NCBI RefSeq assembly: GCF_024704835.1
Contig: NZ_JAMXBE010000009.1
Span: 50,257 to 114,256 of the forward strand
DNA: 64,000 bases
Source: Parapedobacter tibetensis
GTDB lineage: Bacteria; Bacteroidota; Bacteroidia; Sphingobacteriales; Sphingobacteriaceae
Direction: 5' to 3'
Made by a program: the position numbers and the translations under genes. How positions within the stretch are numbered: the stretch's first letter is position 1; the number at the start of each line of letters is the position of its first letter. Positions 1-64,000 of the stretch are shown here, in pieces. Under the pieces are notes generated by a model that was not told where the DNA came from, searched no databases, and saw only the letters and a list, made by a program, of their open reading frames with translations.

Positions 1-81
1 TCAACCAACTATGAGAAGTCTACTGGAATTGTACACCTGAGGGATGAGGATTTTGTGATGGATACCAGCATGGTTCTTTAA
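1..81 (+). CDS. C-terminal end of an unidentified protein (partial)
   Basis: An open frame runs from the first base of the window to a TAA at 79-81 and encodes 26 residues ending in DTSMVL. It is taken as the 3' end of a + strand gene because a perfect 18-bp terminator hairpin starts four bases after the stop. The fragment is too short to recognise a family. It converges on the TonB receptor gene on the other strand. Confidence 0.55.
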   Translation, partial: STNYEKSTGIVHLRDEDFVMDTSMVL

Positions 82-84
82 ATG

Positions 85-125
85 AGAAGCGTGGCGTTTT
101 CCGTCGTGGAAAACGCCACGCTTCT
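85..125. terminator. Bidirectional intrinsic terminator
   Basis: A perfect inverted repeat has 18-bp arms at 85-102 and 108-125 around a 5-base loop (GTCGT). It lies between the end of the + strand partial gene (81) and the stop of the - strand TonB receptor gene (127). Short A/T stretches flank it on both sides, so it can serve both convergent genes. Confidence 0.9.
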
Positions 126-126
126 A

Positions 127-2535
127 TTAAAACCGATAACCTAAGCTCACTCTGAAATTGCGTGGTGGCTCCGATTGCCAATAATAAAAATCGCTGTAAG
201 GCGATCCAGAATAGAGGTATTCATTCAAGATATTGAATACGTTGGCGGCAAGGATTACCCGCTTATTCTGCCAGGAAACACCTCCATCCAACCGGAAATA
301 ATCGGGAAGGTTTTTCTCATTTTCAGTATCCCAACCCCAGGTCTTTCGATCCTTTTGATAAGAGAATCCGCCCGACAGGCCTACCCCCTTCAACGGACCA
401 CGCTGCATACGATAGCTCAGCCAGCCATTACCTACATGTGTGGCATATCCGGGCACCACATTTCCAACCTGATCAGGATAAGGGTTTTTACTCACCTGCG
501 CATCCGTGTAGGCATAGTTCAGGATGATATTGAACCCCTCAACGATTTCGCCTTTCAGATCAACTTCTACGCCTTGCGTACGTGTCCGTCCCAACTGCAA
601 TGAATAGATGAAATTGCTATTACCTCCGCTGGTATCGCGGTCGGTCACCAATTGGTTGTTTTTCAATATACGGTATACCGATAGGCCGCTACTCCACTTG
701 CCATCGTTCCAATTGCGTTTGGCTCCAAACTCGATATTGTTGCCCGTAATCGGTTTGGGCAAGTCTTCGCCACGCAGCAGGCCTGTTTGAGGCACGAAGG
801 TTTGGTCAAACAAGCCATATACCGCAGTGCGTTCATCTATCGATACGCTGATGCCCACACGGGGTGTAAAACGGTTACCATCCATGGCCGTACCATACCT
901 GGATTGACGCACGTAGGTATACCTTCCAGCCAGCGTGAGCCGTATACGGTCCTCCCAAAATCCCAGTTCATCCTGTACATATACGCCAACATAGGACTGG
1001 GTAAGCGTACTCACTGTAGCACGTTCACGTATCGCTATCGAGCGATCGAAATTCGGGAGGCCATTGGCAGGTAGGGTGTAATGTGGCGCATAAATATTGA
1101 AAAATCCACCCACCGTATCCAGTGCATGCCCTTGTGACCAATCGGCAGCATAGTCCTTCGTCCCTAGGTCAATACCTCCCATTATCCGGTGTCTCACTAG
1201 TCCAGTGTATGCCGTTCCATTGAGGTAAGCCTGTCCGAAGGTCGACTCGTTTACGGCATCCCAAATGCTCACATTGCGTATGATGTTCCCTTCGTCGTCG
1301 ATGGCCGATCGTTGTCCGCCACCTATATCATAGGCATTGATCCAGAATGAACTACCCACCTGGTCATAATTGAAATACGCTGCCTGTGTTGTTAGTTTCC
1401 AGTCGTCATTGAATTGATGTTCTACATGGAGGAATAGGCTATGGTCTTTGATTACTGTGGGCTCCAATTGAGGTACTGACCATGTAAAATCACGTGGCAA
1501 GGAGCCATACCCATCTTGCGCGAACGTATAGGAAGATCCTACGTTAGCCATTCGTGCATGCTGGTAGTTATATTCCGCCGTGAGCACTGTTTGGTCATCT
1601 ATCAAATAGCGAATGGCCGGCGAAATGCTATAACGGTGATTAAACTGGTTATTTCTGAACGAATTTTTGCGTTGTCCCATCACATTGAAGCGATAAAGCA
1701 ATTTTCCGGAAGATGCCAGTTTTCCATCGAGGTCCAATGTTGCTCGATATAAATCAAAGCTTCCCATTGTAATGTTGGCTTCGCCTTTTGTCTGTCCTGT
1801 AGGTTTCTTAGTTACGACGTTATATATGCCGCTGGGCTCACCATTTGACATCATGAATCCAGCTGGACCTTTGACAAACTCAATGTTTTCTACCATGCTC
1901 ATGTCTTCATCGAGCGGGCCCCATTGCGAGGTCACGTTCATGCCATTGCGGAAGGCCGAAGCCCGCGATCCACGCATGTTGATCCGGGCATAAAGCTCAT
2001 CCCAGTGCTCCAACTTCAAGGCTCCACTGACGTTGCGCACCAGGCCATCACTCATGCTGATAATTTGTTGGTCTTCCATGGCCTTGGCCGTTACCACTTG
2101 GATATTTTGTGGGATTTCCAGTAAGGGGATATCCAACCGAAGGCTAGATGATAGTGTATCCACCTTGTAACGGGCCTTATTGGCCGATACCAGCACTTCA
2201 TCGAGTTGCTGGTTGGTCAGGGATACCACGAAATTCACGCTTTGACTGACGCCTTCGGAAACTAGAATCACTTTTTCCTGCGGCATAATGCCTACTCCAC
2301 TAACTTGGATTGTATATTGTCCTCCTCTGCGGAGTACCAGCTCGTAAAAGCCCCTTTGATCTGTTTTATTGCCTATCGATGTTCCTTTTACTTTCACGGA
2401 CATCTGCTCGACGGGTATTTCATCTGTTGTAGTAATATATCCACTGACTACGGTTTGAGGTTGGCTCTTCGCCGTTGCATAACCCATCAGGCCTAATAAC
2501 AGCACTTCGCAAAATAGTATAATTGATATTCTCAT
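127..2535 (-). CDS. TonB-dependent siderophore receptor with N-terminal carboxypeptidase-regulatory-like domain
   Basis: This 802-residue outer-membrane receptor has a signal peptide (about 1-23), a carboxypeptidase-regulatory-like beta domain (about 28-115, with the VSGYITTTDEIPVEQMSV and GFYELVLR strands), a plug domain (about 135-250, with NMRGSRAS, IEFVKGPAG and IYNVVTKKP stretches typical of the FhuE/FpvA siderophore-receptor group) and a beta-barrel to the C-terminal aromatic residue (GYRF). It lacks the LLQGKAAG and SSIDNNN-type features of SusC proteins, which argues for metal-chelate rather than glycan import. The DUF4198 gene lies 54 bases upstream on the same strand behind a Fur-like promoter, so the two probably form an iron-regulated operon. 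The substrate cannot be told from sequence. Confidence 0.92.
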   Translation of the reverse strand: MRISIILFCEVLLLGLMGYATAKSQPQTVVSGYITTTDEIPVEQMSVKVKGTSIGNKTDQRGFYELVLRRGGQYTIQVSGVGIMPQEKVILVSEGVSQSVNFVVSLTNQQLDEVLVSANKARYKVDTLSSSLRLDIPLLEIPQNIQVVTAKAMEDQQIISMSDGLVRNVSGALKLEHWDELYARINMRGSRASAFRNGMNVTSQWGPLDEDMSMVENIEFVKGPAGFMMSNGEPSGIYNVVTKKPTGQTKGEANITMGSFDLYRATLDLDGKLASSGKLLYRFNVMGQRKNSFRNNQFNHRYSISPAIRYLIDDQTVLTAEYNYQHARMANVGSSYTFAQDGYGSLPRDFTWSVPQLEPTVIKDHSLFLHVEHQFNDDWKLTTQAAYFNYDQVGSSFWINAYDIGGGQRSAIDDEGNIIRNVSIWDAVNESTFGQAYLNGTAYTGLVRHRIMGGIDLGTKDYAADWSQGHALDTVGGFFNIYAPHYTLPANGLPNFDRSIAIRERATVSTLTQSYVGVYVQDELGFWEDRIRLTLAGRYTYVRQSRYGTAMDGNRFTPRVGISVSIDERTAVYGLFDQTFVPQTGLLRGEDLPKPITGNNIEFGAKRNWNDGKWSSGLSVYRILKNNQLVTDRDTSGGNSNFIYSLQLGRTRTQGVEVDLKGEIVEGFNIILNYAYTDAQVSKNPYPDQVGNVVPGYATHVGNGWLSYRMQRGPLKGVGLSGGFSYQKDRKTWGWDTENEKNLPDYFRLDGGVSWQNKRVILAANVFNILNEYLYSGSPYSDFYYWQSEPPRNFRVSLGYRF

Positions 2536-2589
2536 TTAGTTGTTCAAAGATTTGGAGTTTGTTTAACTTTTATCCTTAAGGATTTATTA

Positions 2590-3294
2590 TTAGTGAACAC
2601 GCAAACATGTGGCTGCAATCCGTACAATTTGCTTATAGTTATCAGTCTTTACTTGTTCGGTATGAATGACCTCTATAAGATATCGCCCTTTCCATTCCGG
2701 AACAAATCCAGCCTTTCCAAATTCATCGGTTTCGGCATGCTGGCTCCACCTACTTGGTGCGAACACTTCGACCTGAACCTCCGGCAATGGCTTTTGCCCG
2801 AACAGCACCAAATTTCCGATGGGCTTATTGCGCTTTAACTCACTTGTGCGCTCTTGCAGCACATGTAGTTCTCCATCAACAATGGGCACCGAAGTCTGGA
2901 TAGGCTTGCCTATTTGCACAACTGCCGTACTATTGAACTGGTATTGGGTCTCATCCACCAAATCCTTGACCTTATGAGCAATAGTCAATGTATAGGCTCC
3001 ATCTGTCTCAGGGGTAAATGTTGCCGTAAAATGGTCATCGGCAGCATTCACCGGCAATGCCTGCTTGCTTCCATTGGGAAGATGCAACCATAGGGTAAAC
3101 GTACTCACATCAGACCACCAATCAGCCACTTTATCTGGCTTTTCATCTCCGGGTTCTCCATAGTAAACCTTGACATGCTGCTGCACCCCACGCTTTCCAA
3201 AGGCCGCTGTCTCTATCCAGAGTGCATGTGCTGATAATTGAGTCGCCTGCGATGCAAACAGCACAAGCATTACGATCGTTTTGAATGTATTCAT
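2590..3294 (-). CDS. DUF4198-type periplasmic protein of a metal-uptake operon
   Basis: The reading frame opens upstream, but the start at 3294 (MNTFKTIVMLVLF) gives a clean signal peptide ending at ATQLSAHA and a 234-residue product. The mature protein begins HALWIE, followed by a beta-rich domain with WLHLPNG, ADDHFTATFTPETDGAYTL and EFGKAGFVPEWKGRYLIEV stretches. This is the pattern of DUF4198/GH25-like beta-sandwich proteins often placed beside TonB metal receptors. Its biochemical role is not established; a periplasmic or outer-membrane accessory to metal uptake is inferred from its position directly ahead of the siderophore receptor gene. Confidence 0.75.
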   Translation of the reverse strand: MNTFKTIVMLVLFASQATQLSAHALWIETAAFGKRGVQQHVKVYYGEPGDEKPDKVADWWSDVSTFTLWLHLPNGSKQALPVNAADDHFTATFTPETDGAYTLTIAHKVKDLVDETQYQFNSTAVVQIGKPIQTSVPIVDGELHVLQERTSELKRNKPIGNLVLFGQKPLPEVQVEVFAPSRWSQHAETDEFGKAGFVPEWKGRYLIEVIHTEQVKTDNYKQIVRIAATCLRVH

Positions 3295-3315
3295 GATATT
3301 TAAGATTAAGTGAGG

Positions 3316-3343
3316 CAAATATATATACTTATTTATAATAAGT
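3316..3343 (-). promoter_or_regulatory. Promoter with Fur-like operator for the DUF4198-TonB receptor operon
   Basis: On the - strand a perfect Bacteroidota -7 box, TATATTTG, lies at 3316-3323, about 22 bases from the start codon at 3294. Directly upstream, where the spacer would be, is a perfect inverted repeat ACTTATT-TAT-AATAAGT (3327-3343). No clear TTTG -33 box is present. AT-rich palindromes over promoters of siderophore receptors are typically Fur sites, so iron repression is inferred. Confidence 0.5.
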
Positions 3344-3504
3344 CTAAATTATTTAATATTAATTTTCCTCGTTGACGATCAATTGTATTGGCATAGGAGA
3401 CGGCTACCGGGTCATCGGTAATACTTGGTTGGCTGGGTGTTTTTTTGGCATCTTCATGTACCGTGCCGTTTGATTCACAATGGTATCGCGTAATCATAAA
3501 AAAA

Positions 3505-3532
3505 TCAGGGCATCCCTTTCGAAATGCCCTGA
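3505..3532 (-). terminator. Intrinsic terminator of the susC-susD-oxidoreductase operon
   Basis: On the - strand the repeat TCAGGGCAT (arms 3505-3513 and 3524-3532) forms a 9-bp stem with a 10-base loop and is followed by seven T residues. It sits 30 bases past the stop of the oxidoreductase gene (3563) and is well placed to end that operon. Confidence 0.88.
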
Positions 3533-3562
3533 CTCTCTTTATTTAATCAACAGGAATGATGT

Positions 3563-5002
3563 TTATACCGCTAATTCCCATCCCTGGCGGTACTGCCGTT
3601 TGACAAATTGATTGACCTCATCAAAGTTAGTCACTTTCATGTTGTCGTTATCCCAAATCAACTTGAGGTTTCTGCCCGGATAATTGTTTTCGATGCGTAG
3701 ATCTGAGCCACGAATGGCCAGATTGGCCATCAACAAGGCCTCTGTCAATGGGCCTGATATTTCAAAAGGGGCACTTACTTCCTTATTGCCATACCCGGCG
3801 ATACAAGCCTCTACCCATTGGGCATAGTGCCCCGATGCACTACTGGGTACACGCTCGTATTTCACAGGTAGCTTATGCTGTTCGGTCAAAGAGGTAGGCA
3901 ACAACCGAGGATTTTCAGCATACGTATCTGCCATCATCTTACCTTTCGAGCCAATGAAGAGAATACCATTACCGCCATCGCCAAACATCTCATTGGGGCC
4001 TAATTCCTCAGGTCGTTGGGGCTGAATCCCACCATCCATCCAATGGATGGTTACGTCGCCACTGGTTTTGGCAGATTTCGGGAAAGTCAGCACGGCATAG
4101 CTCGAAGGGGGACAGCTTTCCGGGAAATACCCGCGTTTGAATTCATCAACATATACCGAACCTACACTGGCCTGCACATCCTTCACGTATTGGAGTCCCA
4201 ATATACTGAACGGTGCTTCCATGATGTGGCACCCCATATCACCAAGGGCACCCGTACCATAATCCCACCATCCACGCCAGTTGAAAGGCACCAGTTTATC
4301 GACATAATCCTTATAAGGAGCTGTGCCCAACCAAAGGTCCCAATCCAACTCTTTCGGGATATCGGCTTTTTGTTCGGGCCATTGGATTCCCTGTGGCCAC
4401 ACCGGCCTATTCGTCCAAGTGTAAATGGTATGCACATCGCCAATCAGGCCTGCATCAAACCACTCGCGTAAGATGCGTACACCATCTCCTGATGCCCCTT
4501 GATTGCCCATTTGGGTTATTACTTTATATTTTTTGGCTGCCTCTGTGAGTACACGCGCTTCATACACATCATGGGTCAATGGTTTTTGCACATATACATG
4601 CTTGCCCAGCTGCATGGCAGGAAGTGCATGGATGGCATGGTTGTGGTCGGGCCCCGAGACAGACACGGCATCGATATGCTTGTGTTCCTTATCCAACATT
4701 TCCCTAAAATCTTTGTAATATTTTGCTTTGGGGAAACGTTTTACTGAACCTGCCGCACGGCGATCGTCTACATCACATAGATAAGCAATCTCCGCCTTGC
4801 CACTATCATAGAAGCTTCTAAGGTCGGATTCACCTTTGCCTCCCACGCCGATACCCGCGACAACCAATTTGTCGCTAGGGGCAATAAAGCCCGCACCACC
4901 CAATACATGCCGTGGTACAACCATAAAACCAGCTGCCGCTGCGGCACCGGTTTTGATAAATTCCCTACGGGACGATCCAATTTTGTTTTTATTATCCTTC
5001 AT
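3563..5002 (-). CDS. Tat-exported Gfo/Idh/MocA family oxidoreductase
   Basis: This 479-residue protein starts with a twin-arginine signal (SRREFIK at 11-17, then an Ala-rich hydrophobic stretch), so it should be exported folded with its nicotinamide cofactor. The mature part has a Rossmann start (GIGVGGKGESDL), a CDVDDRRA stretch, and HALPAMQLGKHVYVQKPLTHDVYEA, which holds the family's catalytic-lysine EKP-like motif as QKP. The C-terminal alpha/beta domain follows. Family members oxidise, reduce or eliminate sugars and inositols. It is the third gene after susC-susD, 80 bases after susD with a hairpin between, and is the only enzyme in that operon, so it likely acts on the imported sugar in the periplasm. 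The substrate is unknown. Confidence 0.88.
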   Translation of the reverse strand: MKDNKNKIGSSRREFIKTGAAAAAGFMVVPRHVLGGAGFIAPSDKLVVAGIGVGGKGESDLRSFYDSGKAEIAYLCDVDDRRAAGSVKRFPKAKYYKDFREMLDKEHKHIDAVSVSGPDHNHAIHALPAMQLGKHVYVQKPLTHDVYEARVLTEAAKKYKVITQMGNQGASGDGVRILREWFDAGLIGDVHTIYTWTNRPVWPQGIQWPEQKADIPKELDWDLWLGTAPYKDYVDKLVPFNWRGWWDYGTGALGDMGCHIMEAPFSILGLQYVKDVQASVGSVYVDEFKRGYFPESCPPSSYAVLTFPKSAKTSGDVTIHWMDGGIQPQRPEELGPNEMFGDGGNGILFIGSKGKMMADTYAENPRLLPTSLTEQHKLPVKYERVPSSASGHYAQWVEACIAGYGNKEVSAPFEISGPLTEALLMANLAIRGSDLRIENNYPGRNLKLIWDNDNMKVTNFDEVNQFVKRQYRQGWELAV

Positions 5003-5049
5003 TGCTGTTTATATGTTGATTCATTTTACAGTGCTAATATACAAATAAT

Positions 5050-5075
5050 TGCCGGCAGGCATATCCCTGCCGGCA
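5050..5075 (-). terminator. Intercistronic hairpin between susD and the oxidoreductase gene
   Basis: A perfect 10-bp GC-rich inverted repeat (TGCCGGCAGG at 5050-5059, its complement at 5066-5075) lies in the 80-base gap after susD. On the - strand it is followed by AATTATTTGTAT, a weak T-tract. It may be a partial terminator or a 3' stabiliser that sets susCD expression above that of the downstream oxidoreductase. Confidence 0.6.
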
Positions 5076-5082
5076 TGAAATA

Positions 5083-6720
5083 TCAATACCCCGGATTTTG
5101 AGTAAGATTAGGGTTAATAGCAATCTGTGTATGTGGTATCGGATATAGCTCCTTATTCGGGTCGTTGGTAGGCTCATGATCCCACCATGTACCGTTGATG
5201 AATTTGCCAAACCGGATAAGGTCCGTACGTCGCTTCCCTTCGAAAATAAACTCGCGGCCACGTTCTTCCAACAGCTCATCCATAGTCAACGTGGCTGTGG
5301 TGTACCGTGCTGCTGGCCAGTCGGCAAGACTAAATGCCCGTTCACGGCTGGCATTAATCAAGTCAACAGCTTCTTGGGTAGCTGTGCCTCCGTTCTTGCG
5401 CATGATGGCCTCGGCTTTGTTGAAATAAATTTCCGTGAGCCGATAGAGAATATAATGGTTTTCTCGGTAATTAACATCATTTAGCCGTCCGCTCTTGTAT
5501 TTATTGAACCTGGCCCCACTATTCTCCTCACCTTCGGCCATACTTCCGGGCCCGGTGAGGTCACCCTCACTCTCCCTGCGGATCGAATTGACAAACACGA
5601 TGGGTTTGCCGCTCCACTCCTCTGAACCCAATACCGGAGTTGTTGTTCCATATCTATATTGTGAACCAAACAAGAACCATTCTTCTTTGCGCAGATCGTT
5701 CTCCGCATAGGCATCAAAAGCAGAAGGGACAACAACGAAGGCATTCCATCCCCCATACCCTACGTCCAACACCTCCCTCATGTAATCATATCCCATGAAA
5801 AAACCGCCCCAGTCAAAAACGAAACCGCCCTGTCGGCTATACGCAAATTGGAATAGGGACTCAGACGCATTTTTGTTGGTATTACTAAAGGTTTCTGTCA
5901 GGTTACTGGCCAACTGGGGGGTCCCCTGCAGTCCTCCAGCCTCTCCACTGATAATCATATCACAGGCTGCGATACACTCATCCCACATCGGTGTACCTAT
6001 GAAGTACTCCGCATTGAGGTATAGTTCGGCCAACATGGCATATCCAGCGGTGGCTGATACACGCCCCACCAACTCCGTAGCATACGGCAATAATTGGGGT
6101 ACATAAGTTTCCAATTCCGATTTTACGAATTCAAAGACTTCTGCACGGGGTTGCGTAGGCGGGTTGGTCGGTTCGGATGCCACCTCAGTGGAAATCGGCA
6201 CATTCCCCCATAGTTCCATGATTTTCATGTAATGGAAGGCCCGTAGTACATGTAGTTCCGCCAATATGGCGGCCATCTCTGCATCACTAATGTCCAACGA
6301 CGCGTACTCCACTTCCGCCAAGTCGGCTATTGCCGAATTGATATAGCCAATCCCTGTCCATATCAGCGTCCAAGCTGTTCGCATCCGGCCTTCATTATCC
6401 GTCCATGTATGGTAATGTTGCCGGAAATGATCACCGCCGTCATACCCATGCCGCCCCTTTTGAGGCCATGCCAGCTGATCGGAAGAGAGTTCGGCATGAT
6501 AATAATATCCATTTCCCCCCGTTGGCGCCATCCAGGCCTGCATATGCGTAAAGGGCCGGAGGGCAGCCTGCATTACTTCAAGCTTTGAGCTGTAGAAGCT
6601 ATCTTTATTCAATTCGCTGTACAGGGACTCATCCAAGTTTGTACAGGCATTTATTCCACTTGCCAGTACGCCGGCAGCGGTGATGTACAATACTTTCTTT
6701 ATGTAACTTTTCATCTTCAA
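5083..6720 (-). CDS. SusD/RagB-family glycan-binding lipoprotein
   Basis: This 545-residue lipoprotein carries a signal peptide with a lipobox ending INAC near residue 26, followed by the TNLDESLYSELNKDSFY start typical of the family. The middle has the helical TPR-like scaffold (FLRAFHYMK-type stretch as ELHVLRAFHYMKIMELWG). The end has EERGREFIFEGKRRTDLIRFGKF and the standard C-terminus PIPHTQIAINPNLTQNPGY. SusD proteins form the lid of the SusC import channel and bind glycan at the cell surface. The gene starts 6 bases after its susC partner. No surface glycan hydrolase is encoded in this operon, so the ligand cannot be inferred from neighbours. Confidence 0.93.
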   Translation of the reverse strand: MKMKSYIKKVLYITAAGVLASGINACTNLDESLYSELNKDSFYSSKLEVMQAALRPFTHMQAWMAPTGGNGYYYHAELSSDQLAWPQKGRHGYDGGDHFRQHYHTWTDNEGRMRTAWTLIWTGIGYINSAIADLAEVEYASLDISDAEMAAILAELHVLRAFHYMKIMELWGNVPISTEVASEPTNPPTQPRAEVFEFVKSELETYVPQLLPYATELVGRVSATAGYAMLAELYLNAEYFIGTPMWDECIAACDMIISGEAGGLQGTPQLASNLTETFSNTNKNASESLFQFAYSRQGGFVFDWGGFFMGYDYMREVLDVGYGGWNAFVVVPSAFDAYAENDLRKEEWFLFGSQYRYGTTTPVLGSEEWSGKPIVFVNSIRRESEGDLTGPGSMAEGEENSGARFNKYKSGRLNDVNYRENHYILYRLTEIYFNKAEAIMRKNGGTATQEAVDLINASRERAFSLADWPAARYTTATLTMDELLEERGREFIFEGKRRTDLIRFGKFINGTWWDHEPTNDPNKELYPIPHTQIAINPNLTQNPGY

Positions 6721-6726
6721 TTTTTT

Positions 6727-9700
6727 TTAGAATCCAACATTCAATCCAATGGCCCACGATTGTGTGCGAGGGTAAAAACCCCTGGCATCCACACCGGTTT
6801 CAAAGCCAGTATCCTGCAATTCGGGATCAATACCACTATATCCGGTAATGGTGGCGATGTTCCTCCCGGTCACATAAACCCGCATATTACGGATATAGGA
6901 AGAATTCAGTTTGAAATTATACCCCAACGTCAGGTTGTCCAATTTCACGAAATCGCCCTTTTCGATGTAGTAATCCGAGTATTGGGGATCATCATCCAAT
7001 TGGTCATGCGTCGTGATGGCACTCCGCAGCAAATTATTGGGCAGCCATTTCTTGTTACCAAAATACAAATCCTGTGTATTGAGGATATCGAACCCGAATT
7101 TACCCCTGAAAAATATGGTTAAATCGAAGTTTTTGTATATAAACGTGTTGCTCAGCGACGCGTGGTATTTTGGCACCCCATTACCAATTACGGCTAGGTC
7201 ATTATCATTCATTTCACCGGCCAACCCAGTGCTTCCATCCGCTTTGTAAAACAGCCATTTACCATTATCCGTAAGCCCGGCAAAACGTTTACCAAAGAAA
7301 TTGCCTATCTCGCCCCCTTCTTCCAATCGAAAAGCGTTCCCAAGATTCCCGGGTGACGGTAAGCCATAGAATTCAAGCCAGTTCGCCTGGAAAACATCGG
7401 CAGATAATTTGGTCAATTTATTGGAATTGGTGTTGCCTGCGAAATCGATATTCCAACGGAAATCATCGCGCTGCATAGCAATAGCCGAAAGTTGCAGTTC
7501 AACGCCCCTATTCCGGATAGAGCCCACATTGGTATAGATGAGATCACGTGCAAATGCCGGTTGTTGGGCATTATACTCGTATAACAAGTCCTTCGTCTCC
7601 CGGTCATACACATCTAACGCCCCGCTGATCCGATTATTGAACAAGGCAAAATCCAAACCGAAATTCCATTCGGCTTTTTGTTCCCACCTCAGGTTAGGGT
7701 TCGGATTACGTGAAGGCCCATACGTTTGATAATACACGCCTCCTTGCGGGTAAACACCCCCTGTACTTAATGTGAGTAGCGATTGGTAATTCGGGATACC
7801 TTGGTTGCCGGTGACCCCATAACCTATACGCAATTTCAAGTCATTGATCTCCGGTACCGCTTGGAGGAATTCCTCTTCACTTAGGCTCCACCCTACTGAA
7901 ACAGATGGAAAATTCCCCCATTTGTGGTTGGCTCCAAAACGCGATGACCCTTCCCTGCGCAGGATGGCTTGAGCCATGTACTTTCCTTTATACGTGTAAT
8001 TCACCCGACCAAAGAAAGCGATGAGCGTATTGTCATCCTTGAAACTACCCATTCCAGGCCGAGGTAATGCAGTATTATTAATTGCACTACCAGCACCTAA
8101 ATTCCAGTCCAGAAATCCATCGGAGGTAAAGCCGTTGTTATTCACATTGAACCGTTCGACTGTACCATATTGGTAACTATACCCAAGAAGCGCGGTCAAT
8201 GAATGATCTTCAGCAAAGGTGGTGTTATAGTCGATGGTAGATTCAAATGTTTGTATCCAAGACACATCATTCCATTTCGCTGCATAAGCCATCCCTAGCC
8301 AGTCAGAGGAGGGCCGTTGTTCCCAATCGTTTGTGGAGCGGTAAAAACGGTCATTGAAATTTTCGCGCACATAGGAGCCAAACGCAGAGGCAGATAACCC
8401 ATCGATAATGTCAAGTGTCAGCCTTGCGTCTCCAGAAAGCGTTTGCTCATTGCGCTCAGCGATGCGGTTTGCCAATCGCGAAAGTGGATTGTAATTGTTA
8501 TAGGCTTGTGTTTCCAAAAACGAACCGTCTTCATTATAAATCGGAGCCGTTGGGTTGCGTTGGACAGCTTGTTCAAAATCGCTCCCTGTGCTGGTTATAC
8601 GGGCATTGGGATCGTCTGAATTATTGAATCCTCCTCCCAACAAGTTTGATTTATTGAAATTCGCAGCAAGGTTTACTTGCAGTGCCAGTCGATCTTGCAA
8701 TCCCTTTTGATTGATATTCACCCTTCCTCCCCATTGCTCCCGACTACTTTGTTTGGCGATGCCATTAGCGTCATTGAAGAAAATCGAAGCCCGATAATTG
8801 GTATTGGCAGATCCTCCTGAAGCGGCGAAATTATGGTATTGACTTGTATTTTGCCTATCTATCAGTTCATCATATAAATCAGTGGAAGCGCCAAAATCTT
8901 CGTCACCACTAATGACCCCCTGAGCAATGAGATTCCTAAAATCTGAGGCACTGAGGAAATCCGGCTTGCGGTCTACCACTTCGCGTTGCACATACGTAGC
9001 GTAGTCAAACTGGGGAGGACCTTCCTTTCCTTTCTTAGTTGTAATGAGAATTACCCCTGCGTTGCCCCGTGTACCGTAGATAGCGGCAGCTGAGCCGTCC
9101 TTCAACACATCAAACGACTCGATATCATCCTGTTGGAGCAAGTCCAGGCTGCCCCCGGGGATACCGTCAATCACAATCAACGGCGTTCGTGTACCTGTGA
9201 GTGACGTAACCCCCCTCAACTGGATAGCTGCACTTGAATTGGGGTTATTGCCCTGCGTACGCGTTATGTTTAGGCCTGCCACTTTTCCTTGGATAAGGTC
9301 CATGGGCGAACGAGCGCCGCCTGCATTGAAATCTTCTGCCCTTACCGTAGCAACAGCCGAAGTTACCTCTTTCCTCCGTTGCGTGCCGTACCCCACTACG
9401 ACTACTTCTTCCAAACTCTCGGCATCGTCTTTCAACTGTACATTGATGGTCGCGCTTTGTTCCACCGTAATCTCCTGGCTCACATAACCCAAGTAAGAAA
9501 ACACCAAAATTTCACCGCTTGCAGCTGAAATGGTGTATCTCCCGGAGGCATCTGTGGCTACCCCCCGTGAGGTCCCTTTCACGGCAATAGAAACACCCTC
9601 CATGGGTGTATTGTCCGCTGCTCTCGTAATAGTCCCTACGATGGTCTGCTGAAAGGCAGGTTTTTCAGATGAAATGTTGATGTAGCCTTTTTCCCCGAAC

Positions 9701-9813
9701 GTGTTCGGAGCATGAATTTTTGCGTGCGCAGCGCTGATAATCAACACTACCGCCAAGGCAAATGACGTTAGCCGCATTTTCCCTCTTCTAGTTTTTGCTC
9801 TTTTGTGGTTCAT
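6727..9813 (-). CDS. SusC/RagA-family TonB-linked outer-membrane transporter
   Basis: The frame opens at 9867, but the start at 9813 (MNHKRAKTRRGKMRLTSF) places a positively charged n-region before the hydrophobic core and is preferred; the product is 1028 residues. Order: signal peptide, carboxypeptidase-regulatory-like domain (IVGTITRAADNTPMEGVSI), TonB box region (EEVVVVGYGTQRRKEVTSAV), plug (VAGLNITR, LRGVTSLTG, IESFDVLKDGSAAAIYGTRG) and a long barrel ending NVGF. It would import the ligand captured by the SusD protein 6 bases downstream. No regulator gene is next to it; a 440-base upstream region with several inverted repeats may carry the control sites. Confidence 0.92.
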   Translation of the reverse strand: MNHKRAKTRRGKMRLTSFALAVVLIISAAHAKIHAPNTFGEKGYINISSEKPAFQQTIVGTITRAADNTPMEGVSIAVKGTSRGVATDASGRYTISAASGEILVFSYLGYVSQEITVEQSATINVQLKDDAESLEEVVVVGYGTQRRKEVTSAVATVRAEDFNAGGARSPMDLIQGKVAGLNITRTQGNNPNSSAAIQLRGVTSLTGTRTPLIVIDGIPGGSLDLLQQDDIESFDVLKDGSAAAIYGTRGNAGVILITTKKGKEGPPQFDYATYVQREVVDRKPDFLSASDFRNLIAQGVISGDEDFGASTDLYDELIDRQNTSQYHNFAASGGSANTNYRASIFFNDANGIAKQSSREQWGGRVNINQKGLQDRLALQVNLAANFNKSNLLGGGFNNSDDPNARITSTGSDFEQAVQRNPTAPIYNEDGSFLETQAYNNYNPLSRLANRIAERNEQTLSGDARLTLDIIDGLSASAFGSYVRENFNDRFYRSTNDWEQRPSSDWLGMAYAAKWNDVSWIQTFESTIDYNTTFAEDHSLTALLGYSYQYGTVERFNVNNNGFTSDGFLDWNLGAGSAINNTALPRPGMGSFKDDNTLIAFFGRVNYTYKGKYMAQAILRREGSSRFGANHKWGNFPSVSVGWSLSEEEFLQAVPEINDLKLRIGYGVTGNQGIPNYQSLLTLSTGGVYPQGGVYYQTYGPSRNPNPNLRWEQKAEWNFGLDFALFNNRISGALDVYDRETKDLLYEYNAQQPAFARDLIYTNVGSIRNRGVELQLSAIAMQRDDFRWNIDFAGNTNSNKLTKLSADVFQANWLEFYGLPSPGNLGNAFRLEEGGEIGNFFGKRFAGLTDNGKWLFYKADGSTGLAGEMNDNDLAVIGNGVPKYHASLSNTFIYKNFDLTIFFRGKFGFDILNTQDLYFGNKKWLPNNLLRSAITTHDQLDDDPQYSDYYIEKGDFVKLDNLTLGYNFKLNSSYIRNMRVYVTGRNIATITGYSGIDPELQDTGFETGVDARGFYPRTQSWAIGLNVGF

Positions 9814-10256
9814 TGTTCTAATTTTTGGTTTTTCATTAACTATGTAGCTCATTGTCTTTCTAACCAATGCAATAGCAGTGTGAAACGCTATGGCAAGGCA
9901 CGACTAGCCATCCACAACACCTCTTTCGTATTTTCGCGTGTAGGTTGGAAAAAAAACAATAACGACCTCTGGCATTACAATGTAATGCCGGAGTGCACCT
10001 AAATCTTTAGAGATTACGGCTTAAAAAATAAACTAAAACATTTTAGCTAATTGGTAGAACCTTTGTTTTTCAGTGGCATAATTGTGTGTTTTAACAGGTT
10101 AAAAAAATAGTGTGTTATTTGTGGTACGTTAGTATTCCATTCCATTTATGGCTTACAACGAAGCTAAGGTATATAAATATTGAATGACTTGCAAATTTAA
10201 GAACAAAATCACTTCAGACCCCATTGCAAGTAACGGGATAATGTATGCTATCATTA
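9814..10256. other. Regulatory-looking intergenic region upstream of susC
   Basis: This 443-base stretch holds no convincing gene. It carries three inverted repeats in a row: GGCATTAC-AAT-GTAATGCC (9971-9989, extendable to 9967-9993 with one G-T pair), AATCT-TTAG-AGATT (10002-10015) and CTAAAA-CA-TTTTAG (10033-10046). They lie 160-230 bases upstream of the preferred susC start. No clear -33/-7 pair could be assigned. They could be operator sites or RNA hairpins in a long leader. Confidence 0.4.
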
Positions 10257-10976
10257 TCAGCTCAATGTAGATATGGTTTTGACCAACGTTTTTTTGGCTA
10301 AGGGTAGCAAGGTGTTTTCCAAGGGAAATGTGATATCACTTTCCACTTGGTATACCGCTGGGTTAGGGAGTTCGCGACGAGTTTGGATGAGATCCTTGCG
10401 GATGGACGCCGCTGAGCTATAGATAAAACTCCACTCGTACTTGGTAATAAAAGTGGTATGGATACCACGGTACTTTTCGTGCTGGTTTTCGAAAAGGGTC
10501 ACTTGGTATTCATACACGCGAACGCCTCGCTCTCCACCATTACGTAATAATAAATAGCCATGATAGGGATAAAGTGGCCGCACGCCGACTTCGGAAATGG
10601 CGAGGTGGCTTTCTACAAAGTCATGGATTTCCTGACCTTCTTTTATGGCAGGCTTGATCTTGAATGTTGCATAATTGATGATTTGCTCAATTTCCTGCAT
10701 CATGGCATCATCATTTATGATCTTTTCATAGGTAAGTGTCACCGCTGCTACATCGATGTTGCTCAGACGAACAGGGAAGGATGTCTCCAGCATGGTTTTA
10801 TCCTTCTTGAATTTTTTCAGGTTATTGTAGTGGAAAACCAGATCATTCAGATTGGGGTAGAGTTGGGTGTGGTTGAAATGGGCGTTGATTTGCTGCAAAT
10901 ACGCCAGCAATTGGTACTGTTTATGTTCAAAATCGATGGGTACCTCAACAAACCAGTTGACATTTAACGTTTGCAT
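10257..10976 (-). CDS. Conserved-looking hypothetical protein
   Basis: This 239-residue protein is not recognised. It has no signal peptide or membrane segment and looks like a soluble cytoplasmic alpha/beta protein, with repeated references to aromatic-rich strands (RPLYPYHGYLLLRNGG, TFITKYEWSFIYS). It starts with MQTLNVNWFVEVPID and is preceded by an exact AAGGAGGT Shine-Dalgarno sequence four bases before the ATG, which is unusual for this phylum and fixes the start. It is divergent from the FAH-family gene. The function is unknown. Confidence 0.75.
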   Translation of the reverse strand: MQTLNVNWFVEVPIDFEHKQYQLLAYLQQINAHFNHTQLYPNLNDLVFHYNNLKKFKKDKTMLETSFPVRLSNIDVAAVTLTYEKIINDDAMMQEIEQIINYATFKIKPAIKEGQEIHDFVESHLAISEVGVRPLYPYHGYLLLRNGGERGVRVYEYQVTLFENQHEKYRGIHTTFITKYEWSFIYSSAASIRKDLIQTRRELPNPAVYQVESDITFPLENTLLPLAKKTLVKTISTLS

Positions 10977-10980
10977 AACG

Positions 10981-10988
10981 ACCTCCTT
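10981..10988 (-). promoter_or_regulatory. Unusually strong Shine-Dalgarno sequence
   Basis: The - strand reads AAGGAGGT four bases before the ATG at 10976. Most genes in this window lack a recognisable Shine-Dalgarno sequence, as is normal in Bacteroidota, so a full-length match stands out and supports the chosen start. Confidence 0.7.
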
Positions 10989-11001
10989 GTTTAGATAAAG
11001 G

Positions 11002-11037
11002 TCAATATACGGAATTTCACGTTTATTTACAAAATTA
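11002..11037 (-). promoter_or_regulatory. Possible promoter of the hypothetical gene
   Basis: On the - strand TTTG (11030-11033) is followed after 20 bases by TATATTGA (11002-11009), a near match to the -33/-7 pair of this phylum. An alternative perfect -7 box, TAATTTTG, overlaps at 11030-11037 but lacks a well-spaced -33 box. Only one of the two can be in use. Confidence 0.35.
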
Positions 11038-11153
11038 TGTATCGCTCACGGATTATCTTGGCTAATCAACTATCTGCAATAATCCTATTAATATCATCTT
11101 TTTTCGGGAGTTTTCTTATATTTTTACCGCCAATAACTCATTAGCTATTGTCT

Positions 11154-11765
11154 ATGAAGATTATCGCCATCGGCCGCAATTACACCGAACATGCCAAGGA
11201 GCTCAATAACCCTGTTCCCGAGAAACCTGTGATTTTTCTCAAACCCGATACCGCCATATTGAAAGACAACCGCGATTTTTACTATCCCGGTTTTTCTCAA
11301 AACATCCACCATGAGGTGGAAGTGGTGCTTAGGGTCTGCAAGGAGGGAAAGCATATCGGCGCGAAATTTGCACACACCTATTACGATGCCATTGGCTTAG
11401 GGATAGATTTTACCGCCAGGGATATCCAACAACAGCATAAAGAAAAATCTCTGCCATGGGAACTGGCTAAGGCATTTGACGGTTCGGCACCCGTGAGCGA
11501 CCTGCTTCCAAAAGAGACGTTCGGCGATGTGTATAACCTGCAATTTCGGTTAGACATAAATGAAAAGACGGTGCAAAAAGGCTATACAAAAGATCTGATT
11601 TTTACATTTGAGGATATTCTTGTCTTTGTATCACAATACATCACGTTACGCAAAGGGGATCTTATTTTTACCGGTACCCCTGCGGGGGTTGCACCCGTTG
11701 CTATCGGTGATTACCTCGAAGGGTTCATCGGAGACCAACGTATGTTTCATTTTTATGTCAAATAA
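11154..11765 (+). CDS. Fumarylacetoacetate hydrolase family protein
   Basis: The ATG at 11154 (MKIIAIGRNYTEHAKELNN) is preferred over an in-frame TTG six bases upstream; the product has 203 residues, the length of the single-domain FAH/acylpyruvate-hydrolase group. The divalent-metal ligands are visible as E54 and E56 in HHEVEVVLRV and D85 in GLGIDFTARD, and the C-terminal FTGTPAGV loop is typical. Members hydrolyse acylpyruvates or decarboxylate oxaloacetate; the exact substrate cannot be read from sequence. The M23 peptidase gene starts one base after its stop, so the two are probably co-transcribed. Confidence 0.9.
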   Translation: MKIIAIGRNYTEHAKELNNPVPEKPVIFLKPDTAILKDNRDFYYPGFSQNIHHEVEVVLRVCKEGKHIGAKFAHTYYDAIGLGIDFTARDIQQQHKEKSLPWELAKAFDGSAPVSDLLPKETFGDVYNLQFRLDINEKTVQKGYTKDLIFTFEDILVFVSQYITLRKGDLIFTGTPAGVAPVAIGDYLEGFIGDQRMFHFYVK

Positions 11766-11766
11766 G

Positions 11767-13491
11767 ATGCAGTTTATCTACCTGACTCACTTCTTACTTT
11801 TATTTGCCGTCTGTACCGCACATGCCCAGGGGCCCATCATCCAAAGCCAATCGTACCCTAAAGGTTATTTCCGTCCACCGCTTGATATACCTCCGCAAGC
11901 ATCGGGCACCTTCGCCGAATTGCGAACCAACCATTTCCATTCAGGGTCGGATTACCGTACGCAGCAACGCGTGGGCCATACCCTTTATGCAGTGGCTGAT
12001 GGATATATCTCCCGTATCCGTGTGCAACTGGGCGGCGGCGGAAACGCGCTATACATCGACCACCCCAATGGTTACACCAGCGTATATATGCACATGCATC
12101 AGTTCAGTGATAACATCACGTCCGTGGTAAGGGCCCAGCAATACAAGGAGCAAAAGTTTGATGTAGACGTTCCCTTGGAATCAAATGTAATCCCTGTGAA
12201 GAAAGGTGAAATTATCGGACAGGCAGGCAATTCAGGAAGTTCCCAAGGCCCCCACTTGCATTTCGAATTACGTGACACAAAATCCGAGGAACCTATCAAC
12301 AGCCAATTGTTTGGGCTCCAATTTCCGGATAATATACCCCCCACGATAAACGGTATTACGGTATACGACCTTGGAGATGACGCCTTCAGCGAACATACGG
12401 GACGAAGGCACCTGCTCGTCAACGCCGGTGCAGGCGGCAACTATACACTGGCTCAGAACACCATCATCCCCGTTAACGGCCGTACAGGTTTCGGCATCAA
12501 CACCGTTGACCAGCAATCTGGATCTTCCTTCCGGAATGGTGTATATTCCATCGAGTTGCTAATGGATGGTGCACCCATCTATACGGCGGTATTTGAGCGC
12601 TTCCGTTTTGATCATTCCCGTGCCATGAACTCGCATATCGACTACCCGTATTATATCCTCAAAAAAACCCGTGTGCAGAAAAGTTTTGTGGATCCCAACA
12701 ACCCCCTGACCATTTATCAAAATCTAGTGAAAAACGGCATTATAGCCATCACAGGCAATCAAGTGCACCAAATCACCTATCGGGTACGCGATGTGCAGGG
12801 TAATACGAGCACATTGTCTTTCCGTGTCCAACACAACCCAACATACAAACCCGAACACAAGAACATCCCGGGGACTGCTATATTCAAATACGACAAAGAA
12901 AACCGATATTCAGCGGAGCACATCGAAATCACCATTCCGGAAAATGCATTGTATGACCACTTGCACTTTAGTTATGCGCAAGCATCCAAACCGGCTAAAG
13001 GATATTCGCTCATGCAGCATGTACACAATCGGATGATCCCGCTTCATCTGGGATATCAACTGGCCATCAAACCGGACGAAACATTACCCGAGCATTTATA
13101 CAGCAAAGCCCTCATTGTAGATATACAAGGCAACTCAAATGGAGGCCGGTACGAGAACGGTTGGGTGCAAACAACTGCTCGAAGTTTTGGGAGTTTTTAT
13201 GTAGGTGTAGATACCATTGCGCCTACCATCCGCCCACAAAATATCAGCGAAGGTAAAAACATGGCAACTTTATCTCGGATGAATTTCCTCGGATCAGATG
13301 ACTTATCTGGTATCCAATCATTCAATGGCTACCTCAATGAACAGTGGGTATTGATGGAATATGACCCAAAAACACGTGTACTCTGGCATGTGTTTGAAAA
13401 GAGTATGCCAAAAGGAAAGCAATATTTCCGATTGGAAGTTGTGGATTGGAAAGATAACAAGCAGGCTTACGAAGTAAATTTTGTGAGATAA
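11767..13491 (+). CDS. M23 (LytM-type) metallopeptidase with long C-terminal extension
   Basis: The start at 11767 (MQFIYLTHFLLLFAV) gives a signal peptide ending at AHA and a 574-residue protein; an in-frame ATG at 11755 overlapping the FAH gene is possible. The peptidase domain lies at about residues 45-180: zinc ligands H58 and D62 in NHFHSGSDY and the HLH motif (163-165) in GPHLHFELRD. Such enzymes cut peptidoglycan cross-bridges in the periplasm, or are inactive regulators; here the ligand set is complete. The remaining 390 residues look beta-rich and are not recognised. It follows the FAH gene and precedes bcp by 18 bases. Confidence 0.9.
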   Translation: MQFIYLTHFLLLFAVCTAHAQGPIIQSQSYPKGYFRPPLDIPPQASGTFAELRTNHFHSGSDYRTQQRVGHTLYAVADGYISRIRVQLGGGGNALYIDHPNGYTSVYMHMHQFSDNITSVVRAQQYKEQKFDVDVPLESNVIPVKKGEIIGQAGNSGSSQGPHLHFELRDTKSEEPINSQLFGLQFPDNIPPTINGITVYDLGDDAFSEHTGRRHLLVNAGAGGNYTLAQNTIIPVNGRTGFGINTVDQQSGSSFRNGVYSIELLMDGAPIYTAVFERFRFDHSRAMNSHIDYPYYILKKTRVQKSFVDPNNPLTIYQNLVKNGIIAITGNQVHQITYRVRDVQGNTSTLSFRVQHNPTYKPEHKNIPGTAIFKYDKENRYSAEHIEITIPENALYDHLHFSYAQASKPAKGYSLMQHVHNRMIPLHLGYQLAIKPDETLPEHLYSKALIVDIQGNSNGGRYENGWVQTTARSFGSFYVGVDTIAPTIRPQNISEGKNMATLSRMNFLGSDDLSGIQSFNGYLNEQWVLMEYDPKTRVLWHVFEKSMPKGKQYFRLEVVDWKDNKQAYEVNFVR

Positions 13492-13509
13492 TTTTAAACG
13501 ACAAAAGAA

Positions 13510-13971
13510 ATGGCAACATTGAAACCGGGCGACAAGGCCCCAGCAATCACCGCGAAAAACCAGCATGGTAAAACCGTATCACTCAGTGATTTCAAAGGGA
13601 AGAAAGTAATCCTTTATTTCTATCCAAAAGATGATACTCCGGGCTGCACTACGGAAGCGTGTAACTTTCGGGATAACTACCAATCCTTGCTGACCGATGG
13701 CTTTGAGGTCATTGGCGTAAGTGTGGATAACGAGCAGTCACACCAAAAATTCATTAGCAAACATAGCCTCCCATTTACGTTATTGGCCGATGAGGATCAA
13801 AAAATTGTACAGGATTATGGTGTATGGGTAGAAAAGAATATGTACGGCAAGAAATACATGGGTACAGCCCGTACCACGTTCCTTATTGATGAAAATGGCA
13901 TCATTGCGCACATCATCAAGAAAGTAGATAATGAGCATGCATCGCAACAAATCAGGGATTTGCTGAAATAG
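13510..13971 (+). CDS. bcp: Thioredoxin-dependent thiol peroxidase (peroxiredoxin Q/BCP)
   Basis: This 153-residue protein is a full-length Bcp-type peroxiredoxin. The peroxidatic cysteine C46 and the resolving cysteine C51 are in DTPGCTTEACNFRDNY, five residues apart as in the alpha-helical Bcp group. GVSVDNEQSHQKF, the R in TARTTFLID and the rest of the thioredoxin fold follow. It reduces hydrogen peroxide and organic peroxides in the cytoplasm using thioredoxin. It sits 18 bases after the M23 gene and 6 bases before the next gene, so it is likely part of the same run of + strand genes. Confidence 0.96.
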   Translation: MATLKPGDKAPAITAKNQHGKTVSLSDFKGKKVILYFYPKDDTPGCTTEACNFRDNYQSLLTDGFEVIGVSVDNEQSHQKFISKHSLPFTLLADEDQKIVQDYGVWVEKNMYGKKYMGTARTTFLIDENGIIAHIIKKVDNEHASQQIRDLLK

Positions 13972-13977
13972 ACATTC

Positions 13978-15345
13978 ATGAAGCGTGCATTCATCTTTGT
14001 CTTAAGCTTTGTGTTATTGGTTATTGCCGTTGGATGGGGTTATCTGGCCTACCGCCAATACATTTCTTATCACACGCTCATCCCAAAAAATGCCGCCCTA
14101 TTAATCAAGGTCAATGGGGATGCCTTGATCAGGGATATCGCTTGGAATGCATTATGGAATCGGAGCTACTATTCTGGGGATCGCGATGAGGAGAAACCTC
14201 AATTTGACCAAAAAACACTAAAACAGCTTGGGATACATGTCCCGGCCAATATCTTCTTGTACAGCGCAGACAGCGCTGCGTCTTATTATTTTGGCACCTT
14301 AGCGGTAAGAGATTCGGTGGCGCTGCGTCACTTTTTAGTGCATGAGTTAGGTATGGAAAGTCAATGGAGCGGACAAGATAGCTTCTTGCATTCAAAGCAC
14401 CTCATTGTAAATCATACCGCCAGTCGTGTCGCTTTTGCCCTGCCAGCGATGGCAAATAACAATCAGGTAGACACCGCACAGGTGCTGGCCACACTCGACC
14501 GACTATTGGATGCTACGGATATGGTGCCTGTGAAAGAAAGCGATTTCAAGACATTACGCACCATTAAAGGGCATGTTGCTTTTACAAACAATGAACATTC
14601 AGGAAGCATCCAGTTCCGGGATGGCCGTATCCTCCTTTCGATGCAGATTCGAGCCACTTTGCCGGATACCGTATTGCGCCGACCGGACTTTCCTGTCGAT
14701 AATGCGGCAAGTCTTTGGCTAAATACAGGTTTGGGTGGTATACTTGGGAAACAGATTTATCGTATCGGAGCATACAGCCTGCATGGCGATAGCTTGCTCA
14801 ACTATTACCGAGGCAACTTGTCATTGGAGTGGCGGGGCATCATCACACAACAAGATACCACCATCACCTATGACTATAATGATGATTTTGAATTGGAAGA
14901 ACAGGTAGAGCTTGTCGAAAAGCAGGTGCCCGAACTATACCTTTCCATCCATGCGGATACTGACGCATTGACAACTTACTTACGCAAACAAGGATTTTTA
15001 GATTCTTCACATACCAAATTAAGTCGTGATGCGTTCCCGCTGTACCAAGTGGGCGCAAGTTGCATAGGGCATCATTATTTCCAGCTCCATACGGCCTCTT
15101 CCCCCGTTGAATTGCCTCCAAATGGTCGAGACAACAGCGAAATATTCTATATGAGCATGGATTTTGAGAAAGTAACAAAATTGGAAATAAGCCCCGTATT
15201 GACACGGTATATCCAATCTTTTGACCACATCGAAGCCACTGGTCGAACATTGGACTCTGACCGGGTTGAAGTAACGGGGGAATTATCCCTGGTAAATCCA
15301 CGGATCAATAGCTTGGTGCAACTGGTTGATGCCTTTCGACCATAG
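13978..15345 (+). CDS. Membrane-anchored hypothetical protein
   Basis: This 455-residue protein is not recognised. It begins with a single hydrophobic segment (about residues 4-24, FIFVLSFVLLVIAVGWGYLAY) after a short basic start, so it is an inner-membrane-anchored or secreted protein with a large periplasmic domain. The rest mixes alpha and beta segments and contains an acidic stretch (YDYNDDFELEEQVELVEKQ). It starts 6 bases after bcp, which suggests co-transcription. It converges with the phosphopantetheinyl transferase gene. No function is proposed. Confidence 0.8.
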   Translation: MKRAFIFVLSFVLLVIAVGWGYLAYRQYISYHTLIPKNAALLIKVNGDALIRDIAWNALWNRSYYSGDRDEEKPQFDQKTLKQLGIHVPANIFLYSADSAASYYFGTLAVRDSVALRHFLVHELGMESQWSGQDSFLHSKHLIVNHTASRVAFALPAMANNNQVDTAQVLATLDRLLDATDMVPVKESDFKTLRTIKGHVAFTNNEHSGSIQFRDGRILLSMQIRATLPDTVLRRPDFPVDNAASLWLNTGLGGILGKQIYRIGAYSLHGDSLLNYYRGNLSLEWRGIITQQDTTITYDYNDDFELEEQVELVEKQVPELYLSIHADTDALTTYLRKQGFLDSSHTKLSRDAFPLYQVGASCIGHHYFQLHTASSPVELPPNGRDNSEIFYMSMDFEKVTKLEISPVLTRYIQSFDHIEATGRTLDSDRVEVTGELSLVNPRINSLVQLVDAFRP

Positions 15346-15356
15346 CTTAATATGCC

Positions 15357-15998
15357 TTATCCTTCCATCACATATCCCAGCATATATTCCTGGAACTTTT
15401 CATAATACACCTTAAACTGTTCCTTTCGGTGGGGGGCATCCAAATCTAAAAACAATACGCCTTGATCCTGAAAATCAAACGGAAGTATCGTCATATTGTC
15501 TTTGAATGACACCCCTTTATTTCCCTGCAACTTATACACGGCCTCCTTGGCGCACCAGCAGGCATAAAGTTGCTCGATTTTATTTGGGTCACCGATGGAT
15601 TTCAACTCCTCGTCTTTCATAAATTTATCGGCAATGCGGAGGATTTTTGGCTTCACCAATTCCAAATCAATACCCACCTCACCATTGTCGCTCATCATCA
15701 CCGCTGCATAATCAAAGGAATGTGTAAGTGATATCCGTTGGGGGAAGTTTGCCAGATAGGGTTTCCCGTTTTTATCCGAAGGGCAATCGATAAAGCCAAG
15801 GGTGTCTAGCATTTCCCGTAGCAATACACGTGTGGCCAACCAATGCAGGGTCCGTTTACCTTTGTTCAGGCGACTTAATACAGCCATCTCACGGTCATTT
15901 AGCCGCAACCGACTGAGAAGGTCTTCCGCAGGTTCCTCGATTCGCCAAATGGCAAACCGTACATTATTGTCTAATTCACGCAAGTATGCTAATGCCAT
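15357..15998 (-). CDS. 4'-phosphopantetheinyl transferase superfamily protein
   Basis: This 213-residue protein matches the Sfp/AcpT group. The magnesium-binding motif is GIDLELV (D111, E113) and the second signature is WCAKEAVYK (W148, K151, E152), with the KPYL and SLTHS stretches (about 79-94) of the family before them. It transfers the 4'-phosphopantetheine arm of coenzyme A to a serine of carrier proteins. In a genome without visible peptide-synthase clusters nearby it probably serves fatty-acid acyl carrier protein, but that is inference. It stands alone on the - strand between convergent and divergent neighbours. Confidence 0.9.
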   Translation of the reverse strand: MALAYLRELDNNVRFAIWRIEEPAEDLLSRLRLNDREMAVLSRLNKGKRTLHWLATRVLLREMLDTLGFIDCPSDKNGKPYLANFPQRISLTHSFDYAAVMMSDNGEVGIDLELVKPKILRIADKFMKDEELKSIGDPNKIEQLYACWCAKEAVYKLQGNKGVSFKDNMTILPFDFQDQGVLFLDLDAPHRKEQFKVYYEKFQEYMLGYVMEG

Positions 15999-16054
15999 GC
16001 ATCCAAAAATAGCATTTATTGTAAAATAGTCCTAAAAATTCTGATTCATTAATG

Positions 16055-16062
16055 TATTTTTG
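16055..16062 (+). promoter_or_regulatory. Candidate -7 box upstream of dcd
   Basis: TATTTTTG matches the TAnnTTTG consensus exactly and lies 76 bases before the dcd start. No TTTG box is found at the expected distance. The leader between it and the gene contains an imperfect repetition of TCTCAT/TCTCAC/TCTTAT units at about 16099-16127. Confidence 0.35.
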
Positions 16063-16137
16063 GCCCTTTCATGACTGCGAGATTATGGTATATGTTCGTC
16101 TCATATCTCACGTCTCATGTCTTATATCTAACAAAAA

Positions 16138-16670
16138 ATGATTCTATCCGACAAACGCATACTGGAAGAAATTGAACGCGGCACCATTGTCATCGAACCT
16201 TTCCAGCGGGATTGCCTAGGCACGAATTCATATGATGTCCATTTGGGTAAGTATCTCGCCACCTATAAAGACCGTGTGCTGGATGCCAAAAAACACAATG
16301 AAATTGAGCACTTTGAAATTCCCCAAGCCGGCTATGTTTTAGAGCCGAATGCTTTATACCTCGGTGTCACGCTTGAATATACCGAGACCCATAGCCATGT
16401 GCCATTCCTTGAAGGCAAATCTAGTACTGGTCGGCTAGGTATCGATATCCATGCCACGGCAGGCAAGGGAGATGTAGGTTTTTGCAACACCTGGACACTG
16501 GAAATATCCGTGGCCCAGCCTGTGCGGATCTATGCAGGCATGCCTATTGGTCAATTGATTTATTTTACTGTAGAGGGAGATATCGAAACGTTTTACAACA
16601 CGAAGGGCAACGCCAAGTACAACAACAAAACGACCCGTCCTGTGGAAAGCATGATGTGGAAAAATGAGTT

Positions 16671-16674
<4 letters not shown>
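16138..16674 (+). CDS. dcd: dCTP deaminase
   Basis: This 178-residue protein has the full dCTP-deaminase/dUTPase-fold pattern: [15 protein letters not shown] start, NSYDVHLG, the substrate-binding [24 protein letters not shown] motif region (about 98-120), and the [21 protein letters not shown] segment with the catalytic glutamate. The enzyme converts dCTP to dUTP for dTMP synthesis in the cytoplasm. Its stop codon overlaps by two bases the stop codon of the convergent prfB gene, so there is no room for a terminator between them. Confidence 0.95.
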
Positions 16675-21164
<4,490 letters not shown>

Positions 21165-21167
21165 TTT

Positions 21168-21250
21168 TGTGAATTTGCTTATTTGTTTATTTGCTTATTC
21201 ATTTATTTGCCTATTCGCCATTCGTTTATTTGCGAATCTGCGCATCAGCG
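21168..21250. repeat. AT-rich degenerate tandem repeat between operon genes
   Basis: The 89-base gap between the symporter and FAD oxidoreductase genes is made largely of loosely repeated TTTG, TTATTTG and TATTCG units (for example TTTGCTTATTTG). There is no fixed unit or spacer. It is simple-sequence expansion and no promoter is proposed. Confidence 0.5.
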
Positions 21251-21253
21251 AAT

Positions 21254-23554
21254 TTACCTACGGCGTAACGCGTAGCATCTCATTGCAAACACGGCCGCAG
21301 GTATATTTTCCGATGGGTGCTCCACATAAACGATCAACTTATCCGTTACCAACGGTTGCTCAAACGTAACGGAATTACGGGTTTGGTAGTTGTTTTTTTT
21401 CTGGTAAACCACCCGACCTGCTGCGTCTTCAATCCGATAGCTTCGGACACAGAAAGGCATCACCCGCTCCGGATGGGTCATTAGCACCGATTCCATGGCA
21501 TGGTCAAAATCAGTATCAAAACAGAGATCGATACAGCCAATGGTTTGGGCTTTATTCCATTCCAAACATAAGGATGGGTTGGCATCCCTTGAGTCGGCCA
21601 CCCAAGCATTTGGTTGTGAAACTGGCCTATCAACCCCATTGCGTAGATTTTCTGCCCCAAACAACCGGATGGGTTCTGAAAGCTTAACCGCAATATTATG
21701 ACCTTCCGGCCGCCGCTGCGGGCACCAGAATTCAAATTCATCCACACCAGCGTCTGCCGGTGGCCGTTGCTGGCCATTGTTGGATACTTTTTTATTGACC
21801 CCGTTATACACGGAAAGCAAGCCGGTGATGCGTTGCCCGGTGTAGGGAAGCTGTATAAGCGGGTTTTTCAGGAATGTCAGAAACACATATTGGGCTTCCG
21901 TAAGCTCGGCCCCGAAATCCAATGCAATTTCATGTATACCCGCGGTGAGGGAAAGGCGATTGGTCCCAAGGGTAGTATCCGGTGTAAACCCACCCCGTCT
22001 GCTGCTCGTACGCAATTGCACTTCCACTTCCGTATCTTCGGCCGTGCGTATGGGCAGTGAAAAAACAGGCGCCCGCCCTTGGTCCAGCGGAATCAACTGC
22101 GCGGCAGCAATTTCGAGCGGCTTCCAAATCAGGTTCGCGCTATCGAAAGCCGAAAAGGCCAATTGGCTTGACGCCGTTAATTGCGCCTGTTGTACAAGGT
22201 CGTCTGCATCATGCAGTACCACACCGGGGATATGCTGTCCATTTTTCATCAGTTCGCGTTGTAGCAAGTCAATATGACCCCTCTCGAAAATATCGCGAGG
22301 CAGCAACGCCTTATCCTTGCAAACCTTCGCCGCCATGGCCACGGCCTGTCCGGTATACGCGCTGGTTGCCATCACACGCGTGGCACCGAACGCCACATGA
22401 CTCACGCTGATGATGCGCCCGGCGAGAAACAGGTTACTGATGTTGCGGCTGTAAAGGCAACGGTACGGGATATGGAACACTCCCTTGCTGTGCCATTGAT
22501 TGCAGGGTTGCCGCTCGCTGAACACCCCATCGGCCGGGTGCAGGTCAATAGACCATCCGCCATAAGCTACTGCATCAGGGTATGTCCGTTGTTCGATGAG
22601 GTCACGCTGGGAAAGCATAAAATCGCCTTCAAAACGTCGACTTTCCCGCTTGCCGGGAATCATGCCCACCCATTCTAGTGTCATCGTCTCCGCTTCCGGG
22701 AATTTACCGGAATTTTTGATGTAGTCCCAAATGCCGTATACCACGCGCCAGAGCTCCCATTTGATTTGCTCGGTATCATGCACCGTATCCAGGCGCCCCC
22801 CATGCTCCACCCACCACAGCTGGCAACCATATTCGTTGGCTTTGAAATTGCGAAAGCGGGGAATTTCCTTGCTCACATCCAAGGCAAACGATGGAGCTGT
22901 AAACTGCACAGGTTTTCCGGTGTCCTTGCTGTAGAAATATAACGAATGCCCCAGCAGTTCGCCATAGTCGGCATCCGGCGCCATGGCTTCATCTAACTCT
23001 TCGCTGCTTTCTGCCCCCATGCGGAAGGCCGCGCCTGCGAGGAAGCCTACGATGCCATCACCGGAGGCGTCGCAGAACAAAGGCGCCCCCAAATGATATT
23101 CCGTTGAGTTCTGGCTGCAGAAGGCCTTCAATCCGCTGATGCTGTCGGCTCCATCTTTTTCCACTTCATATACGGCTGTATTGAGCAGCAGGATAATATT
23201 CGGCTCGCGGTTCACCCAATCCAGTAAAATCATGTCAAAGATAATGGGGTTACCTTCTGGGTTTTGGTATGTATTCTCTACAAGCAATTCATCGATCACG
23301 CCCCCTTCCCGACTCCACCGGTTGTTGTTGCCCATGTGCGAAGTAGCCCCCAACACCCACAGCCGCACTTCGCTGGAGGCATTGCCGCCCAGCACTGGGC
23401 GATCCTGTACTAAAATCACTTTCAGTCCTTGTCGTGCCGCCGTAATGGCGGCGCATACGCCGGAGAGGCCACCGCCGGTGATGATGAGGTCGGCATAGTA
23501 AGTAACTGTCTTTTTTTTTCGTCCTTCGTCAACAAATCCTTCTTTGTGTTTCAT
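21254..23554 (-). CDS. FAD-dependent oxidoreductase (FAD_oxidored type), no signal peptide
   Basis: This 766-residue protein starts without a signal peptide and reaches the dinucleotide-binding motif at about residue 24 (LIITGGGLSGVCAAITAARQGLKVILVQDRP), followed by LGGNASSEVRLWVLG. Later family segments include FCDASGDGIVGFLAGA, GKRESRRFEGDFMLSQ, PYRCLYSRNISNLFLAGR and VAFGATRVMAT. The last 250 residues form a beta-rich C-terminal region. It is clearly a paralogue of the exported protein at 31675-33468 in the same operon. Members of this family are common in glycan-use loci but few have a known reaction; sugar oxidation is inferred. It is 85 bases after the propeller gene. Confidence 0.88.
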   Translation of the reverse strand: MKHKEGFVDEGRKKKTVTYYADLIITGGGLSGVCAAITAARQGLKVILVQDRPVLGGNASSEVRLWVLGATSHMGNNNRWSREGGVIDELLVENTYQNPEGNPIIFDMILLDWVNREPNIILLLNTAVYEVEKDGADSISGLKAFCSQNSTEYHLGAPLFCDASGDGIVGFLAGAAFRMGAESSEELDEAMAPDADYGELLGHSLYFYSKDTGKPVQFTAPSFALDVSKEIPRFRNFKANEYGCQLWWVEHGGRLDTVHDTEQIKWELWRVVYGIWDYIKNSGKFPEAETMTLEWVGMIPGKRESRRFEGDFMLSQRDLIEQRTYPDAVAYGGWSIDLHPADGVFSERQPCNQWHSKGVFHIPYRCLYSRNISNLFLAGRIISVSHVAFGATRVMATSAYTGQAVAMAAKVCKDKALLPRDIFERGHIDLLQRELMKNGQHIPGVVLHDADDLVQQAQLTASSQLAFSAFDSANLIWKPLEIAAAQLIPLDQGRAPVFSLPIRTAEDTEVEVQLRTSSRRGGFTPDTTLGTNRLSLTAGIHEIALDFGAELTEAQYVFLTFLKNPLIQLPYTGQRITGLLSVYNGVNKKVSNNGQQRPPADAGVDEFEFWCPQRRPEGHNIAVKLSEPIRLFGAENLRNGVDRPVSQPNAWVADSRDANPSLCLEWNKAQTIGCIDLCFDTDFDHAMESVLMTHPERVMPFCVRSYRIEDAAGRVVYQKKNNYQTRNSVTFEQPLVTDKLIVYVEHPSENIPAAVFAMRCYALRRR

Positions 23555-23639
23555 TCGTAACTAATTATTATGAGTGTATGTGTATTCAATGGCAGGTTTC
23601 ATCTGGCCTCATCCGTACCGTTCTTTAATCATTTGCCTG

Positions 23640-24791
23640 TTAATCCTTTTGAAATGAAAGTGTTCGGTAGGCCATCGTTCGCCGCCCGTCTTCCTGAAAA
23701 TCATACCCGTAATACAGTGTAACGGACTGTCCTCCCGTCGTGCTTGTATACCCCACAGTATTGGGATACCATGCCTTTACCCCATCTTCCAGCAATAATC
23801 TCGGTTGCTCCCAAATTTCACAATCATCGCTGGCAGCGATATAGAGCTTTCCATCCCATCCGTGCCATACCATGACAAATTTTTCGAGGTAGTCATTCCA
23901 GTGCACGGAAGGGTTGGCCCCCGGATTTGCCGATAGTGGGGAGATAGCGGTTTGCAGACCTCCAATTCCGGGTTCGGAAAAAGCGCCGTTATACCATTTT
24001 TGCCACGAACCCACGTTGCCGTTCGGATCGGATGAAGACGCCATACAGATAGCGGTAACCCCGGTGGCCGGTGTGTAAAAACAGTAATACTTGTCATTGA
24101 GATGATTATAAATGACACATCCATCTCCAAGACCAGACCACTTCGGTTCCGTTCCTTTCGGTTGATTATGGCTTAGTAATAATTGAGGGGTCCCCCAAGA
24201 TAATCCGTTATTGCTGGAATAGGTAACCCCTATAGATTTATACGCTTGCCAGCCCATTTCAGAGCGCGGGTACCAATGCGATTCCGCGTGGAAAAATCCC
24301 GCCAACCGACCGTCTGTCAACTCCCTAATCCCGATCAGCCACATTCCGCCATCATTGAAACCGTTTGAAGGCCCTTCATTTGGCGCGCCTCCTCCCAATA
24401 CATGGTTCGGTGGATTGAACGACCCTGCGTGGTTTTGCAGCAACGGGGTATCTGATATGCTTCTAAATGAACGGTGTCTGCCCCAGAACCCATAATAGTC
24501 GCCATCGATATCCATCACCGAAATATGGCCATCAGGGAAAAACCCCGAGTCGGCAGCGGGAAACACCGACGGATCTATCGTCATACGCGAGCCAATAGCA
24601 AAGGACCACGAGCCACTATCCAGTAATGGTTGATGTTCCACCTGGTTTGCTGCATGGGCTTCCACTTCATTGCCGAAAGGTTTCTCATTAGTAACCTGGC
24701 AAGACACCAACGTCGAAGACCATAGTGTTCCAATAACAAAAAATCGAAGCGCTGTTCTGCATTTTAAATCGCTAAAAGTTCGTCTTTTCAT
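23640..24791 (-). CDS. Sialidase/arabinanase-like beta-propeller lipoprotein
   Basis: This 383-residue protein has a signal peptide with a good lipobox (STLVSC, about residues 26-31), so it is probably attached to the outer membrane. The body looks like a five- or six-bladed beta-propeller: repeated W/Y-rich strands, a BNR/Asp-box-like motif (SSNNGLSWGTPQ), ADSGFFPDGHISVMD near the start and WYPNTVGYTS near the end. Such folds are found in GH33, GH43 and GH32-like enzymes and in binding proteins. Active-site acids could not be assigned, so the specificity is open. It lies 171 bases after the GH97 fusion gene. Confidence 0.7.
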   Translation of the reverse strand: MKRRTFSDLKCRTALRFFVIGTLWSSTLVSCQVTNEKPFGNEVEAHAANQVEHQPLLDSGSWSFAIGSRMTIDPSVFPAADSGFFPDGHISVMDIDGDYYGFWGRHRSFRSISDTPLLQNHAGSFNPPNHVLGGGAPNEGPSNGFNDGGMWLIGIRELTDGRLAGFFHAESHWYPRSEMGWQAYKSIGVTYSSNNGLSWGTPQLLLSHNQPKGTEPKWSGLGDGCVIYNHLNDKYYCFYTPATGVTAICMASSSDPNGNVGSWQKWYNGAFSEPGIGGLQTAISPLSANPGANPSVHWNDYLEKFVMVWHGWDGKLYIAASDDCEIWEQPRLLLEDGVKAWYPNTVGYTSTTGGQSVTLYYGYDFQEDGRRTMAYRTLSFQKD

Positions 24792-24873
24792 GGTTATCTG
24801 ATTAGTTAATACAATTGATTTTTCATCTGTATATAATTATTCGTTGGTGTTCATTTTCAGTGGTACTCATGAG

Positions 24874-24889
24874 CCCGCCAGCTGGCGGG
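24874..24889. terminator. GC-rich palindrome in the gap upstream of the propeller gene
   Basis: CCCGCCAGCTGGCGGG is a perfect 16-base palindrome, followed on the + strand by G and a run of mostly T (24890-24900). As a terminator it would stop + strand (antisense) transcripts, yet both neighbours are on the - strand. On the - strand it could act as an RNA hairpin in the 171-base gap. It may also be a dispersed palindromic repeat. Confidence 0.5.
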
Positions 24890-24962
24890 GTTTGTTTTTT
24901 AAAGGTGATGAAGCTATCATGATTTATTCATTTCACTGTGTGATTGGCAAATCATGATGGTT

Positions 24963-27900
24963 TCACAAGTTTATCTTGATGATCTTCAGCCCGAATCCGG
25001 CGATTTCTATATCAAGCGCATTTTGCTCCGCAAATCGCTTTTCGATAACCCCCTGATTATCCAAAAGCTCGATTGTTGGTTCCCGTAGCCTGTTCTGTCC
25101 AAAAAAATGTCCTGAATCAATAGCAATAGTTACCGTTTGCTCAGCGGTGCTATTGTTCAGCAATAGCACATAGAAGCTACCTTCAGCCAAAGCGCACATA
25201 TAATCAATCCTTGGATTATTCCCCTTAACCACCCCGTCTCTTAGATACAGATCCGCTTCTTGGCCAAACACGGTTCCCGGGGCAAACCCGTAAGTTTTGT
25301 GCGGCCCCACTTTGGGCGTGATGAATCCCGAAGGAAAATGAATAGCTCCATTTGAGCGCAAATCAATCTCTGACAACAGGTAATCGGTGAGCAATCCGAT
25401 TTGCCACCAGGCGTGGTGTGGGAAGGAACCCGGTCCGTTATCCATCGCCCGCCAATAGTAAGAAGCCACATGCGTTTCTTCGTCCACAAACGCATCCCGC
25501 CCCCATACGGCAGCCCTTGCCATGGATAAGAACATCGGCTCGTTGGTCAGTTGGTACATTCTCACAAACAACCCCGCGTGGCTCGCCAGCAAAATCGGAC
25601 CACTTCGATTGGCAGACCCTATGCTCCCGCCATGCTCGAAACTCAAGCCGGCTTGCGCAATCTGCCAATCGTACCGCTTTTTGCCACCCACATTTTTCAG
25701 GCTATCGGACGGTATCGGGTGGGTATAGATTGACTGCGTATAAAACTTGGCTGCACGAATCGCTGCATCACGGTACCGCTCATCGTCTGTTAGTTCGTAT
25801 AGATCAAGCAGGGCCTGGGCGCTTTGCACGGTAGCAAAATCAGGAACAAACCGGTTGTCTCCGCATACGCCTAAAAAATGACCTTTATCCACAGCGTGTT
25901 GGATATACCAATCCGCACCTTTGCGGGCCGCATCCAGGTATTTTTCGTCGCCGAGCATTCGATAAGCCACCAATAATCCATAAAAAGTTGGCCTTAAGTC
26001 GGTCAATTCCGTAAACAACGGCTCCTCCGTGGCGTGGTCATAAGCAATCTGCCACTGTCCATCATCACTCATCCAGTCTAATAACTTTTCTGCCCCATTT
26101 CGCAAAACAGCCTTCAGCTCTTCGTCATCCGGATCGAACAACAGCATGTTACCGGCATCCATCATCACATAATAGGTAAGCCCTATTGGCTCCACATAGT
26201 TGCCCCATTCTTCCGTAAACTTTCCCGACTTATACAAATAATATTGGCCAATGGCCGCCCCTTTAAAGAATCCATCTGTATTTTGCTGCTGCAAAAGTTT
26301 GAAATTCCGTGCGTAAGGCAGTCGTGTTTGTTTCAATACCCGGTCGTCCATGATCTGTGCCAACATCCACATAGCCCCGTAGTCCGAGTTTTTCATCGCA
26401 TCTTTATCGGAGTCAAGAACCCCACCTAAATAAGCCTGAGCACCTAATGTATCACCCTGATATTCCTTGAGCATCCATTTTGAAGTTTCATCGTCCACAG
26501 AATAATTACGCATATGTAAGATCCGGTCTGTCAACGATTCCTTGGGGTCTTTCAGTGATAAAAAATGATCAAACCCGTAAACATCATTGACAACATGCTT
26601 GTAAACCTGAAACCAATCCGCATGTTGAACCGAGAAGCGAAACTTCCATGAAATACGTTCACCAGCCTCAAGCCAGGATTTTTCCTCGCCCAATACCGGA
26701 TGGTAAAGCGTGGGCGAAAGCTGCCCTTTCCTGTTCATTAGCGACAGGCCAAGCAACCATTCGTCATGCGTATTTTTATCCGATTTCCAGGGGTCCCGGC
26801 CCGTTCCCGGTTCCGCCACGGCGGCAACACTTATTCCACTTTCCATACTGATGATGGGTGCCAATGTGGTGGCTGTACGCTCCCTCACCAGCACCGGCTT
26901 ATCTGGAATCCCATGGCCATAGGCGTACGCTTTAACAAAATCATTTTCCAATGCATCGCCTTGGTAAAAACCGGGAATGGTGCCCCACGACAATTCCTTT
27001 TCGTCAACCTCACTTAGTGTAGGGGAAGCCATGGAAAAGTATCCGGACTGCTTTGCTTCCAGTGTCATTTCTACGATCACATCGGTAGGGAAGGTTGGAT
27101 CCAGTGACCATGAGGTATGCATTGTGGCAATTTCCGATTGCCAGTTAAAAATAAGTGCACCCGCTTTTTCTTCCACGTTACTGGGATAAAAATTGGTGGG
27201 TACACCAGCCGTGTTTAGTTGTACGGGGCGCGTTATCTCTTCCCAGACCGGTATATTATATTTATAGATGGATTCCGGAAAATCGATCCTTTTTCCGTCC
27301 TGATACAATTCGGTAGCAGAAGTATCGGGCGCCAGCTCGGAATAAAGTAAGGTATACTCCCCGTTTACACCATTTACTGCCACCCACCCCTGATCTGATT
27401 TTACCAAAAACTCTTCGATATGCCACCCATCAACCTGCTTGTTCCATACCGCTTTGATTGATCCATTCTCGATAATAACCTGATCGTCAGCAGTGGGCTG
27501 CACCTGCTTCGCAATTCTCAATACAACTCCTCCATTGGGCGCCAAATCCAACGTTTCCGGCAGCGCGTCGGCCGACCGGAACACTTCCTTTTTTAACCTT
27601 CTATCGAATCCCTTCTCGTCAGTAAACATTTCGACGGCATACCCATCATCATTATCCAAAAAACCCAGATCAACATCGATGCGCTTAGCTTGGTTTTCGC
27701 CGTTAATGGCAGCGATATACCAGGTTTCTTCTTTCCTGCGGGCAATGATGGCGAGCTTCCCGATTTCACTCCCGGCTAGTACCCGCGTTTCGTCCCATAC
27801 CACCGGTAATTCTTTGAGCCACGGAACAACCTGTGAAAGATTTTTATCATTGATAATGAAAGCGGGATTGTCTGCCAAACAAAAAAGCGGAGAATGAAAC

Positions 27901-29348
27901 ACGTACATGTCTGCCAATTGATGCCCCCAGGTGGTATTGCCGGGTTTACTAAAAAGGCCCGGCGTATAATCGCCATGGCCAATCACAAACCGGGTAAAAG
28001 GTAGTGCTGCGTTGTGCGCCGCCGTGATCGGTCCTTCGGGATGGATATTCAGTTCAAGTCCCCTCACGCCTTCTCTGGTTAACTCATTCGGAAACGTTTT
28101 GCTTTCTCCCGTTGGCGCATGGCAGCCGTGGAAATTGACCATCAGTTTCCGCTTTGCACAGGCGCGCAGAAAATCAATCTCAAAATCCACCAGTTCCTTT
28201 GCTTCGCTATCCATAAAATCCGTCTTCACTCCAACTGCACCCGCCTGTACCACGCTGTCCAGAAAATGATCCCTGACCAACGGATCCCGCAGCTGCCCCG
28301 AGTGCTTCCATATCCAGACCCCCACTTCCTTTTGCCTTGCATAGGCACACAGCTCCCGCAACTGCCGCCATTTATCCGGCCAAAGTCGCTCCCAGCCTTC
28401 ATCAATCAACGTGTATTCAAAGTCCAGCAATGCAGCATGATCAATAAATTCGCGCTCCTTCTCCGGCTCCATATAAGCGGAATCTCTCGTAAGCCAGCTC
28501 CATACCGAACGGCCAGGCTTGATATAGGAGACATCCGCGAATAGGGATTCATCAGGAGGGGGATTGAGGTGGTTTATAGTTTGGGTATTGACGAGTGTTT
28601 GCAAGGAATTGGCCCACAGCACCACCCGCCAGGGCGTTGTTGGTTGATCCGTTGAAAAGCCCGCCGCCCCTTCTGTAAAATCGACAGTAAATGTACGGTT
28701 GGCCTGCGCGTTCAGGCGCATACCGCTGTAATCGTATAAGGCCGCTTCCGTAATGAGCGCATAGTTGCCGTCCGGCAACTGGGCTACCAACGGCTTGCCT
28801 TGCACCGGTCCGCCCGGCGAAATACCGGGCATCTCCCCGATATCCGCGCTTACCCACTCACCGGCATAACTCTTCAGCTTATAGTTGTTTCCCCGTTCAA
28901 AGAACCATATCCTCGATCCTTCCGGCAGGCAAAACGAGGATAGTTCCCGCTCAATATGCCACATGTCGTCTTCCGGCAAAACATACCGGTATGCCAAACC
29001 ATCATTAAACATTCGTACTACCAACTGAAAAGTAGTGCTGCTATCGACAACCTGTATCACTTTCTCATGAAAAAGGGTAGCTGTTGCTCGCTGGTAGTTC
29101 GCCTCACCAATACGGGTGACATGCGTGCCCACCGTCATCTTATTGAAAGCGATACCCAATGCGGCAGGTTCAATGACGGATGTAGCTCCTGCAGTCAACG
29201 TATACTGAAGTTGGCCATCATCCGAAATGAAGATATTGGCACCCAGATTTCCATCAGGGCTGGATATTTCCACCGTATTTTGCGCCATTACAAATTGAAA
29301 GGCAAGTAACGCAACAAGCAGTGACACCCTAGTTTGTATACCCATCAT
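24963..29348 (-). CDS. Giant GH97 glycosidase fused to a six-hairpin (alpha/alpha-toroid) domain
   Basis: This 1461-residue secreted protein has a signal peptide (1-22). Residues 24-612 are a complete GH97 enzyme: SusB-like N-terminal beta domain (VEISSPDGNL, VRMFNDGLAYRY), YTLIDEGWE, WKHSG and GAVGVKTDFMDSEAKE, where D377 is at the nucleophile position of retaining GH97 members, and GLELN (E432). Residues about 620-1461 are a second enzyme-like unit: beta-sandwich, helical toroid (PTFYGLLVAYRMLGDEKYLDAARKGADWYI, VQSAQALLDLYELTDDERYRDAA) and C-terminal beta domain. That half is homologous to the separate protein at 51756-54521. It would cut alpha-linked galactose or glucose and a second linkage in the periplasm; the second activity is unknown. 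Confidence 0.85.
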   Translation of the reverse strand: MMGIQTRVSLLVALLAFQFVMAQNTVEISSPDGNLGANIFISDDGQLQYTLTAGATSVIEPAALGIAFNKMTVGTHVTRIGEANYQRATATLFHEKVIQVVDSSTTFQLVVRMFNDGLAYRYVLPEDDMWHIERELSSFCLPEGSRIWFFERGNNYKLKSYAGEWVSADIGEMPGISPGGPVQGKPLVAQLPDGNYALITEAALYDYSGMRLNAQANRTFTVDFTEGAAGFSTDQPTTPWRVVLWANSLQTLVNTQTINHLNPPPDESLFADVSYIKPGRSVWSWLTRDSAYMEPEKEREFIDHAALLDFEYTLIDEGWERLWPDKWRQLRELCAYARQKEVGVWIWKHSGQLRDPLVRDHFLDSVVQAGAVGVKTDFMDSEAKELVDFEIDFLRACAKRKLMVNFHGCHAPTGESKTFPNELTREGVRGLELNIHPEGPITAAHNAALPFTRFVIGHGDYTPGLFSKPGNTTWGHQLADMYVFHSPLFCLADNPAFIINDKNLSQVVPWLKELPVVWDETRVLAGSEIGKLAIIARRKEETWYIAAINGENQAKRIDVDLGFLDNDDGYAVEMFTDEKGFDRRLKKEVFRSADALPETLDLAPNGGVVLRIAKQVQPTADDQVIIENGSIKAVWNKQVDGWHIEEFLVKSDQGWVAVNGVNGEYTLLYSELAPDTSATELYQDGKRIDFPESIYKYNIPVWEEITRPVQLNTAGVPTNFYPSNVEEKAGALIFNWQSEIATMHTSWSLDPTFPTDVIVEMTLEAKQSGYFSMASPTLSEVDEKELSWGTIPGFYQGDALENDFVKAYAYGHGIPDKPVLVRERTATTLAPIISMESGISVAAVAEPGTGRDPWKSDKNTHDEWLLGLSLMNRKGQLSPTLYHPVLGEEKSWLEAGERISWKFRFSVQHADWFQVYKHVVNDVYGFDHFLSLKDPKESLTDRILHMRNYSVDDETSKWMLKEYQGDTLGAQAYLGGVLDSDKDAMKNSDYGAMWMLAQIMDDRVLKQTRLPYARNFKLLQQQNTDGFFKGAAIGQYYLYKSGKFTEEWGNYVEPIGLTYYVMMDAGNMLLFDPDDEELKAVLRNGAEKLLDWMSDDGQWQIAYDHATEEPLFTELTDLRPTFYGLLVAYRMLGDEKYLDAARKGADWYIQHAVDKGHFLGVCGDNRFVPDFATVQSAQALLDLYELTDDERYRDAAIRAAKFYTQSIYTHPIPSDSLKNVGGKKRYDWQIAQAGLSFEHGGSIGSANRSGPILLASHAGLFVRMYQLTNEPMFLSMARAAVWGRDAFVDEETHVASYYWRAMDNGPGSFPHHAWWQIGLLTDYLLSEIDLRSNGAIHFPSGFITPKVGPHKTYGFAPGTVFGQEADLYLRDGVVKGNNPRIDYMCALAEGSFYVLLLNNSTAEQTVTIAIDSGHFFGQNRLREPTIELLDNQGVIEKRFAEQNALDIEIAGFGLKIIKINL

Positions 29349-29675
29349 TCTGCGTTAAATTTGGATTGAGTTCGATCTCCCGGCTTGGGATCGGATACCA
29401 TATTTTATAGTCTTGGAAATTCGCCCTGAGTTCGGGTACGTTCTGTATGTTCGCTCCGCATACATCAATACGATATCGGCATACCTGATGACACCAAAAT
29501 CCGTTTCGCCCGCCCAGTTGGGTATGCCTCTTGAGGTTTCGGGGATGATCACCGTCACGTTCGGCAACGGCGCCCCGCCATCACGGTCGGTAACTGTCCC
29601 CCCGATGGTCTGCTGTCCGTACGCCATCGGTGCCCAACAGCAAAAACAAAGTAAAATAAGGTGCAATTTATTCAT
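29329..29675 (-). pseudogene. Collapsed susC/susD relic
   Basis: The fragment starts as a SusC protein: signal peptide (MNKLHLILLCFCCWAPMAYG) and the first strands of the regulatory domain (TIGGTVTDRDGGAPLPNVTVI). Within about 10 residues it turns into the middle of a SusD protein (TDFGVIRYADIVLMYAE). Near 29450 the frame shifts, and another frame carries a perfect SusD tail (WYPIPSREIELNPNLTQNDGY then TN and a TAG at 29329). So two deletions removed nearly all of a susC-susD pair. The relic occupies the place a susCD pair would have at the head of the GH97-propeller-FAD-symporter genes and overlaps the GH97 start by 20 bases. Confidence 0.88.
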
Positions 29676-29691
29676 AGTTGATCTTCTTTTA

Positions 29692-31668
29692 CTATTTAAG
29701 GATTAATTCCGCTATTTTATCAAATCCCAGATACCCGTAGGAAACCCCTAGCTTGGAGCCCTCCGGGAAATCTCCCTCCGCAAAACCTTCAAACAAGCCG
29801 GTATCAGGGCCCGTTTCCTGTAGTGCTAGAGAGCCTTTGAAAGCGTCATCAAGGTAAAGATCAACTGTAGCCGTTTCTCGCTCATCGGGATCAAGGTTCA
29901 GCGCTGCTTTTAACTCCACCCTTATCTTCTCCTTTCCATTGGCCGTTTTGATCTGCTGCCCGTTTTGATCCGTGAAGCGGATCTCGTGGGAGTCAAGCGT
30001 AGCGAAGATAACCGTACTCATCCAAGCCCGGTTGCTAACTGCCCAGCCTTCGGTAGCGTAGAAACTGCTCACCCCCTCTATTCCTGCTTCCGGATGATAG
30101 GGAAACATATTGTCCAGCGGGGTGCCGTCCAAGGTACCCCGCACCTTTCCCAGCTCCCCAGCTCCATTAGGGTGAGCATATGGCCAGCCCCTTTCAATAC
30201 CCTCCCAGTAACCGTTCATGGCTACCCGCTCCTCGCTCTTGTTGCTGTAATGCGCCTCCGCCGGATTCAGTCCGAAGACCTGGTTTACCTGCGACCATCC
30301 AATGGCCCGCAGTTCAGGATCGTCCAATAAATAGGCCGCGGCAAACATCGAACCGCCCAGCCCGGCATTACCAAGTTCTTTGGTTTGGGGATGCGCCCAC
30401 TCTACAGCTGAATGCTTGCGATAGTGCCAGAAATTGCCGGTACGCGCTTTCATGTGAGCCGCCCAGGCCTTGAGCTTTTCCAGCGTGCCTTTGGGCGCAG
30501 CTTCGGGCGCCACCATCAGGAAGAAGGCCAACGCTTGCGGGGTGATGTGCTCCCCATTGCGGATCCACCACATATGCCGGGGATTCTCAAAATCCCAGTT
30601 CTGAATAATATCCGCTGCCGCCTGTTGTGCATAGCCGAGAAACTTCTCCGGCTGGCCGTCCTCTTCTTCTTTTTCGCAAAGGTACATGAACAAGTTCCGA
30701 AACACAGCCTGCCCAAACACATTACCCATTTCATTGAATTCCTGCCAGCCCTTGTCGACCCATTTTTCGCTTTTGACGTAGTAGCGTACTACCCTGTCGC
30801 GGTCGTAGGCTTCCCAGTTCTGGAGGCAGGCCTGCCGGTAATGCCGATATTTTGCCTCGTCGAGGTAGGGCCTCAGGAAAGAATGGTAGGCCGCGCAGGC
30901 CGCGGCCAGGTGATCGAGCGTATTCTGGTAATCATAGGTCTGCAGCTTGTCCCAGTCGGGATAACCGATCAAGTAAGACCCATGCCCCCTTGGCCCGTTG
31001 TAGTCTCTATGATGATAAGCGAATTCTGCATGCCAGAGCATCAGGCTGATCAGGTCGGGCACCTCTTTATTCCCGAAATCATCATGCCAGCGCTGGAACA
31101 GCGAAGGATTGGAAGCATACAAAAGCACTTCGAATACGGTTTCCAGCGTATAGGCCCCGCCGTCGCGGGAAGGCCCTCCTCCGGCTATCTTGCTTTCGTC
31201 AGGAAAAACAGGATCCTCGCTTCCCCGCACATCGATAAAAAACTGATAGGCGAGCCTTGACGATCGTTTCTCCATCAGATGCTCCGATATGCCAAAAGGA
31301 TAGGACTGTCCATGTCCCTTTACGCTGATCATGTATTCCTTTCCGGACCCCGAAGGGTTGAAATCTGAAAAATCACCCGCGAAATCCCTGATCACTCCCT
31401 TGTAAAGCGCCTGGACGCCCGCTTTCAGAGAGTCTTCGGCGTCAATAACGGTGAAAGCGGCGCCCTCTGGCGCTCCGTAGCAGATAAAACGTTTGGCCTC
31501 ATGCAGATTATAGCCTGCCTGGTTAACGATCGGCCGACTTTTTACGCCTCCGGCTTTCTCCTGCGCTTCAGCACTGCAACTAACGAATAAACCGATCAGT
31601 GTTAAAACAACCCTTGCATTGGAGGCTACTCTTGTCGTCCTGTTTCTGTATTTTTCGCTTGCGTCCAT
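29692..31668 (-). CDS. GH9-like glycoside hydrolase, divergent
   Basis: This 658-residue exported protein has a hydrophobic signal around residues 20-36 (LIGLFVSC or cleavage at AEA). An N-terminal Ig-like domain typical of GH9 enzymes follows (RPIVNQAGYNLHEAKRF, about 45-130). The alpha/alpha-barrel then contains WWIRNGEHITPQALAF, VFGLNPAEAHYSN and a C-terminal ATEGWAVSNRAWM, where the glutamate matches the position of the GH9 proton donor. The usual DAGD nucleophile motif is not evident; the nearest segment is GPSRDGGAYTLETVFE. GH9 enzymes cut beta-glucans. The start codon is 6 bases after the FAD oxidoreductase gene stop. Confidence 0.72.
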   Translation of the reverse strand: MDASEKYRNRTTRVASNARVVLTLIGLFVSCSAEAQEKAGGVKSRPIVNQAGYNLHEAKRFICYGAPEGAAFTVIDAEDSLKAGVQALYKGVIRDFAGDFSDFNPSGSGKEYMISVKGHGQSYPFGISEHLMEKRSSRLAYQFFIDVRGSEDPVFPDESKIAGGGPSRDGGAYTLETVFEVLLYASNPSLFQRWHDDFGNKEVPDLISLMLWHAEFAYHHRDYNGPRGHGSYLIGYPDWDKLQTYDYQNTLDHLAAACAAYHSFLRPYLDEAKYRHYRQACLQNWEAYDRDRVVRYYVKSEKWVDKGWQEFNEMGNVFGQAVFRNLFMYLCEKEEEDGQPEKFLGYAQQAAADIIQNWDFENPRHMWWIRNGEHITPQALAFFLMVAPEAAPKGTLEKLKAWAAHMKARTGNFWHYRKHSAVEWAHPQTKELGNAGLGGSMFAAAYLLDDPELRAIGWSQVNQVFGLNPAEAHYSNKSEERVAMNGYWEGIERGWPYAHPNGAGELGKVRGTLDGTPLDNMFPYHPEAGIEGVSSFYATEGWAVSNRAWMSTVIFATLDSHEIRFTDQNGQQIKTANGKEKIRVELKAALNLDPDERETATVDLYLDDAFKGSLALQETGPDTGLFEGFAEGDFPEGSKLGVSYGYLGFDKIAELILK

Positions 31669-31674
31669 TACGAA

Positions 31675-33468
31675 TCAGTTTTTCAAAATAGCAACGAACT
31701 CGTCCAGGTGATCGTGGTAAATCCCCCGGGGCTCAGTCCCGTGCTTTTTACATAAATAGGCAGCGAAACCAACGACCTCACCCATCATCCCACAGGTACG
31801 CATCACCCGGGTACTTCCAAAAGCCACATGTGTGGTGCTGATGTTCCTTCCTGCCATGAACAGATTGGATATGTTGCGCGAATACAAGCAGCGGTAGGGA
31901 ATCGTGTATGGCTTCACGCGGATATGTTTTGTAGCAGCAAAAAATTCCTCGCCGGGAAAATATTTCGTGTTTTCAGCGTCAGGAAAATGGAGATCAATGG
32001 TCCAGGTGGCGGTGACACTCGCATCGGGATACATCTTCCCTTCTTGGATGTCCATCTGGGTGAGGATATGATCGCCCATCAGCCTTCTTGATTCTCTTTT
32101 CCCGCCAATATAGGCAACCCAAGCCAGCTCCCAGTTCCTGTATTTTTCAGGTTTCCGGTTCTTCAGGTAGGACCAATTGCCATAAATGGCCCGTAGGTTA
32201 TGATCCCGGATCTTTTCAGCATCCGTGATCGTATTCATATTTCCAAAGCCTGTTTCCCATTGCCAATCGGCTTTATGATCATCAATATGGTATTCATCCG
32301 AAAACTGGATGGTCCAGGGCGTCTCGGGAAAAGAAGACGCTGTATCGCGCTCCAGTGCTGCCCATAGATTGGAGGTTCCCAGGGTAAAATCATCTGCCTT
32401 TTCAGGAGCGAAGGACTCTCCAGTTTCTGCCTTGCTTTCCCTTCCTTCGCGGTAATCGGCTCCGGCTAGAAAACCCACGGTCCCGTCGCCCGTGCAATCG
32501 GAGAACAAACTACCCCGGAAACGCAGTTCTTGGTTGGTTCCGATATCCCTTCCGATTACAGCAACAATTCGATCCCCCTCCTTTTCCACCTTGTGTACGT
32601 GCGTATTCAAGAATAGGGATATGTTTTTTTCATCGTGCACGATCGCGAGCTTCCTTTCGTCACCGTATTCCCTGCCGTCGGGGTTTCCGTTCCCCGGATC
32701 ACCACTATCCAGCTCACGGACGATTCTACCGAGTTTGGTATAGTGGTTCTTATCGGTATCGCCCATCAGATGCACCCTTACCTCAGAACTATTATTCCCG
32801 CCCAGTACCGGACGGTTCTGGACCAGCGCTACCTTTAGCCCCATCCGCGAAGCCGAAATAGCCGCGCAGGTGCCTGCCATCCCCCCGCCCACAACCACCA
32901 AATCGAAATGACCGGCATCCGCGGGGCCCTCGGTCAGGAAAAGCAGTTTCCTGCGTAGGGCAGCGAGCGCTTCCGGGTCATCAGGAGGAGTAAATGTGGC
33001 AGACCTGCTGAATAAGATGGCGTCGCAGCGCCCGTCAAAGCCTGTCAGATCCTTTAACATTAAGCTCGCCTGATTATTTTTTACATCTACTTCCCCTCCG
33101 TAATACCATTTCCACTGATCCGAACCACTCTCCCCGAACACCGGTTCCAGCGGGACTCCATCGAGGCTTAACTTGAATTTTCCAGGACCTGTGGGAAAGG
33201 GCGCCCAGTCTTTGGTCCTTACCCAGACATGATATTCCCCCTTTTTATCAAACCGGACGGTGGTGACTGCGTCTTTTACCGGCCTGCCCATCCCATGCGC
33301 CAGCAGGTAAGACGAACCCATCACGTCAAATGACTGCTGGTCGATTACCCAGCCCCCCTTTTCACCAAAAGATTCAGCTTCAACCAATAGTTCATGTTGA
33401 GCCAGCGCATTGAGGCTTGCCACAAAGACGGTAAACAATACCAGAAGGGTTTTCACAATTGGGTTCAT
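31675..33468 (-). CDS. Exported FAD-dependent oxidoreductase with N-terminal carbohydrate-binding-like module
   Basis: This 597-residue protein has a signal peptide (1-23, ending NALA). Residues about 27-150 form a beta-sandwich (LLVEAESFGEKGGW, GEYHVWVRTKDW, GRCDAILFSRSATFTP) that resembles the middle module of the GH16 lipoprotein at 48089-50419 and looks like a CBM6/35-type binding domain. From residue 163 a FAD fold follows: DLVVVGGGMAGTCAAIS, RPVLGGNNSSEVR, DCTGDGTVGFLAGADY, GKRESRRLMGDHIL and PYRCLYSRNISNLFMAGR. It is a paralogue of the protein at 21254-23554 but is exported. It likely oxidises a bound glycan or sugar in the periplasm; no substrate is known. The FMN-type protein gene ends 5 bases upstream. 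Confidence 0.88.
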   Translation of the reverse strand: MNPIVKTLLVLFTVFVASLNALAQHELLVEAESFGEKGGWVIDQQSFDVMGSSYLLAHGMGRPVKDAVTTVRFDKKGEYHVWVRTKDWAPFPTGPGKFKLSLDGVPLEPVFGESGSDQWKWYYGGEVDVKNNQASLMLKDLTGFDGRCDAILFSRSATFTPPDDPEALAALRRKLLFLTEGPADAGHFDLVVVGGGMAGTCAAISASRMGLKVALVQNRPVLGGNNSSEVRVHLMGDTDKNHYTKLGRIVRELDSGDPGNGNPDGREYGDERKLAIVHDEKNISLFLNTHVHKVEKEGDRIVAVIGRDIGTNQELRFRGSLFSDCTGDGTVGFLAGADYREGRESKAETGESFAPEKADDFTLGTSNLWAALERDTASSFPETPWTIQFSDEYHIDDHKADWQWETGFGNMNTITDAEKIRDHNLRAIYGNWSYLKNRKPEKYRNWELAWVAYIGGKRESRRLMGDHILTQMDIQEGKMYPDASVTATWTIDLHFPDAENTKYFPGEEFFAATKHIRVKPYTIPYRCLYSRNISNLFMAGRNISTTHVAFGSTRVMRTCGMMGEVVGFAAYLCKKHGTEPRGIYHDHLDEFVAILKN

Positions 33469-33473
33469 TTCGA

Positions 33474-34622
33474 TTATTTTATTTGTTTCAACGTTCTCCT
33501 CATCTCCTTGTTTCCGGGCCCAAAAGCCTGCAAAACACGGTATATTTCGCGGGTGCGCTCCCGGTCATGGCTTTTCAGACCCGCCACAAGCGCCTGAAGC
33601 GCCGGTTCATGAAGCGTTGGCTGTGCCTCCAGCAGTCCAAGTATCCGCTCAAATTGCTCCTCGTTGGATGCGCTCAATTGCTTTGACAACTGTTCCTGGA
33701 GGTTTTTACTCAGGGGGTGGCTTTCGAGCCTATCCAGAATAGCGATCTGCAACGGGTAGCTGGCAGACCCGTAGGTCTCCCATAGCCAGTCCTGCATCTT
33801 ATCCGGGTAAAAGAAGGCGGGCGACAGGTGTTGCAGCGCGTACCTGGCACTGAAAATATTATCCCCCCTGATCATCCGCAGAATGGCCGGATGGAATTGT
33901 TCACTTGGGTTTCCCTCGGTGTCCATTACCCGCTCCATTGCCCAGTATTGATAATGGTGGTTCTTGCTTTCGAGAAAGCGGTGGAGGAGTTTGTTATCCG
34001 CATAAGAAGCGGTTATTTCCCCCATCTTATTCCTAACTTCACCATACACAATATGCCAAAGTGTATAGCACGTATAAACTGCGCCTTCGATCACTTCTGC
34101 TTTGACGGTCTTAAGCGTTGCGCCTGTAACGGCATCTACCGAATCTGACAGCCTGTGCTGACTGGAATCGACCAGCTCCTCCATCGCGAAATCCTTTAAG
34201 AGGGAATGCGGATTGGCCAATATCTCCTGCAACTGATCGTAATCATCTTCTTCAAATGCTTCGTGGTCGGCTTTGGTCAATACCTCCCCTGACGGCAAAT
34301 CGTACCGGATGTAATTCCCTAGCAGATCCCAGTAAAAATTGATAAAGACCGGCTTGCATTCATTGGTGTAACAGACAGGGGTATATACGTTGCGGAAAAA
34401 ATATTGCGGCGTCCCTGATTGATCATACGCCAGTTTCAGTGTATAAGCAACGGTATCGTTTTCGCGGATGACGAAACTGCGTATGCTATCAGATACAACC
34501 GGACCGTGCGGCGCGCGGTCATGTTGTTGGAGCGCTGCTGTCCGAACGGATCCGTTGTCCTGGCCGCGGCAAACACCTACGACCCCCCATACACAGACCA
34601 ACATCAAATTAACAATCCGCAT
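33474..34622 (-). CDS. Exported protein with flavinylation-like DAVTGAT motif and HEAT-like repeats
   Basis: The frame opens at 34706, but the start at 34622 (MRIVNLMLVCVWGVVGV) gives a signal peptide ending at CRG and a product of 382 residues, 20 bases after the susD stop. Near residues 163-169 lies DAVTGAT, matching the Dxx(S/T)GAT site where ApbE-type transferases attach FMN through phosphoester to threonine. A CYTNEC motif and a NFYWDLLGNYIRYDLP segment precede it. The second half shows short helical repeats (YALQHLSPAFF, LQIAILDRLESHPL, EPALQALVAGL), HEAT-like. It probably carries electrons next to the exported FAD oxidoreductase 5 bases downstream. Family membership is inferred from the motif only. 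Confidence 0.65.
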   Translation of the reverse strand: MRIVNLMLVCVWGVVGVCRGQDNGSVRTAALQQHDRAPHGPVVSDSIRSFVIRENDTVAYTLKLAYDQSGTPQYFFRNVYTPVCYTNECKPVFINFYWDLLGNYIRYDLPSGEVLTKADHEAFEEDDYDQLQEILANPHSLLKDFAMEELVDSSQHRLSDSVDAVTGATLKTVKAEVIEGAVYTCYTLWHIVYGEVRNKMGEITASYADNKLLHRFLESKNHHYQYWAMERVMDTEGNPSEQFHPAILRMIRGDNIFSARYALQHLSPAFFYPDKMQDWLWETYGSASYPLQIAILDRLESHPLSKNLQEQLSKQLSASNEEQFERILGLLEAQPTLHEPALQALVAGLKSHDRERTREIYRVLQAFGPGNKEMRRTLKQIK

Positions 34623-34642
34623 CGTGTTTATTCCTTTATCGC

Positions 34643-36337
34643 TTAGTAACCGCTGTTCTGCTCCAACTGATCGTTCACATCCATGTCTTTCTGAGGGATA
34701 GGCCATAAATAATCCCTTGCTGGTTTGAAGATACGCTGGTCAACCGAGCGGTACAGGTCGCCGGCAGTTCCGTACACAGGATGGCCATGCTCATTGATCT
34801 CCGGAGCAGCGGGAATAGTAGACCAGTCGCCCCTGGGCCTTCCCCTGAATGTTCCGGGCATTACATGCTCCGCTATCTTCCACCGCCTGATATCCAGCAG
34901 GCGGAACCCTTCATCGGCCAGTTCTATTTTTCTTTCACGCCTGATCACTTCCCTCAACGCAGCCGGGTCGGTGCTCGTAATAGCCGGGTAGTCCGAAACA
35001 GCGCTTACATCTACTCCATAAGCCCTGGCCCTGACCCGGTTAATGGCCTCCAGTACGGAGGCATCGATCTCACCGAGCTCAATTTTTGCTTCAGCGTAGG
35101 TCAGCAATACCTCGGCGTATCGCATAAAGATAAAATTAAGCTCTGAATTGGTAATGTTGACCGGGATATCCGCCTCGCTGGTGTATTTTCTCCAGAGATA
35201 GCCGGTAAATGATGCAAAAGGGTTCGTCACATCTTGGTTGGCTGCCCTAGTAGCTACCCCGTCCACGTAGCGAGTAGTTACTAAGCTGTCGGGATGGGTT
35301 TCATATACGTAGCCTGCAAAAACACTCTGGGGTCTTATCAGGGAAGCATCCAGCCGCGGATCGCGATTCTCAAACGGACGTGCCGGATCATAAAGCGGAG
35401 ATTCGTCGATGGGTAACCCATCCACACACTCGTAGGAATCGATAATGAACTGGGAGGGCACCAGCCTGCACCAGCCCTGGCCATTCCGAGGCCCTTGCTC
35501 CCTGGGTGCAAAAGAAGTTTGAACACCGATCAAAAAAGGCATATCAAAAATCACTTCTACCGAACGCTTGCCCGCATAAGTAAAAAGCGCTCCGTAATCG
35601 GGATACAATTCATAGGCGCCTGATTCCATAACTTCTTTTGCTGTCTGCGCGGCCACCTCGTATCGCTGGCTTATCAGGGCTATCCTAGCCTTCAGCGCCA
35701 GCGCAGCCCCCTTGGTTGCCCTGCCATCGTCATCTTGTCCCCATTTTTCTGGAAGTATCCCAGCAGCGAAATCAAGATCACTAAACAGGGAATCCACCAC
35801 CTGCTGCTTGGGCGTCCGGGGGATCTTTCCCGCTTCAATGGTCTCCGGGATAACCGTCGTATAGGGAACATCGCCATAAAGGCTGATTAACCAGAAGTAG
35901 TACCACGCCCTTAAAAAGCTGGCTTCCGCTTGTATCCTTCGGTAAAAATCTTCGCCAACGACCTCTTTGGCCCGTTCCATGTTGACTAGGAGGTTATTGC
36001 ATCTACCAATCCCGCTGTACATTCTATCCCATGTTTCGGTAAAGCCGCTGGTTTCAGGAGTATGGGCTCCTTGGGAAAAAACCTGCATACCGCTGAAATC
36101 AGTCCGCAAATAACCTAGATCCGTCGTATTATCAAGTACCATAGGGTAGGGAGAGCCTGCTGTCATCCAATACAGATCCCTATAGGCGCCGTTGATAGCC
36201 AGCTCCAGCTCGGCCTGATTTGAAAAGAAATTCTGGTCCGAAGGAGCGTTAAGAGGAAGTTTGTCCAGCGCATTTTCACAGGAAGTAAAGACCCCGGCAA
36301 CAATCAATGCGGTTAATGTCTTATATATCGTTTTCAT
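34643..36337 (-). CDS. SusD/RagB-family glycan-binding lipoprotein
   Basis: The start at 36337 (MKTIYKTLTALIVAGVFTSC) is chosen over an upstream in-frame ATG because it gives a normal lipoprotein signal; the product has 564 residues. Family features: LDKLPLNAPSDQNFFSN after the cysteine, ASFLRAWYYFWLISLYGDVP, KGAALALKARIALIS, FIFMRYAEVLLTYAEAKIELG, RRERKIELADEGFRLLDIRRWK and the tail WPIPQKDMDVNDQLEQNSGY. It pairs with the susC gene whose stop is 16 bases upstream. Together they should take up the glycan processed by the GH9-like and GH97 enzymes downstream. Confidence 0.94.
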   Translation of the reverse strand: MKTIYKTLTALIVAGVFTSCENALDKLPLNAPSDQNFFSNQAELELAINGAYRDLYWMTAGSPYPMVLDNTTDLGYLRTDFSGMQVFSQGAHTPETSGFTETWDRMYSGIGRCNNLLVNMERAKEVVGEDFYRRIQAEASFLRAWYYFWLISLYGDVPYTTVIPETIEAGKIPRTPKQQVVDSLFSDLDFAAGILPEKWGQDDDGRATKGAALALKARIALISQRYEVAAQTAKEVMESGAYELYPDYGALFTYAGKRSVEVIFDMPFLIGVQTSFAPREQGPRNGQGWCRLVPSQFIIDSYECVDGLPIDESPLYDPARPFENRDPRLDASLIRPQSVFAGYVYETHPDSLVTTRYVDGVATRAANQDVTNPFASFTGYLWRKYTSEADIPVNITNSELNFIFMRYAEVLLTYAEAKIELGEIDASVLEAINRVRARAYGVDVSAVSDYPAITSTDPAALREVIRRERKIELADEGFRLLDIRRWKIAEHVMPGTFRGRPRGDWSTIPAAPEINEHGHPVYGTAGDLYRSVDQRIFKPARDYLWPIPQKDMDVNDQLEQNSGY

Positions 36338-36353
36338 GTTTTCAGTTTTAGAG

Positions 36354-39300
36354 TCAAAAAGTAAAGTCAATTCCAAAAGTATAGGTGGAAGTGACCGGGT
36401 ACATTGCGCCGGTAGTTCCGTTGGGAGCATCAGGGTCTATGCCGGTGGGCATGTCGTCGAACGTGAACAAATTCTGGCCAGAAAAATACAGCCTTACCCG
36501 GTCAGCGAATATATTGTCCAGCACCTTTCCGGGAAGCGTATAGCCCACCGTAAGATTGCGCAGCCTCAGATAAGAGGCATCCCAGACCCAGAAGTCGGAG
36601 GTCTCAAAATTATTATGGCTGGTAGTCGCCACTAACCTCGGATACGCGGCGTCGGGGTTGTCGGGTGTCCAGTAATCGAGGTGCCATTGCTGGACATTTC
36701 CAAAATTCTGAAAGGCCCACACGGCATCTCCCCTCAGAAACACATCCCTTTTGCCTACTCCCTGCAGGAAAGCCGAAACATCAAAGCCTTTAAACCCGGC
36801 AAATAGCCTGAATCCGTAGCTAAATCGGGGAAAGGGATTACCGATAAGCACCCTGTCTTCCGAATTGATGAGCTCATCGGCTGCATCTGCTACTCCGTCG
36901 CCATCGGCATCAATGGTCAATTGGTTTTCATACCTGATATCTCCGGGCGCAAGGACTCCGATCTGAACGGGGGCGCGCTCAACTTCTCCTTGATCCTGAA
37001 AAAAGCCCACAGACCGATAGCCATATATTGAATTGATCGGGTCTCCTTCGCGATTAATACTAAATCCATCAATATAAGGGCCCGTTCCCACTAAGTCAAT
37101 CACTTTGTTGCGCACGTCAGAGACATTAAAATCGGCCGAGTAGGTGAATTCTCCGATCTTATCCTTCCATCCTAGCGAAAGGTCCCAGCCCGTATTTCGT
37201 ACCTTGCCAGCATTCTGGAAAGGCGGATTCAGGCCAATGGTAGATGGAATGGGAAGCTCCAGCAAAATGTCAAAAGTATTGCGGACGTAATATTCAGCGC
37301 TCATGTTCAGCCTGCCAGACAGCATGGACATATCTATGCCTATATTGCTGGTTTCGGTAGTTTCCCAGCTGACCTCCCGGTTAGCCAGCTGGGTCTGGGC
37401 AGCTCCGCTTGCCGGCTTTCCGCCAAAGATAAAATCATTACCTAGGTCTACTGTAGAGGCAAAAGGATAGTTTCCAATATTCTGGTTACCCATTCTTCCC
37501 CAGGAACCCCGCAGCTTCAGATCGTCAATAAAGCTTACTGAAGCAAAAAAAGGCTCTTCGGACACCCTCCATCCCACTGAAAACGAAGGAAATGTTCCGT
37601 ATTTTCTCCCCTCATCAAACCTAGATGATCCGTCCCTTCGCACATTGGCTTCAAACAAATACCTACCCTTGTAATTATAATTGAGACGTGCGAAATAAGA
37701 CTGTAGGCCCCATTCGCTGGCCGACCCATCATTCTGCATATTTTCCTTTGAGCCAACCTCCAACTGCGGGTAATCCTGGAGGGGGAAATTGTCCCTAAAA
37801 GCCTCGAACCAATTGGTATGGTTCGTGATCAGTTCATAGCCCATCAAACCCTTTACGTAATGATCGCCGGAATTCCTTTCATACTCTGCCAGGACGTTCA
37901 CATTATTAGAGAAAACACGATCGTTTTTTTCCAGCAGGGAATTAATGGAAGGTATCGTGTACTCAAGCTCTTTGGTGTCAAAATTAAAAACCTGGTACTG
38001 TCGAGTAAAATGCTTTCTATAGCTATCACTGTACTCGGGTGCGTACATTACTGACAGCTTCAGGCCCTCAAGAGGTTTGTAGTAAGCCCTCAGCACTCCT
38101 CTGGCAGTATTCCGTAGGGTCTGGTTAAATCCGCCATCATTGATCGTGGCTACCGCGTTCCCTCCGCTCATACCCGGCCCCCAGGATCCATCGGAATAAC
38201 GGGCGGCAAAAATGGAAGGTGTCCGATAAGCCGCCCTTAAAACGTTTGCCAGTTCGGCAGAAGGCTGATCCTGAATGGAACGGCGAGCGCTGAAGTCGAG
38301 GTTGAAGCCAACTTTTTCTGAAACAGTGATATCAGTATTGATCCTTGTTTCGTAACGTTTGGCTCCATACGCTTTTACATTTCCGTTCTGATCCATATAG
38401 CCTAGGGAACCCAAGACCCTGATCTTTTCAGTCCCTCCGGTAAGGCTCAGATAATGACTTTGCTGAAAACCGCTTTCGCTGAAAACTTCATCCAGCCAGT
38501 CGGTATCCGGATAATGATCGGGATCGGTATCCTTCCCGGCACGGTATTCATCGAGGTATTCCTGGGAATACAATGGGTCCTGCCCCATGTTCTGCCGAGC
38601 TAGGTTATAATTGACCATGTAACCATAGCCATCGAGGTAATCAGGAAGATCCGTAGGTTTTTGCCAACCCCCGTACGCATTGTAATTGACCTTGAATCCC
38701 CCAGCAGTTCCCCGTTTGGTGGTCACAAGAATCACTCCGTTTGCCGCGCGCGAACCGTAAATGGCCGCGGCAGAGGCATCTTTCAATACGCTAATACTTT
38801 CGATATCCCTAGGGTTTACTCCGTCCATGGATCCCTGAATACCGTCGATCAACACCAAGGGATTGGTTTTATTTCTGGTGCTTGTATTATCTTTACCAAC
38901 TGTGCCAATACCCCGGATCGTGAGATCGGAATCATCCGCTCCCGGCTGACCCGAGCTCTGGACGGCAGTTAGACCCGGTACTACCCCCGTGAGTGCGGCA
39001 GAAGCCCTGAGTACTGGCTGCCGGGCTATGTCTTCTCCCTTTACGGTCTCCACCGAGCCGGTTACATTTACCTCTCGCTGAGTGCCGTACCCGACTACCA
39101 CCACCTCGTCCAACAGCTCATCTTTTTCCGACATGGTAATGGAAAGCTTCGTTTCCCCGGCTTTCAACACGGCGTCAATCGGCTCATATCCAACCAAAGA
39201 AAAGTGTAAAGTTAGCGTATCGCCTACTACTTCTAGCTGGTACTTGCCACTTCCGTCTGTTTTCGCCAACCGTTTCCCATCTGAGGCGGAAATGGTAACC

Positions 39301-39431
39301 CCCGGTAATGGCTGGCTTGTAAAAGCATCTGTAACAACACCGTTTACGACCCGCTTTTCCTGCGCAATCACCGATCCCATCCAGATGGTCCCGAATAATA
39401 ATAACATTAAGAATGGTTTACTCATGGTCAT
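36354..39431 (-). CDS. SusC/RagA-family TonB-linked outer-membrane transporter
   Basis: The start at 39431 (MTMSKPFLMLLLFGTIWMG; a second ATG is at 39425) gives a signal peptide ending at IAQ and 1025 residues. The frame extends upstream into the operator region, which cannot be coding. Order: regulatory-like domain (VVNGVVTDAFTSQPLPGVTIS), TonB box (DEVVVVGYGTQREVNVTGSV), plug (LTGVVPGLTAVQSSGQPG, IESISVLKDASAAAIYGSRAANGV) and barrel ending IDFTF. The first gene of the operon, it lies about 50 bases downstream of a well-defined promoter at 39487-39518 with operator sites on both sides. Confidence 0.94.
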   Translation of the reverse strand: MTMSKPFLMLLLFGTIWMGSVIAQEKRVVNGVVTDAFTSQPLPGVTISASDGKRLAKTDGSGKYQLEVVGDTLTLHFSLVGYEPIDAVLKAGETKLSITMSEKDELLDEVVVVGYGTQREVNVTGSVETVKGEDIARQPVLRASAALTGVVPGLTAVQSSGQPGADDSDLTIRGIGTVGKDNTSTRNKTNPLVLIDGIQGSMDGVNPRDIESISVLKDASAAAIYGSRAANGVILVTTKRGTAGGFKVNYNAYGGWQKPTDLPDYLDGYGYMVNYNLARQNMGQDPLYSQEYLDEYRAGKDTDPDHYPDTDWLDEVFSESGFQQSHYLSLTGGTEKIRVLGSLGYMDQNGNVKAYGAKRYETRINTDITVSEKVGFNLDFSARRSIQDQPSAELANVLRAAYRTPSIFAARYSDGSWGPGMSGGNAVATINDGGFNQTLRNTARGVLRAYYKPLEGLKLSVMYAPEYSDSYRKHFTRQYQVFNFDTKELEYTIPSINSLLEKNDRVFSNNVNVLAEYERNSGDHYVKGLMGYELITNHTNWFEAFRDNFPLQDYPQLEVGSKENMQNDGSASEWGLQSYFARLNYNYKGRYLFEANVRRDGSSRFDEGRKYGTFPSFSVGWRVSEEPFFASVSFIDDLKLRGSWGRMGNQNIGNYPFASTVDLGNDFIFGGKPASGAAQTQLANREVSWETTETSNIGIDMSMLSGRLNMSAEYYVRNTFDILLELPIPSTIGLNPPFQNAGKVRNTGWDLSLGWKDKIGEFTYSADFNVSDVRNKVIDLVGTGPYIDGFSINREGDPINSIYGYRSVGFFQDQGEVERAPVQIGVLAPGDIRYENQLTIDADGDGVADAADELINSEDRVLIGNPFPRFSYGFRLFAGFKGFDVSAFLQGVGKRDVFLRGDAVWAFQNFGNVQQWHLDYWTPDNPDAAYPRLVATTSHNNFETSDFWVWDASYLRLRNLTVGYTLPGKVLDNIFADRVRLYFSGQNLFTFDDMPTGIDPDAPNGTTGAMYPVTSTYTFGIDFTF

Positions 39432-39450
39432 ATTTCTATACAGTCTAACA

Positions 39451-39481
39451 ATTGGTATGGTCTGGTCTGGTATTAAAACCA
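39451..39481. promoter_or_regulatory. Operator at the start of the susC operon (pentamer array plus palindrome)
   Basis: On the + strand four 5-base units follow in tandem: TTGGT, ATGGT, CTGGT, CTGGT (39452-39471). The last unit begins a palindrome TGGT-N6-ACCA (39468-39481). A 44-base block including the -7 box (39451-39494) is repeated with six mismatches at 50486-50529. The palindrome would sit at the transcription start, the place of a repressor site. The GntR-type regulator at 50682 is the likely protein. Confidence 0.75.
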
Positions 39482-39486
39482 CAATG

Positions 39487-39518
39487 CAAGTATAGCTCAT
39501 TCTTACATTTGCACCAAA
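39487..39518 (-). promoter_or_regulatory. Promoter of the susC-susD-FMN-FAD-GH9 operon
   Basis: On the - strand TTTG (39515-39518) and TATACTTG (39487-39494) are separated by 20 bases, the usual spacing in this phylum; the -7 box differs from TAnnTTTG at one base. The same -7 box and a TTTG at 21 bases occur at 50522-50554 before the GH16 operon. Confidence 0.7.
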
Positions 39519-39586
39519 TAAAAATTAAAAAATAAAGGCAATTAGCTAATTTTTAACCCCATAAATGTTATCGGGTCAAAAACAAA

Positions 39587-39603
39587 GCTGGTTTGGTTTG
39601 ATC
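39587..39603. promoter_or_regulatory. Upstream operator copy
   Basis: GCTGGTTTGGTTTGATC is identical to 50624-50640 and is preceded at both places by AAACAAA. It is built of the same NTGGT units as the downstream operator (CTGGT, TTGGT, TTGAT). It lies 93 bases from the -7 block, against 95 at the other locus, suggesting paired sites that may loop. Confidence 0.7.
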
Positions 39604-39689
39604 GTATTCTTCTCTACGAGTTCTATAAATTTTCCATTTGCCTCGATCCATGCAAACCCCATCTTAACACTTCACTTCAAACACTGGCG

Positions 39690-40518
39690 TCAATGCAATT
39701 CCAACCCCTCCACTTCCCGCACATCGTCACCTCTTATTTCCTCATATCTGCGTTTCATTTCCTGCAACTTCTCGGGCATCACCTCCGCAGGGTTGTTTTG
39801 TTCGCCAAGGTCTTCAGCCAGGTGATACAGCTGATGAGTTCGGGCGTTACCCAGTTCGATGTTCACCTGTTTGGCGACAGCCGGACCTGGATAGGGAGGT
39901 ATCATCACCCAATCCCCCCTGTCTTAAGATCGTCCGTGAGGCACCCTCCAGCACCAATGCCTCCCGGCCTTGTTCACTTTCTCCCAGAAACGTGTCCAGA
40001 AAGTCCTCACTGTCCGTTCCTTCAACCTGCTGTCCGGTCAGTTTTGCCAAAGAAGCCAGCAAATCGATCTGGCATACGACCGCATCCGACACGTTGGGCC
40101 GGATTCGTCCCTTCCAGTCGATATACCCCGTGCCCAACCCCAAATGCCCTTTGCCAACGATACCGGTATGGTAGCCCGCCTGCTTCAATACTTTGGGAAA
40201 GGTCTGCTGTGCCGTATCGATCAGCAATGGTGCCGTACCAGGAAGGATTTTTGCATCCTTATTGCGCCAGGGATAAATACCTGTCATCAGGGCAAACCGG
40301 CTCGGTGTACAGGTCGAAGAGGTGACGTATCCATTGGTGAAACGGATGCCTTCATGGGCAAGCCGATCCATGTGGGGGGTAGGAATAGCTTGTGCACCGT
40401 AAGCGCCTACATCTCCATAGCCCAGATCGTCCATGTTGATGATAACAATATTGGGAAAACCCTTCCTTGTTACCTGCTGTCCATACCCTCTCCATACCAT
40501 CATCATGGTGGCCACCAA
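39690..40518 (-). pseudogene. Broken sulfatase with internal deletion and frameshift
   Basis: The fragment starts as an S1-family sulfatase: FPNIVIINMDDLGYGDVGAYG and the formylglycine site CTPSR (C70-R74) in TSSTCTPSRFALMTG. After GHLGLGTGYIDWKGRIRPN (about residue 142, near 40092) it jumps in frame to VSDAVVCQIDLLASLAKLTG, which in intact sulfatases lies some 200 residues later, so the middle with metal and substrate ligands is gone. A second lesion follows: an extra base in a run of six C at 39914-39919 shifts the frame. Reading past it restores QGDWVMIPPYPGP and a normal tail to a TGA at 39690. It is last in the GH16 operon, 13 bases after the GH2 gene. Confidence 0.88.
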
Positions 40519-40531
40519 GCTTCCATCGTAT

Positions 40532-43117
40532 TTATTCTACCTTGTTGCTTTTCACCTTTTCCCAGGGCGACCATTGGCTTTCCATGCCATTCAGTTCTTC
40601 CCTGATCCTAACCTCATAGCCGGTTGGATTCCCTATCCTGATTTTAGCGGAACCTTCGAGCTCCGTAACAACTTCACGGATACCTCGTGTACTCCCGATA
40701 GGCCGGTACTGTATCCGGTAATGACTATCTTTTGATTGTACACTATACCCTACTGCGATGCCGTCGTCTACTTGCATTGCAGCCCTAATCAACGGCGGCA
40801 AAAATGCACCAGAAAAGGTGATATCGAGCGTTAACGGACTGCTTTTCCCTACGTCATTTACCGTGTATACATTCACCTGGCTTTGGGAATCGAGCCCATT
40901 TCTGGGGATATCGATCCAATGTGCTTGGGTGTTGAGTGCATCCCCTGAATGGAGTTCGACAAACATAGTTGTCTTGGGCAAGGGGGGATTGACGAATAGC
41001 CTCACAGCCGTATCGCTCATCAAGGAAGACACGACCTCCGGTTTTTCAGGTTTTTTAGCATACAAGATTTGCTCGTACACCGTATGGCCCGTTGGATTAA
41101 CCAGTCTTACCGATGCGTAAGCGAACTTACCTTCCACGTTCTTCGGATAGGAAAATACATGCGACACAACCGCATCACCCGGAGCAATATCAGGCAATCC
41201 AATCGAGTCTTTGTGACGGATCTGATTGTTCTTATCGTGTAAAGCGATATGAAGTCGATACCCCCTTATGACGTAATTAGGAATGGCGTTTTCTCCCTTC
41301 GGACGGATCCTGACTGGCAGCGTTCGCTTCTTTCCTTCCAATCCTACATCCCACCCCGCAATCGGGGCAAATGCCGCTTGTATCTGATCGGCGGCTTTTT
41401 TGGGCCTTCGCCATACGTCAACGACCCCCCACGTGCGGTCGCCTCCAAGCGGCGTCCCGTGATAGTTACTTCGGTAATCGTTGTAAGTCCACAACGAAGC
41501 GCCCGCAACATATGGCAATTCAGCAATTTTATTAAACCGATCCAAAACGATCGTGCGTAATGTATCGTCAACTTGAGGGCCGATTTGGCCCTGTCCGAAT
41601 TCCGTCAACAAGATCACCTTCTCAGGCCAACGGTCGTGAATGCGCTTGGCGGCCTGTACAAAATCGCCGTAGTTGTTGAAGCATACGATATCGGCGGCAT
41701 CCGCAGGCTCCATATCCGGTGTGATGCCCTCCCTAAACGCCGTTAGGCTCACATAGGTCACCAACCGGCTCGTATCGAGTTGTTCTCTTACATACCGCAT
41801 CATCGATTTGATGTAGTTGTATTGCTCCCTGCTCATCCGCATGTTTTGCCAATCATTGAGATCTAATACCAGTTCGTTGGAAACGCTCCAGGCCATAACC
41901 GAAGGGTGGTTATAGTCCCGTTCAATCATCTCCTTGAGCCATTGCTTTGTTAATGGATTGTTTTCAAAAGCCTGGGGGTCCTCCCGTCCCCAAACCGGTA
42001 TTTCCTGAATGATGAGCATCCCTATTTTATCAGCATAAGCCAACAATTCAGGGGACAAGGGGGCATGCATCATGCGTGTCATGTTACAGCCGAGGCGCTT
42101 CATGTGGTCCAAATCCTGTTTGATCAGCCAGAAGGGCTCGGTATTTCCAACGGCTCGATGATCATGGACACGATTAAAGCCAGCTAATCGAACCGATTCG
42201 CCATTTAGGAGCAATTGTTGGTTTTTTACTTCGATGGTTCGGAAACCCAACGTCGAACGTCTACGATGCAAGGTCCTACCGTTTTCGTGGATGACCACCT
42301 CGCACGCATAAAGATGCGGGTGATCGAAATGCCACAGCTTTATGGTATCCGGCAATTTCAGGGATATCTCCTGTTTTTCCGATTTCTCCGTATCAACGAA
42401 TATCGTGTAGGCGGTGTCGGCAACGGCAGTGCGGTAATCCGAATCCCCATACACGCTGATCTCCACCGTTAGCTCACGGGCATTACGCGCAATATTTTCA
42501 ACGCTATACGTCATATATACCTCAGCCATTTTGGTTTGTAGGTCCACATGAGGGGTTATCAGTAATCGGTTGACTCGAACGTCTTCATACTTGACCAAAG
42601 CGACGTTTCGACTAATCCCCCCCCACGCCCACCAAGCTCCCCTGTTGTACCGATTGTCGACCACCACCGCGATCGTATTGCTTTCGCCCGCTTTCAGCAA
42701 ATCTTCAACCCGAAATTCAAAGGGGGTATATCCCCCTTTGTGGCTACCCACATAATGGCCGTTTATATAAATGTATGCCGTTTCGTATACCGCTTCGAAA
42801 TGTACTCGCACCACCGCCCCCTTCCAAGATGCTGGCACGGCGATTTCCCTGCGGTACATTCCTAATCCTTTGTATTGTGCATATTCCATTTCCGTATCCC
42901 AATTACCGGGAACCGTCAAAGAGCCGCTCGTGTACCATACTGTATCGGGATGCGCGAGCGGAGCGGCCTCCGCCAACGTTTCGATAGTCCGAAACGCCCA
43001 ACGGCCATTTAGTGATAGGTGTTCCGCCCCGGCTCCTTCATTTTCTGCATAAACAGCGGTTATGGTTGCTACAAAAGACCACGCTATAAAAATCTGTTTG
43101 CATATAGCACTCCTCAT
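40532..43117 (-). CDS. GH2-family glycoside hydrolase
   Basis: The start at 43117 (MRSAICKQIFIAWSFVATIT) gives a signal peptide ending near AVYA and 861 residues; the longer frame runs into a relic of another gene and is rejected. The three N-terminal GH2 domains are clear: jelly-roll (LSLNGRWAFR, VPGNWD, RREIAVPASWKG), Ig-like, and TIM barrel. The acid/base is E415 in MAWSVSNELVLD and the nucleophile E506 in VILLTEFGQG. After the barrel come about 200 residues of C-terminal beta domains. GH2 enzymes remove beta-linked galactose, mannose or glucuronic acid; the specificity is not readable here. The enzyme is periplasmic, in the GH16-susCD operon. Confidence 0.92.
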   Translation of the reverse strand: MRSAICKQIFIAWSFVATITAVYAENEGAGAEHLSLNGRWAFRTIETLAEAAPLAHPDTVWYTSGSLTVPGNWDTEMEYAQYKGLGMYRREIAVPASWKGAVVRVHFEAVYETAYIYINGHYVGSHKGGYTPFEFRVEDLLKAGESNTIAVVVDNRYNRGAWWAWGGISRNVALVKYEDVRVNRLLITPHVDLQTKMAEVYMTYSVENIARNARELTVEISVYGDSDYRTAVADTAYTIFVDTEKSEKQEISLKLPDTIKLWHFDHPHLYACEVVIHENGRTLHRRRSTLGFRTIEVKNQQLLLNGESVRLAGFNRVHDHRAVGNTEPFWLIKQDLDHMKRLGCNMTRMMHAPLSPELLAYADKIGMLIIQEIPVWGREDPQAFENNPLTKQWLKEMIERDYNHPSVMAWSVSNELVLDLNDWQNMRMSREQYNYIKSMMRYVREQLDTSRLVTYVSLTAFREGITPDMEPADAADIVCFNNYGDFVQAAKRIHDRWPEKVILLTEFGQGQIGPQVDDTLRTIVLDRFNKIAELPYVAGASLWTYNDYRSNYHGTPLGGDRTWGVVDVWRRPKKAADQIQAAFAPIAGWDVGLEGKKRTLPVRIRPKGENAIPNYVIRGYRLHIALHDKNNQIRHKDSIGLPDIAPGDAVVSHVFSYPKNVEGKFAYASVRLVNPTGHTVYEQILYAKKPEKPEVVSSLMSDTAVRLFVNPPLPKTTMFVELHSGDALNTQAHWIDIPRNGLDSQSQVNVYTVNDVGKSSPLTLDITFSGAFLPPLIRAAMQVDDGIAVGYSVQSKDSHYRIQYRPIGSTRGIREVVTELEGSAKIRIGNPTGYEVRIREELNGMESQWSPWEKVKSNKVE

Positions 43118-43143
43118 ATTATTATCTTTTGATTTTTGCACTT

Positions 43144-43336
43144 CTATTTTGCCTGACTGGTCTGCATACCCAGCCAAAGCGGTCCGGATGCCGTTTTGTT
43201 GCCCTCCAAATCTTCTACTTCCAATTCGAATCGCAGCTCCTTTCTGTCCCCATCAACCGGTATGGTAAATTTGAGCGAGGGTATTAATACTGCCAATAAA
43301 AAGAAACCGTGTAATTAGTGACGCGTATTTTATCAT
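43144..43336 (-). pseudogene. Relic of a six-hairpin family gene (both ends kept, middle deleted)
   Basis: An ATG at 43336 overlaps the susD stop as ATGA and opens a 27-codon frame, MIKYASLITRFLFIGSINTLAQ then IYHTG and stop, which is a signal peptide. In another frame the next 45 codons read KFTIPVDGDRKELRF, then LEVEDLEGNKTASG and end at a TAG (43144-43146). This matches the last residues of the protein at 51756-54521 (EFTIRLDKRQHGLQF then LEVEDINGNVKRSQ). So a translationally coupled gene once stood here, and about 850 codons are lost. The GH2 start lies 26 bases further on. Confidence 0.82.
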
Positions 43337-44958
43337 TCGGAAATCCCCCTATTAGCGTCCAACTCCACCTTAGGGATTGGCCATTGGTAAGGCTTAGATG
43401 CATCAAACGAGCGAGAAAGCACAGCATAAACCTCATATTCCATGTTGCTCACATACGGTGAAAGCTTACCTGGCCTAAATCCACGCAAGTCCTGGTAAGC
43501 TTCCTCGCCGACTTCCCAGCGCATCACATCAAATATCCGTAAGCCTTCGAATGCAAACTCCACCCGCCTTTCATGCCGGATTACGTCGATTAGTGCTTCC
43601 GGAGAAAGTCCAACGCCTTCCACATCTTCTACTTTGGGCATCGCAACACTTTCACGCTGGCGTACTTGGTTGATGAGGTCATATACCTCTGCTTCGTTAT
43701 ATCCACCTTGTTCTACTAAAGCTTCCGCTTCCATCAGCAATACATCCGCATAACGGATAACGATAGGATTGACCCCCGAGACATTATTGACCCCATTGTC
43801 CGTATAGTCCACGTATTTACGCACACGGAAACTCGTGAAATTTGCCGAAGCTTGTTGCGAAGGGTAATACACGATGGGGTCTCCGTTCGTTAGGTTATAA
43901 TCACGGATGGAATAAGGCACGACGATTGAATAATGCAAGCGCGGATCCCGGTTCTGGAAACGGTTGTCATAACCTCCCTCTTTGATATAATTGGAGGGTG
44001 CAGCAATGCCGGTCGGCCTAATCGTCGGATCATACATTGTATTATCCGGGTCAACGATGGATAAGCCATTGGTGGAATAAAACTGCTCATATAGATCATA
44101 TGACACCTGATAGCCACTCCACGAGCGGAACCGTGTATACCAAATGGTTGATAACTCGAATTGCGCCGTATGCTGTTCGAATTGCATGTCAAAGATTACC
44201 TCCTTATTGTCAGCCTCGCCTTCAGGCAGGAATAGTAGTCGGTATTCAGGCATGATTTCGTATACTCCCAACTCCCTTACTTTCTTGCAGTAATCCACTG
44301 CCTCTTCATAGCGGTGGTTGAATAGCAGCGTGCGAGCTTTTATAGCGAGCGCCGCCCCCTTTGTTGCCCGTCCTCTATTGTCAGCTGCATACTTGGGTGG
44401 CAAAAGCTCGGCAGCCGTTTCCAGATCGGCCAGCACCATTTCCACCACCTCTTCTTTCGGCGATAGTGGCTTGTCCGCTTCATCCAAGCCCTCCGGCTTT
44501 AACCGCAACGGAACATCCCCAAAGAAAAACGACAGGTCAAAGTATGCCAGCGCACGTAAAAAAAATGCTTCACCCTTAAACTGGTTGTAACTTGTCTCCG
44601 ACATCTCCACTTCATCGATATAATGCAGCACGGTATTGGCCCGCAGGATAACGCTGTAATTGCGCGACCATTTATTGACTACTAAGGCCGCCTCATTATT
44701 GAAGTTCCGTGTCCATAACAATTGGTAGTCAACGTAATACCCATTGTCTACAATAAAATCCGTGTAAATCGGTTCATTACGATCCGAAATAAAGGCCTTA
44801 TAAATGCCATTTACGGCCTCGCGGACATCGCGCTCTGTATTGAAATTATCCGGCGACAGAAAATCGATCGGTTTACGATCAAGAAATTCATCATCGCAAG
44901 CCGAACCAACGAATAGCAAGCTGGCAAACACACACAATTTAAAACATTTCGTAATCAT
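43333..44958 (-). CDS. SusD/RagB-family glycan-binding lipoprotein
   Basis: The start at 44958 (MITKCFKLCVFASLLFVGSAC) gives a lipoprotein signal and 541 residues; the upstream frame lies inside susC. Family features: CDDEFLDRKPIDFLSPDNF, AFFLRALAYFDLSFFFGDVP, KGAALAIKARTLLF, PIVIRYADVLLMEAEALVEQ, IRHERRVEFAFEGLRIFDVMRWEVG and WPIPKVELDANRGISE. It ends a few residues short of the usual NPGY tail, right where the relic gene starts. It is closely similar to the SusD at 57886-59481. Its susC partner ends 4 bases upstream. The two would capture and import products of the GH16 enzyme. Confidence 0.93.
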   Translation of the reverse strand: MITKCFKLCVFASLLFVGSACDDEFLDRKPIDFLSPDNFNTERDVREAVNGIYKAFISDRNEPIYTDFIVDNGYYVDYQLLWTRNFNNEAALVVNKWSRNYSVILRANTVLHYIDEVEMSETSYNQFKGEAFFLRALAYFDLSFFFGDVPLRLKPEGLDEADKPLSPKEEVVEMVLADLETAAELLPPKYAADNRGRATKGAALAIKARTLLFNHRYEEAVDYCKKVRELGVYEIMPEYRLLFLPEGEADNKEVIFDMQFEQHTAQFELSTIWYTRFRSWSGYQVSYDLYEQFYSTNGLSIVDPDNTMYDPTIRPTGIAAPSNYIKEGGYDNRFQNRDPRLHYSIVVPYSIRDYNLTNGDPIVYYPSQQASANFTSFRVRKYVDYTDNGVNNVSGVNPIVIRYADVLLMEAEALVEQGGYNEAEVYDLINQVRQRESVAMPKVEDVEGVGLSPEALIDVIRHERRVEFAFEGLRIFDVMRWEVGEEAYQDLRGFRPGKLSPYVSNMEYEVYAVLSRSFDASKPYQWPIPKVELDANRGISE

Positions 44959-44962
44959 AAGT

Positions 44963-47900
44963 CTAAAAATTAAGGTTGAAACCAAAAGAAAAACTGGCAA
45001 TCTGCGGGTGGAATGCTGCTGTGACACTGTTATAGCTCCGTTCCGGATCAAATCCCTCTACAAAAGGCGTAACTAGCAGGAGGTTCTCTGCATTCACGAA
45101 CACCCGGCAGCGGTTCACTTTATAGCGTTGCACAAAAGCAATGGGCAATTCGTAACCCAGTTGTACACTTTTCAAACGGAAAAATGAAGCATTGTAAATA
45201 TTATAGCTGGTTACCAAGGCATCCCGTGTCTTGTCTACATATATCCGCTGGTAACGGTCGGACGGGTTTTCAAATGTCCATCTCTTATCCACCATTTCCG
45301 TTCGTATCGGGCCGTTCGTATTAAAAAACGGAGCAATCAATTTGCCATTCATGTACGCATCCGCCCCACTCACACCATGTCCGATGATGTTCAAACTGAA
45401 CTGCTTATAGGAAAGATCTGCGCTGAACCCATATTGCCATTTGGGCAATGGATTTCCGATCAGCACACGATCGCCGGGTGTTACGGCACCGTTCCCGTCG
45501 GTGTCTGCCAGTTTGATATCTCCCGGAGCCGGTGAATCCATTAAGCTCGATTGGTCAGGGTACCCGTCTTTCAGCACATAGGTCCGTTCGGTATGCGGGA
45601 TAGAAGGATCGCTATTTTCTTGCCAGGTAAAGTCAGACACCTGATAAACCCCTTCCATGCGGTATCCGTAGAACGATGAAAACGGATGGCCTACGACACT
45701 CCTTATGTTGGCGGTATGGTCAATAAAGGGCAGACCGCCGAGATCGGTCAGCTCATTGGTGAGGTAGGTTAAATTCGCTGCAATCGCGTAGTTCAACCGA
45801 TCTTTGTGTGGCGTAGACCTATAGCCCAAGTTGATTTCGATTCCTTTATTGATCATCGTACCCACATTCTGATACGGCAACGAGCTTACCCCCAATGAGG
45901 GCGGGATTGTAACCCGGGCCAAAATATCAAATGTTTTTTTGGTAAAAAAATCAGCCTCCAAGTTGAACCGGTTCCACAACACGAGGTCAAGCCCTACGTT
46001 GGTTTGTTCGGTCGTTTCCCACCTTGTCGCTTGGTTGGCCAACAACGTTGTCCCGCGGCCCGGAACGATGACGTTTCCGAACGCATAATACTCCTGACCA
46101 CTCATCTGGTCTGCAAATGCATACTGCGACCAGATATTCTGGTTACCCAAGCGGCCCCACGAGGCTCTCAGTTTCAGGTTCAGGAAATCCCATTGCTTCA
46201 GGAAAGGCTCTTCACTGATTCGCCATCCGGCGGAAACCGATGGGAAGTTACCCCAACGGTTTGCTTTTGAAAAACGGGATGAACCGTCCCTCCGAAAATT
46301 CACTTCCAGCAAGTACTTGTCAGCGAACACATAGTTGAATCTGCCGAAATACGACGAGGTAGCAAACTCATAAGCCAAACTATTGAGGTAAAGGGTATTT
46401 GGATCACCATAGTTAAAAATCGGGGCATTGCTGGATAATTCCAAAACAGAGCCGTCGTCACGTTTGTAGATCGTTTCTAGTTTTTCATGTGCTGCAAAAA
46501 ACTGCATGTCGTGCTTTCCGGCGGTCAACCCGTAATCCAGGGATAACAAAAACGTATTCTGGTCCCGTTTCAAAAACCGCTTTTCCAATGAAGACTGCCT
46601 TTTGTTGGTCGAGCTTTCCAAAAAATCACCGGCAGTATAAAATTCCGGAGAAAAATTCACGTATTCGTCTCCATATTTATTGTTTGACAGCAACAGTTTT
46701 CCCACAAGGTTTTTCACCGGCTCCAATTCCACCGAAGCACGGGTGTTGAGGTTATTCGCCATTGAATTTATTCCTCCCCCCAGCTCCCTCGCCGCAAGAA
46801 ACCGAGCATTATAGCCATAGAGGTTCTCATTACCTGTGAGTGTGTCGATAGACCGTATGAAAGCAGCGGGTGACATGCCCGCAATCTCCGACATGACGGA
46901 GTTGGTCGCTGAGGTAAGTTCATCCACACGTTCCCGGTATCCAACAGCACCCAACCCCAATCGAAGTTTATTGTTAAAAAACGAACCTGACAAATTGCTA
47001 TTGAATGAAATCCGATTTGCACCCGTTCCGATCAACACTCCCTGTTGGTCTTTATATGCCACGGAGTTTGAGAATCGGTAGTTCTTATTTCCCCCACGCA
47101 GCGCGATATAGTGATTTTGCATCTGCCCCTGCTTGAAATAGGTATCATACCAGTCTGTGCTGGGATATCTGGAATCGGTTTGGTTCCGATACAATTCGAC
47201 TACGGCATCACTATAAACTGGAGGCTGACCCACATTTTGGCGGGCCTCATTAATCAGTCGCGCATACGTATAAGAATCCACGGTTTCAGGCAATCGGGTC
47301 GCATTGCTTACGGAGAGCGTACCGTTGTAGTCGAGCTTCAACCCATCCCCGTCAGCAGCACCGCGTTTTGTTTCAATTACAATTACCCCAGCAGACGCGC
47401 GTGAACCATAAATAGCGGCGGAAGCAGCATCTTTCAACACGGAAACCGAAGCGATGTCATTCGGACTCACATCATTCAGGTTAGCCTGCACACCATCTAC
47501 AATTACTAACGGTTCGTTATTGTTGTCTATGGAGGAGACACCACGTATTCGGATTTCAGACATATCGTCGCCGGGCCTGCCCGAGTTCTGTACAATACCC
47601 ACGCCAGCAGCCTTCCCCTGGAGCAGTTGGTCGACGCTCGTTAGCGCCCTACCCTCCACTTCATCTACCTCCACGGAGGCAACGGCACCGGTTAGGTTGG
47701 CCTTTTTCTGCGTACCGTATCCAACCACGATGGCTTCTTCTAGCCCAATTACATCCTGCTTTAGGATAATATCAAGGTGTGTATCGTTGGTTACTGGAAC
47801 AGTTTGAGACATATACGATATGCTCGAAAACTGCACTTGCATGGTTTTCTCCGAAATGACCAACGAAAATTCGCCTTTTTCATTGGTGCGTGTAGCGGCT

Positions 47901-48043
47901 GTACCGTCATCCGGCATTACATTTACGCCAGCGACCGGCTCTCCGGCCTCATCAAGTACAGTACCGGTGAGCTTTCGCGATTGCGCCCAAGTGTAATTTG
48001 TGACCACACAAAGCGCTAATAGTACAATAAACGTTAATCTCAT
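44963..48043 (-). CDS. SusC/RagA-family TonB-linked outer-membrane transporter
   Basis: This 1026-residue transporter has a signal peptide (1-20, ending WAQ), the regulatory-like domain (LTGTVLDEAGEPVAGVNV), a TonB box (EEAIVVGYGTQKKANLTGAV), a plug with LLQGKAAGVGIVQNSGRPG, RIRGVSSIDNNNEPLVIVDG and ASVSVLKDAASAAIYGSRASAGV, and a barrel ending GFNLNF. It is a close paralogue of the SusC at 59502-62696, sharing the SSIDNNN and PNDIAS stretches, which the other two SusC proteins lack. It follows the GH16 gene after 45 bases. Confidence 0.94.
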   Translation of the reverse strand: MRLTFIVLLALCVVTNYTWAQSRKLTGTVLDEAGEPVAGVNVMPDDGTAATRTNEKGEFSLVISEKTMQVQFSSISYMSQTVPVTNDTHLDIILKQDVIGLEEAIVVGYGTQKKANLTGAVASVEVDEVEGRALTSVDQLLQGKAAGVGIVQNSGRPGDDMSEIRIRGVSSIDNNNEPLVIVDGVQANLNDVSPNDIASVSVLKDAASAAIYGSRASAGVIVIETKRGAADGDGLKLDYNGTLSVSNATRLPETVDSYTYARLINEARQNVGQPPVYSDAVVELYRNQTDSRYPSTDWYDTYFKQGQMQNHYIALRGGNKNYRFSNSVAYKDQQGVLIGTGANRISFNSNLSGSFFNNKLRLGLGAVGYRERVDELTSATNSVMSEIAGMSPAAFIRSIDTLTGNENLYGYNARFLAARELGGGINSMANNLNTRASVELEPVKNLVGKLLLSNNKYGDEYVNFSPEFYTAGDFLESSTNKRQSSLEKRFLKRDQNTFLLSLDYGLTAGKHDMQFFAAHEKLETIYKRDDGSVLELSSNAPIFNYGDPNTLYLNSLAYEFATSSYFGRFNYVFADKYLLEVNFRRDGSSRFSKANRWGNFPSVSAGWRISEEPFLKQWDFLNLKLRASWGRLGNQNIWSQYAFADQMSGQEYYAFGNVIVPGRGTTLLANQATRWETTEQTNVGLDLVLWNRFNLEADFFTKKTFDILARVTIPPSLGVSSLPYQNVGTMINKGIEINLGYRSTPHKDRLNYAIAANLTYLTNELTDLGGLPFIDHTANIRSVVGHPFSSFYGYRMEGVYQVSDFTWQENSDPSIPHTERTYVLKDGYPDQSSLMDSPAPGDIKLADTDGNGAVTPGDRVLIGNPLPKWQYGFSADLSYKQFSLNIIGHGVSGADAYMNGKLIAPFFNTNGPIRTEMVDKRWTFENPSDRYQRIYVDKTRDALVTSYNIYNASFFRLKSVQLGYELPIAFVQRYKVNRCRVFVNAENLLLVTPFVEGFDPERSYNSVTAAFHPQIASFSFGFNLNF

Positions 48044-48088
48044 TTGTTCATCATTTAATAGTCATTATAATTGGTTCGCTCAAAATGA

Positions 48089-50419
48089 TTACTCAGTTGG
48101 TGCCAATGCCACTCCTCTGAATAATGTAAACGGTGGTGCCGAGGCAATTACCACTGGCGTTGCCGATAATGTGGTATTGTATCCTCCGCCGTCAACTATC
48201 TTCACCAATTCTCCCCCTCCGTTTACCGATCCCGCATTTTTCCGTGTCGCGAACAATTCTACTGCACCGGTTCCAACCCTTCCGGCAAGGCCCCGATATT
48301 GGTCGGCTGACGTACCGACTTGTCCATTTAATGTCCATGAACCACCCACTAGCGAATACTTGGACAAGGCACCGCTCCATTCATCTGCCACATACAGGAC
48401 GTCAACCCCGAGTACCATATCTGAAAGGTCCGCTAGAAAAATACCATAGGGGCTCCCTTGGTCATTGGGTATCCCCGGCAGGTTAGCCATCACCTGTCCC
48501 GAGGTGGTCGGAAGCCCGGTTCCTACTGTTGCTACCCGGAATCCGGTGGCCGTGGATGAGGCATACAGCTGATTACCAAAAATCGTTAGACACCTTCCCG
48601 TTGAAGATACGAGCGTGTGTGACGCCGTGTTTCCTGTGGCAACATACCGGATACCATTACCCCCGCCCGTTACCCAAATTTTGCTGCCATCATCTGTAAC
48701 CGCTGAGCGAACCGCAACGTTTCCAAAAGCAGGCAATGCCGTCGTCGTATTGACCTGTCCACGGTCACCGACCAATGCGACCACCCTGTTCACCACATTG
48801 CCTGCAGTTGCCACCACATTACTATAACCCGGTGCGGCATCGTAACCCGCCAATGCCAGGTATTTTCCGTTGGCCGACCGCGACAAGTAGCCTTCAGTTT
48901 GGTCTGTTGCCGATACCGATAGCGTCAGGCGCTTACTTGCTCCAGATACCGAAACCGGCATCGGGATGGAACGCACCAAGGTACCCTCGTTCGTATATTC
49001 CTCCAGAAAAACGGGATGCGCTGCCCCAAGCACCAACTGCCCGGCGCCATTACCTATGCGGACTACCACCAGGTTTCCCTCGCCGAAAGGCTGCAGCCCG
49101 AGGAAGTTGTCGTCATGCACTACATTGCTGACTCCGCCTATCCGTTCGGGTGTAAACGCCGTATCGGTGGTGAGCAAAATCTTGTCGCACCGGGCGTGGT
49201 ATTGCGAGCTATCGAACACATCCAATATATTCACGCCTTCGTTAAGATAAAACACCCCTCCAGCTTGCCAGTCATATCCATGGGTCCCATGTGTACCAAA
49301 CGTCGTGGCAGATTCCACTCCATTCACCAGTACTTTAAACTGCCGCGTACCCGGAGCCGTGTTAAAGTCCCGTGACCGTACCCATAGCCGGTAATTGCCG
49401 GCGCTGTTGATGACAATCCCCGTCCGCGCTGTCAACGCAGCAGAGTCGCGGCCTGAATCGAAACTGGTGAACCCTTTGACCACCAAAGCATTGTCGAGAT
49501 CCCGTTCGATATTCCAATTGTTAGTATGAATAAAATCCTCAGCTTCTATCCAAAGATCCGTTCCATTTGAGTGCTGCGGGCCACGAATCGAATCCAGGTA
49601 ATTGATAAACGGTACCTTACGGATTTCATATTCCGCTGATGAAATCTCATAAGCCCTGATGTAATCAAAATACATCGTTCCCGAGTTTGTAGCATCCGGT
49701 TTTGTCGCGATACAGGTCAACCAAGCATAGAAATCGTGCTGGGGCACATCGCGCATATCGATTGTTTTGAGCAGTTCGCCCTCAAAATAATAATTTAAGT
49801 AGTCCGGCGTATATTCAAAACCATAGGTGTGATAGTCGGCCGCAAGGTCTTGTGTCGTCGTCACGTAATCCCTGTTTACACTCCCTTGGTAAGGCCCCCA
49901 TTCTATAGCGCCGTAAGTAAATTTAAACGCATCATAATCACCATAATGCTCAAAACAATCAATTTCCAACCTACGTCCCCCCTCGTCGGTCAATGGGTTA
50001 GGGTCGCCAAATCCGCTGCTACCGGTCGTCCAGAACGCCTCATGCCAGCCATATCCTCCATCCATTTTAGCACGCACTTCATAATACCCATATCCATTCG
50101 GGATATTGGTAATTATCCCCCCGCCGGTCAGGTTTTGCCCCATATACTCTTCGCATTTCAGCGAAATCACCAGCTTGCCGCTATCCAAAGAAACATTTTC
50201 AGGTCGCTGATAGCTCTCTTGACTTACCCCGATCCGATACTTCCATCGAATCGTATCAAGAGACAAGGAATCAAACTCATCAGCCCATGTGTGTGCATAC
50301 CCCGGAATTGGCGCCACCGCTGCCATCAATCCATCTGTTCCAGCGAACCGATCCAATACCTTCTTATTACAACCGAGGGCTAAGGACGAAATTAAAAGAA
50401 TGTAAATAATTGGTCTCAT
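48089..50419 (-). CDS. Surface GH16 endo-glycanase lipoprotein with binding module and beta-propeller
   Basis: This 776-residue lipoprotein has a signal ending LALGC (C17). Residues about 38-260 are a GH16 domain: HTWADEFDSLSLDTIRWKY, GYYEVRAKMD and the catalytic motif LEIDCFEHYG with E152 as nucleophile and E157 as acid/base (beta-bulge EIDxxE type, as in laminarinases, agarases and relatives). Residues about 285-425 form a carbohydrate-binding-like beta-sandwich (LWIEAEDF, YRLWVRSRDF, RCDKILLTTDTAFTPE) shared with the FAD protein at 31675. Residues 430-776 look like a beta-propeller. As the first gene of the operon and a lipoprotein, it probably makes the first cut at the cell surface. The substrate is a beta-glucan or galactan by family. 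Confidence 0.88.
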   Translation of the reverse strand: MRPIIYILLISSLALGCNKKVLDRFAGTDGLMAAVAPIPGYAHTWADEFDSLSLDTIRWKYRIGVSQESYQRPENVSLDSGKLVISLKCEEYMGQNLTGGGIITNIPNGYGYYEVRAKMDGGYGWHEAFWTTGSSGFGDPNPLTDEGGRRLEIDCFEHYGDYDAFKFTYGAIEWGPYQGSVNRDYVTTTQDLAADYHTYGFEYTPDYLNYYFEGELLKTIDMRDVPQHDFYAWLTCIATKPDATNSGTMYFDYIRAYEISSAEYEIRKVPFINYLDSIRGPQHSNGTDLWIEAEDFIHTNNWNIERDLDNALVVKGFTSFDSGRDSAALTARTGIVINSAGNYRLWVRSRDFNTAPGTRQFKVLVNGVESATTFGTHGTHGYDWQAGGVFYLNEGVNILDVFDSSQYHARCDKILLTTDTAFTPERIGGVSNVVHDDNFLGLQPFGEGNLVVVRIGNGAGQLVLGAAHPVFLEEYTNEGTLVRSIPMPVSVSGASKRLTLSVSATDQTEGYLSRSANGKYLALAGYDAAPGYSNVVATAGNVVNRVVALVGDRGQVNTTTALPAFGNVAVRSAVTDDGSKIWVTGGGNGIRYVATGNTASHTLVSSTGRCLTIFGNQLYASSTATGFRVATVGTGLPTTSGQVMANLPGIPNDQGSPYGIFLADLSDMVLGVDVLYVADEWSGALSKYSLVGGSWTLNGQVGTSADQYRGLAGRVGTGAVELFATRKNAGSVNGGGELVKIVDGGGYNTTLSATPVVIASAPPFTLFRGVALAPTE

Positions 50420-50485
50420 AATTATTAAGTATATTTGATTATTTCCTTTGCGTCGATAAGCAGAAAACTATTCAATATGTTTATT

Positions 50486-50516
50486 ATTGGTATGGTCTGG
50501 TCTGGTAAGTAAACCA
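50486..50516. promoter_or_regulatory. Operator at the start of the GH16-susCD operon
   Basis: The + strand has TTGGT, ATGGT, CTGGT, CTGGT in tandem (50487-50506) and a TGGT-N6-ACCA palindrome (50503-50516). With the -7 box the 44-base block is nearly identical to 39451-39494. It lies at the predicted transcription start, about 70 bases before the GH16 start codon. Confidence 0.75.
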
Positions 50517-50521
50517 CGGTG

Positions 50522-50554
50522 CAAGTATAAATGATTTTAAACATTCAATCCAAA
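50522..50554 (-). promoter_or_regulatory. Promoter of the GH16-susC-susD-GH2 operon
   Basis: On the - strand TTTG (50551-50554) is followed after 21 bases by TATACTTG (50522-50529). The -7 box and its downstream flank are the same as at 39487-39494, while the spacer and upstream sequence differ, which points to selection on the elements rather than recent duplication. Confidence 0.7.
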
Positions 50555-50623
50555 TTATTTTTGAAATAGTTACCCAACACATTGATTTTAAGTTAAAAAC
50601 AAATCATATCTAAAAAACAAATG

Positions 50624-50640
50624 GCTGGTTTGGTTTGATC
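50624..50640. promoter_or_regulatory. Upstream operator overlapping the regulator promoter
   Basis: GCTGGTTTGGTTTGATC, identical to 39587-39603, covers the -33 box (TTTG at 50629-50632) of the promoter of the GntR-type gene. Binding here would block that promoter, which suggests autorepression, while being 95 bases upstream of the GH16 operon block. Confidence 0.7.
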
Positions 50641-50659
50641 CAGTAAATTATTACTTTTG
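50629..50659 (+). promoter_or_regulatory. Promoter of the GntR-type regulator gene
   Basis: TTTG (50629-50632), 19 bases, then TACTTTTG (50652-50659) is a perfect match to the TTTG-N19-TAnnTTTG consensus of the phylum. Transcription would begin about 15 bases before the ATG at 50682, which supports that start. Confidence 0.75.
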
Positions 50660-50681
50660 TCAACTAAGCGCGCGTAAATTC

Positions 50682-51719
50682 ATGACAAGTCTTAAAAATT
50701 TGATTCCAAAGGCAAAAATTAACGACACTAATACAGGTAACCGCATGAAATACCTGCAATTGGTTGATTATATCAATGCACTTATCGAGTCCGACCAACT
50801 GCACATCGGAGACCGACTCCCTTCGCTCAAGCAACTGGAAAAACAGTTGGGCATGAGTAAGGAAACCCTACTCAAAGGATTGAACTACTTATCGGAAAAG
50901 GGCATCATCGAGTCCGTCTACCGCAAGGGTTATTACGTAAGAAAGAAGTCGGTGAGCCACACCTACCGCGTATTCCTCCTGCTAGACAAGTTGAACGTGA
51001 TGCGTGACAAATTATATCATACATTGTTCGACCAGCTTAAGGATGTAGCCGATGTGGACGTATACTTCCACCATCATAATTTCAAGGTCTTCGAAAACCT
51101 CATCCGTGAAAATCTCAATGGATACACCCATTTCGTAATCACCACATTCCTCAAGGAAGACCCTGCGGAAGTTTTAAATCTTATCCCCGCGCAAAAGCGC
51201 ATTATTATTGATTACAACCAAACCGGTTTGGATGGTGATTACGCTTGTATATACCAGGATTTCGAACACGACATCTATGATGGCCTAACCCAGCTAAAAA
51301 ACCAGCTATCTAAATACAAAAAACTTGTCCTCATCGCTCCTACTGAAGCGACACATGCCCGCCATGTAGTGGAAGGCTTCTTGCGGTTTTGCATGGAACA
51401 TGAATACCCCTATGCCATTCAACATGAGGTCGGGGCCGGTAATTTTAAAAAGGGCAATACCTACATCACCTTCAGCAGGTATGATACGGATGACGTGGCG
51501 CTTATCAAACTAGCAAGATCGAAAGGCTACAGATTAGGCAAGGATATTGGCCTTATCTCCTATAATGATACGGCCGTGAAGGAAATTTTAGAAGATGGCA
51601 TCACTGTCATTTCCACCGACTTTGAAGCAATGGCCAAATCGGTGAGCAAAGCGATTATCGGTAAGGAAACCGTCGTGGTCCGCAATCCGACACGCGTCAT
51701 TGTGCGCCAATCACTGTGA
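50682..51719 (+). CDS. GntR-family transcriptional regulator with LacI-type sugar-sensing domain
   Basis: This 345-residue protein has a GntR winged-helix domain at about 23-92 (YLQLVDYINALIESDQLHIGDRLPSLKQLEKQLGMSKETLLKGLNYLSEKGIIESVYRKGYYV pattern, described here by its parts IGDRLPS, SKETLLKGL and GIIES) and a periplasmic-binding-protein-like ligand domain at about 95-345 (YRVFLLLDKLN, HFVITTFL, IGLISYNDTAVKEIL, ITVISTDFEAMA). This layout is that of the Bacteroidota GntR sugar regulators such as the fucose repressor FucR. It is divergent from the GH16 operon and sits among operator copies, so it likely represses that operon, the 39-kb operon and itself until its sugar is bound. Confidence 0.92.
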   Translation: MTSLKNLIPKAKINDTNTGNRMKYLQLVDYINALIESDQLHIGDRLPSLKQLEKQLGMSKETLLKGLNYLSEKGIIESVYRKGYYVRKKSVSHTYRVFLLLDKLNVMRDKLYHTLFDQLKDVADVDVYFHHHNFKVFENLIRENLNGYTHFVITTFLKEDPAEVLNLIPAQKRIIIDYNQTGLDGDYACIYQDFEHDIYDGLTQLKNQLSKYKKLVLIAPTEATHARHVVEGFLRFCMEHEYPYAIQHEVGAGNFKKGNTYITFSRYDTDDVALIKLARSKGYRLGKDIGLISYNDTAVKEILEDGITVISTDFEAMAKSVSKAIIGKETVVVRNPTRVIVRQSL

Positions 51720-51755
51720 CTCACTTCCATCAAAATAAACTCGACTATTCATTAC

Positions 51756-54521
51756 CTACATTGACCCCAACCGTAGGTCTTGTGATCGCTTGACATTGCC
51801 GTTTATGTCTTCCACCTCAAGTTGGAACTGTAGGCCATGTTGGCGCTTATCCAACCGTATCGTAAATTCATAAGGATAGCTTTTATCAACGATTGTTTGT
51901 TGGTTGCCAGCTATGTCCGTATACATTATACGAGCTGAACGGACGCTGCTCTCGTCATCAGAAAGGTATAGGTATACGGTATTTGCAAAGTCTCCCAGCC
52001 TCATCAGCATCGCTTTGGTATTCCCTAGCGGTATTTCGAGGTAATCGTTGTCGCGCACGTCACCGGCCGGAGCGAGCACCCTATCCTGGATTACAGGATC
52101 AATCTCCACATTTTCCAATATCACCGTTTTGATTCCCGAGGCAGGAACTTCAATCGTAAATGCGTGTTGGCCAGAATCCGTACACTGGACGAGCCTATCG
52201 TTAACGCGCACTTGCGCAGAGACCGACTGATCCGATTGATTCATAAATGCCAAGTATAATTTATTATCCTTTCTCGCCGAAATGTAATTGAGTTCCATTT
52301 GGTCGATTTCAAGCAGCCCGGACGGCATCCACAATTGAACACCGGATTCGCCTTCAAACTTACCCGGGTAGTGGCCATACATTTTGTTCTGCAAATAAGC
52401 ATACCCTTCGATATACTCAGATGGAAAATCTATTTGACCGTCAGATTTCACGTAGGCATCGGTGACCAGGTAATCCAATAGCATGGAAATCATGGGCATA
52501 ATATGGTTGTAATGAAAAGAATTGACACTTAGTTCTTCGTGTGGCCGTAACGGATAGTCAGCTTTTTCATATGCCGTTGTGCGTGCAGTATTCATATGAT
52601 AGCCGGGGAAATTCCGATAACGCCCTACGATAGCGTTTTTTGCTATTTCTTGTAAGAAGGTATCATTTGAATAATACCCCAGTCGCAGCATCCAAGGGGC
52701 GTAGTTTGCCATGAAAATGGCACGGTGCCCAGAGGAGGTACCGGAGGATTCTGCTGTAAGGCCTATTTCAGAAACCCGCCAAGCAGGTACCGTTTCCTCG
52801 GGGAAATACATCTGTTTATGCCCTTTCGATTTCAAATACCAATACATTGGCGCTTTCCCGCCTTGATTTACGGTGACCATATTATCGGGTACAGCAGGTG
52901 CCATCCAGCAGAATTGTGCATAATGCCTGGCTCCATCATGTGCTGCCTTGAGGTATGCTTGATTCTGGGTTATCTCATATAATTCCAGCAATTCAATCCA
53001 ACGATTCGTGAAAGCAGGCCAAAAGAAATAACCACCCGCAAATGGATCATCAAAACCCCGCTGTTTCTTACCCACTCGATCTTTTATGTACTGGTCGGCA
53101 CCGTTAATGGCGTTCTTTAAGTACCGTTCATTTCCCGTTGCACGGTATAAATACATCGCATTTATCCAGTTATCGCTGGATTCGACCACATCCAGGTTCC
53201 TGACGCGGCTGTTGCCAAACTCTTCCTTTGCCAGCAAAAGTAAAAATGGATTACTCTTCCCGAATACCGTATATAAAGCGGTTAGTTCGGATATGGGGGC
53301 TACCGGTCCTGCTAGCTTTCTCGACGGATTCTGGATCTTCTGCTCTTTATCGAGGGAGAACAAGAATTTTTCTCTCGACAGCATGTACTCCATCGTGGGA
53401 TAGGCTCGCTCTTCAAACATTCGGGGATTGTCCGTGACGGTTGCTATATTCAGCGGATTAAGGCTGGAAACGTTTTTCACCGCCCCGGGGACATCGGTTG
53501 AATATGCACATCCCTTGAGCGAATCGATAAACCACGCGTAGTGCGAAAGTGCATAGTCGGTCATCCGCTCGATTACCTGATTCATGGAGCTGATTTCGTT
53601 TTTCCGAAATGCACGAAACCCGAAAGCCTCGCGAGCAATATGCTCATAGGTGTACGTCAGCGATTGCTGTATAGCGGGCAGCAAGCAGGTAAACTCAAAC
53701 CGATCGCCCGACTTCATTGCAGACCCTTCGCCGCCAAGTACCGGTGCCCAAAGCTGCGGTTGGGCTTTTCCCTCATCATTTCTAACGGCAACGCCAAATC
53801 TGCTGTTTTGCATCACCGGAAGTGGATCAAAAGGAAATTCCTCGGGAGAGGCCAATACACCAATAGTACGATCGCCTAGCTGAACAAGTGCCGATGGTAT
53901 GGGGCAGCGGAAGGCAAGTGTCAAATAGGGCTTATCGGGAAAGCGTTTTTCCTGCCATATTAGCGGCTGCCATATTTCTTTAACCTCTTCCAATGCCTTA
54001 GCGGGTGCACCGGTATACCCTACAGAATACCACCCCTCCTTTTTAGCTTGAAAATCGAAACGTAATTTCGGGTAAGGCTTCTCATCTGTTAATACATAGG
54101 CCTTCAAAGAAAAGAGATTCCCATGCGGAAAAGCATAGAAAAGCGTATCGCCGCGCTGCTCACTACTTATAGCACTGATTTCGATTACCTCAGCCGCAGC
54201 ATGGTGCTGGCTTACGGTTCGCCCAGACGATTTGGCTTTTAAAATGCTGTCATCAAAACCATCTCCGGCTGTCGCAACATTTTTTTTGGTTATGGGAAGA
54301 TCCGAAACTTTGCCGGGATACGTCTTCCAAGTGGCCACGTTATAACTTACGTCAGCGATACCCGCGGGCCGCATGGCCAAATTGGGATCATTGGGGCTAA
54401 ATAAGATGGTGAAATGGGGCAGAAAATCACCCGTTACATCCTGACCAAAAACGCGGCCGGGAAAAAAAAGCATATAAACTGCACATAAAATCCCTAACTT
54501 CCTCAATGTCATAATCATCAA
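51756..54521 (-). CDS. Exported six-hairpin glycosidase-like protein of unknown specificity
   Basis: This 921-residue protein has a signal peptide (1-26). Residues about 30-300 are a beta-sandwich, about 310-720 are helical repeats of an alpha/alpha-toroid (WINAMYLYRATGNERYLKNAINGADQYI, RWIELLELYEITQNQAYLKAAHDGARHYAQF), and about 740-921 is a C-terminal beta domain. It aligns with the second half of the fusion at 24963-29348 (ING or SNG-x-I-x-FPS segments, and MLLDYLVTDAYVKSDGQIDFPSEY beside LLTDYLLSEIDLRSNGAIHFPSGF by pattern). It is last in the GH31-susCD-GH106 operon, so it probably cleaves or isomerises an oligosaccharide in the periplasm. The activity is unknown. Confidence 0.8.
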   Translation of the reverse strand: MMIMTLRKLGILCAVYMLFFPGRVFGQDVTGDFLPHFTILFSPNDPNLAMRPAGIADVSYNVATWKTYPGKVSDLPITKKNVATAGDGFDDSILKAKSSGRTVSQHHAAAEVIEISAISSEQRGDTLFYAFPHGNLFSLKAYVLTDEKPYPKLRFDFQAKKEGWYSVGYTGAPAKALEEVKEIWQPLIWQEKRFPDKPYLTLAFRCPIPSALVQLGDRTIGVLASPEEFPFDPLPVMQNSRFGVAVRNDEGKAQPQLWAPVLGGEGSAMKSGDRFEFTCLLPAIQQSLTYTYEHIAREAFGFRAFRKNEISSMNQVIERMTDYALSHYAWFIDSLKGCAYSTDVPGAVKNVSSLNPLNIATVTDNPRMFEERAYPTMEYMLSREKFLFSLDKEQKIQNPSRKLAGPVAPISELTALYTVFGKSNPFLLLLAKEEFGNSRVRNLDVVESSDNWINAMYLYRATGNERYLKNAINGADQYIKDRVGKKQRGFDDPFAGGYFFWPAFTNRWIELLELYEITQNQAYLKAAHDGARHYAQFCWMAPAVPDNMVTVNQGGKAPMYWYLKSKGHKQMYFPEETVPAWRVSEIGLTAESSGTSSGHRAIFMANYAPWMLRLGYYSNDTFLQEIAKNAIVGRYRNFPGYHMNTARTTAYEKADYPLRPHEELSVNSFHYNHIMPMISMLLDYLVTDAYVKSDGQIDFPSEYIEGYAYLQNKMYGHYPGKFEGESGVQLWMPSGLLEIDQMELNYISARKDNKLYLAFMNQSDQSVSAQVRVNDRLVQCTDSGQHAFTIEVPASGIKTVILENVEIDPVIQDRVLAPAGDVRDNDYLEIPLGNTKAMLMRLGDFANTVYLYLSDDESSVRSARIMYTDIAGNQQTIVDKSYPYEFTIRLDKRQHGLQFQLEVEDINGNVKRSQDLRLGSM

Positions 54522-54579
54522 TTTTAATCAACTCAGCGTATACTAACTATTGCCTAAAAATCCTCATCCGCCAATTGGC

Positions 54580-57500
54580 CTACTGGGTGTCGTTTGCCGC
54601 CGTCTTATAACGCAGCAGGCGAACAGGACCCGCCAGTCCCGAAGGAACGAGCGGGGAATCAGCTTGATAGTGTTTCCATGTTGTAAATGTTTTACGTTTA
54701 GTTTTCGTCCGTTGTGCTGGAGTTGAGAGCCAGTCTGGCAACTCCAACAGCCGCCCGGTCGAAAATATGTTTTTACTTTGATCATAACGCAGGCTGGTCG
54801 GATGCTGCTCGTCGCCGATCAGCCTATTCACCCATCGGTTTATAACGGTAATTTGGAGATCGTTGAGTCCTTTTTTTACATAGTTGGTTAGTTCAATCTG
54901 CCCAGAACCGTCCCATACAATGCCAACAGTTATCCCGTTGATATCGACCTTTGCAATATCATAGTATGCACCGATATCAAGTAAAAAACGATCATCTTGG
55001 CGAGGACTCGATCTTAATGAAAATGTGGTTGAATAGATCCCGGCGCCTGAGTAGTACTTGATCTCTTCTTCGTTGAATGTGTTCCACAGCCTTAGGCTAT
55101 CCAAACCGATTACTTGCTTTTCGTCGACCAGCGATAATTTCCAGTCATTTTTTAGCACCGTAGTCATAGGCAGGGTATGCCCGAGGCCGGCTGTCTGCAG
55201 CCAATCGTCCGGTAAAGGTTTCCTGAAAACCACAAATCGGGAAGTACCGGGCGCTAATCGAAGTGGGATGCTGGTTCGATTACCTACGGTGTCGAAAACC
55301 GGTGCATCATGGTAAGTACCTGTTTGTGGATCCCAAATTTCCGGTCGCTTGCCGGAGACTCGAAAATCAACGTTTTCGATGACCGACTGATTGGCACGAT
55401 TGACGACGAAGTAAATATCATCAGCTGCTGAACGCCGATGTGCGAACATCATGGAATCAATGCCACCCGATTGCACATCCGGGGAAAGCCCCTTAATTTC
55501 CAGTATTTCAGAAACAGCAGTATCCCAATAAACCGTTCCCTGACCGACCGACTTTGATCGTTTAACCTTTCCGTCTAACCCACCCCATAGCTGGCTAACT
55601 AATCGCGTAAACTGTTCGTGCTGGCTCAAAACTCCGTCTCTTCCTGCGGGCTGAAGCGGCGGAGACCCTATGATGGTCGCCCCCTTTTCAATTAAATCAG
55701 CAAGTCGTTGCAGCGTTTGTACATGCATAGTAGGATATGGTGCTAACACCAAAACTTGGTAGTTGGCGCCGGACGGAAATGTCAATTCCCCATTTCGCGC
55801 ACGGAAGTCTTTCAGTTGATGGGGATAGCAGATATCAAATGTATAACCAGATGGGATGGCTGGTATTCCAGAAGGTTGCTCGTAAATAGCGTCTTCTGGA
55901 TAAAGCACACAGATATCCGCATGCCGCTGCCCCTGCTGCAACAAATACTGGCTCCTCCCTATGTAATCCATCCAGGGTCGTGCGTATGGCCACCACGTGT
56001 TGGTGCGGCCGAAATGCGTTCCATAACGCCCCATCGTAAAACCGGGATAAACCTCATAAGGCTGATGGGTGTAGGTATGGAATATAAAGCGGTTAATACC
56101 CGCTGCAAATGCCACGTCACCTATTCTTTTCAAATTTGAAGGTACATTCTGCCACTTCCCAAATTCCGGCTTTGAAGTAAATGCCTCAGCGCCGACAATG
56201 GGCTTGCCCAATAGGTGTGCTACAGATGCCGCTTGTCGAATGAGCGGTATTCTGCGCTCAATTCCATCAGTCCAAAATTCATTCATGGGAACATCTGTAT
56301 AGCGGTTTCCCCAAGCCGGCGAAATTGGCCCACCCTGAGATTCGGCGTAGACACTCAGCCCTTTTTCTTTCGCCAGCGCATACATCGTCCCCTGAAAATT
56401 TTCTGCAATCAATTCGGTGATACACTGTCTAAAATCCCATAAAACAGCTTCGCTTAAGTCAACGCTACCGATTATCCTGCCGGCAAAAAGCGGAAGGTAT
56501 GGAATCAGGCTATACCCTTTCTTCGCCTCAAACATTTCAGGGAGCTTATCAGTCCAATTCTGGTAACCCCCTTCAAAGCTATCAAAGACGATTCCCTTGA
56601 ATGTTTTTCCCACCAAGCCGCCAGCTTCCCGGATGATCCTTCCCTGGGATTTTTCAAACTGAAACCGCACGGCATCGGGGTCAAGCTTGTCCACCTCGTA
56701 TCCAGTACCCTCATCTTGGGCCGGATGAATTTTCTTTCCCGTGGTGGTATAGCCAAAGCGGAGCACAGTCCACCTGCCTTCAGGCGGCGCCCATGACAAA
56801 ACGCCACGCTTCCGATCAAAAAAACGGGTCACATCCAGTACATGGTCTACGCCGGAGAACCGCTCGCTCTTCCCACTGCTGGACAACTCTCCATTTAATG
56901 GATACTTCGTGGCTGCGGTCTTCTGATACCACTGTTCCGGGCTTTGGAGATGGCGGAACTCGATTTCTTTGACATGGCCTGTACTGCTCTTCGCACCCTT
57001 TAAATTTATGCGAACAACACGCGCAGCTACGGTCTCAAACGGTATAACAAATGAACCAACGGTATCGCGATGGTTGGAAAATCCAAATGTCGCCACGGAA
57101 GTAAATTGCTTACCATCCTCCGATAGGTCTATGGAGCCACGGAAGTTAGATTCTCCCGACGGGAAAGCTAAGTCGACACGGACACGATTGATGCTAACTG
57201 GCTCTCCGAATACGGCCTCCAACGTGTCACTGGGATTTGAAGTCGCCCAATAGGTCGATAAATCATGATCGGACAGCACATCAAGATTCTCGGTGCTCCC
57301 CACGGACTTAATAGTGGAGGGCCGGTACTGTTGGTTGTGATTACTTCCCTCCTGTATGGCCAGTACAGCGACATCTTCGTAAAAGCCATGTTGACGATAG
57401 GGTTGTGGAAGTTTTACTTCGGTACCCGTATTGGCCTTAACCGCCGTTTCGCTGTATACCAGCATTTTCATCGACCTATCAACTGGTACCCAAGGCCCTC

Positions 57501-57882
57501 CCGAACCCGACCAGCCCGGGCTGTTTACCATATAAAACTCCAGCCCAAGGGTGTCACAGACCCGAATCGCATACTGAACATGTTCATGCCAGTTATCGCT
57601 CCCATAGCGAACAGGGCCTTTCGGCAAATACATATGCGTGTCAAAAAGCTGTACGCCACCTATCCCCACACGTTTCATGTCGTACAGGTCTTTTCTAATA
57701 CCCGCTTTCGTGACATTTCCATTTATCCAGTGCCACCAGGTCAATGGCTTATTCAGTCCGCTTGGGTTCTTAAACGACTCCGAGTCCATTCCTTTCCCCT
57801 GCTGTGCATAACCGAGAAAAGCCGTGGAGCATAGTCCACAAACCAACAACACCCAACAGCACATTTTCATATCGATACGCAT
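54580..57882 (-). CDS. GH106-like glycoside hydrolase (alpha-L-rhamnosidase family)
   Basis: This 1100-residue protein has a signal peptide (about 1-26, ending GYAQ). The N-terminal barrel begins with the family pattern PLTWWHWINGNVTKAGI, DLYDMKRVGIGGVQLFD and EFYMVNSPGWSGSGGPW. Later features are FKGIVFDSFEGGYQNWT, KPIVGAEAFTSKPEFG and a C-terminal beta-sandwich (DRFLLDIGAYYDIAKVDINGITVGIVWDG by parts). Characterised GH106 enzymes remove alpha-linked rhamnose, for example from rhamnogalacturonans. Its start is 3 bases after the susD stop. A second ATG at 57870 would also keep the signal peptide. The rhamnose link is by family only. Confidence 0.85.
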   Translation of the reverse strand: MRIDMKMCCWVLLVCGLCSTAFLGYAQQGKGMDSESFKNPSGLNKPLTWWHWINGNVTKAGIRKDLYDMKRVGIGGVQLFDTHMYLPKGPVRYGSDNWHEHVQYAIRVCDTLGLEFYMVNSPGWSGSGGPWVPVDRSMKMLVYSETAVKANTGTEVKLPQPYRQHGFYEDVAVLAIQEGSNHNQQYRPSTIKSVGSTENLDVLSDHDLSTYWATSNPSDTLEAVFGEPVSINRVRVDLAFPSGESNFRGSIDLSEDGKQFTSVATFGFSNHRDTVGSFVIPFETVAARVVRINLKGAKSSTGHVKEIEFRHLQSPEQWYQKTAATKYPLNGELSSSGKSERFSGVDHVLDVTRFFDRKRGVLSWAPPEGRWTVLRFGYTTTGKKIHPAQDEGTGYEVDKLDPDAVRFQFEKSQGRIIREAGGLVGKTFKGIVFDSFEGGYQNWTDKLPEMFEAKKGYSLIPYLPLFAGRIIGSVDLSEAVLWDFRQCITELIAENFQGTMYALAKEKGLSVYAESQGGPISPAWGNRYTDVPMNEFWTDGIERRIPLIRQAASVAHLLGKPIVGAEAFTSKPEFGKWQNVPSNLKRIGDVAFAAGINRFIFHTYTHQPYEVYPGFTMGRYGTHFGRTNTWWPYARPWMDYIGRSQYLLQQGQRHADICVLYPEDAIYEQPSGIPAIPSGYTFDICYPHQLKDFRARNGELTFPSGANYQVLVLAPYPTMHVQTLQRLADLIEKGATIIGSPPLQPAGRDGVLSQHEQFTRLVSQLWGGLDGKVKRSKSVGQGTVYWDTAVSEILEIKGLSPDVQSGGIDSMMFAHRRSAADDIYFVVNRANQSVIENVDFRVSGKRPEIWDPQTGTYHDAPVFDTVGNRTSIPLRLAPGTSRFVVFRKPLPDDWLQTAGLGHTLPMTTVLKNDWKLSLVDEKQVIGLDSLRLWNTFNEEEIKYYSGAGIYSTTFSLRSSPRQDDRFLLDIGAYYDIAKVDINGITVGIVWDGSGQIELTNYVKKGLNDLQITVINRWVNRLIGDEQHPTSLRYDQSKNIFSTGRLLELPDWLSTPAQRTKTKRKTFTTWKHYQADSPLVPSGLAGPVRLLRYKTAANDTQ

Positions 57883-57885
57883 CGA

Positions 57886-59481
57886 CTAATACCCCGGATT
57901 ATTGCTTTCTATAGCCAAGTTAGCTTGCATTTCTTCTTCAGGAATGGGCCATAAATACCCTTTAGCCGTGTCGAAGCTGCGATCCCGGACAGTATATAAC
58001 TCATAAACAGCTTGGCTTTCGTCGGTACCGAGAAGTTCGGGACGATAGCCTATGGCATCCGCAAAGGCTTCCTGTCCAATCTCCCATCTACGGATATCAC
58101 TCAAGCGGGTTCCTTCAAAAGCAAACTCCACCCGGCGTTCATGGCGGATGATGTCCCGCAGCTCCGACTGGCCAACATCCGTTCCTTCCGCATCTTCAAT
58201 TTTGGGCATTTCTACGCCAGGTCGTTGCCTCACCATATTGACCAAACTCATGATCTCCGCCTTATCGACACTCCAATTGCTCGACTCAAGAAGGGCCTCC
58301 GCACGCATGAGCAGCACGTCTGCATACCGGAGCAATAGGATGTTATTGCCCGAGATACTATTCACGCTCCCATCGGAATAATCCACCCATTTCCGAATCC
58401 GCAAACCAGAAAAATTGGCCGATTTCTTTTGGGTAGGATAGTAGTATTTTACAGCACCTGCAATGGAATGGCCATCCATCGAATAGGGCAAAACAAACGT
58501 GTACGCCAAACGCGGATCTCGGTCAAACCAAGGGTGAGTGGCATCATATCCGGATGATGGGTCAGCTATGGATTTTCCATTGGTCATGTAATATTCTCCT
58601 TCCAGATTGTGAAGCCCCATATAAGAACTCCAGCTGCTAAAAAACGTTTTCCATTGGTGAGACATGCCTTTACTGACTTGATTCTGCATATACTGGATGT
58701 CAAAAATAACTTCCTTATTGTTCTCCGCACCTTCTCCGCTAAACATGGTATAAAAATCCGGATGTAACTCATAATGATTCAGATTCACCACCTCCTGACA
58801 AGCCGCTGCCGCTTCCTCCCATCGCTCGCTGTACAACAATATCTTGGCTTTCAGCGCCAGTGCCGCTCCTTTGGTAGCACGTCCAATATCGCTACCGCTG
58901 TATGTTCCGGGGTCGGGAAGAGAAGCGGTGGCCAATGTTAAATCCGCTAAGATTTCATCAATGATGATGTTCCTGTCAATTCGAGGTGAATCCTTTTTTT
59001 CCAACCCTTCCGGTTCCACACGATAGGGGACATCACCATAAAAATCAATGAGATCTGCGTAAAAATAGGCGCGTAGAAAAAGTGCTTCGCCCAAGTACCG
59101 CTGACGTTTCGTTTCTTCTATGGATACTTCAGGCGCGTATTTCAATACGGTATTGGCCCGCAGTATGCCCGCATAGTTCTGTTCCCACTTCCGCAATGTA
59201 GGCGTCGACACCGGAGTATGCGTTTGATCCCAAAAATCAATTTCTCCTGATGAAGACAAGGTAACCAGTCCATTATCCGCGATAAAATCGAGACTGATAG
59301 GGCTTCGCTTATCCTTCATCAACGCTTGATAAGCGCCGTTTAAAGCCAGAATGATATCATTTTCGGTTGAAAAATTATCTGGACTTACAAAGTCCATTGG
59401 TTCCGTCTCCAGAAAATCGGTACACCCGCCAAAGGGCAACAATCCAATGAGTAAGGCTATAATTAGTGTCTTGCTTTTCAT
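57886..59481 (-). CDS. SusD/RagB-family glycan-binding lipoprotein
   Basis: This 531-residue lipoprotein has a signal ending LLPFGGC (C20), then TDFLETEPMDFVSPDNF. Other features are ALFLRAYFYADLIDFYGDVP, KGAALALKAKILLYS, ILLLRYADVLLMRAEALLES, IIRHERRVEFAFEGTRLSDIRRWE and the full tail WPIPEEEMQANLAIESNNPGY. It pairs with the susC gene whose stop is 20 bases upstream and is followed after 3 bases by the GH106-like gene. It is a close relative of the SusD at 43333-44958. Confidence 0.95.
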   Translation of the reverse strand: MKSKTLIIALLIGLLPFGGCTDFLETEPMDFVSPDNFSTENDIILALNGAYQALMKDKRSPISLDFIADNGLVTLSSSGEIDFWDQTHTPVSTPTLRKWEQNYAGILRANTVLKYAPEVSIEETKRQRYLGEALFLRAYFYADLIDFYGDVPYRVEPEGLEKKDSPRIDRNIIIDEILADLTLATASLPDPGTYSGSDIGRATKGAALALKAKILLYSERWEEAAAACQEVVNLNHYELHPDFYTMFSGEGAENNKEVIFDIQYMQNQVSKGMSHQWKTFFSSWSSYMGLHNLEGEYYMTNGKSIADPSSGYDATHPWFDRDPRLAYTFVLPYSMDGHSIAGAVKYYYPTQKKSANFSGLRIRKWVDYSDGSVNSISGNNILLLRYADVLLMRAEALLESSNWSVDKAEIMSLVNMVRQRPGVEMPKIEDAEGTDVGQSELRDIIRHERRVEFAFEGTRLSDIRRWEIGQEAFADAIGYRPELLGTDESQAVYELYTVRDRSFDTAKGYLWPIPEEEMQANLAIESNNPGY

Positions 59482-59501
59482 TTCTTTATAATTAAGCGGG
59501 T

Positions 59502-62500
59502 TTATAAACCAATGTTTAATCCAAATGCTGTCGTCCGTATTTGCGGATGGAAATCAGAAGTAATCCGGTTAAAGCCCTTTTCTGGGTCGAAGCCCTTACT
59601 CAAACTCGTAACGGTGAATACGTTTTCCACACTGACGAATACTTTCAATGACTTCACCATTAATCGATGTAATACAGCCGGCGAAAATGAGTACCCCAGT
59701 GTAATGTTTTTAAGTCTCAAATAGGAAGCATTCTGCAGGTAGTAAGACGAGATTAGATTAGCCCGGGTACGATCATCGTAAAGCCGCTGCCAGGTTGTAC
59801 TGGGGTTTCCGGGCGTCCATCGGTTTTCATACATCTCCTTCGAGATACTGCCCGTTCCGTTCCAAAACGGCGTAGCCATTGCGCCCATAATGTAAGCATC
59901 AGCCCCTAAAACACCCTGTGTAAGTATATTAAGTTCAAAGTTCTTATACCGGCCGTTTAGGTTTAACGAATAAATATAATCCGGCAACGGCTTACCAATT
60001 ATCTGCCTATCGGCGTCATTGATTATACCATCATCGTTGAGATCCCTAAACTTAATATCCCCCGGCATTGGATTTTGCATAATACCTGACGGATCGGCGT
60101 AGTTTTCCCTTAATACAAACTCTCGATCGTAAAAATCAACATTGGGATCGCTATTGTTTTGCCAATTAAAGTCGTCGATCTGATAGATTCCATCGGCGAC
60201 CATTCCAAAGTAGGAGCCAAATGACTCTCCAACAACCGACCGAATGACTCCTGCTGGAGGCGAATAGCCTGAAACCGCACTATGGAAAATGTAAGGTAAT
60301 GGACCGATATCAATCACTCGGTTTTTCTGATAGGACACGTTTCCATTGATACTGTATTGAAATTCTTTTGCTGGGTTGCTGTTGTACTCCAAACTGAGCT
60401 CAAAGCCTTTGTTCGACATAGTCCCGACATTTTGATACGGTGTTCCAGAGACCCCCAAGGATCCGGGAATCGTAATACGCGCCAAGATATCCGTAGTTTC
60501 CTTATCGAAGTAATTGACATTGATATTCAATCGTTTTAAGATCGACACGTCGAGCCCGATGTTGAGCTGCTCAGTCGTCTCCCAAGTGGTATTGCGATTG
60601 GCCAGCAAAGAGATGGCCGTTCCAGGCACAATGGTACCCCCGAAATTATAATCCAGACCCGCCGACAATACATCCGAAGCTGCATAATTGGTACCAATCC
60701 CCGAATTCCCCAATAGCCCCCATGACCCTCTTAACTTCAATAAGTCCAGCCAGTTGACCGACCCAAAGAACGGTTCTTTCGAAAGTACCCATCCAGCCGA
60801 TACAGATGGAAAAGTACCCCAGCGTTTATCTTTCATAAATCTGGAAGAACCGTCGCGGCGGATGTTGGCTTCCAATAAATACCTTTCGTCGTAATTGTAA
60901 TTAACGCGGCCAAAGAAAGATAACGATGTTCTTGTCGCATTCCCGATGTTCACTGGCGCAATGGAAGCTGGATCCGCAAGGGAAAGAATGGGCAAGTTAG
61001 CGGACAGATCGGTTCCTTGTGCGCCGAATCCACCAGTCTTAAACTCGATGGCTTCGTATCCGGCCAGTACCGACAAATGATGTAGGTCATCAAAAGTCGG
61101 ATCAAACCTCAGCGTAGAATTGAATGTTCTTTGTGTCGAATAGCTCCGTTGTAAATTAATGGACGAAGGTCTGAATACACCATCCTCATCGAGCACACTT
61201 CCAGCAGTATATTGGTTCGGCGAAAAGCGCGTAAAATCCGCTGAATTATTTTGGTTGGCATACAGCGTATTCCACGTTAAGGATTTAACGGGCTTCAATT
61301 CCAAACCAAATTGATATTTCAGATTACTATTATTTCGAAACGTTCCCCCGCCATTTACGTAAGAACTGTAATCAAGAGCAGGATAAGAATACAGTCCACT
61401 GGAAGACTTAAAATAAGCCGTTGAACGGGCTGAACCAACGGTCCGCAAAACATTCGCAGTCGAGCCGACCAGTTCATTCATCTTACGATCATAGCCGAGT
61501 AGACGCCCACTGACTTTTAATTTTCCGTTCAAAAAAAACGTATTTACGTTGGCCATGTAGCTAACCTTACTTTGATCCGTCCCAACCAAGATCCCATCCT
61601 GATCCAAGTAACCTCCAGAAACCGAAAAATTATAGCTACCCGCCTGCCCTCCTCTAGCACTGAGGTAATGATTTTGTGTTACCGCATTGGAGAAATACTC
61701 GTCATATAGGTTCACTCCCTGATACTCCGGCAATATCCCTTCTTCAAATAGCTGAATATCCTCCTCCGTATAACCTTCCGGTAGCCCCGAATTCAGCCGC
61801 CCCTCGTTATAACCCCGGGCAAACTCGGTAGAACTCGCTGCTTCCGGAATACGTGTGGGTTCTTGCATAGACACGGTGCCCACATAATTAACATCCAGAC
61901 CACTCTTTCCCTCCTTCGTTGTAACGATCAGCACACCACCCGCAGCACGGTTACCATAAATGGAAGCTGCCGAAGCATCTTTCAAGACCGAAATAGATGC
62001 GATGTCATTAGGGTTCACATCCCGCAAAGTCGATTCGACCCCATCGATAATGACCAACGGATCATTATTGTTATCAATGGAAGAAATGCCACGGATTCTG
62101 ATCTCTGCATTATCTCTCCCAGGCTGTCCGGAAATCTGCGTAATCAAAACCCCTGAGGACTTTCCTTGCAGTATCTGGCTCGCATCAGTCAGCACCCGGT
62201 CTTGTACATCTTCCAGATTTACATTATCAACGGCTCCAGTCAGGTTAATTTTTTTCTGGGTGGAATACCCCACAACTACTACTTCGTCCAAATCGTTAAT
62301 TGAACTAGTCATTGAAACGTTGACGATTGAATCGTTGTTAATTGCCCGTTCAATGGGTTCAAACCCAACAGTGGTAAATACTAATACGGTTCCACCTTCT
62401 GGAACAACGATACGGTAAGCTCCTGTTTCGTCGGTTATCGCAACGGCAGATGTACCCTTTACGGTAACAGTCACGCCCGCTAGGGGAGTTCCGGTCTGAT

Positions 62501-62696
62501 CTGTTATGTGCCCCCCGATTTGCTTCGTTTGAGCCATATTGACCGACGGAGGTTCCGCTGAATACGGCGTCCCTTTGGCAAGGTACTGCACATTCACCAA
62601 TAAGACGACAATCGGCACACATTTAAAAACCAGCGCCCCCAAAGCAGAAGGATAGCTTACTAACATCCGTCTAAAAACGGTTCCATAATTCTTCAT
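59502..62696 (-). CDS. SusC/RagA-family TonB-linked outer-membrane transporter
   Basis: This 1064-residue transporter has a long N-terminal signal region (hydrophobic core around residues 17-38), the regulatory-like domain (IGGHITDQTGTPLAGVTVTVKGTSA), a TonB box (LDEVVVVGYSTQKKINLTGAV), a plug (ILQGKSSGVLITQISGQPG, RIRGISSIDNNNDPLVIIDG, SISVLKDASAASIYGNRAAGGV) and a barrel ending LNIGL. It is a paralogue of the SusC at 44963-48043. It starts 53 bases after the GH31 gene and 20 bases ahead of its susD. Confidence 0.94.
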   Translation of the reverse strand: MKNYGTVFRRMLVSYPSALGALVFKCVPIVVLLVNVQYLAKGTPYSAEPPSVNMAQTKQIGGHITDQTGTPLAGVTVTVKGTSAVAITDETGAYRIVVPEGGTVLVFTTVGFEPIERAINNDSIVNVSMTSSINDLDEVVVVGYSTQKKINLTGAVDNVNLEDVQDRVLTDASQILQGKSSGVLITQISGQPGRDNAEIRIRGISSIDNNNDPLVIIDGVESTLRDVNPNDIASISVLKDASAASIYGNRAAGGVLIVTTKEGKSGLDVNYVGTVSMQEPTRIPEAASSTEFARGYNEGRLNSGLPEGYTEEDIQLFEEGILPEYQGVNLYDEYFSNAVTQNHYLSARGGQAGSYNFSVSGGYLDQDGILVGTDQSKVSYMANVNTFFLNGKLKVSGRLLGYDRKMNELVGSTANVLRTVGSARSTAYFKSSSGLYSYPALDYSSYVNGGGTFRNNSNLKYQFGLELKPVKSLTWNTLYANQNNSADFTRFSPNQYTAGSVLDEDGVFRPSSINLQRSYSTQRTFNSTLRFDPTFDDLHHLSVLAGYEAIEFKTGGFGAQGTDLSANLPILSLADPASIAPVNIGNATRTSLSFFGRVNYNYDERYLLEANIRRDGSSRFMKDKRWGTFPSVSAGWVLSKEPFFGSVNWLDLLKLRGSWGLLGNSGIGTNYAASDVLSAGLDYNFGGTIVPGTAISLLANRNTTWETTEQLNIGLDVSILKRLNINVNYFDKETTDILARITIPGSLGVSGTPYQNVGTMSNKGFELSLEYNSNPAKEFQYSINGNVSYQKNRVIDIGPLPYIFHSAVSGYSPPAGVIRSVVGESFGSYFGMVADGIYQIDDFNWQNNSDPNVDFYDREFVLRENYADPSGIMQNPMPGDIKFRDLNDDGIINDADRQIIGKPLPDYIYSLNLNGRYKNFELNILTQGVLGADAYIMGAMATPFWNGTGSISKEMYENRWTPGNPSTTWQRLYDDRTRANLISSYYLQNASYLRLKNITLGYSFSPAVLHRLMVKSLKVFVSVENVFTVTSLSKGFDPEKGFNRITSDFHPQIRTTAFGLNIGL

Positions 62697-62749
62697 AATT
62701 TGTTTTGGTTAAATTGATCTACTATTCACTGATTCGTTGACAAAACGTT

Positions 62750-64000
62750 TCACTCTATCGCATAGTGATGTCCCGCTTCCAATTCAAATTGAAAAGCGTG
62801 CCGTTCCCGTTCCGTTTCCACCCTTTTTCCGGTGGTCAAATTCGTCACAATAGGTTCTTTTGATGACGTATTTCGGATGTCAACGAGCGATTGGCTTTGC
62901 CCGTCTTTATGCCTGAAAACAACGCTTCCGGCAAAACCTACATCATATATCCGGGCGTATAACCTACCTTCCGTTTGTTCAACCACAAATCCATTGCCTC
63001 CAACGAACAGCGGAGTCTTATCAACAGGGATATTAAAATCTTCGAGCATCATTGGCCCTTGATATTTTTCGCCGCTGTCGTAGTCGATCCAAGTACCCTG
63101 CGGGAGGTAAACATCTCGTTGATTGGTCGTATCATAGTCGTTTCCATACAAGGGATACGCCATCAACGATTCTCCGATCATCCATTGATACCCCCTTTGG
63201 TTATTGTTCTCGCGATGATAGGTTAACGTATCTTGCTCAAAGGCAAGGGGCAGCGGGGTCAGTGGGTATGGAAAACCCGTTTCATAGGCCTTCAACGCCG
63301 CATCGAAGATGTAAGGCTGCAATGCGTGGTGGCGTTTGGCTGCATCCAGACATACATCAGCTACCTGCTTGTCGCCCAGTTGCCATACGCCGAAACCAAA
63401 TGACATCGATGGGTTTAGCGAAGCGTATCGCACATTTCTCATCAGGTAAATCCGCAGCTTGTCACGATCAATTTTCCCGAAACGATCTCCTGCCAATCCG
63501 GTACCGCCTACGATATCCGGATACGTATATGGAAATCCACTATACGAAAACGCCAAGCCATTTACTGGGCCGCGATCCTGATTTTGATTAAAGTTGAAAT
63601 CGTCATACCGGTGTATATCCATGGGAGAGCCCAAGTATCCGTTCCGCCCCATCACATAAACACCTTTATCCATCAATCCACGGTTTACGGCATCGAGCTT
63701 GTCATCATCGAAATCGCCTATTTCGTAACCAAACAAATCTTCCTTGAAGCCATCTACCCCATAAGCCAACCATTTCTCGCACAATGTCAAATACCACGCC
63801 ACAGCCCTCGGATTATTGCTGTCCAGAAGATAGCAATCTGACTTGGGGAAGTTCACCTTAAATAACCGCGGTTTACCGTCTTTTTGGATGAAATATTCCT
63901 TCTCTAATCCTTCGTCTGTATATAATCCATTGGGTATAAATGCGATGCGCAACCCCAGAATCACTTTCAATCCGAGCTGTTTATAGTAGGTTATAAATCC
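62750..64000 (-). CDS. GH31-family glycosidase, N-terminal part outside the window
   Basis: The frame is open to the end of the window (GFITYYKQLGLKVILG upstream of the first ATG at 63970), so this is the C-terminal 416 residues of a longer protein. GH31 features: GVDGFKEDLFGYE with the nucleophile aspartate, YSGFPYTYPDIVGGTGLAGD, LMRNVRYASLNPSMSFGFG, GESLMAYPLYG and YLPQGTWIDYDSGEKYQGP. GH31 enzymes hydrolyse alpha-glucosides, alpha-xylosides or alpha-galactosides; the missing half prevents a choice. It is upstream of susC in the third operon. Confidence 0.9.
   Translation of the reverse strand, partial: GFITYYKQLGLKVILGLRIAFIPNGLYTDEGLEKEYFIQKDGKPRLFKVNFPKSDCYLLDSNNPRAVAWYLTLCEKWLAYGVDGFKEDLFGYEIGDFDDDKLDAVNRGLMDKGVYVMGRNGYLGSPMDIHRYDDFNFNQNQDRGPVNGLAFSYSGFPYTYPDIVGGTGLAGDRFGKIDRDKLRIYLMRNVRYASLNPSMSFGFGVWQLGDKQVADVCLDAAKRHHALQPYIFDAALKAYETGFPYPLTPLPLAFEQDTLTYHRENNNQRGYQWMIGESLMAYPLYGNDYDTTNQRDVYLPQGTWIDYDSGEKYQGPMMLEDFNIPVDKTPLFVGGNGFVVEQTEGRLYARIYDVGFAGSVVFRHKDGQSQSLVDIRNTSSKEPIVTNLTTGKRVETERERHAFQFELEAGHHYAIE

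Follow-up and report, generated by a model that had tools for sequence, protein, structure and literature searches.

A GntR-type regulator gene at position 50682 of the window (the stretch of 64,000 nucleotides of Parapedobacter tibetensis DNA analysed here) probably controls three glycan operons, which we call A, B and C. We infer this common control from the co-occurrence of a short repeat array with the regulator, from arrays lying on the same strand and from their proximity to the regulator gene, within 28 kb. It appears likely that the array is an operator through which the regulator represses operons A, B and C as well as itself, and that a sugar lifts this repression. The array, the promoter boxes, the count of three copies, the co-occurrence with the regulator, the proximity to it and a regulator relic at operon C are read directly from the DNA; binding, repression, inducer and autoregulation are deduced.

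A promoter module present three times in the genome

Upstream of operons A and B, the 44-base blocks at 39451-39494 and 50486-50529 are identical at 39 of 44 positions; the match itself had been seen correctly in the original prediction, and only its figure of 38 needs correction. The 17-base elements at 39587-39603 (operon A, GCTGGTTTGGTTTGATC) and 50624-50640 (operon B), neither assigned to a strand, agree at 17 of 17 positions, as had been stated. The spacings of 93 and 95 given earlier hold as coordinate differences, with 92 bases lying between block and element at operon A and 94 at operon B. When the intergenic regions were shuffled (300 mononucleotide shuffles), the best 44-base match was at most 28 and the best 17-base match at most 15. 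Since the spacer of A compared with that of B is close to the random level (16 of 500 shuffles align equally well), the two modules are no fresh duplication but a conserved architecture, in agreement with the earlier reading. The elements had also been said to flank the regulator gene; both actually lie upstream of it.

In the whole genome (5,982,706 bases), TGGTNTGGTNTGGTNTGGT and CTGGTTTGGTTTG each occur three times and always as a pair. All six matches belong to the modules of A and B and to a third module past the window end (G000:C85:115336 and 115473). These counts rule out that the array is common to promoters in general in this genome, and they settle whether the elements are common away from glycan genes, as the exact elements occur at the three modules only.

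The 44-base block is composed of a Bacteroidota -7 box, with the consensus TAnnTTTG as it appears in PMC7366714, and, just downstream of this box, of an array with a 5-bp period, (TGGTN)4, which we call O1; the 17-base element is called O2. At operon A, O1 (ATTGGTATGGTCTGGTCTGGTA; 39451-39472, without assigned strand) has four TGGT boxes in 5-bp steps, scores 31.5 with the position weight matrix (PWM) and is one of three exact arrays in the genome. At higher coordinates, and so upstream of it on the minus strand, come the -7 box TATACTTG (39487-39494, minus strand), which has one mismatch to TAnnTTTG, and the -33 box TTTG (39515-39518, minus strand), 20 bases from the -7 box. At operon B, adjoining the regulator, O1 lies at 50486-50507 (PWM 30.2; likewise without strand), the -7 box, again TATACTTG, at 50522-50529 (minus strand), and the -33 TTTG at 50551-50554 (minus strand), 21 bases from the -7 box. 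The O1 of operon C begins at G000:C85:115334 (would-be position 65078) and its O2 at G000:C85:115472 (would-be 65216), both 1.1-1.2 kb outside the window. Among six Parapedobacter modules (three from this genome and three from other species), the O1, -7 and O2 blocks account for most of the invariant columns, and TGCAAGTATA, in the -7 box region, does not vary.

Unlike the usual operators of GntR proteins, which are palindromic, the conserved site is an array of TGGTN units in the same direction, that is, four tandem GGT-containing repeats with a period of 5. Ten Sphingobacterium forms of the site contain GTCTAGAC, a partial palindrome. Judged by its position, O1 is part of the target promoter, and O1 and O2 probably do not form an indivisible pair. 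If the transcription start is placed from the consensus and a usual start distance, O1 would fall within the first ~30 transcribed bases of each operon. This placement would suit an array that works in the mRNA leader, downstream of the -7 box, rather than as a DNA operator, but we regard such a role as very improbable: O2, a comparable site, is not part of the transcript, being located upstream of the target promoter, the co-occurring protein is from a DNA-binding family, and the transcribed strand consists of ACCA repeats that, by inspection, leave little scope for pairing.

The regulator and the three operons

The regulator (50682-51719, plus strand; 345 residues) combines a GntR winged helix-turn-helix with a LacI/RbsR-type sensor domain. 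The original prediction of a GntR-type regulator was right in that a GntR gene adjoins one copy of the module, and is amended by the sensor fused to the GntR head. The Pfam GntR family (PF00392) matches residues 24-86 with 41.5 bits (cut-off 27). The AlphaFold2 model has a mean pLDDT of 84.8, and Foldseek matched it to chains of RbsR, CelR and LacI with E values of 1e-11 to 1e-12, which places the sensor in the LacI/GalR fold and not with the all-helical sensors of the FadR type. Peripla_BP_3 remained below its Pfam cut-off (23.9 vs 26.5). At an E value of 0.001, Pfam gave only GntR and Peripla_BP_3, and thus nothing of a hybrid two-component or SusR-like sensor. Conservation is poor in the N-terminal stretch, where the first 20 residues have a pLDDT below 50. 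Two matches of the regulator in a phage collection are unannotated faecal records.

All three operons are on the minus strand. The first gene of operon A codes for a SusC-like TonB-dependent receptor (36354-39425; Plug, CarbopepD_reg_2); by sequence its ATG is at 39425, whereas the mechanical open reading frame extends to 39500. The remainder (19503-36430), which would belong to the same single operon, codes for SusD, a 410-residue protein, an FAD_oxidored protein, a 658-residue protein, a short SusD-like piece, a GH97 fusion of 1461 residues, a 383-residue protein, a further FAD_oxidored protein and an SSF symporter. Operon B (40532-50419) comprises GH16 (48089-50419), SusC, SusD and GH2. Operon C (51756-64000, continuing past the window end) codes for a 921-residue protein, GH106, SusD, SusC and GH31. 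For four of the proteins (383, 410, 658 and 921 residues), no Pfam match above cut-off was found. The GH2, GH16, GH31, GH97 and GH106 enzymes and the PF12831 oxidoreductases do not indicate any single glycan as the substrate.

Distribution of the array and the regulator

The orthologues of the regulator considered here have at least 54% identity, and sites were scored with a 24-bp PWM in a leave-one-genus-out scheme; the sites used for training came from an earlier scan with the full model. An O1-like array was found upstream of 58 of 60 orthologues, the regulator studied here included, each scoring above all shuffles for its genus (50 per upstream region); all 58 have the same orientation relative to the regulator. 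None of the 40 upstream regions of more distant homologues, including two paralogues from the same genome, reached 15 bits (highest, 12.2). The 5-bp periodicity was rejected as a general trait of GntR/LacI-type proteins in the phylum, being absent from the distant homologues listed except for the genome G002 and a group with 42-48% identity. Genera with both O1 and an orthologue include Parapedobacter, Olivibacter, Pedobacter, Sphingobacterium, Niabella and Sinomicrobium, among others.

Exact arrays are present in 25 of 399 genomes of the family. An orthologue occurs in 19 of these 25 genomes versus 29 of the 374 without an array (Fisher 9e-15, kinship ignored), and the 19 genomes that have both contain 32 exact arrays, none of them more than 28 kb from the regulator. 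Six genomes have an exact array and no close orthologue: three contain plain (TGGTA)n runs, one has the array inside a reading frame, one has it before an unclassified gene, and the last is G002, with a TGGTG variant beside a homologue of 31% identity that is outside the 40 controls. No array was found within the 11.1 and 21.0 kb of sequence at two Bacteroides orthologues (66% identical), nor at a homologue of 47% identity in genome G045.

In seven other genomes, further arrays precede SusC, FAD_oxidored and DUF4886/SSF genes and relatives of the GH16 protein of the window; DUF4886 is the gene after two of them. The operon that adjoins the regulator differs between loci: a relative of operon C in P. 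soli (SusC 82%), relatives of operon B at L121 and L131, and relatives of operon A at L116, L124, L142 and L144 (SusC 40-48%). In the open-access literature (titles, starts of abstracts and listings), searched by motif and by the topic of Bacteroidota GntR proteins, we found no description of this operator.

Conceivably, a different regulator binds the array, for instance a paralogue or a global factor, and the array lies close to this gene by chance. The genome does encode two further homologues with E values of 1e-40 or better, and the TGGTG array of G002 lies beside a distant homologue. This seems improbable to us, however, as the paralogues of the genome lack such an array and arrays follow the orthologues of this gene, near it, in many genera. 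The original prediction that one regulator couples operon A with the GH16 operon is supported in part, in that O1 tracks the orthologues and the exact elements occur nowhere else; on the present evidence it would be extended to three operons, with O1 and O2 separable. In the mechanism that we favour, the regulator would bind as a multimer to four same-direction TGGT half-sites, set at 5-bp (half-turn) steps downstream of the -7 box, and would block RNA polymerase at operons A, B and C, which are led by SusC or a glycoside hydrolase. Repression would be lifted when a sugar released from the glycans binds to the sensor domain.

A probable second site, its origin and related systems

O2 may be a further site of this type, shorter than O1. 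At operon B it holds the -33 TTTG (50629-50632) of the promoter of the regulator, 19 bases before the -7 box of this promoter, TACTTTTG (50652-50659, plus strand). Of 30 loci examined, 18 have an O2 with an exact regulator promoter, TTTG-N18-21-TAnnTTTG. A regulator bound to O2 would cover the -33 box of its own promoter, and we therefore propose that it also limits its own expression. The O2 of operon A is followed neither by a regulator gene nor by a -7 box (up to 2 mismatches, 17-21 bases). O2 is still present at operons A and C, where the regulator gene is now absent. Taken alone, O2 is unspecific, because CTGGTTTGGTTTGT matches 55 of the 399 genomes and only 10 of these 55 have an orthologue (Fisher p 0.18).

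LacI forms loops between its operators. O1 and O2 could likewise be one operator pair bridged by the repressor, with the promoter between them looped out; a loop of this sort, from one box to another, is formed by AraR, a protein composed of the same domains (PMC4218819). In the three modules of this genome the O1-O2 distance is 136, 138 and 138, and O2 is intact at operon A despite the drift of the spacer. At operon C, alignment with the P. soli site gives identity at all of the initial 25 bases, which include O2, versus 30 of 41 beyond (p 0.005). Distances also cluster at a period of 5.0 bp (Rayleigh p 0.009, uncorrected and with close kin included). Across 31 loci, however, the distance ranges from 97 to 196 and is larger where the intergenic region is longer (Pearson r 0.48, p 0.007), and no phasing was found at 10.0, 10.5, 11.0 or 5.25 bp (p 0.63, 0.62, 0.20 and 0.48), a weak test, since with such repeats the start of a site is uncertain by 5 bp. 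Moreover, 25 of 57 loci have no O2 by the pattern used, and at target operons without a regulator gene in seven other genomes no O2 was found in the roughly 215 bases inspected. Variable spacing and the missing O2 at other targets weaken looping as the main model, and we consider it rather unlikely. From these comparisons, an autoregulation site is a better reading of O2 than a looping partner: its distance from O1 differs between loci with no clear helical phase, it is missing from the targets inspected in other species, and a broken regulator start remains in the third module.

This broken start is a relic of 66 bases (83%, E 1e-12) at operon C, 1.26 kb past the window end. Recent duplication, in which the modules are alike through copying and not selection, could be argued from this remnant of a lost regulator gene at C. 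It could also be argued from the core promoters of B and C, whose resemblance extends past the elements into the first 45 spacer bases (equalled by 0 of 500 shuffles). The remaining spacer sequence, however, is at or near the random level in each of the three pairwise comparisons (equalled by 33, 314 and 240 of 500 shuffles), and O1, the -7 box and O2 are nearly identical in spite of this drift. Duplication on its own is rejected on the drift of the spacer, and we give recent copying little credence. The glycan operons may once each have been headed by a copy of the regulator; with the copy lost and the operator kept, one survivor would command three systems in trans. That this route to multi-operon control goes together with a recognition mode of AraR-type proteins in its own right, in which several dimers occupy both helix faces through same-direction TGGT boxes at half-turn steps, is a tentative proposal to which we give somewhat less than even weight.

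AraR of Bacillus subtilis is described in PMC4218819 as a GntR winged helix with a GalR/LacI-type sensor, acting on several sugar operons, with a box at its own gene and two boxes at some promoters. The present regulator has the same fusion of domains, but AraR boxes are palindromic, with pairs that have to be in phase, whereas here the repeats are 5-bp TGGT units in the same direction and the O1-O2 distance varies. The effector of AraR-type chimeras is arabinose. NanR of Escherichia coli is FadR-like and not, as here, LacI-type. It is a GntR-type repressor that binds (GGTATA)3 cooperatively as three dimers (PMC8012715). The same-direction repeat operator is a likeness, here by sequence, but the NanR unit has 6 bp and its cooperativity depends on a 32-residue N-terminal extension, a region that is poorly conserved here. 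The operators of NagQ and GabR were described from other phyla. Together with NanR they are precedents for same-direction repeats of the TGGT type in GntR operators, with the direct repeats TGGTATT (NagQ) and ATACCA (GabR, the complement of TGGTAT) among those listed in PMC4494728. NagQ and GabR differ from the present case by sensors of the HutC and MocR subfamilies and by other repeat lengths. The HTCS and SusR proteins of Bacteroides thetaiotaomicron also act on direct repeats to control polysaccharide operons locally (PMC3878776), a likeness to the present system. Those are hybrid two-component or SusR-like proteins, unlike the regulator studied here, with a wider separation of their two sites, 21 bp on average (HTCS) and 67 or 77 bp (SusR).

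Each glycan-utilisation operon of Bacteroidota is usually viewed as being under a local switch of its own. The putative operator described here is recognisable and readable across many genera of the phylum, so that co-switched operons can be predicted and a shared inducing sugar searched for. The relic at operon C is a concrete case of how the regulator of one operon may turn into a regulator of several. Finally, a clear structural question arises from the 5-bp same-direction array together with a protein that joins a GntR head to a LacI-type sensor.

Promoter-array modules and the adjoining regulator

The original prediction had named two duplicated elements, and both are present: sequence comparison showed that the 44-base blocks (39451-39494 and 50486-50529) agree in 39 of their 44 positions and that the two copies of the 17-base element, here O2 (39587-39603 and 50624-50640), do not differ at all. 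On the plus strand, the 44-base block holds four TGGT boxes at 5-bp steps, an array called O1, and farther along TGCAAGTATA. The target operons run on the minus strand, and in that reading TGCAAGTATA starts with TATACTTG, a -7 box that departs at one position from the Bacteroidota consensus (TAnnTTTG at -7 and TTTG near -33; PMC7366714, PMC2483708). A TTTG lies 20 or 21 bases upstream of this box. As judged from its sequence, the 44-base block thus comprises the -7 part of a core promoter, directly followed downstream by the O1 array.

Pattern counts over the whole 5.98-Mb genome found TGGTNTGGTNTGGTNTGGT and the O2 core, CTGGTTTGGTTTG, three times each, and in all three modules O1 has an O2 partner 136-138 bases away. 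One of these pairs, the third, is outside the window, 1.1-1.2 kb beyond its end and ahead of the GH31 gene that opens operon C (GH31-SusC-SusD-GH106-unknown). When three mismatches to the array pattern were allowed, 101 places were found in the genome; the closest non-array place was the O2 of operon C, with one mismatch, and the next ones had two.

The regulator (50682-51719, 345 residues) joins a winged helix of the GntR type, recognised by PF00392 at 41.5 bits against a cut-off of 27, to a C-terminal domain. In its structure as predicted (pLDDT 84.8 on average), it matches RbsR, CelR and LacI chains with E values of 1e-11 to 1e-12. This combination of a GntR winged helix with a LacI-type domain is that of Bacillus subtilis AraR; by sequence, the top solved-structure match is YydK, with AraR and YvoA lower in the ranking.

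Other features were seen in and around the SusC-led operon A (19.5-39.4 kb). Minus-strand arylsulfatase pieces between operon B, the GH16 operon, and the operon A promoter (39693-40518; N-terminal part by NCBIfam, C-terminal-like stretch by inspection alone) are too short for a whole gene and apparently a remnant. An unusual 1461-residue fusion (24963-29348) joins a GH97 half to a C-terminal half weakly matching GH88, GH127 and C5-epimerase models, and within operon A a 106-residue SusD-like fragment (29355-29675) scores 22.8 bits for PF07980, slightly below the cut-off of 23.1.

Co-occurrence of the array with regulator orthologues

Regulator orthologues (E 1e-90 or better) occur in 48 of 399 family genomes. 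We fetched 79 named loci, among which Parapedobacter species are the closest named relatives of the window's genome; the 59 with at least 54% identity were combined with the window's own, and from each of these 60 loci at most 450 bases of upstream sequence were taken. These upstreams were scanned with a position weight matrix trained leave-one-genus-out, with a small leak in that the full model had been used beforehand to find the training sites. In 58 of the 60 upstreams a site outscored every shuffle for its genus, always on the regulator's strand; the only two without one are from Bacteroides. None of 40 distant-homologue upstreams (23 and 15 from two homologue sets, plus two own-genome paralogues) reached 15 bits in the same test, the maximum being 12.2. 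Among homologues of 42-48% identity, the array is kept in drifted form at four loci (L141-L144), at a fifth (L139) it survives as CTGTN repeats that score only 12.5 bits, and an array was looked for at the 47% homologue of genome G045 and was absent.

The exact array is found in 25 of the 399 genomes, 19 of them with an orthologue (Fisher 9e-15, counting genomes as independent and ignoring kinship). All 32 arrays of those 19 genomes are on the regulator's contig, at most 28 kb from it; G148 has three exact arrays, and G328 and G424 four each. The six array genomes with no close orthologue are G031, G246, G393, G397, G319 and G002. Plain tandem (TGGTA)n runs lie behind the matches in G031 (contig C411), G246 (C1) and G393 (C4) and probably fit the pattern by chance; the G397 array is inside a reading frame, and that of G319 is ahead of an unclassified gene. 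G002 has a TGGTG array (L218:5223-5246) about 118 bases before a 31% regulator homologue transcribed divergently from a SusC gene, and a related group of regulators may use such a variant array.

In ten Sphingobacterium upstreams (L093, L095-L098, L100, L101, L103-L105) the array has drifted to TCTGGTCTAGACTGGTTTG. This includes GTCTAGAC, which resembles the centre of HutC-type palindromes and hints at a way in which palindromic and direct-repeat operator forms may interconvert.

When compared by BLAST with the window's proteins, the closest divergent frame proved to be a SusC relative at 38 of 57 orthologue loci; of the other 19, 16 were unclassified, two matched other window proteins and one had no frame to test. 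The regulator adjoins a relative of operon C in P. soli (SusC 82%) and of operon B (40532..50419) in Sinomicrobium pectinilyticum; in Parapedobacter sp. SGR-10 an operon B relative is near, with one frame in between, and operon A-like genes (SusC 40-48%, SusD 38-51%) lie beside the regulator at L116, L124, L142 and L144. Regulator-distant arrays in seven other genomes precede SusC, FAD_oxidored and DUF4886/SSF genes and relatives of the window's GH16 protein, mostly relatives of operon A and B genes. By eye, the SusC-to-O1 stretch of P. soli (L083, about 9.63-9.75 kb) resembles the part of operon C's GH31 gene that encodes the C-terminus, as though a deletion had removed GH31 there.

O2 and the predicted regulator promoter

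In the window, a TTTG inside O2 stands 19 bases ahead of TACTTTTG, which matches the promoter consensus exactly and would serve the regulator gene. Of the 30 orthologue loci having TGGTTTGGT near the regulator start, 18 show TAnnTTTG without mismatch at a distance of 18-21 bases. Since the TTTG in O2 thus forms the predicted regulator promoter with the downstream -7 box, O2 most likely serves autoregulation. The short word CTGGTTTGGTTTGT occurs in 55 of the 399 genomes, 10 of them with an orthologue, and is therefore not specific.

The O2 of operon A has no -7 box after it. The sequence behind the O2 of operon C matches, over 66 bases (83%, E 1e-12), the promoter and first codons of the regulator gene in P. 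soli, and the relic (L004:2018-2047), which lies 1.26 kb beyond the window, reaches a stop after nine codons; no further regulator match was found within the 11.5 kb examined. Because of this match and the stop after it, operon C probably once carried its own regulator copy. Its O2 region is identical to that of P. soli at 25 of 25 positions, as against 30 of 41 beyond (p 0.005). The perfect preservation of O2 at operons A and C, amid drifting neighbours and spacer, speaks for a possible continued use there.

Such use could be DNA looping between O1 and O2. Over 31 loci, a 5.0-bp period in the O1-O2 distances reached p 0.009 with close kin included; however, the distances vary from 97 to 196, without phasing when tested at 10-11 and 5.25 bp, and O2 was absent from those targets of other species that were inspected, which together speak against a general looping role. 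Autoregulation is the more likely reading of O2.

Precedents and proposed mechanism

Both GntR/LacI chimeras and GntR operators built from direct repeats have been described before. Same-direction TGGT-type repeats are given in PMC4494728 for NagQ (TGGTATT), NanR (TGGTATAW) and GabR (ATACCA), and a three-dimer assembly of NanR in PMC8012715. In contrast to these, the present system has a 5-bp, half-turn step, a LacI-type sensor and a predicted shared use by three glycan operons. In the literature searched, we found no description of a Bacteroidota glycan regulon of several operons in which a GntR/LacI chimera is combined with a 5-bp array. In the mechanism that we propose, a multimer of the regulator would occupy the array, immediately 3' of the promoter, and repress transcription, sugar bound to the LacI-type domain would relieve this repression, and the regulator would limit its own gene through O2.
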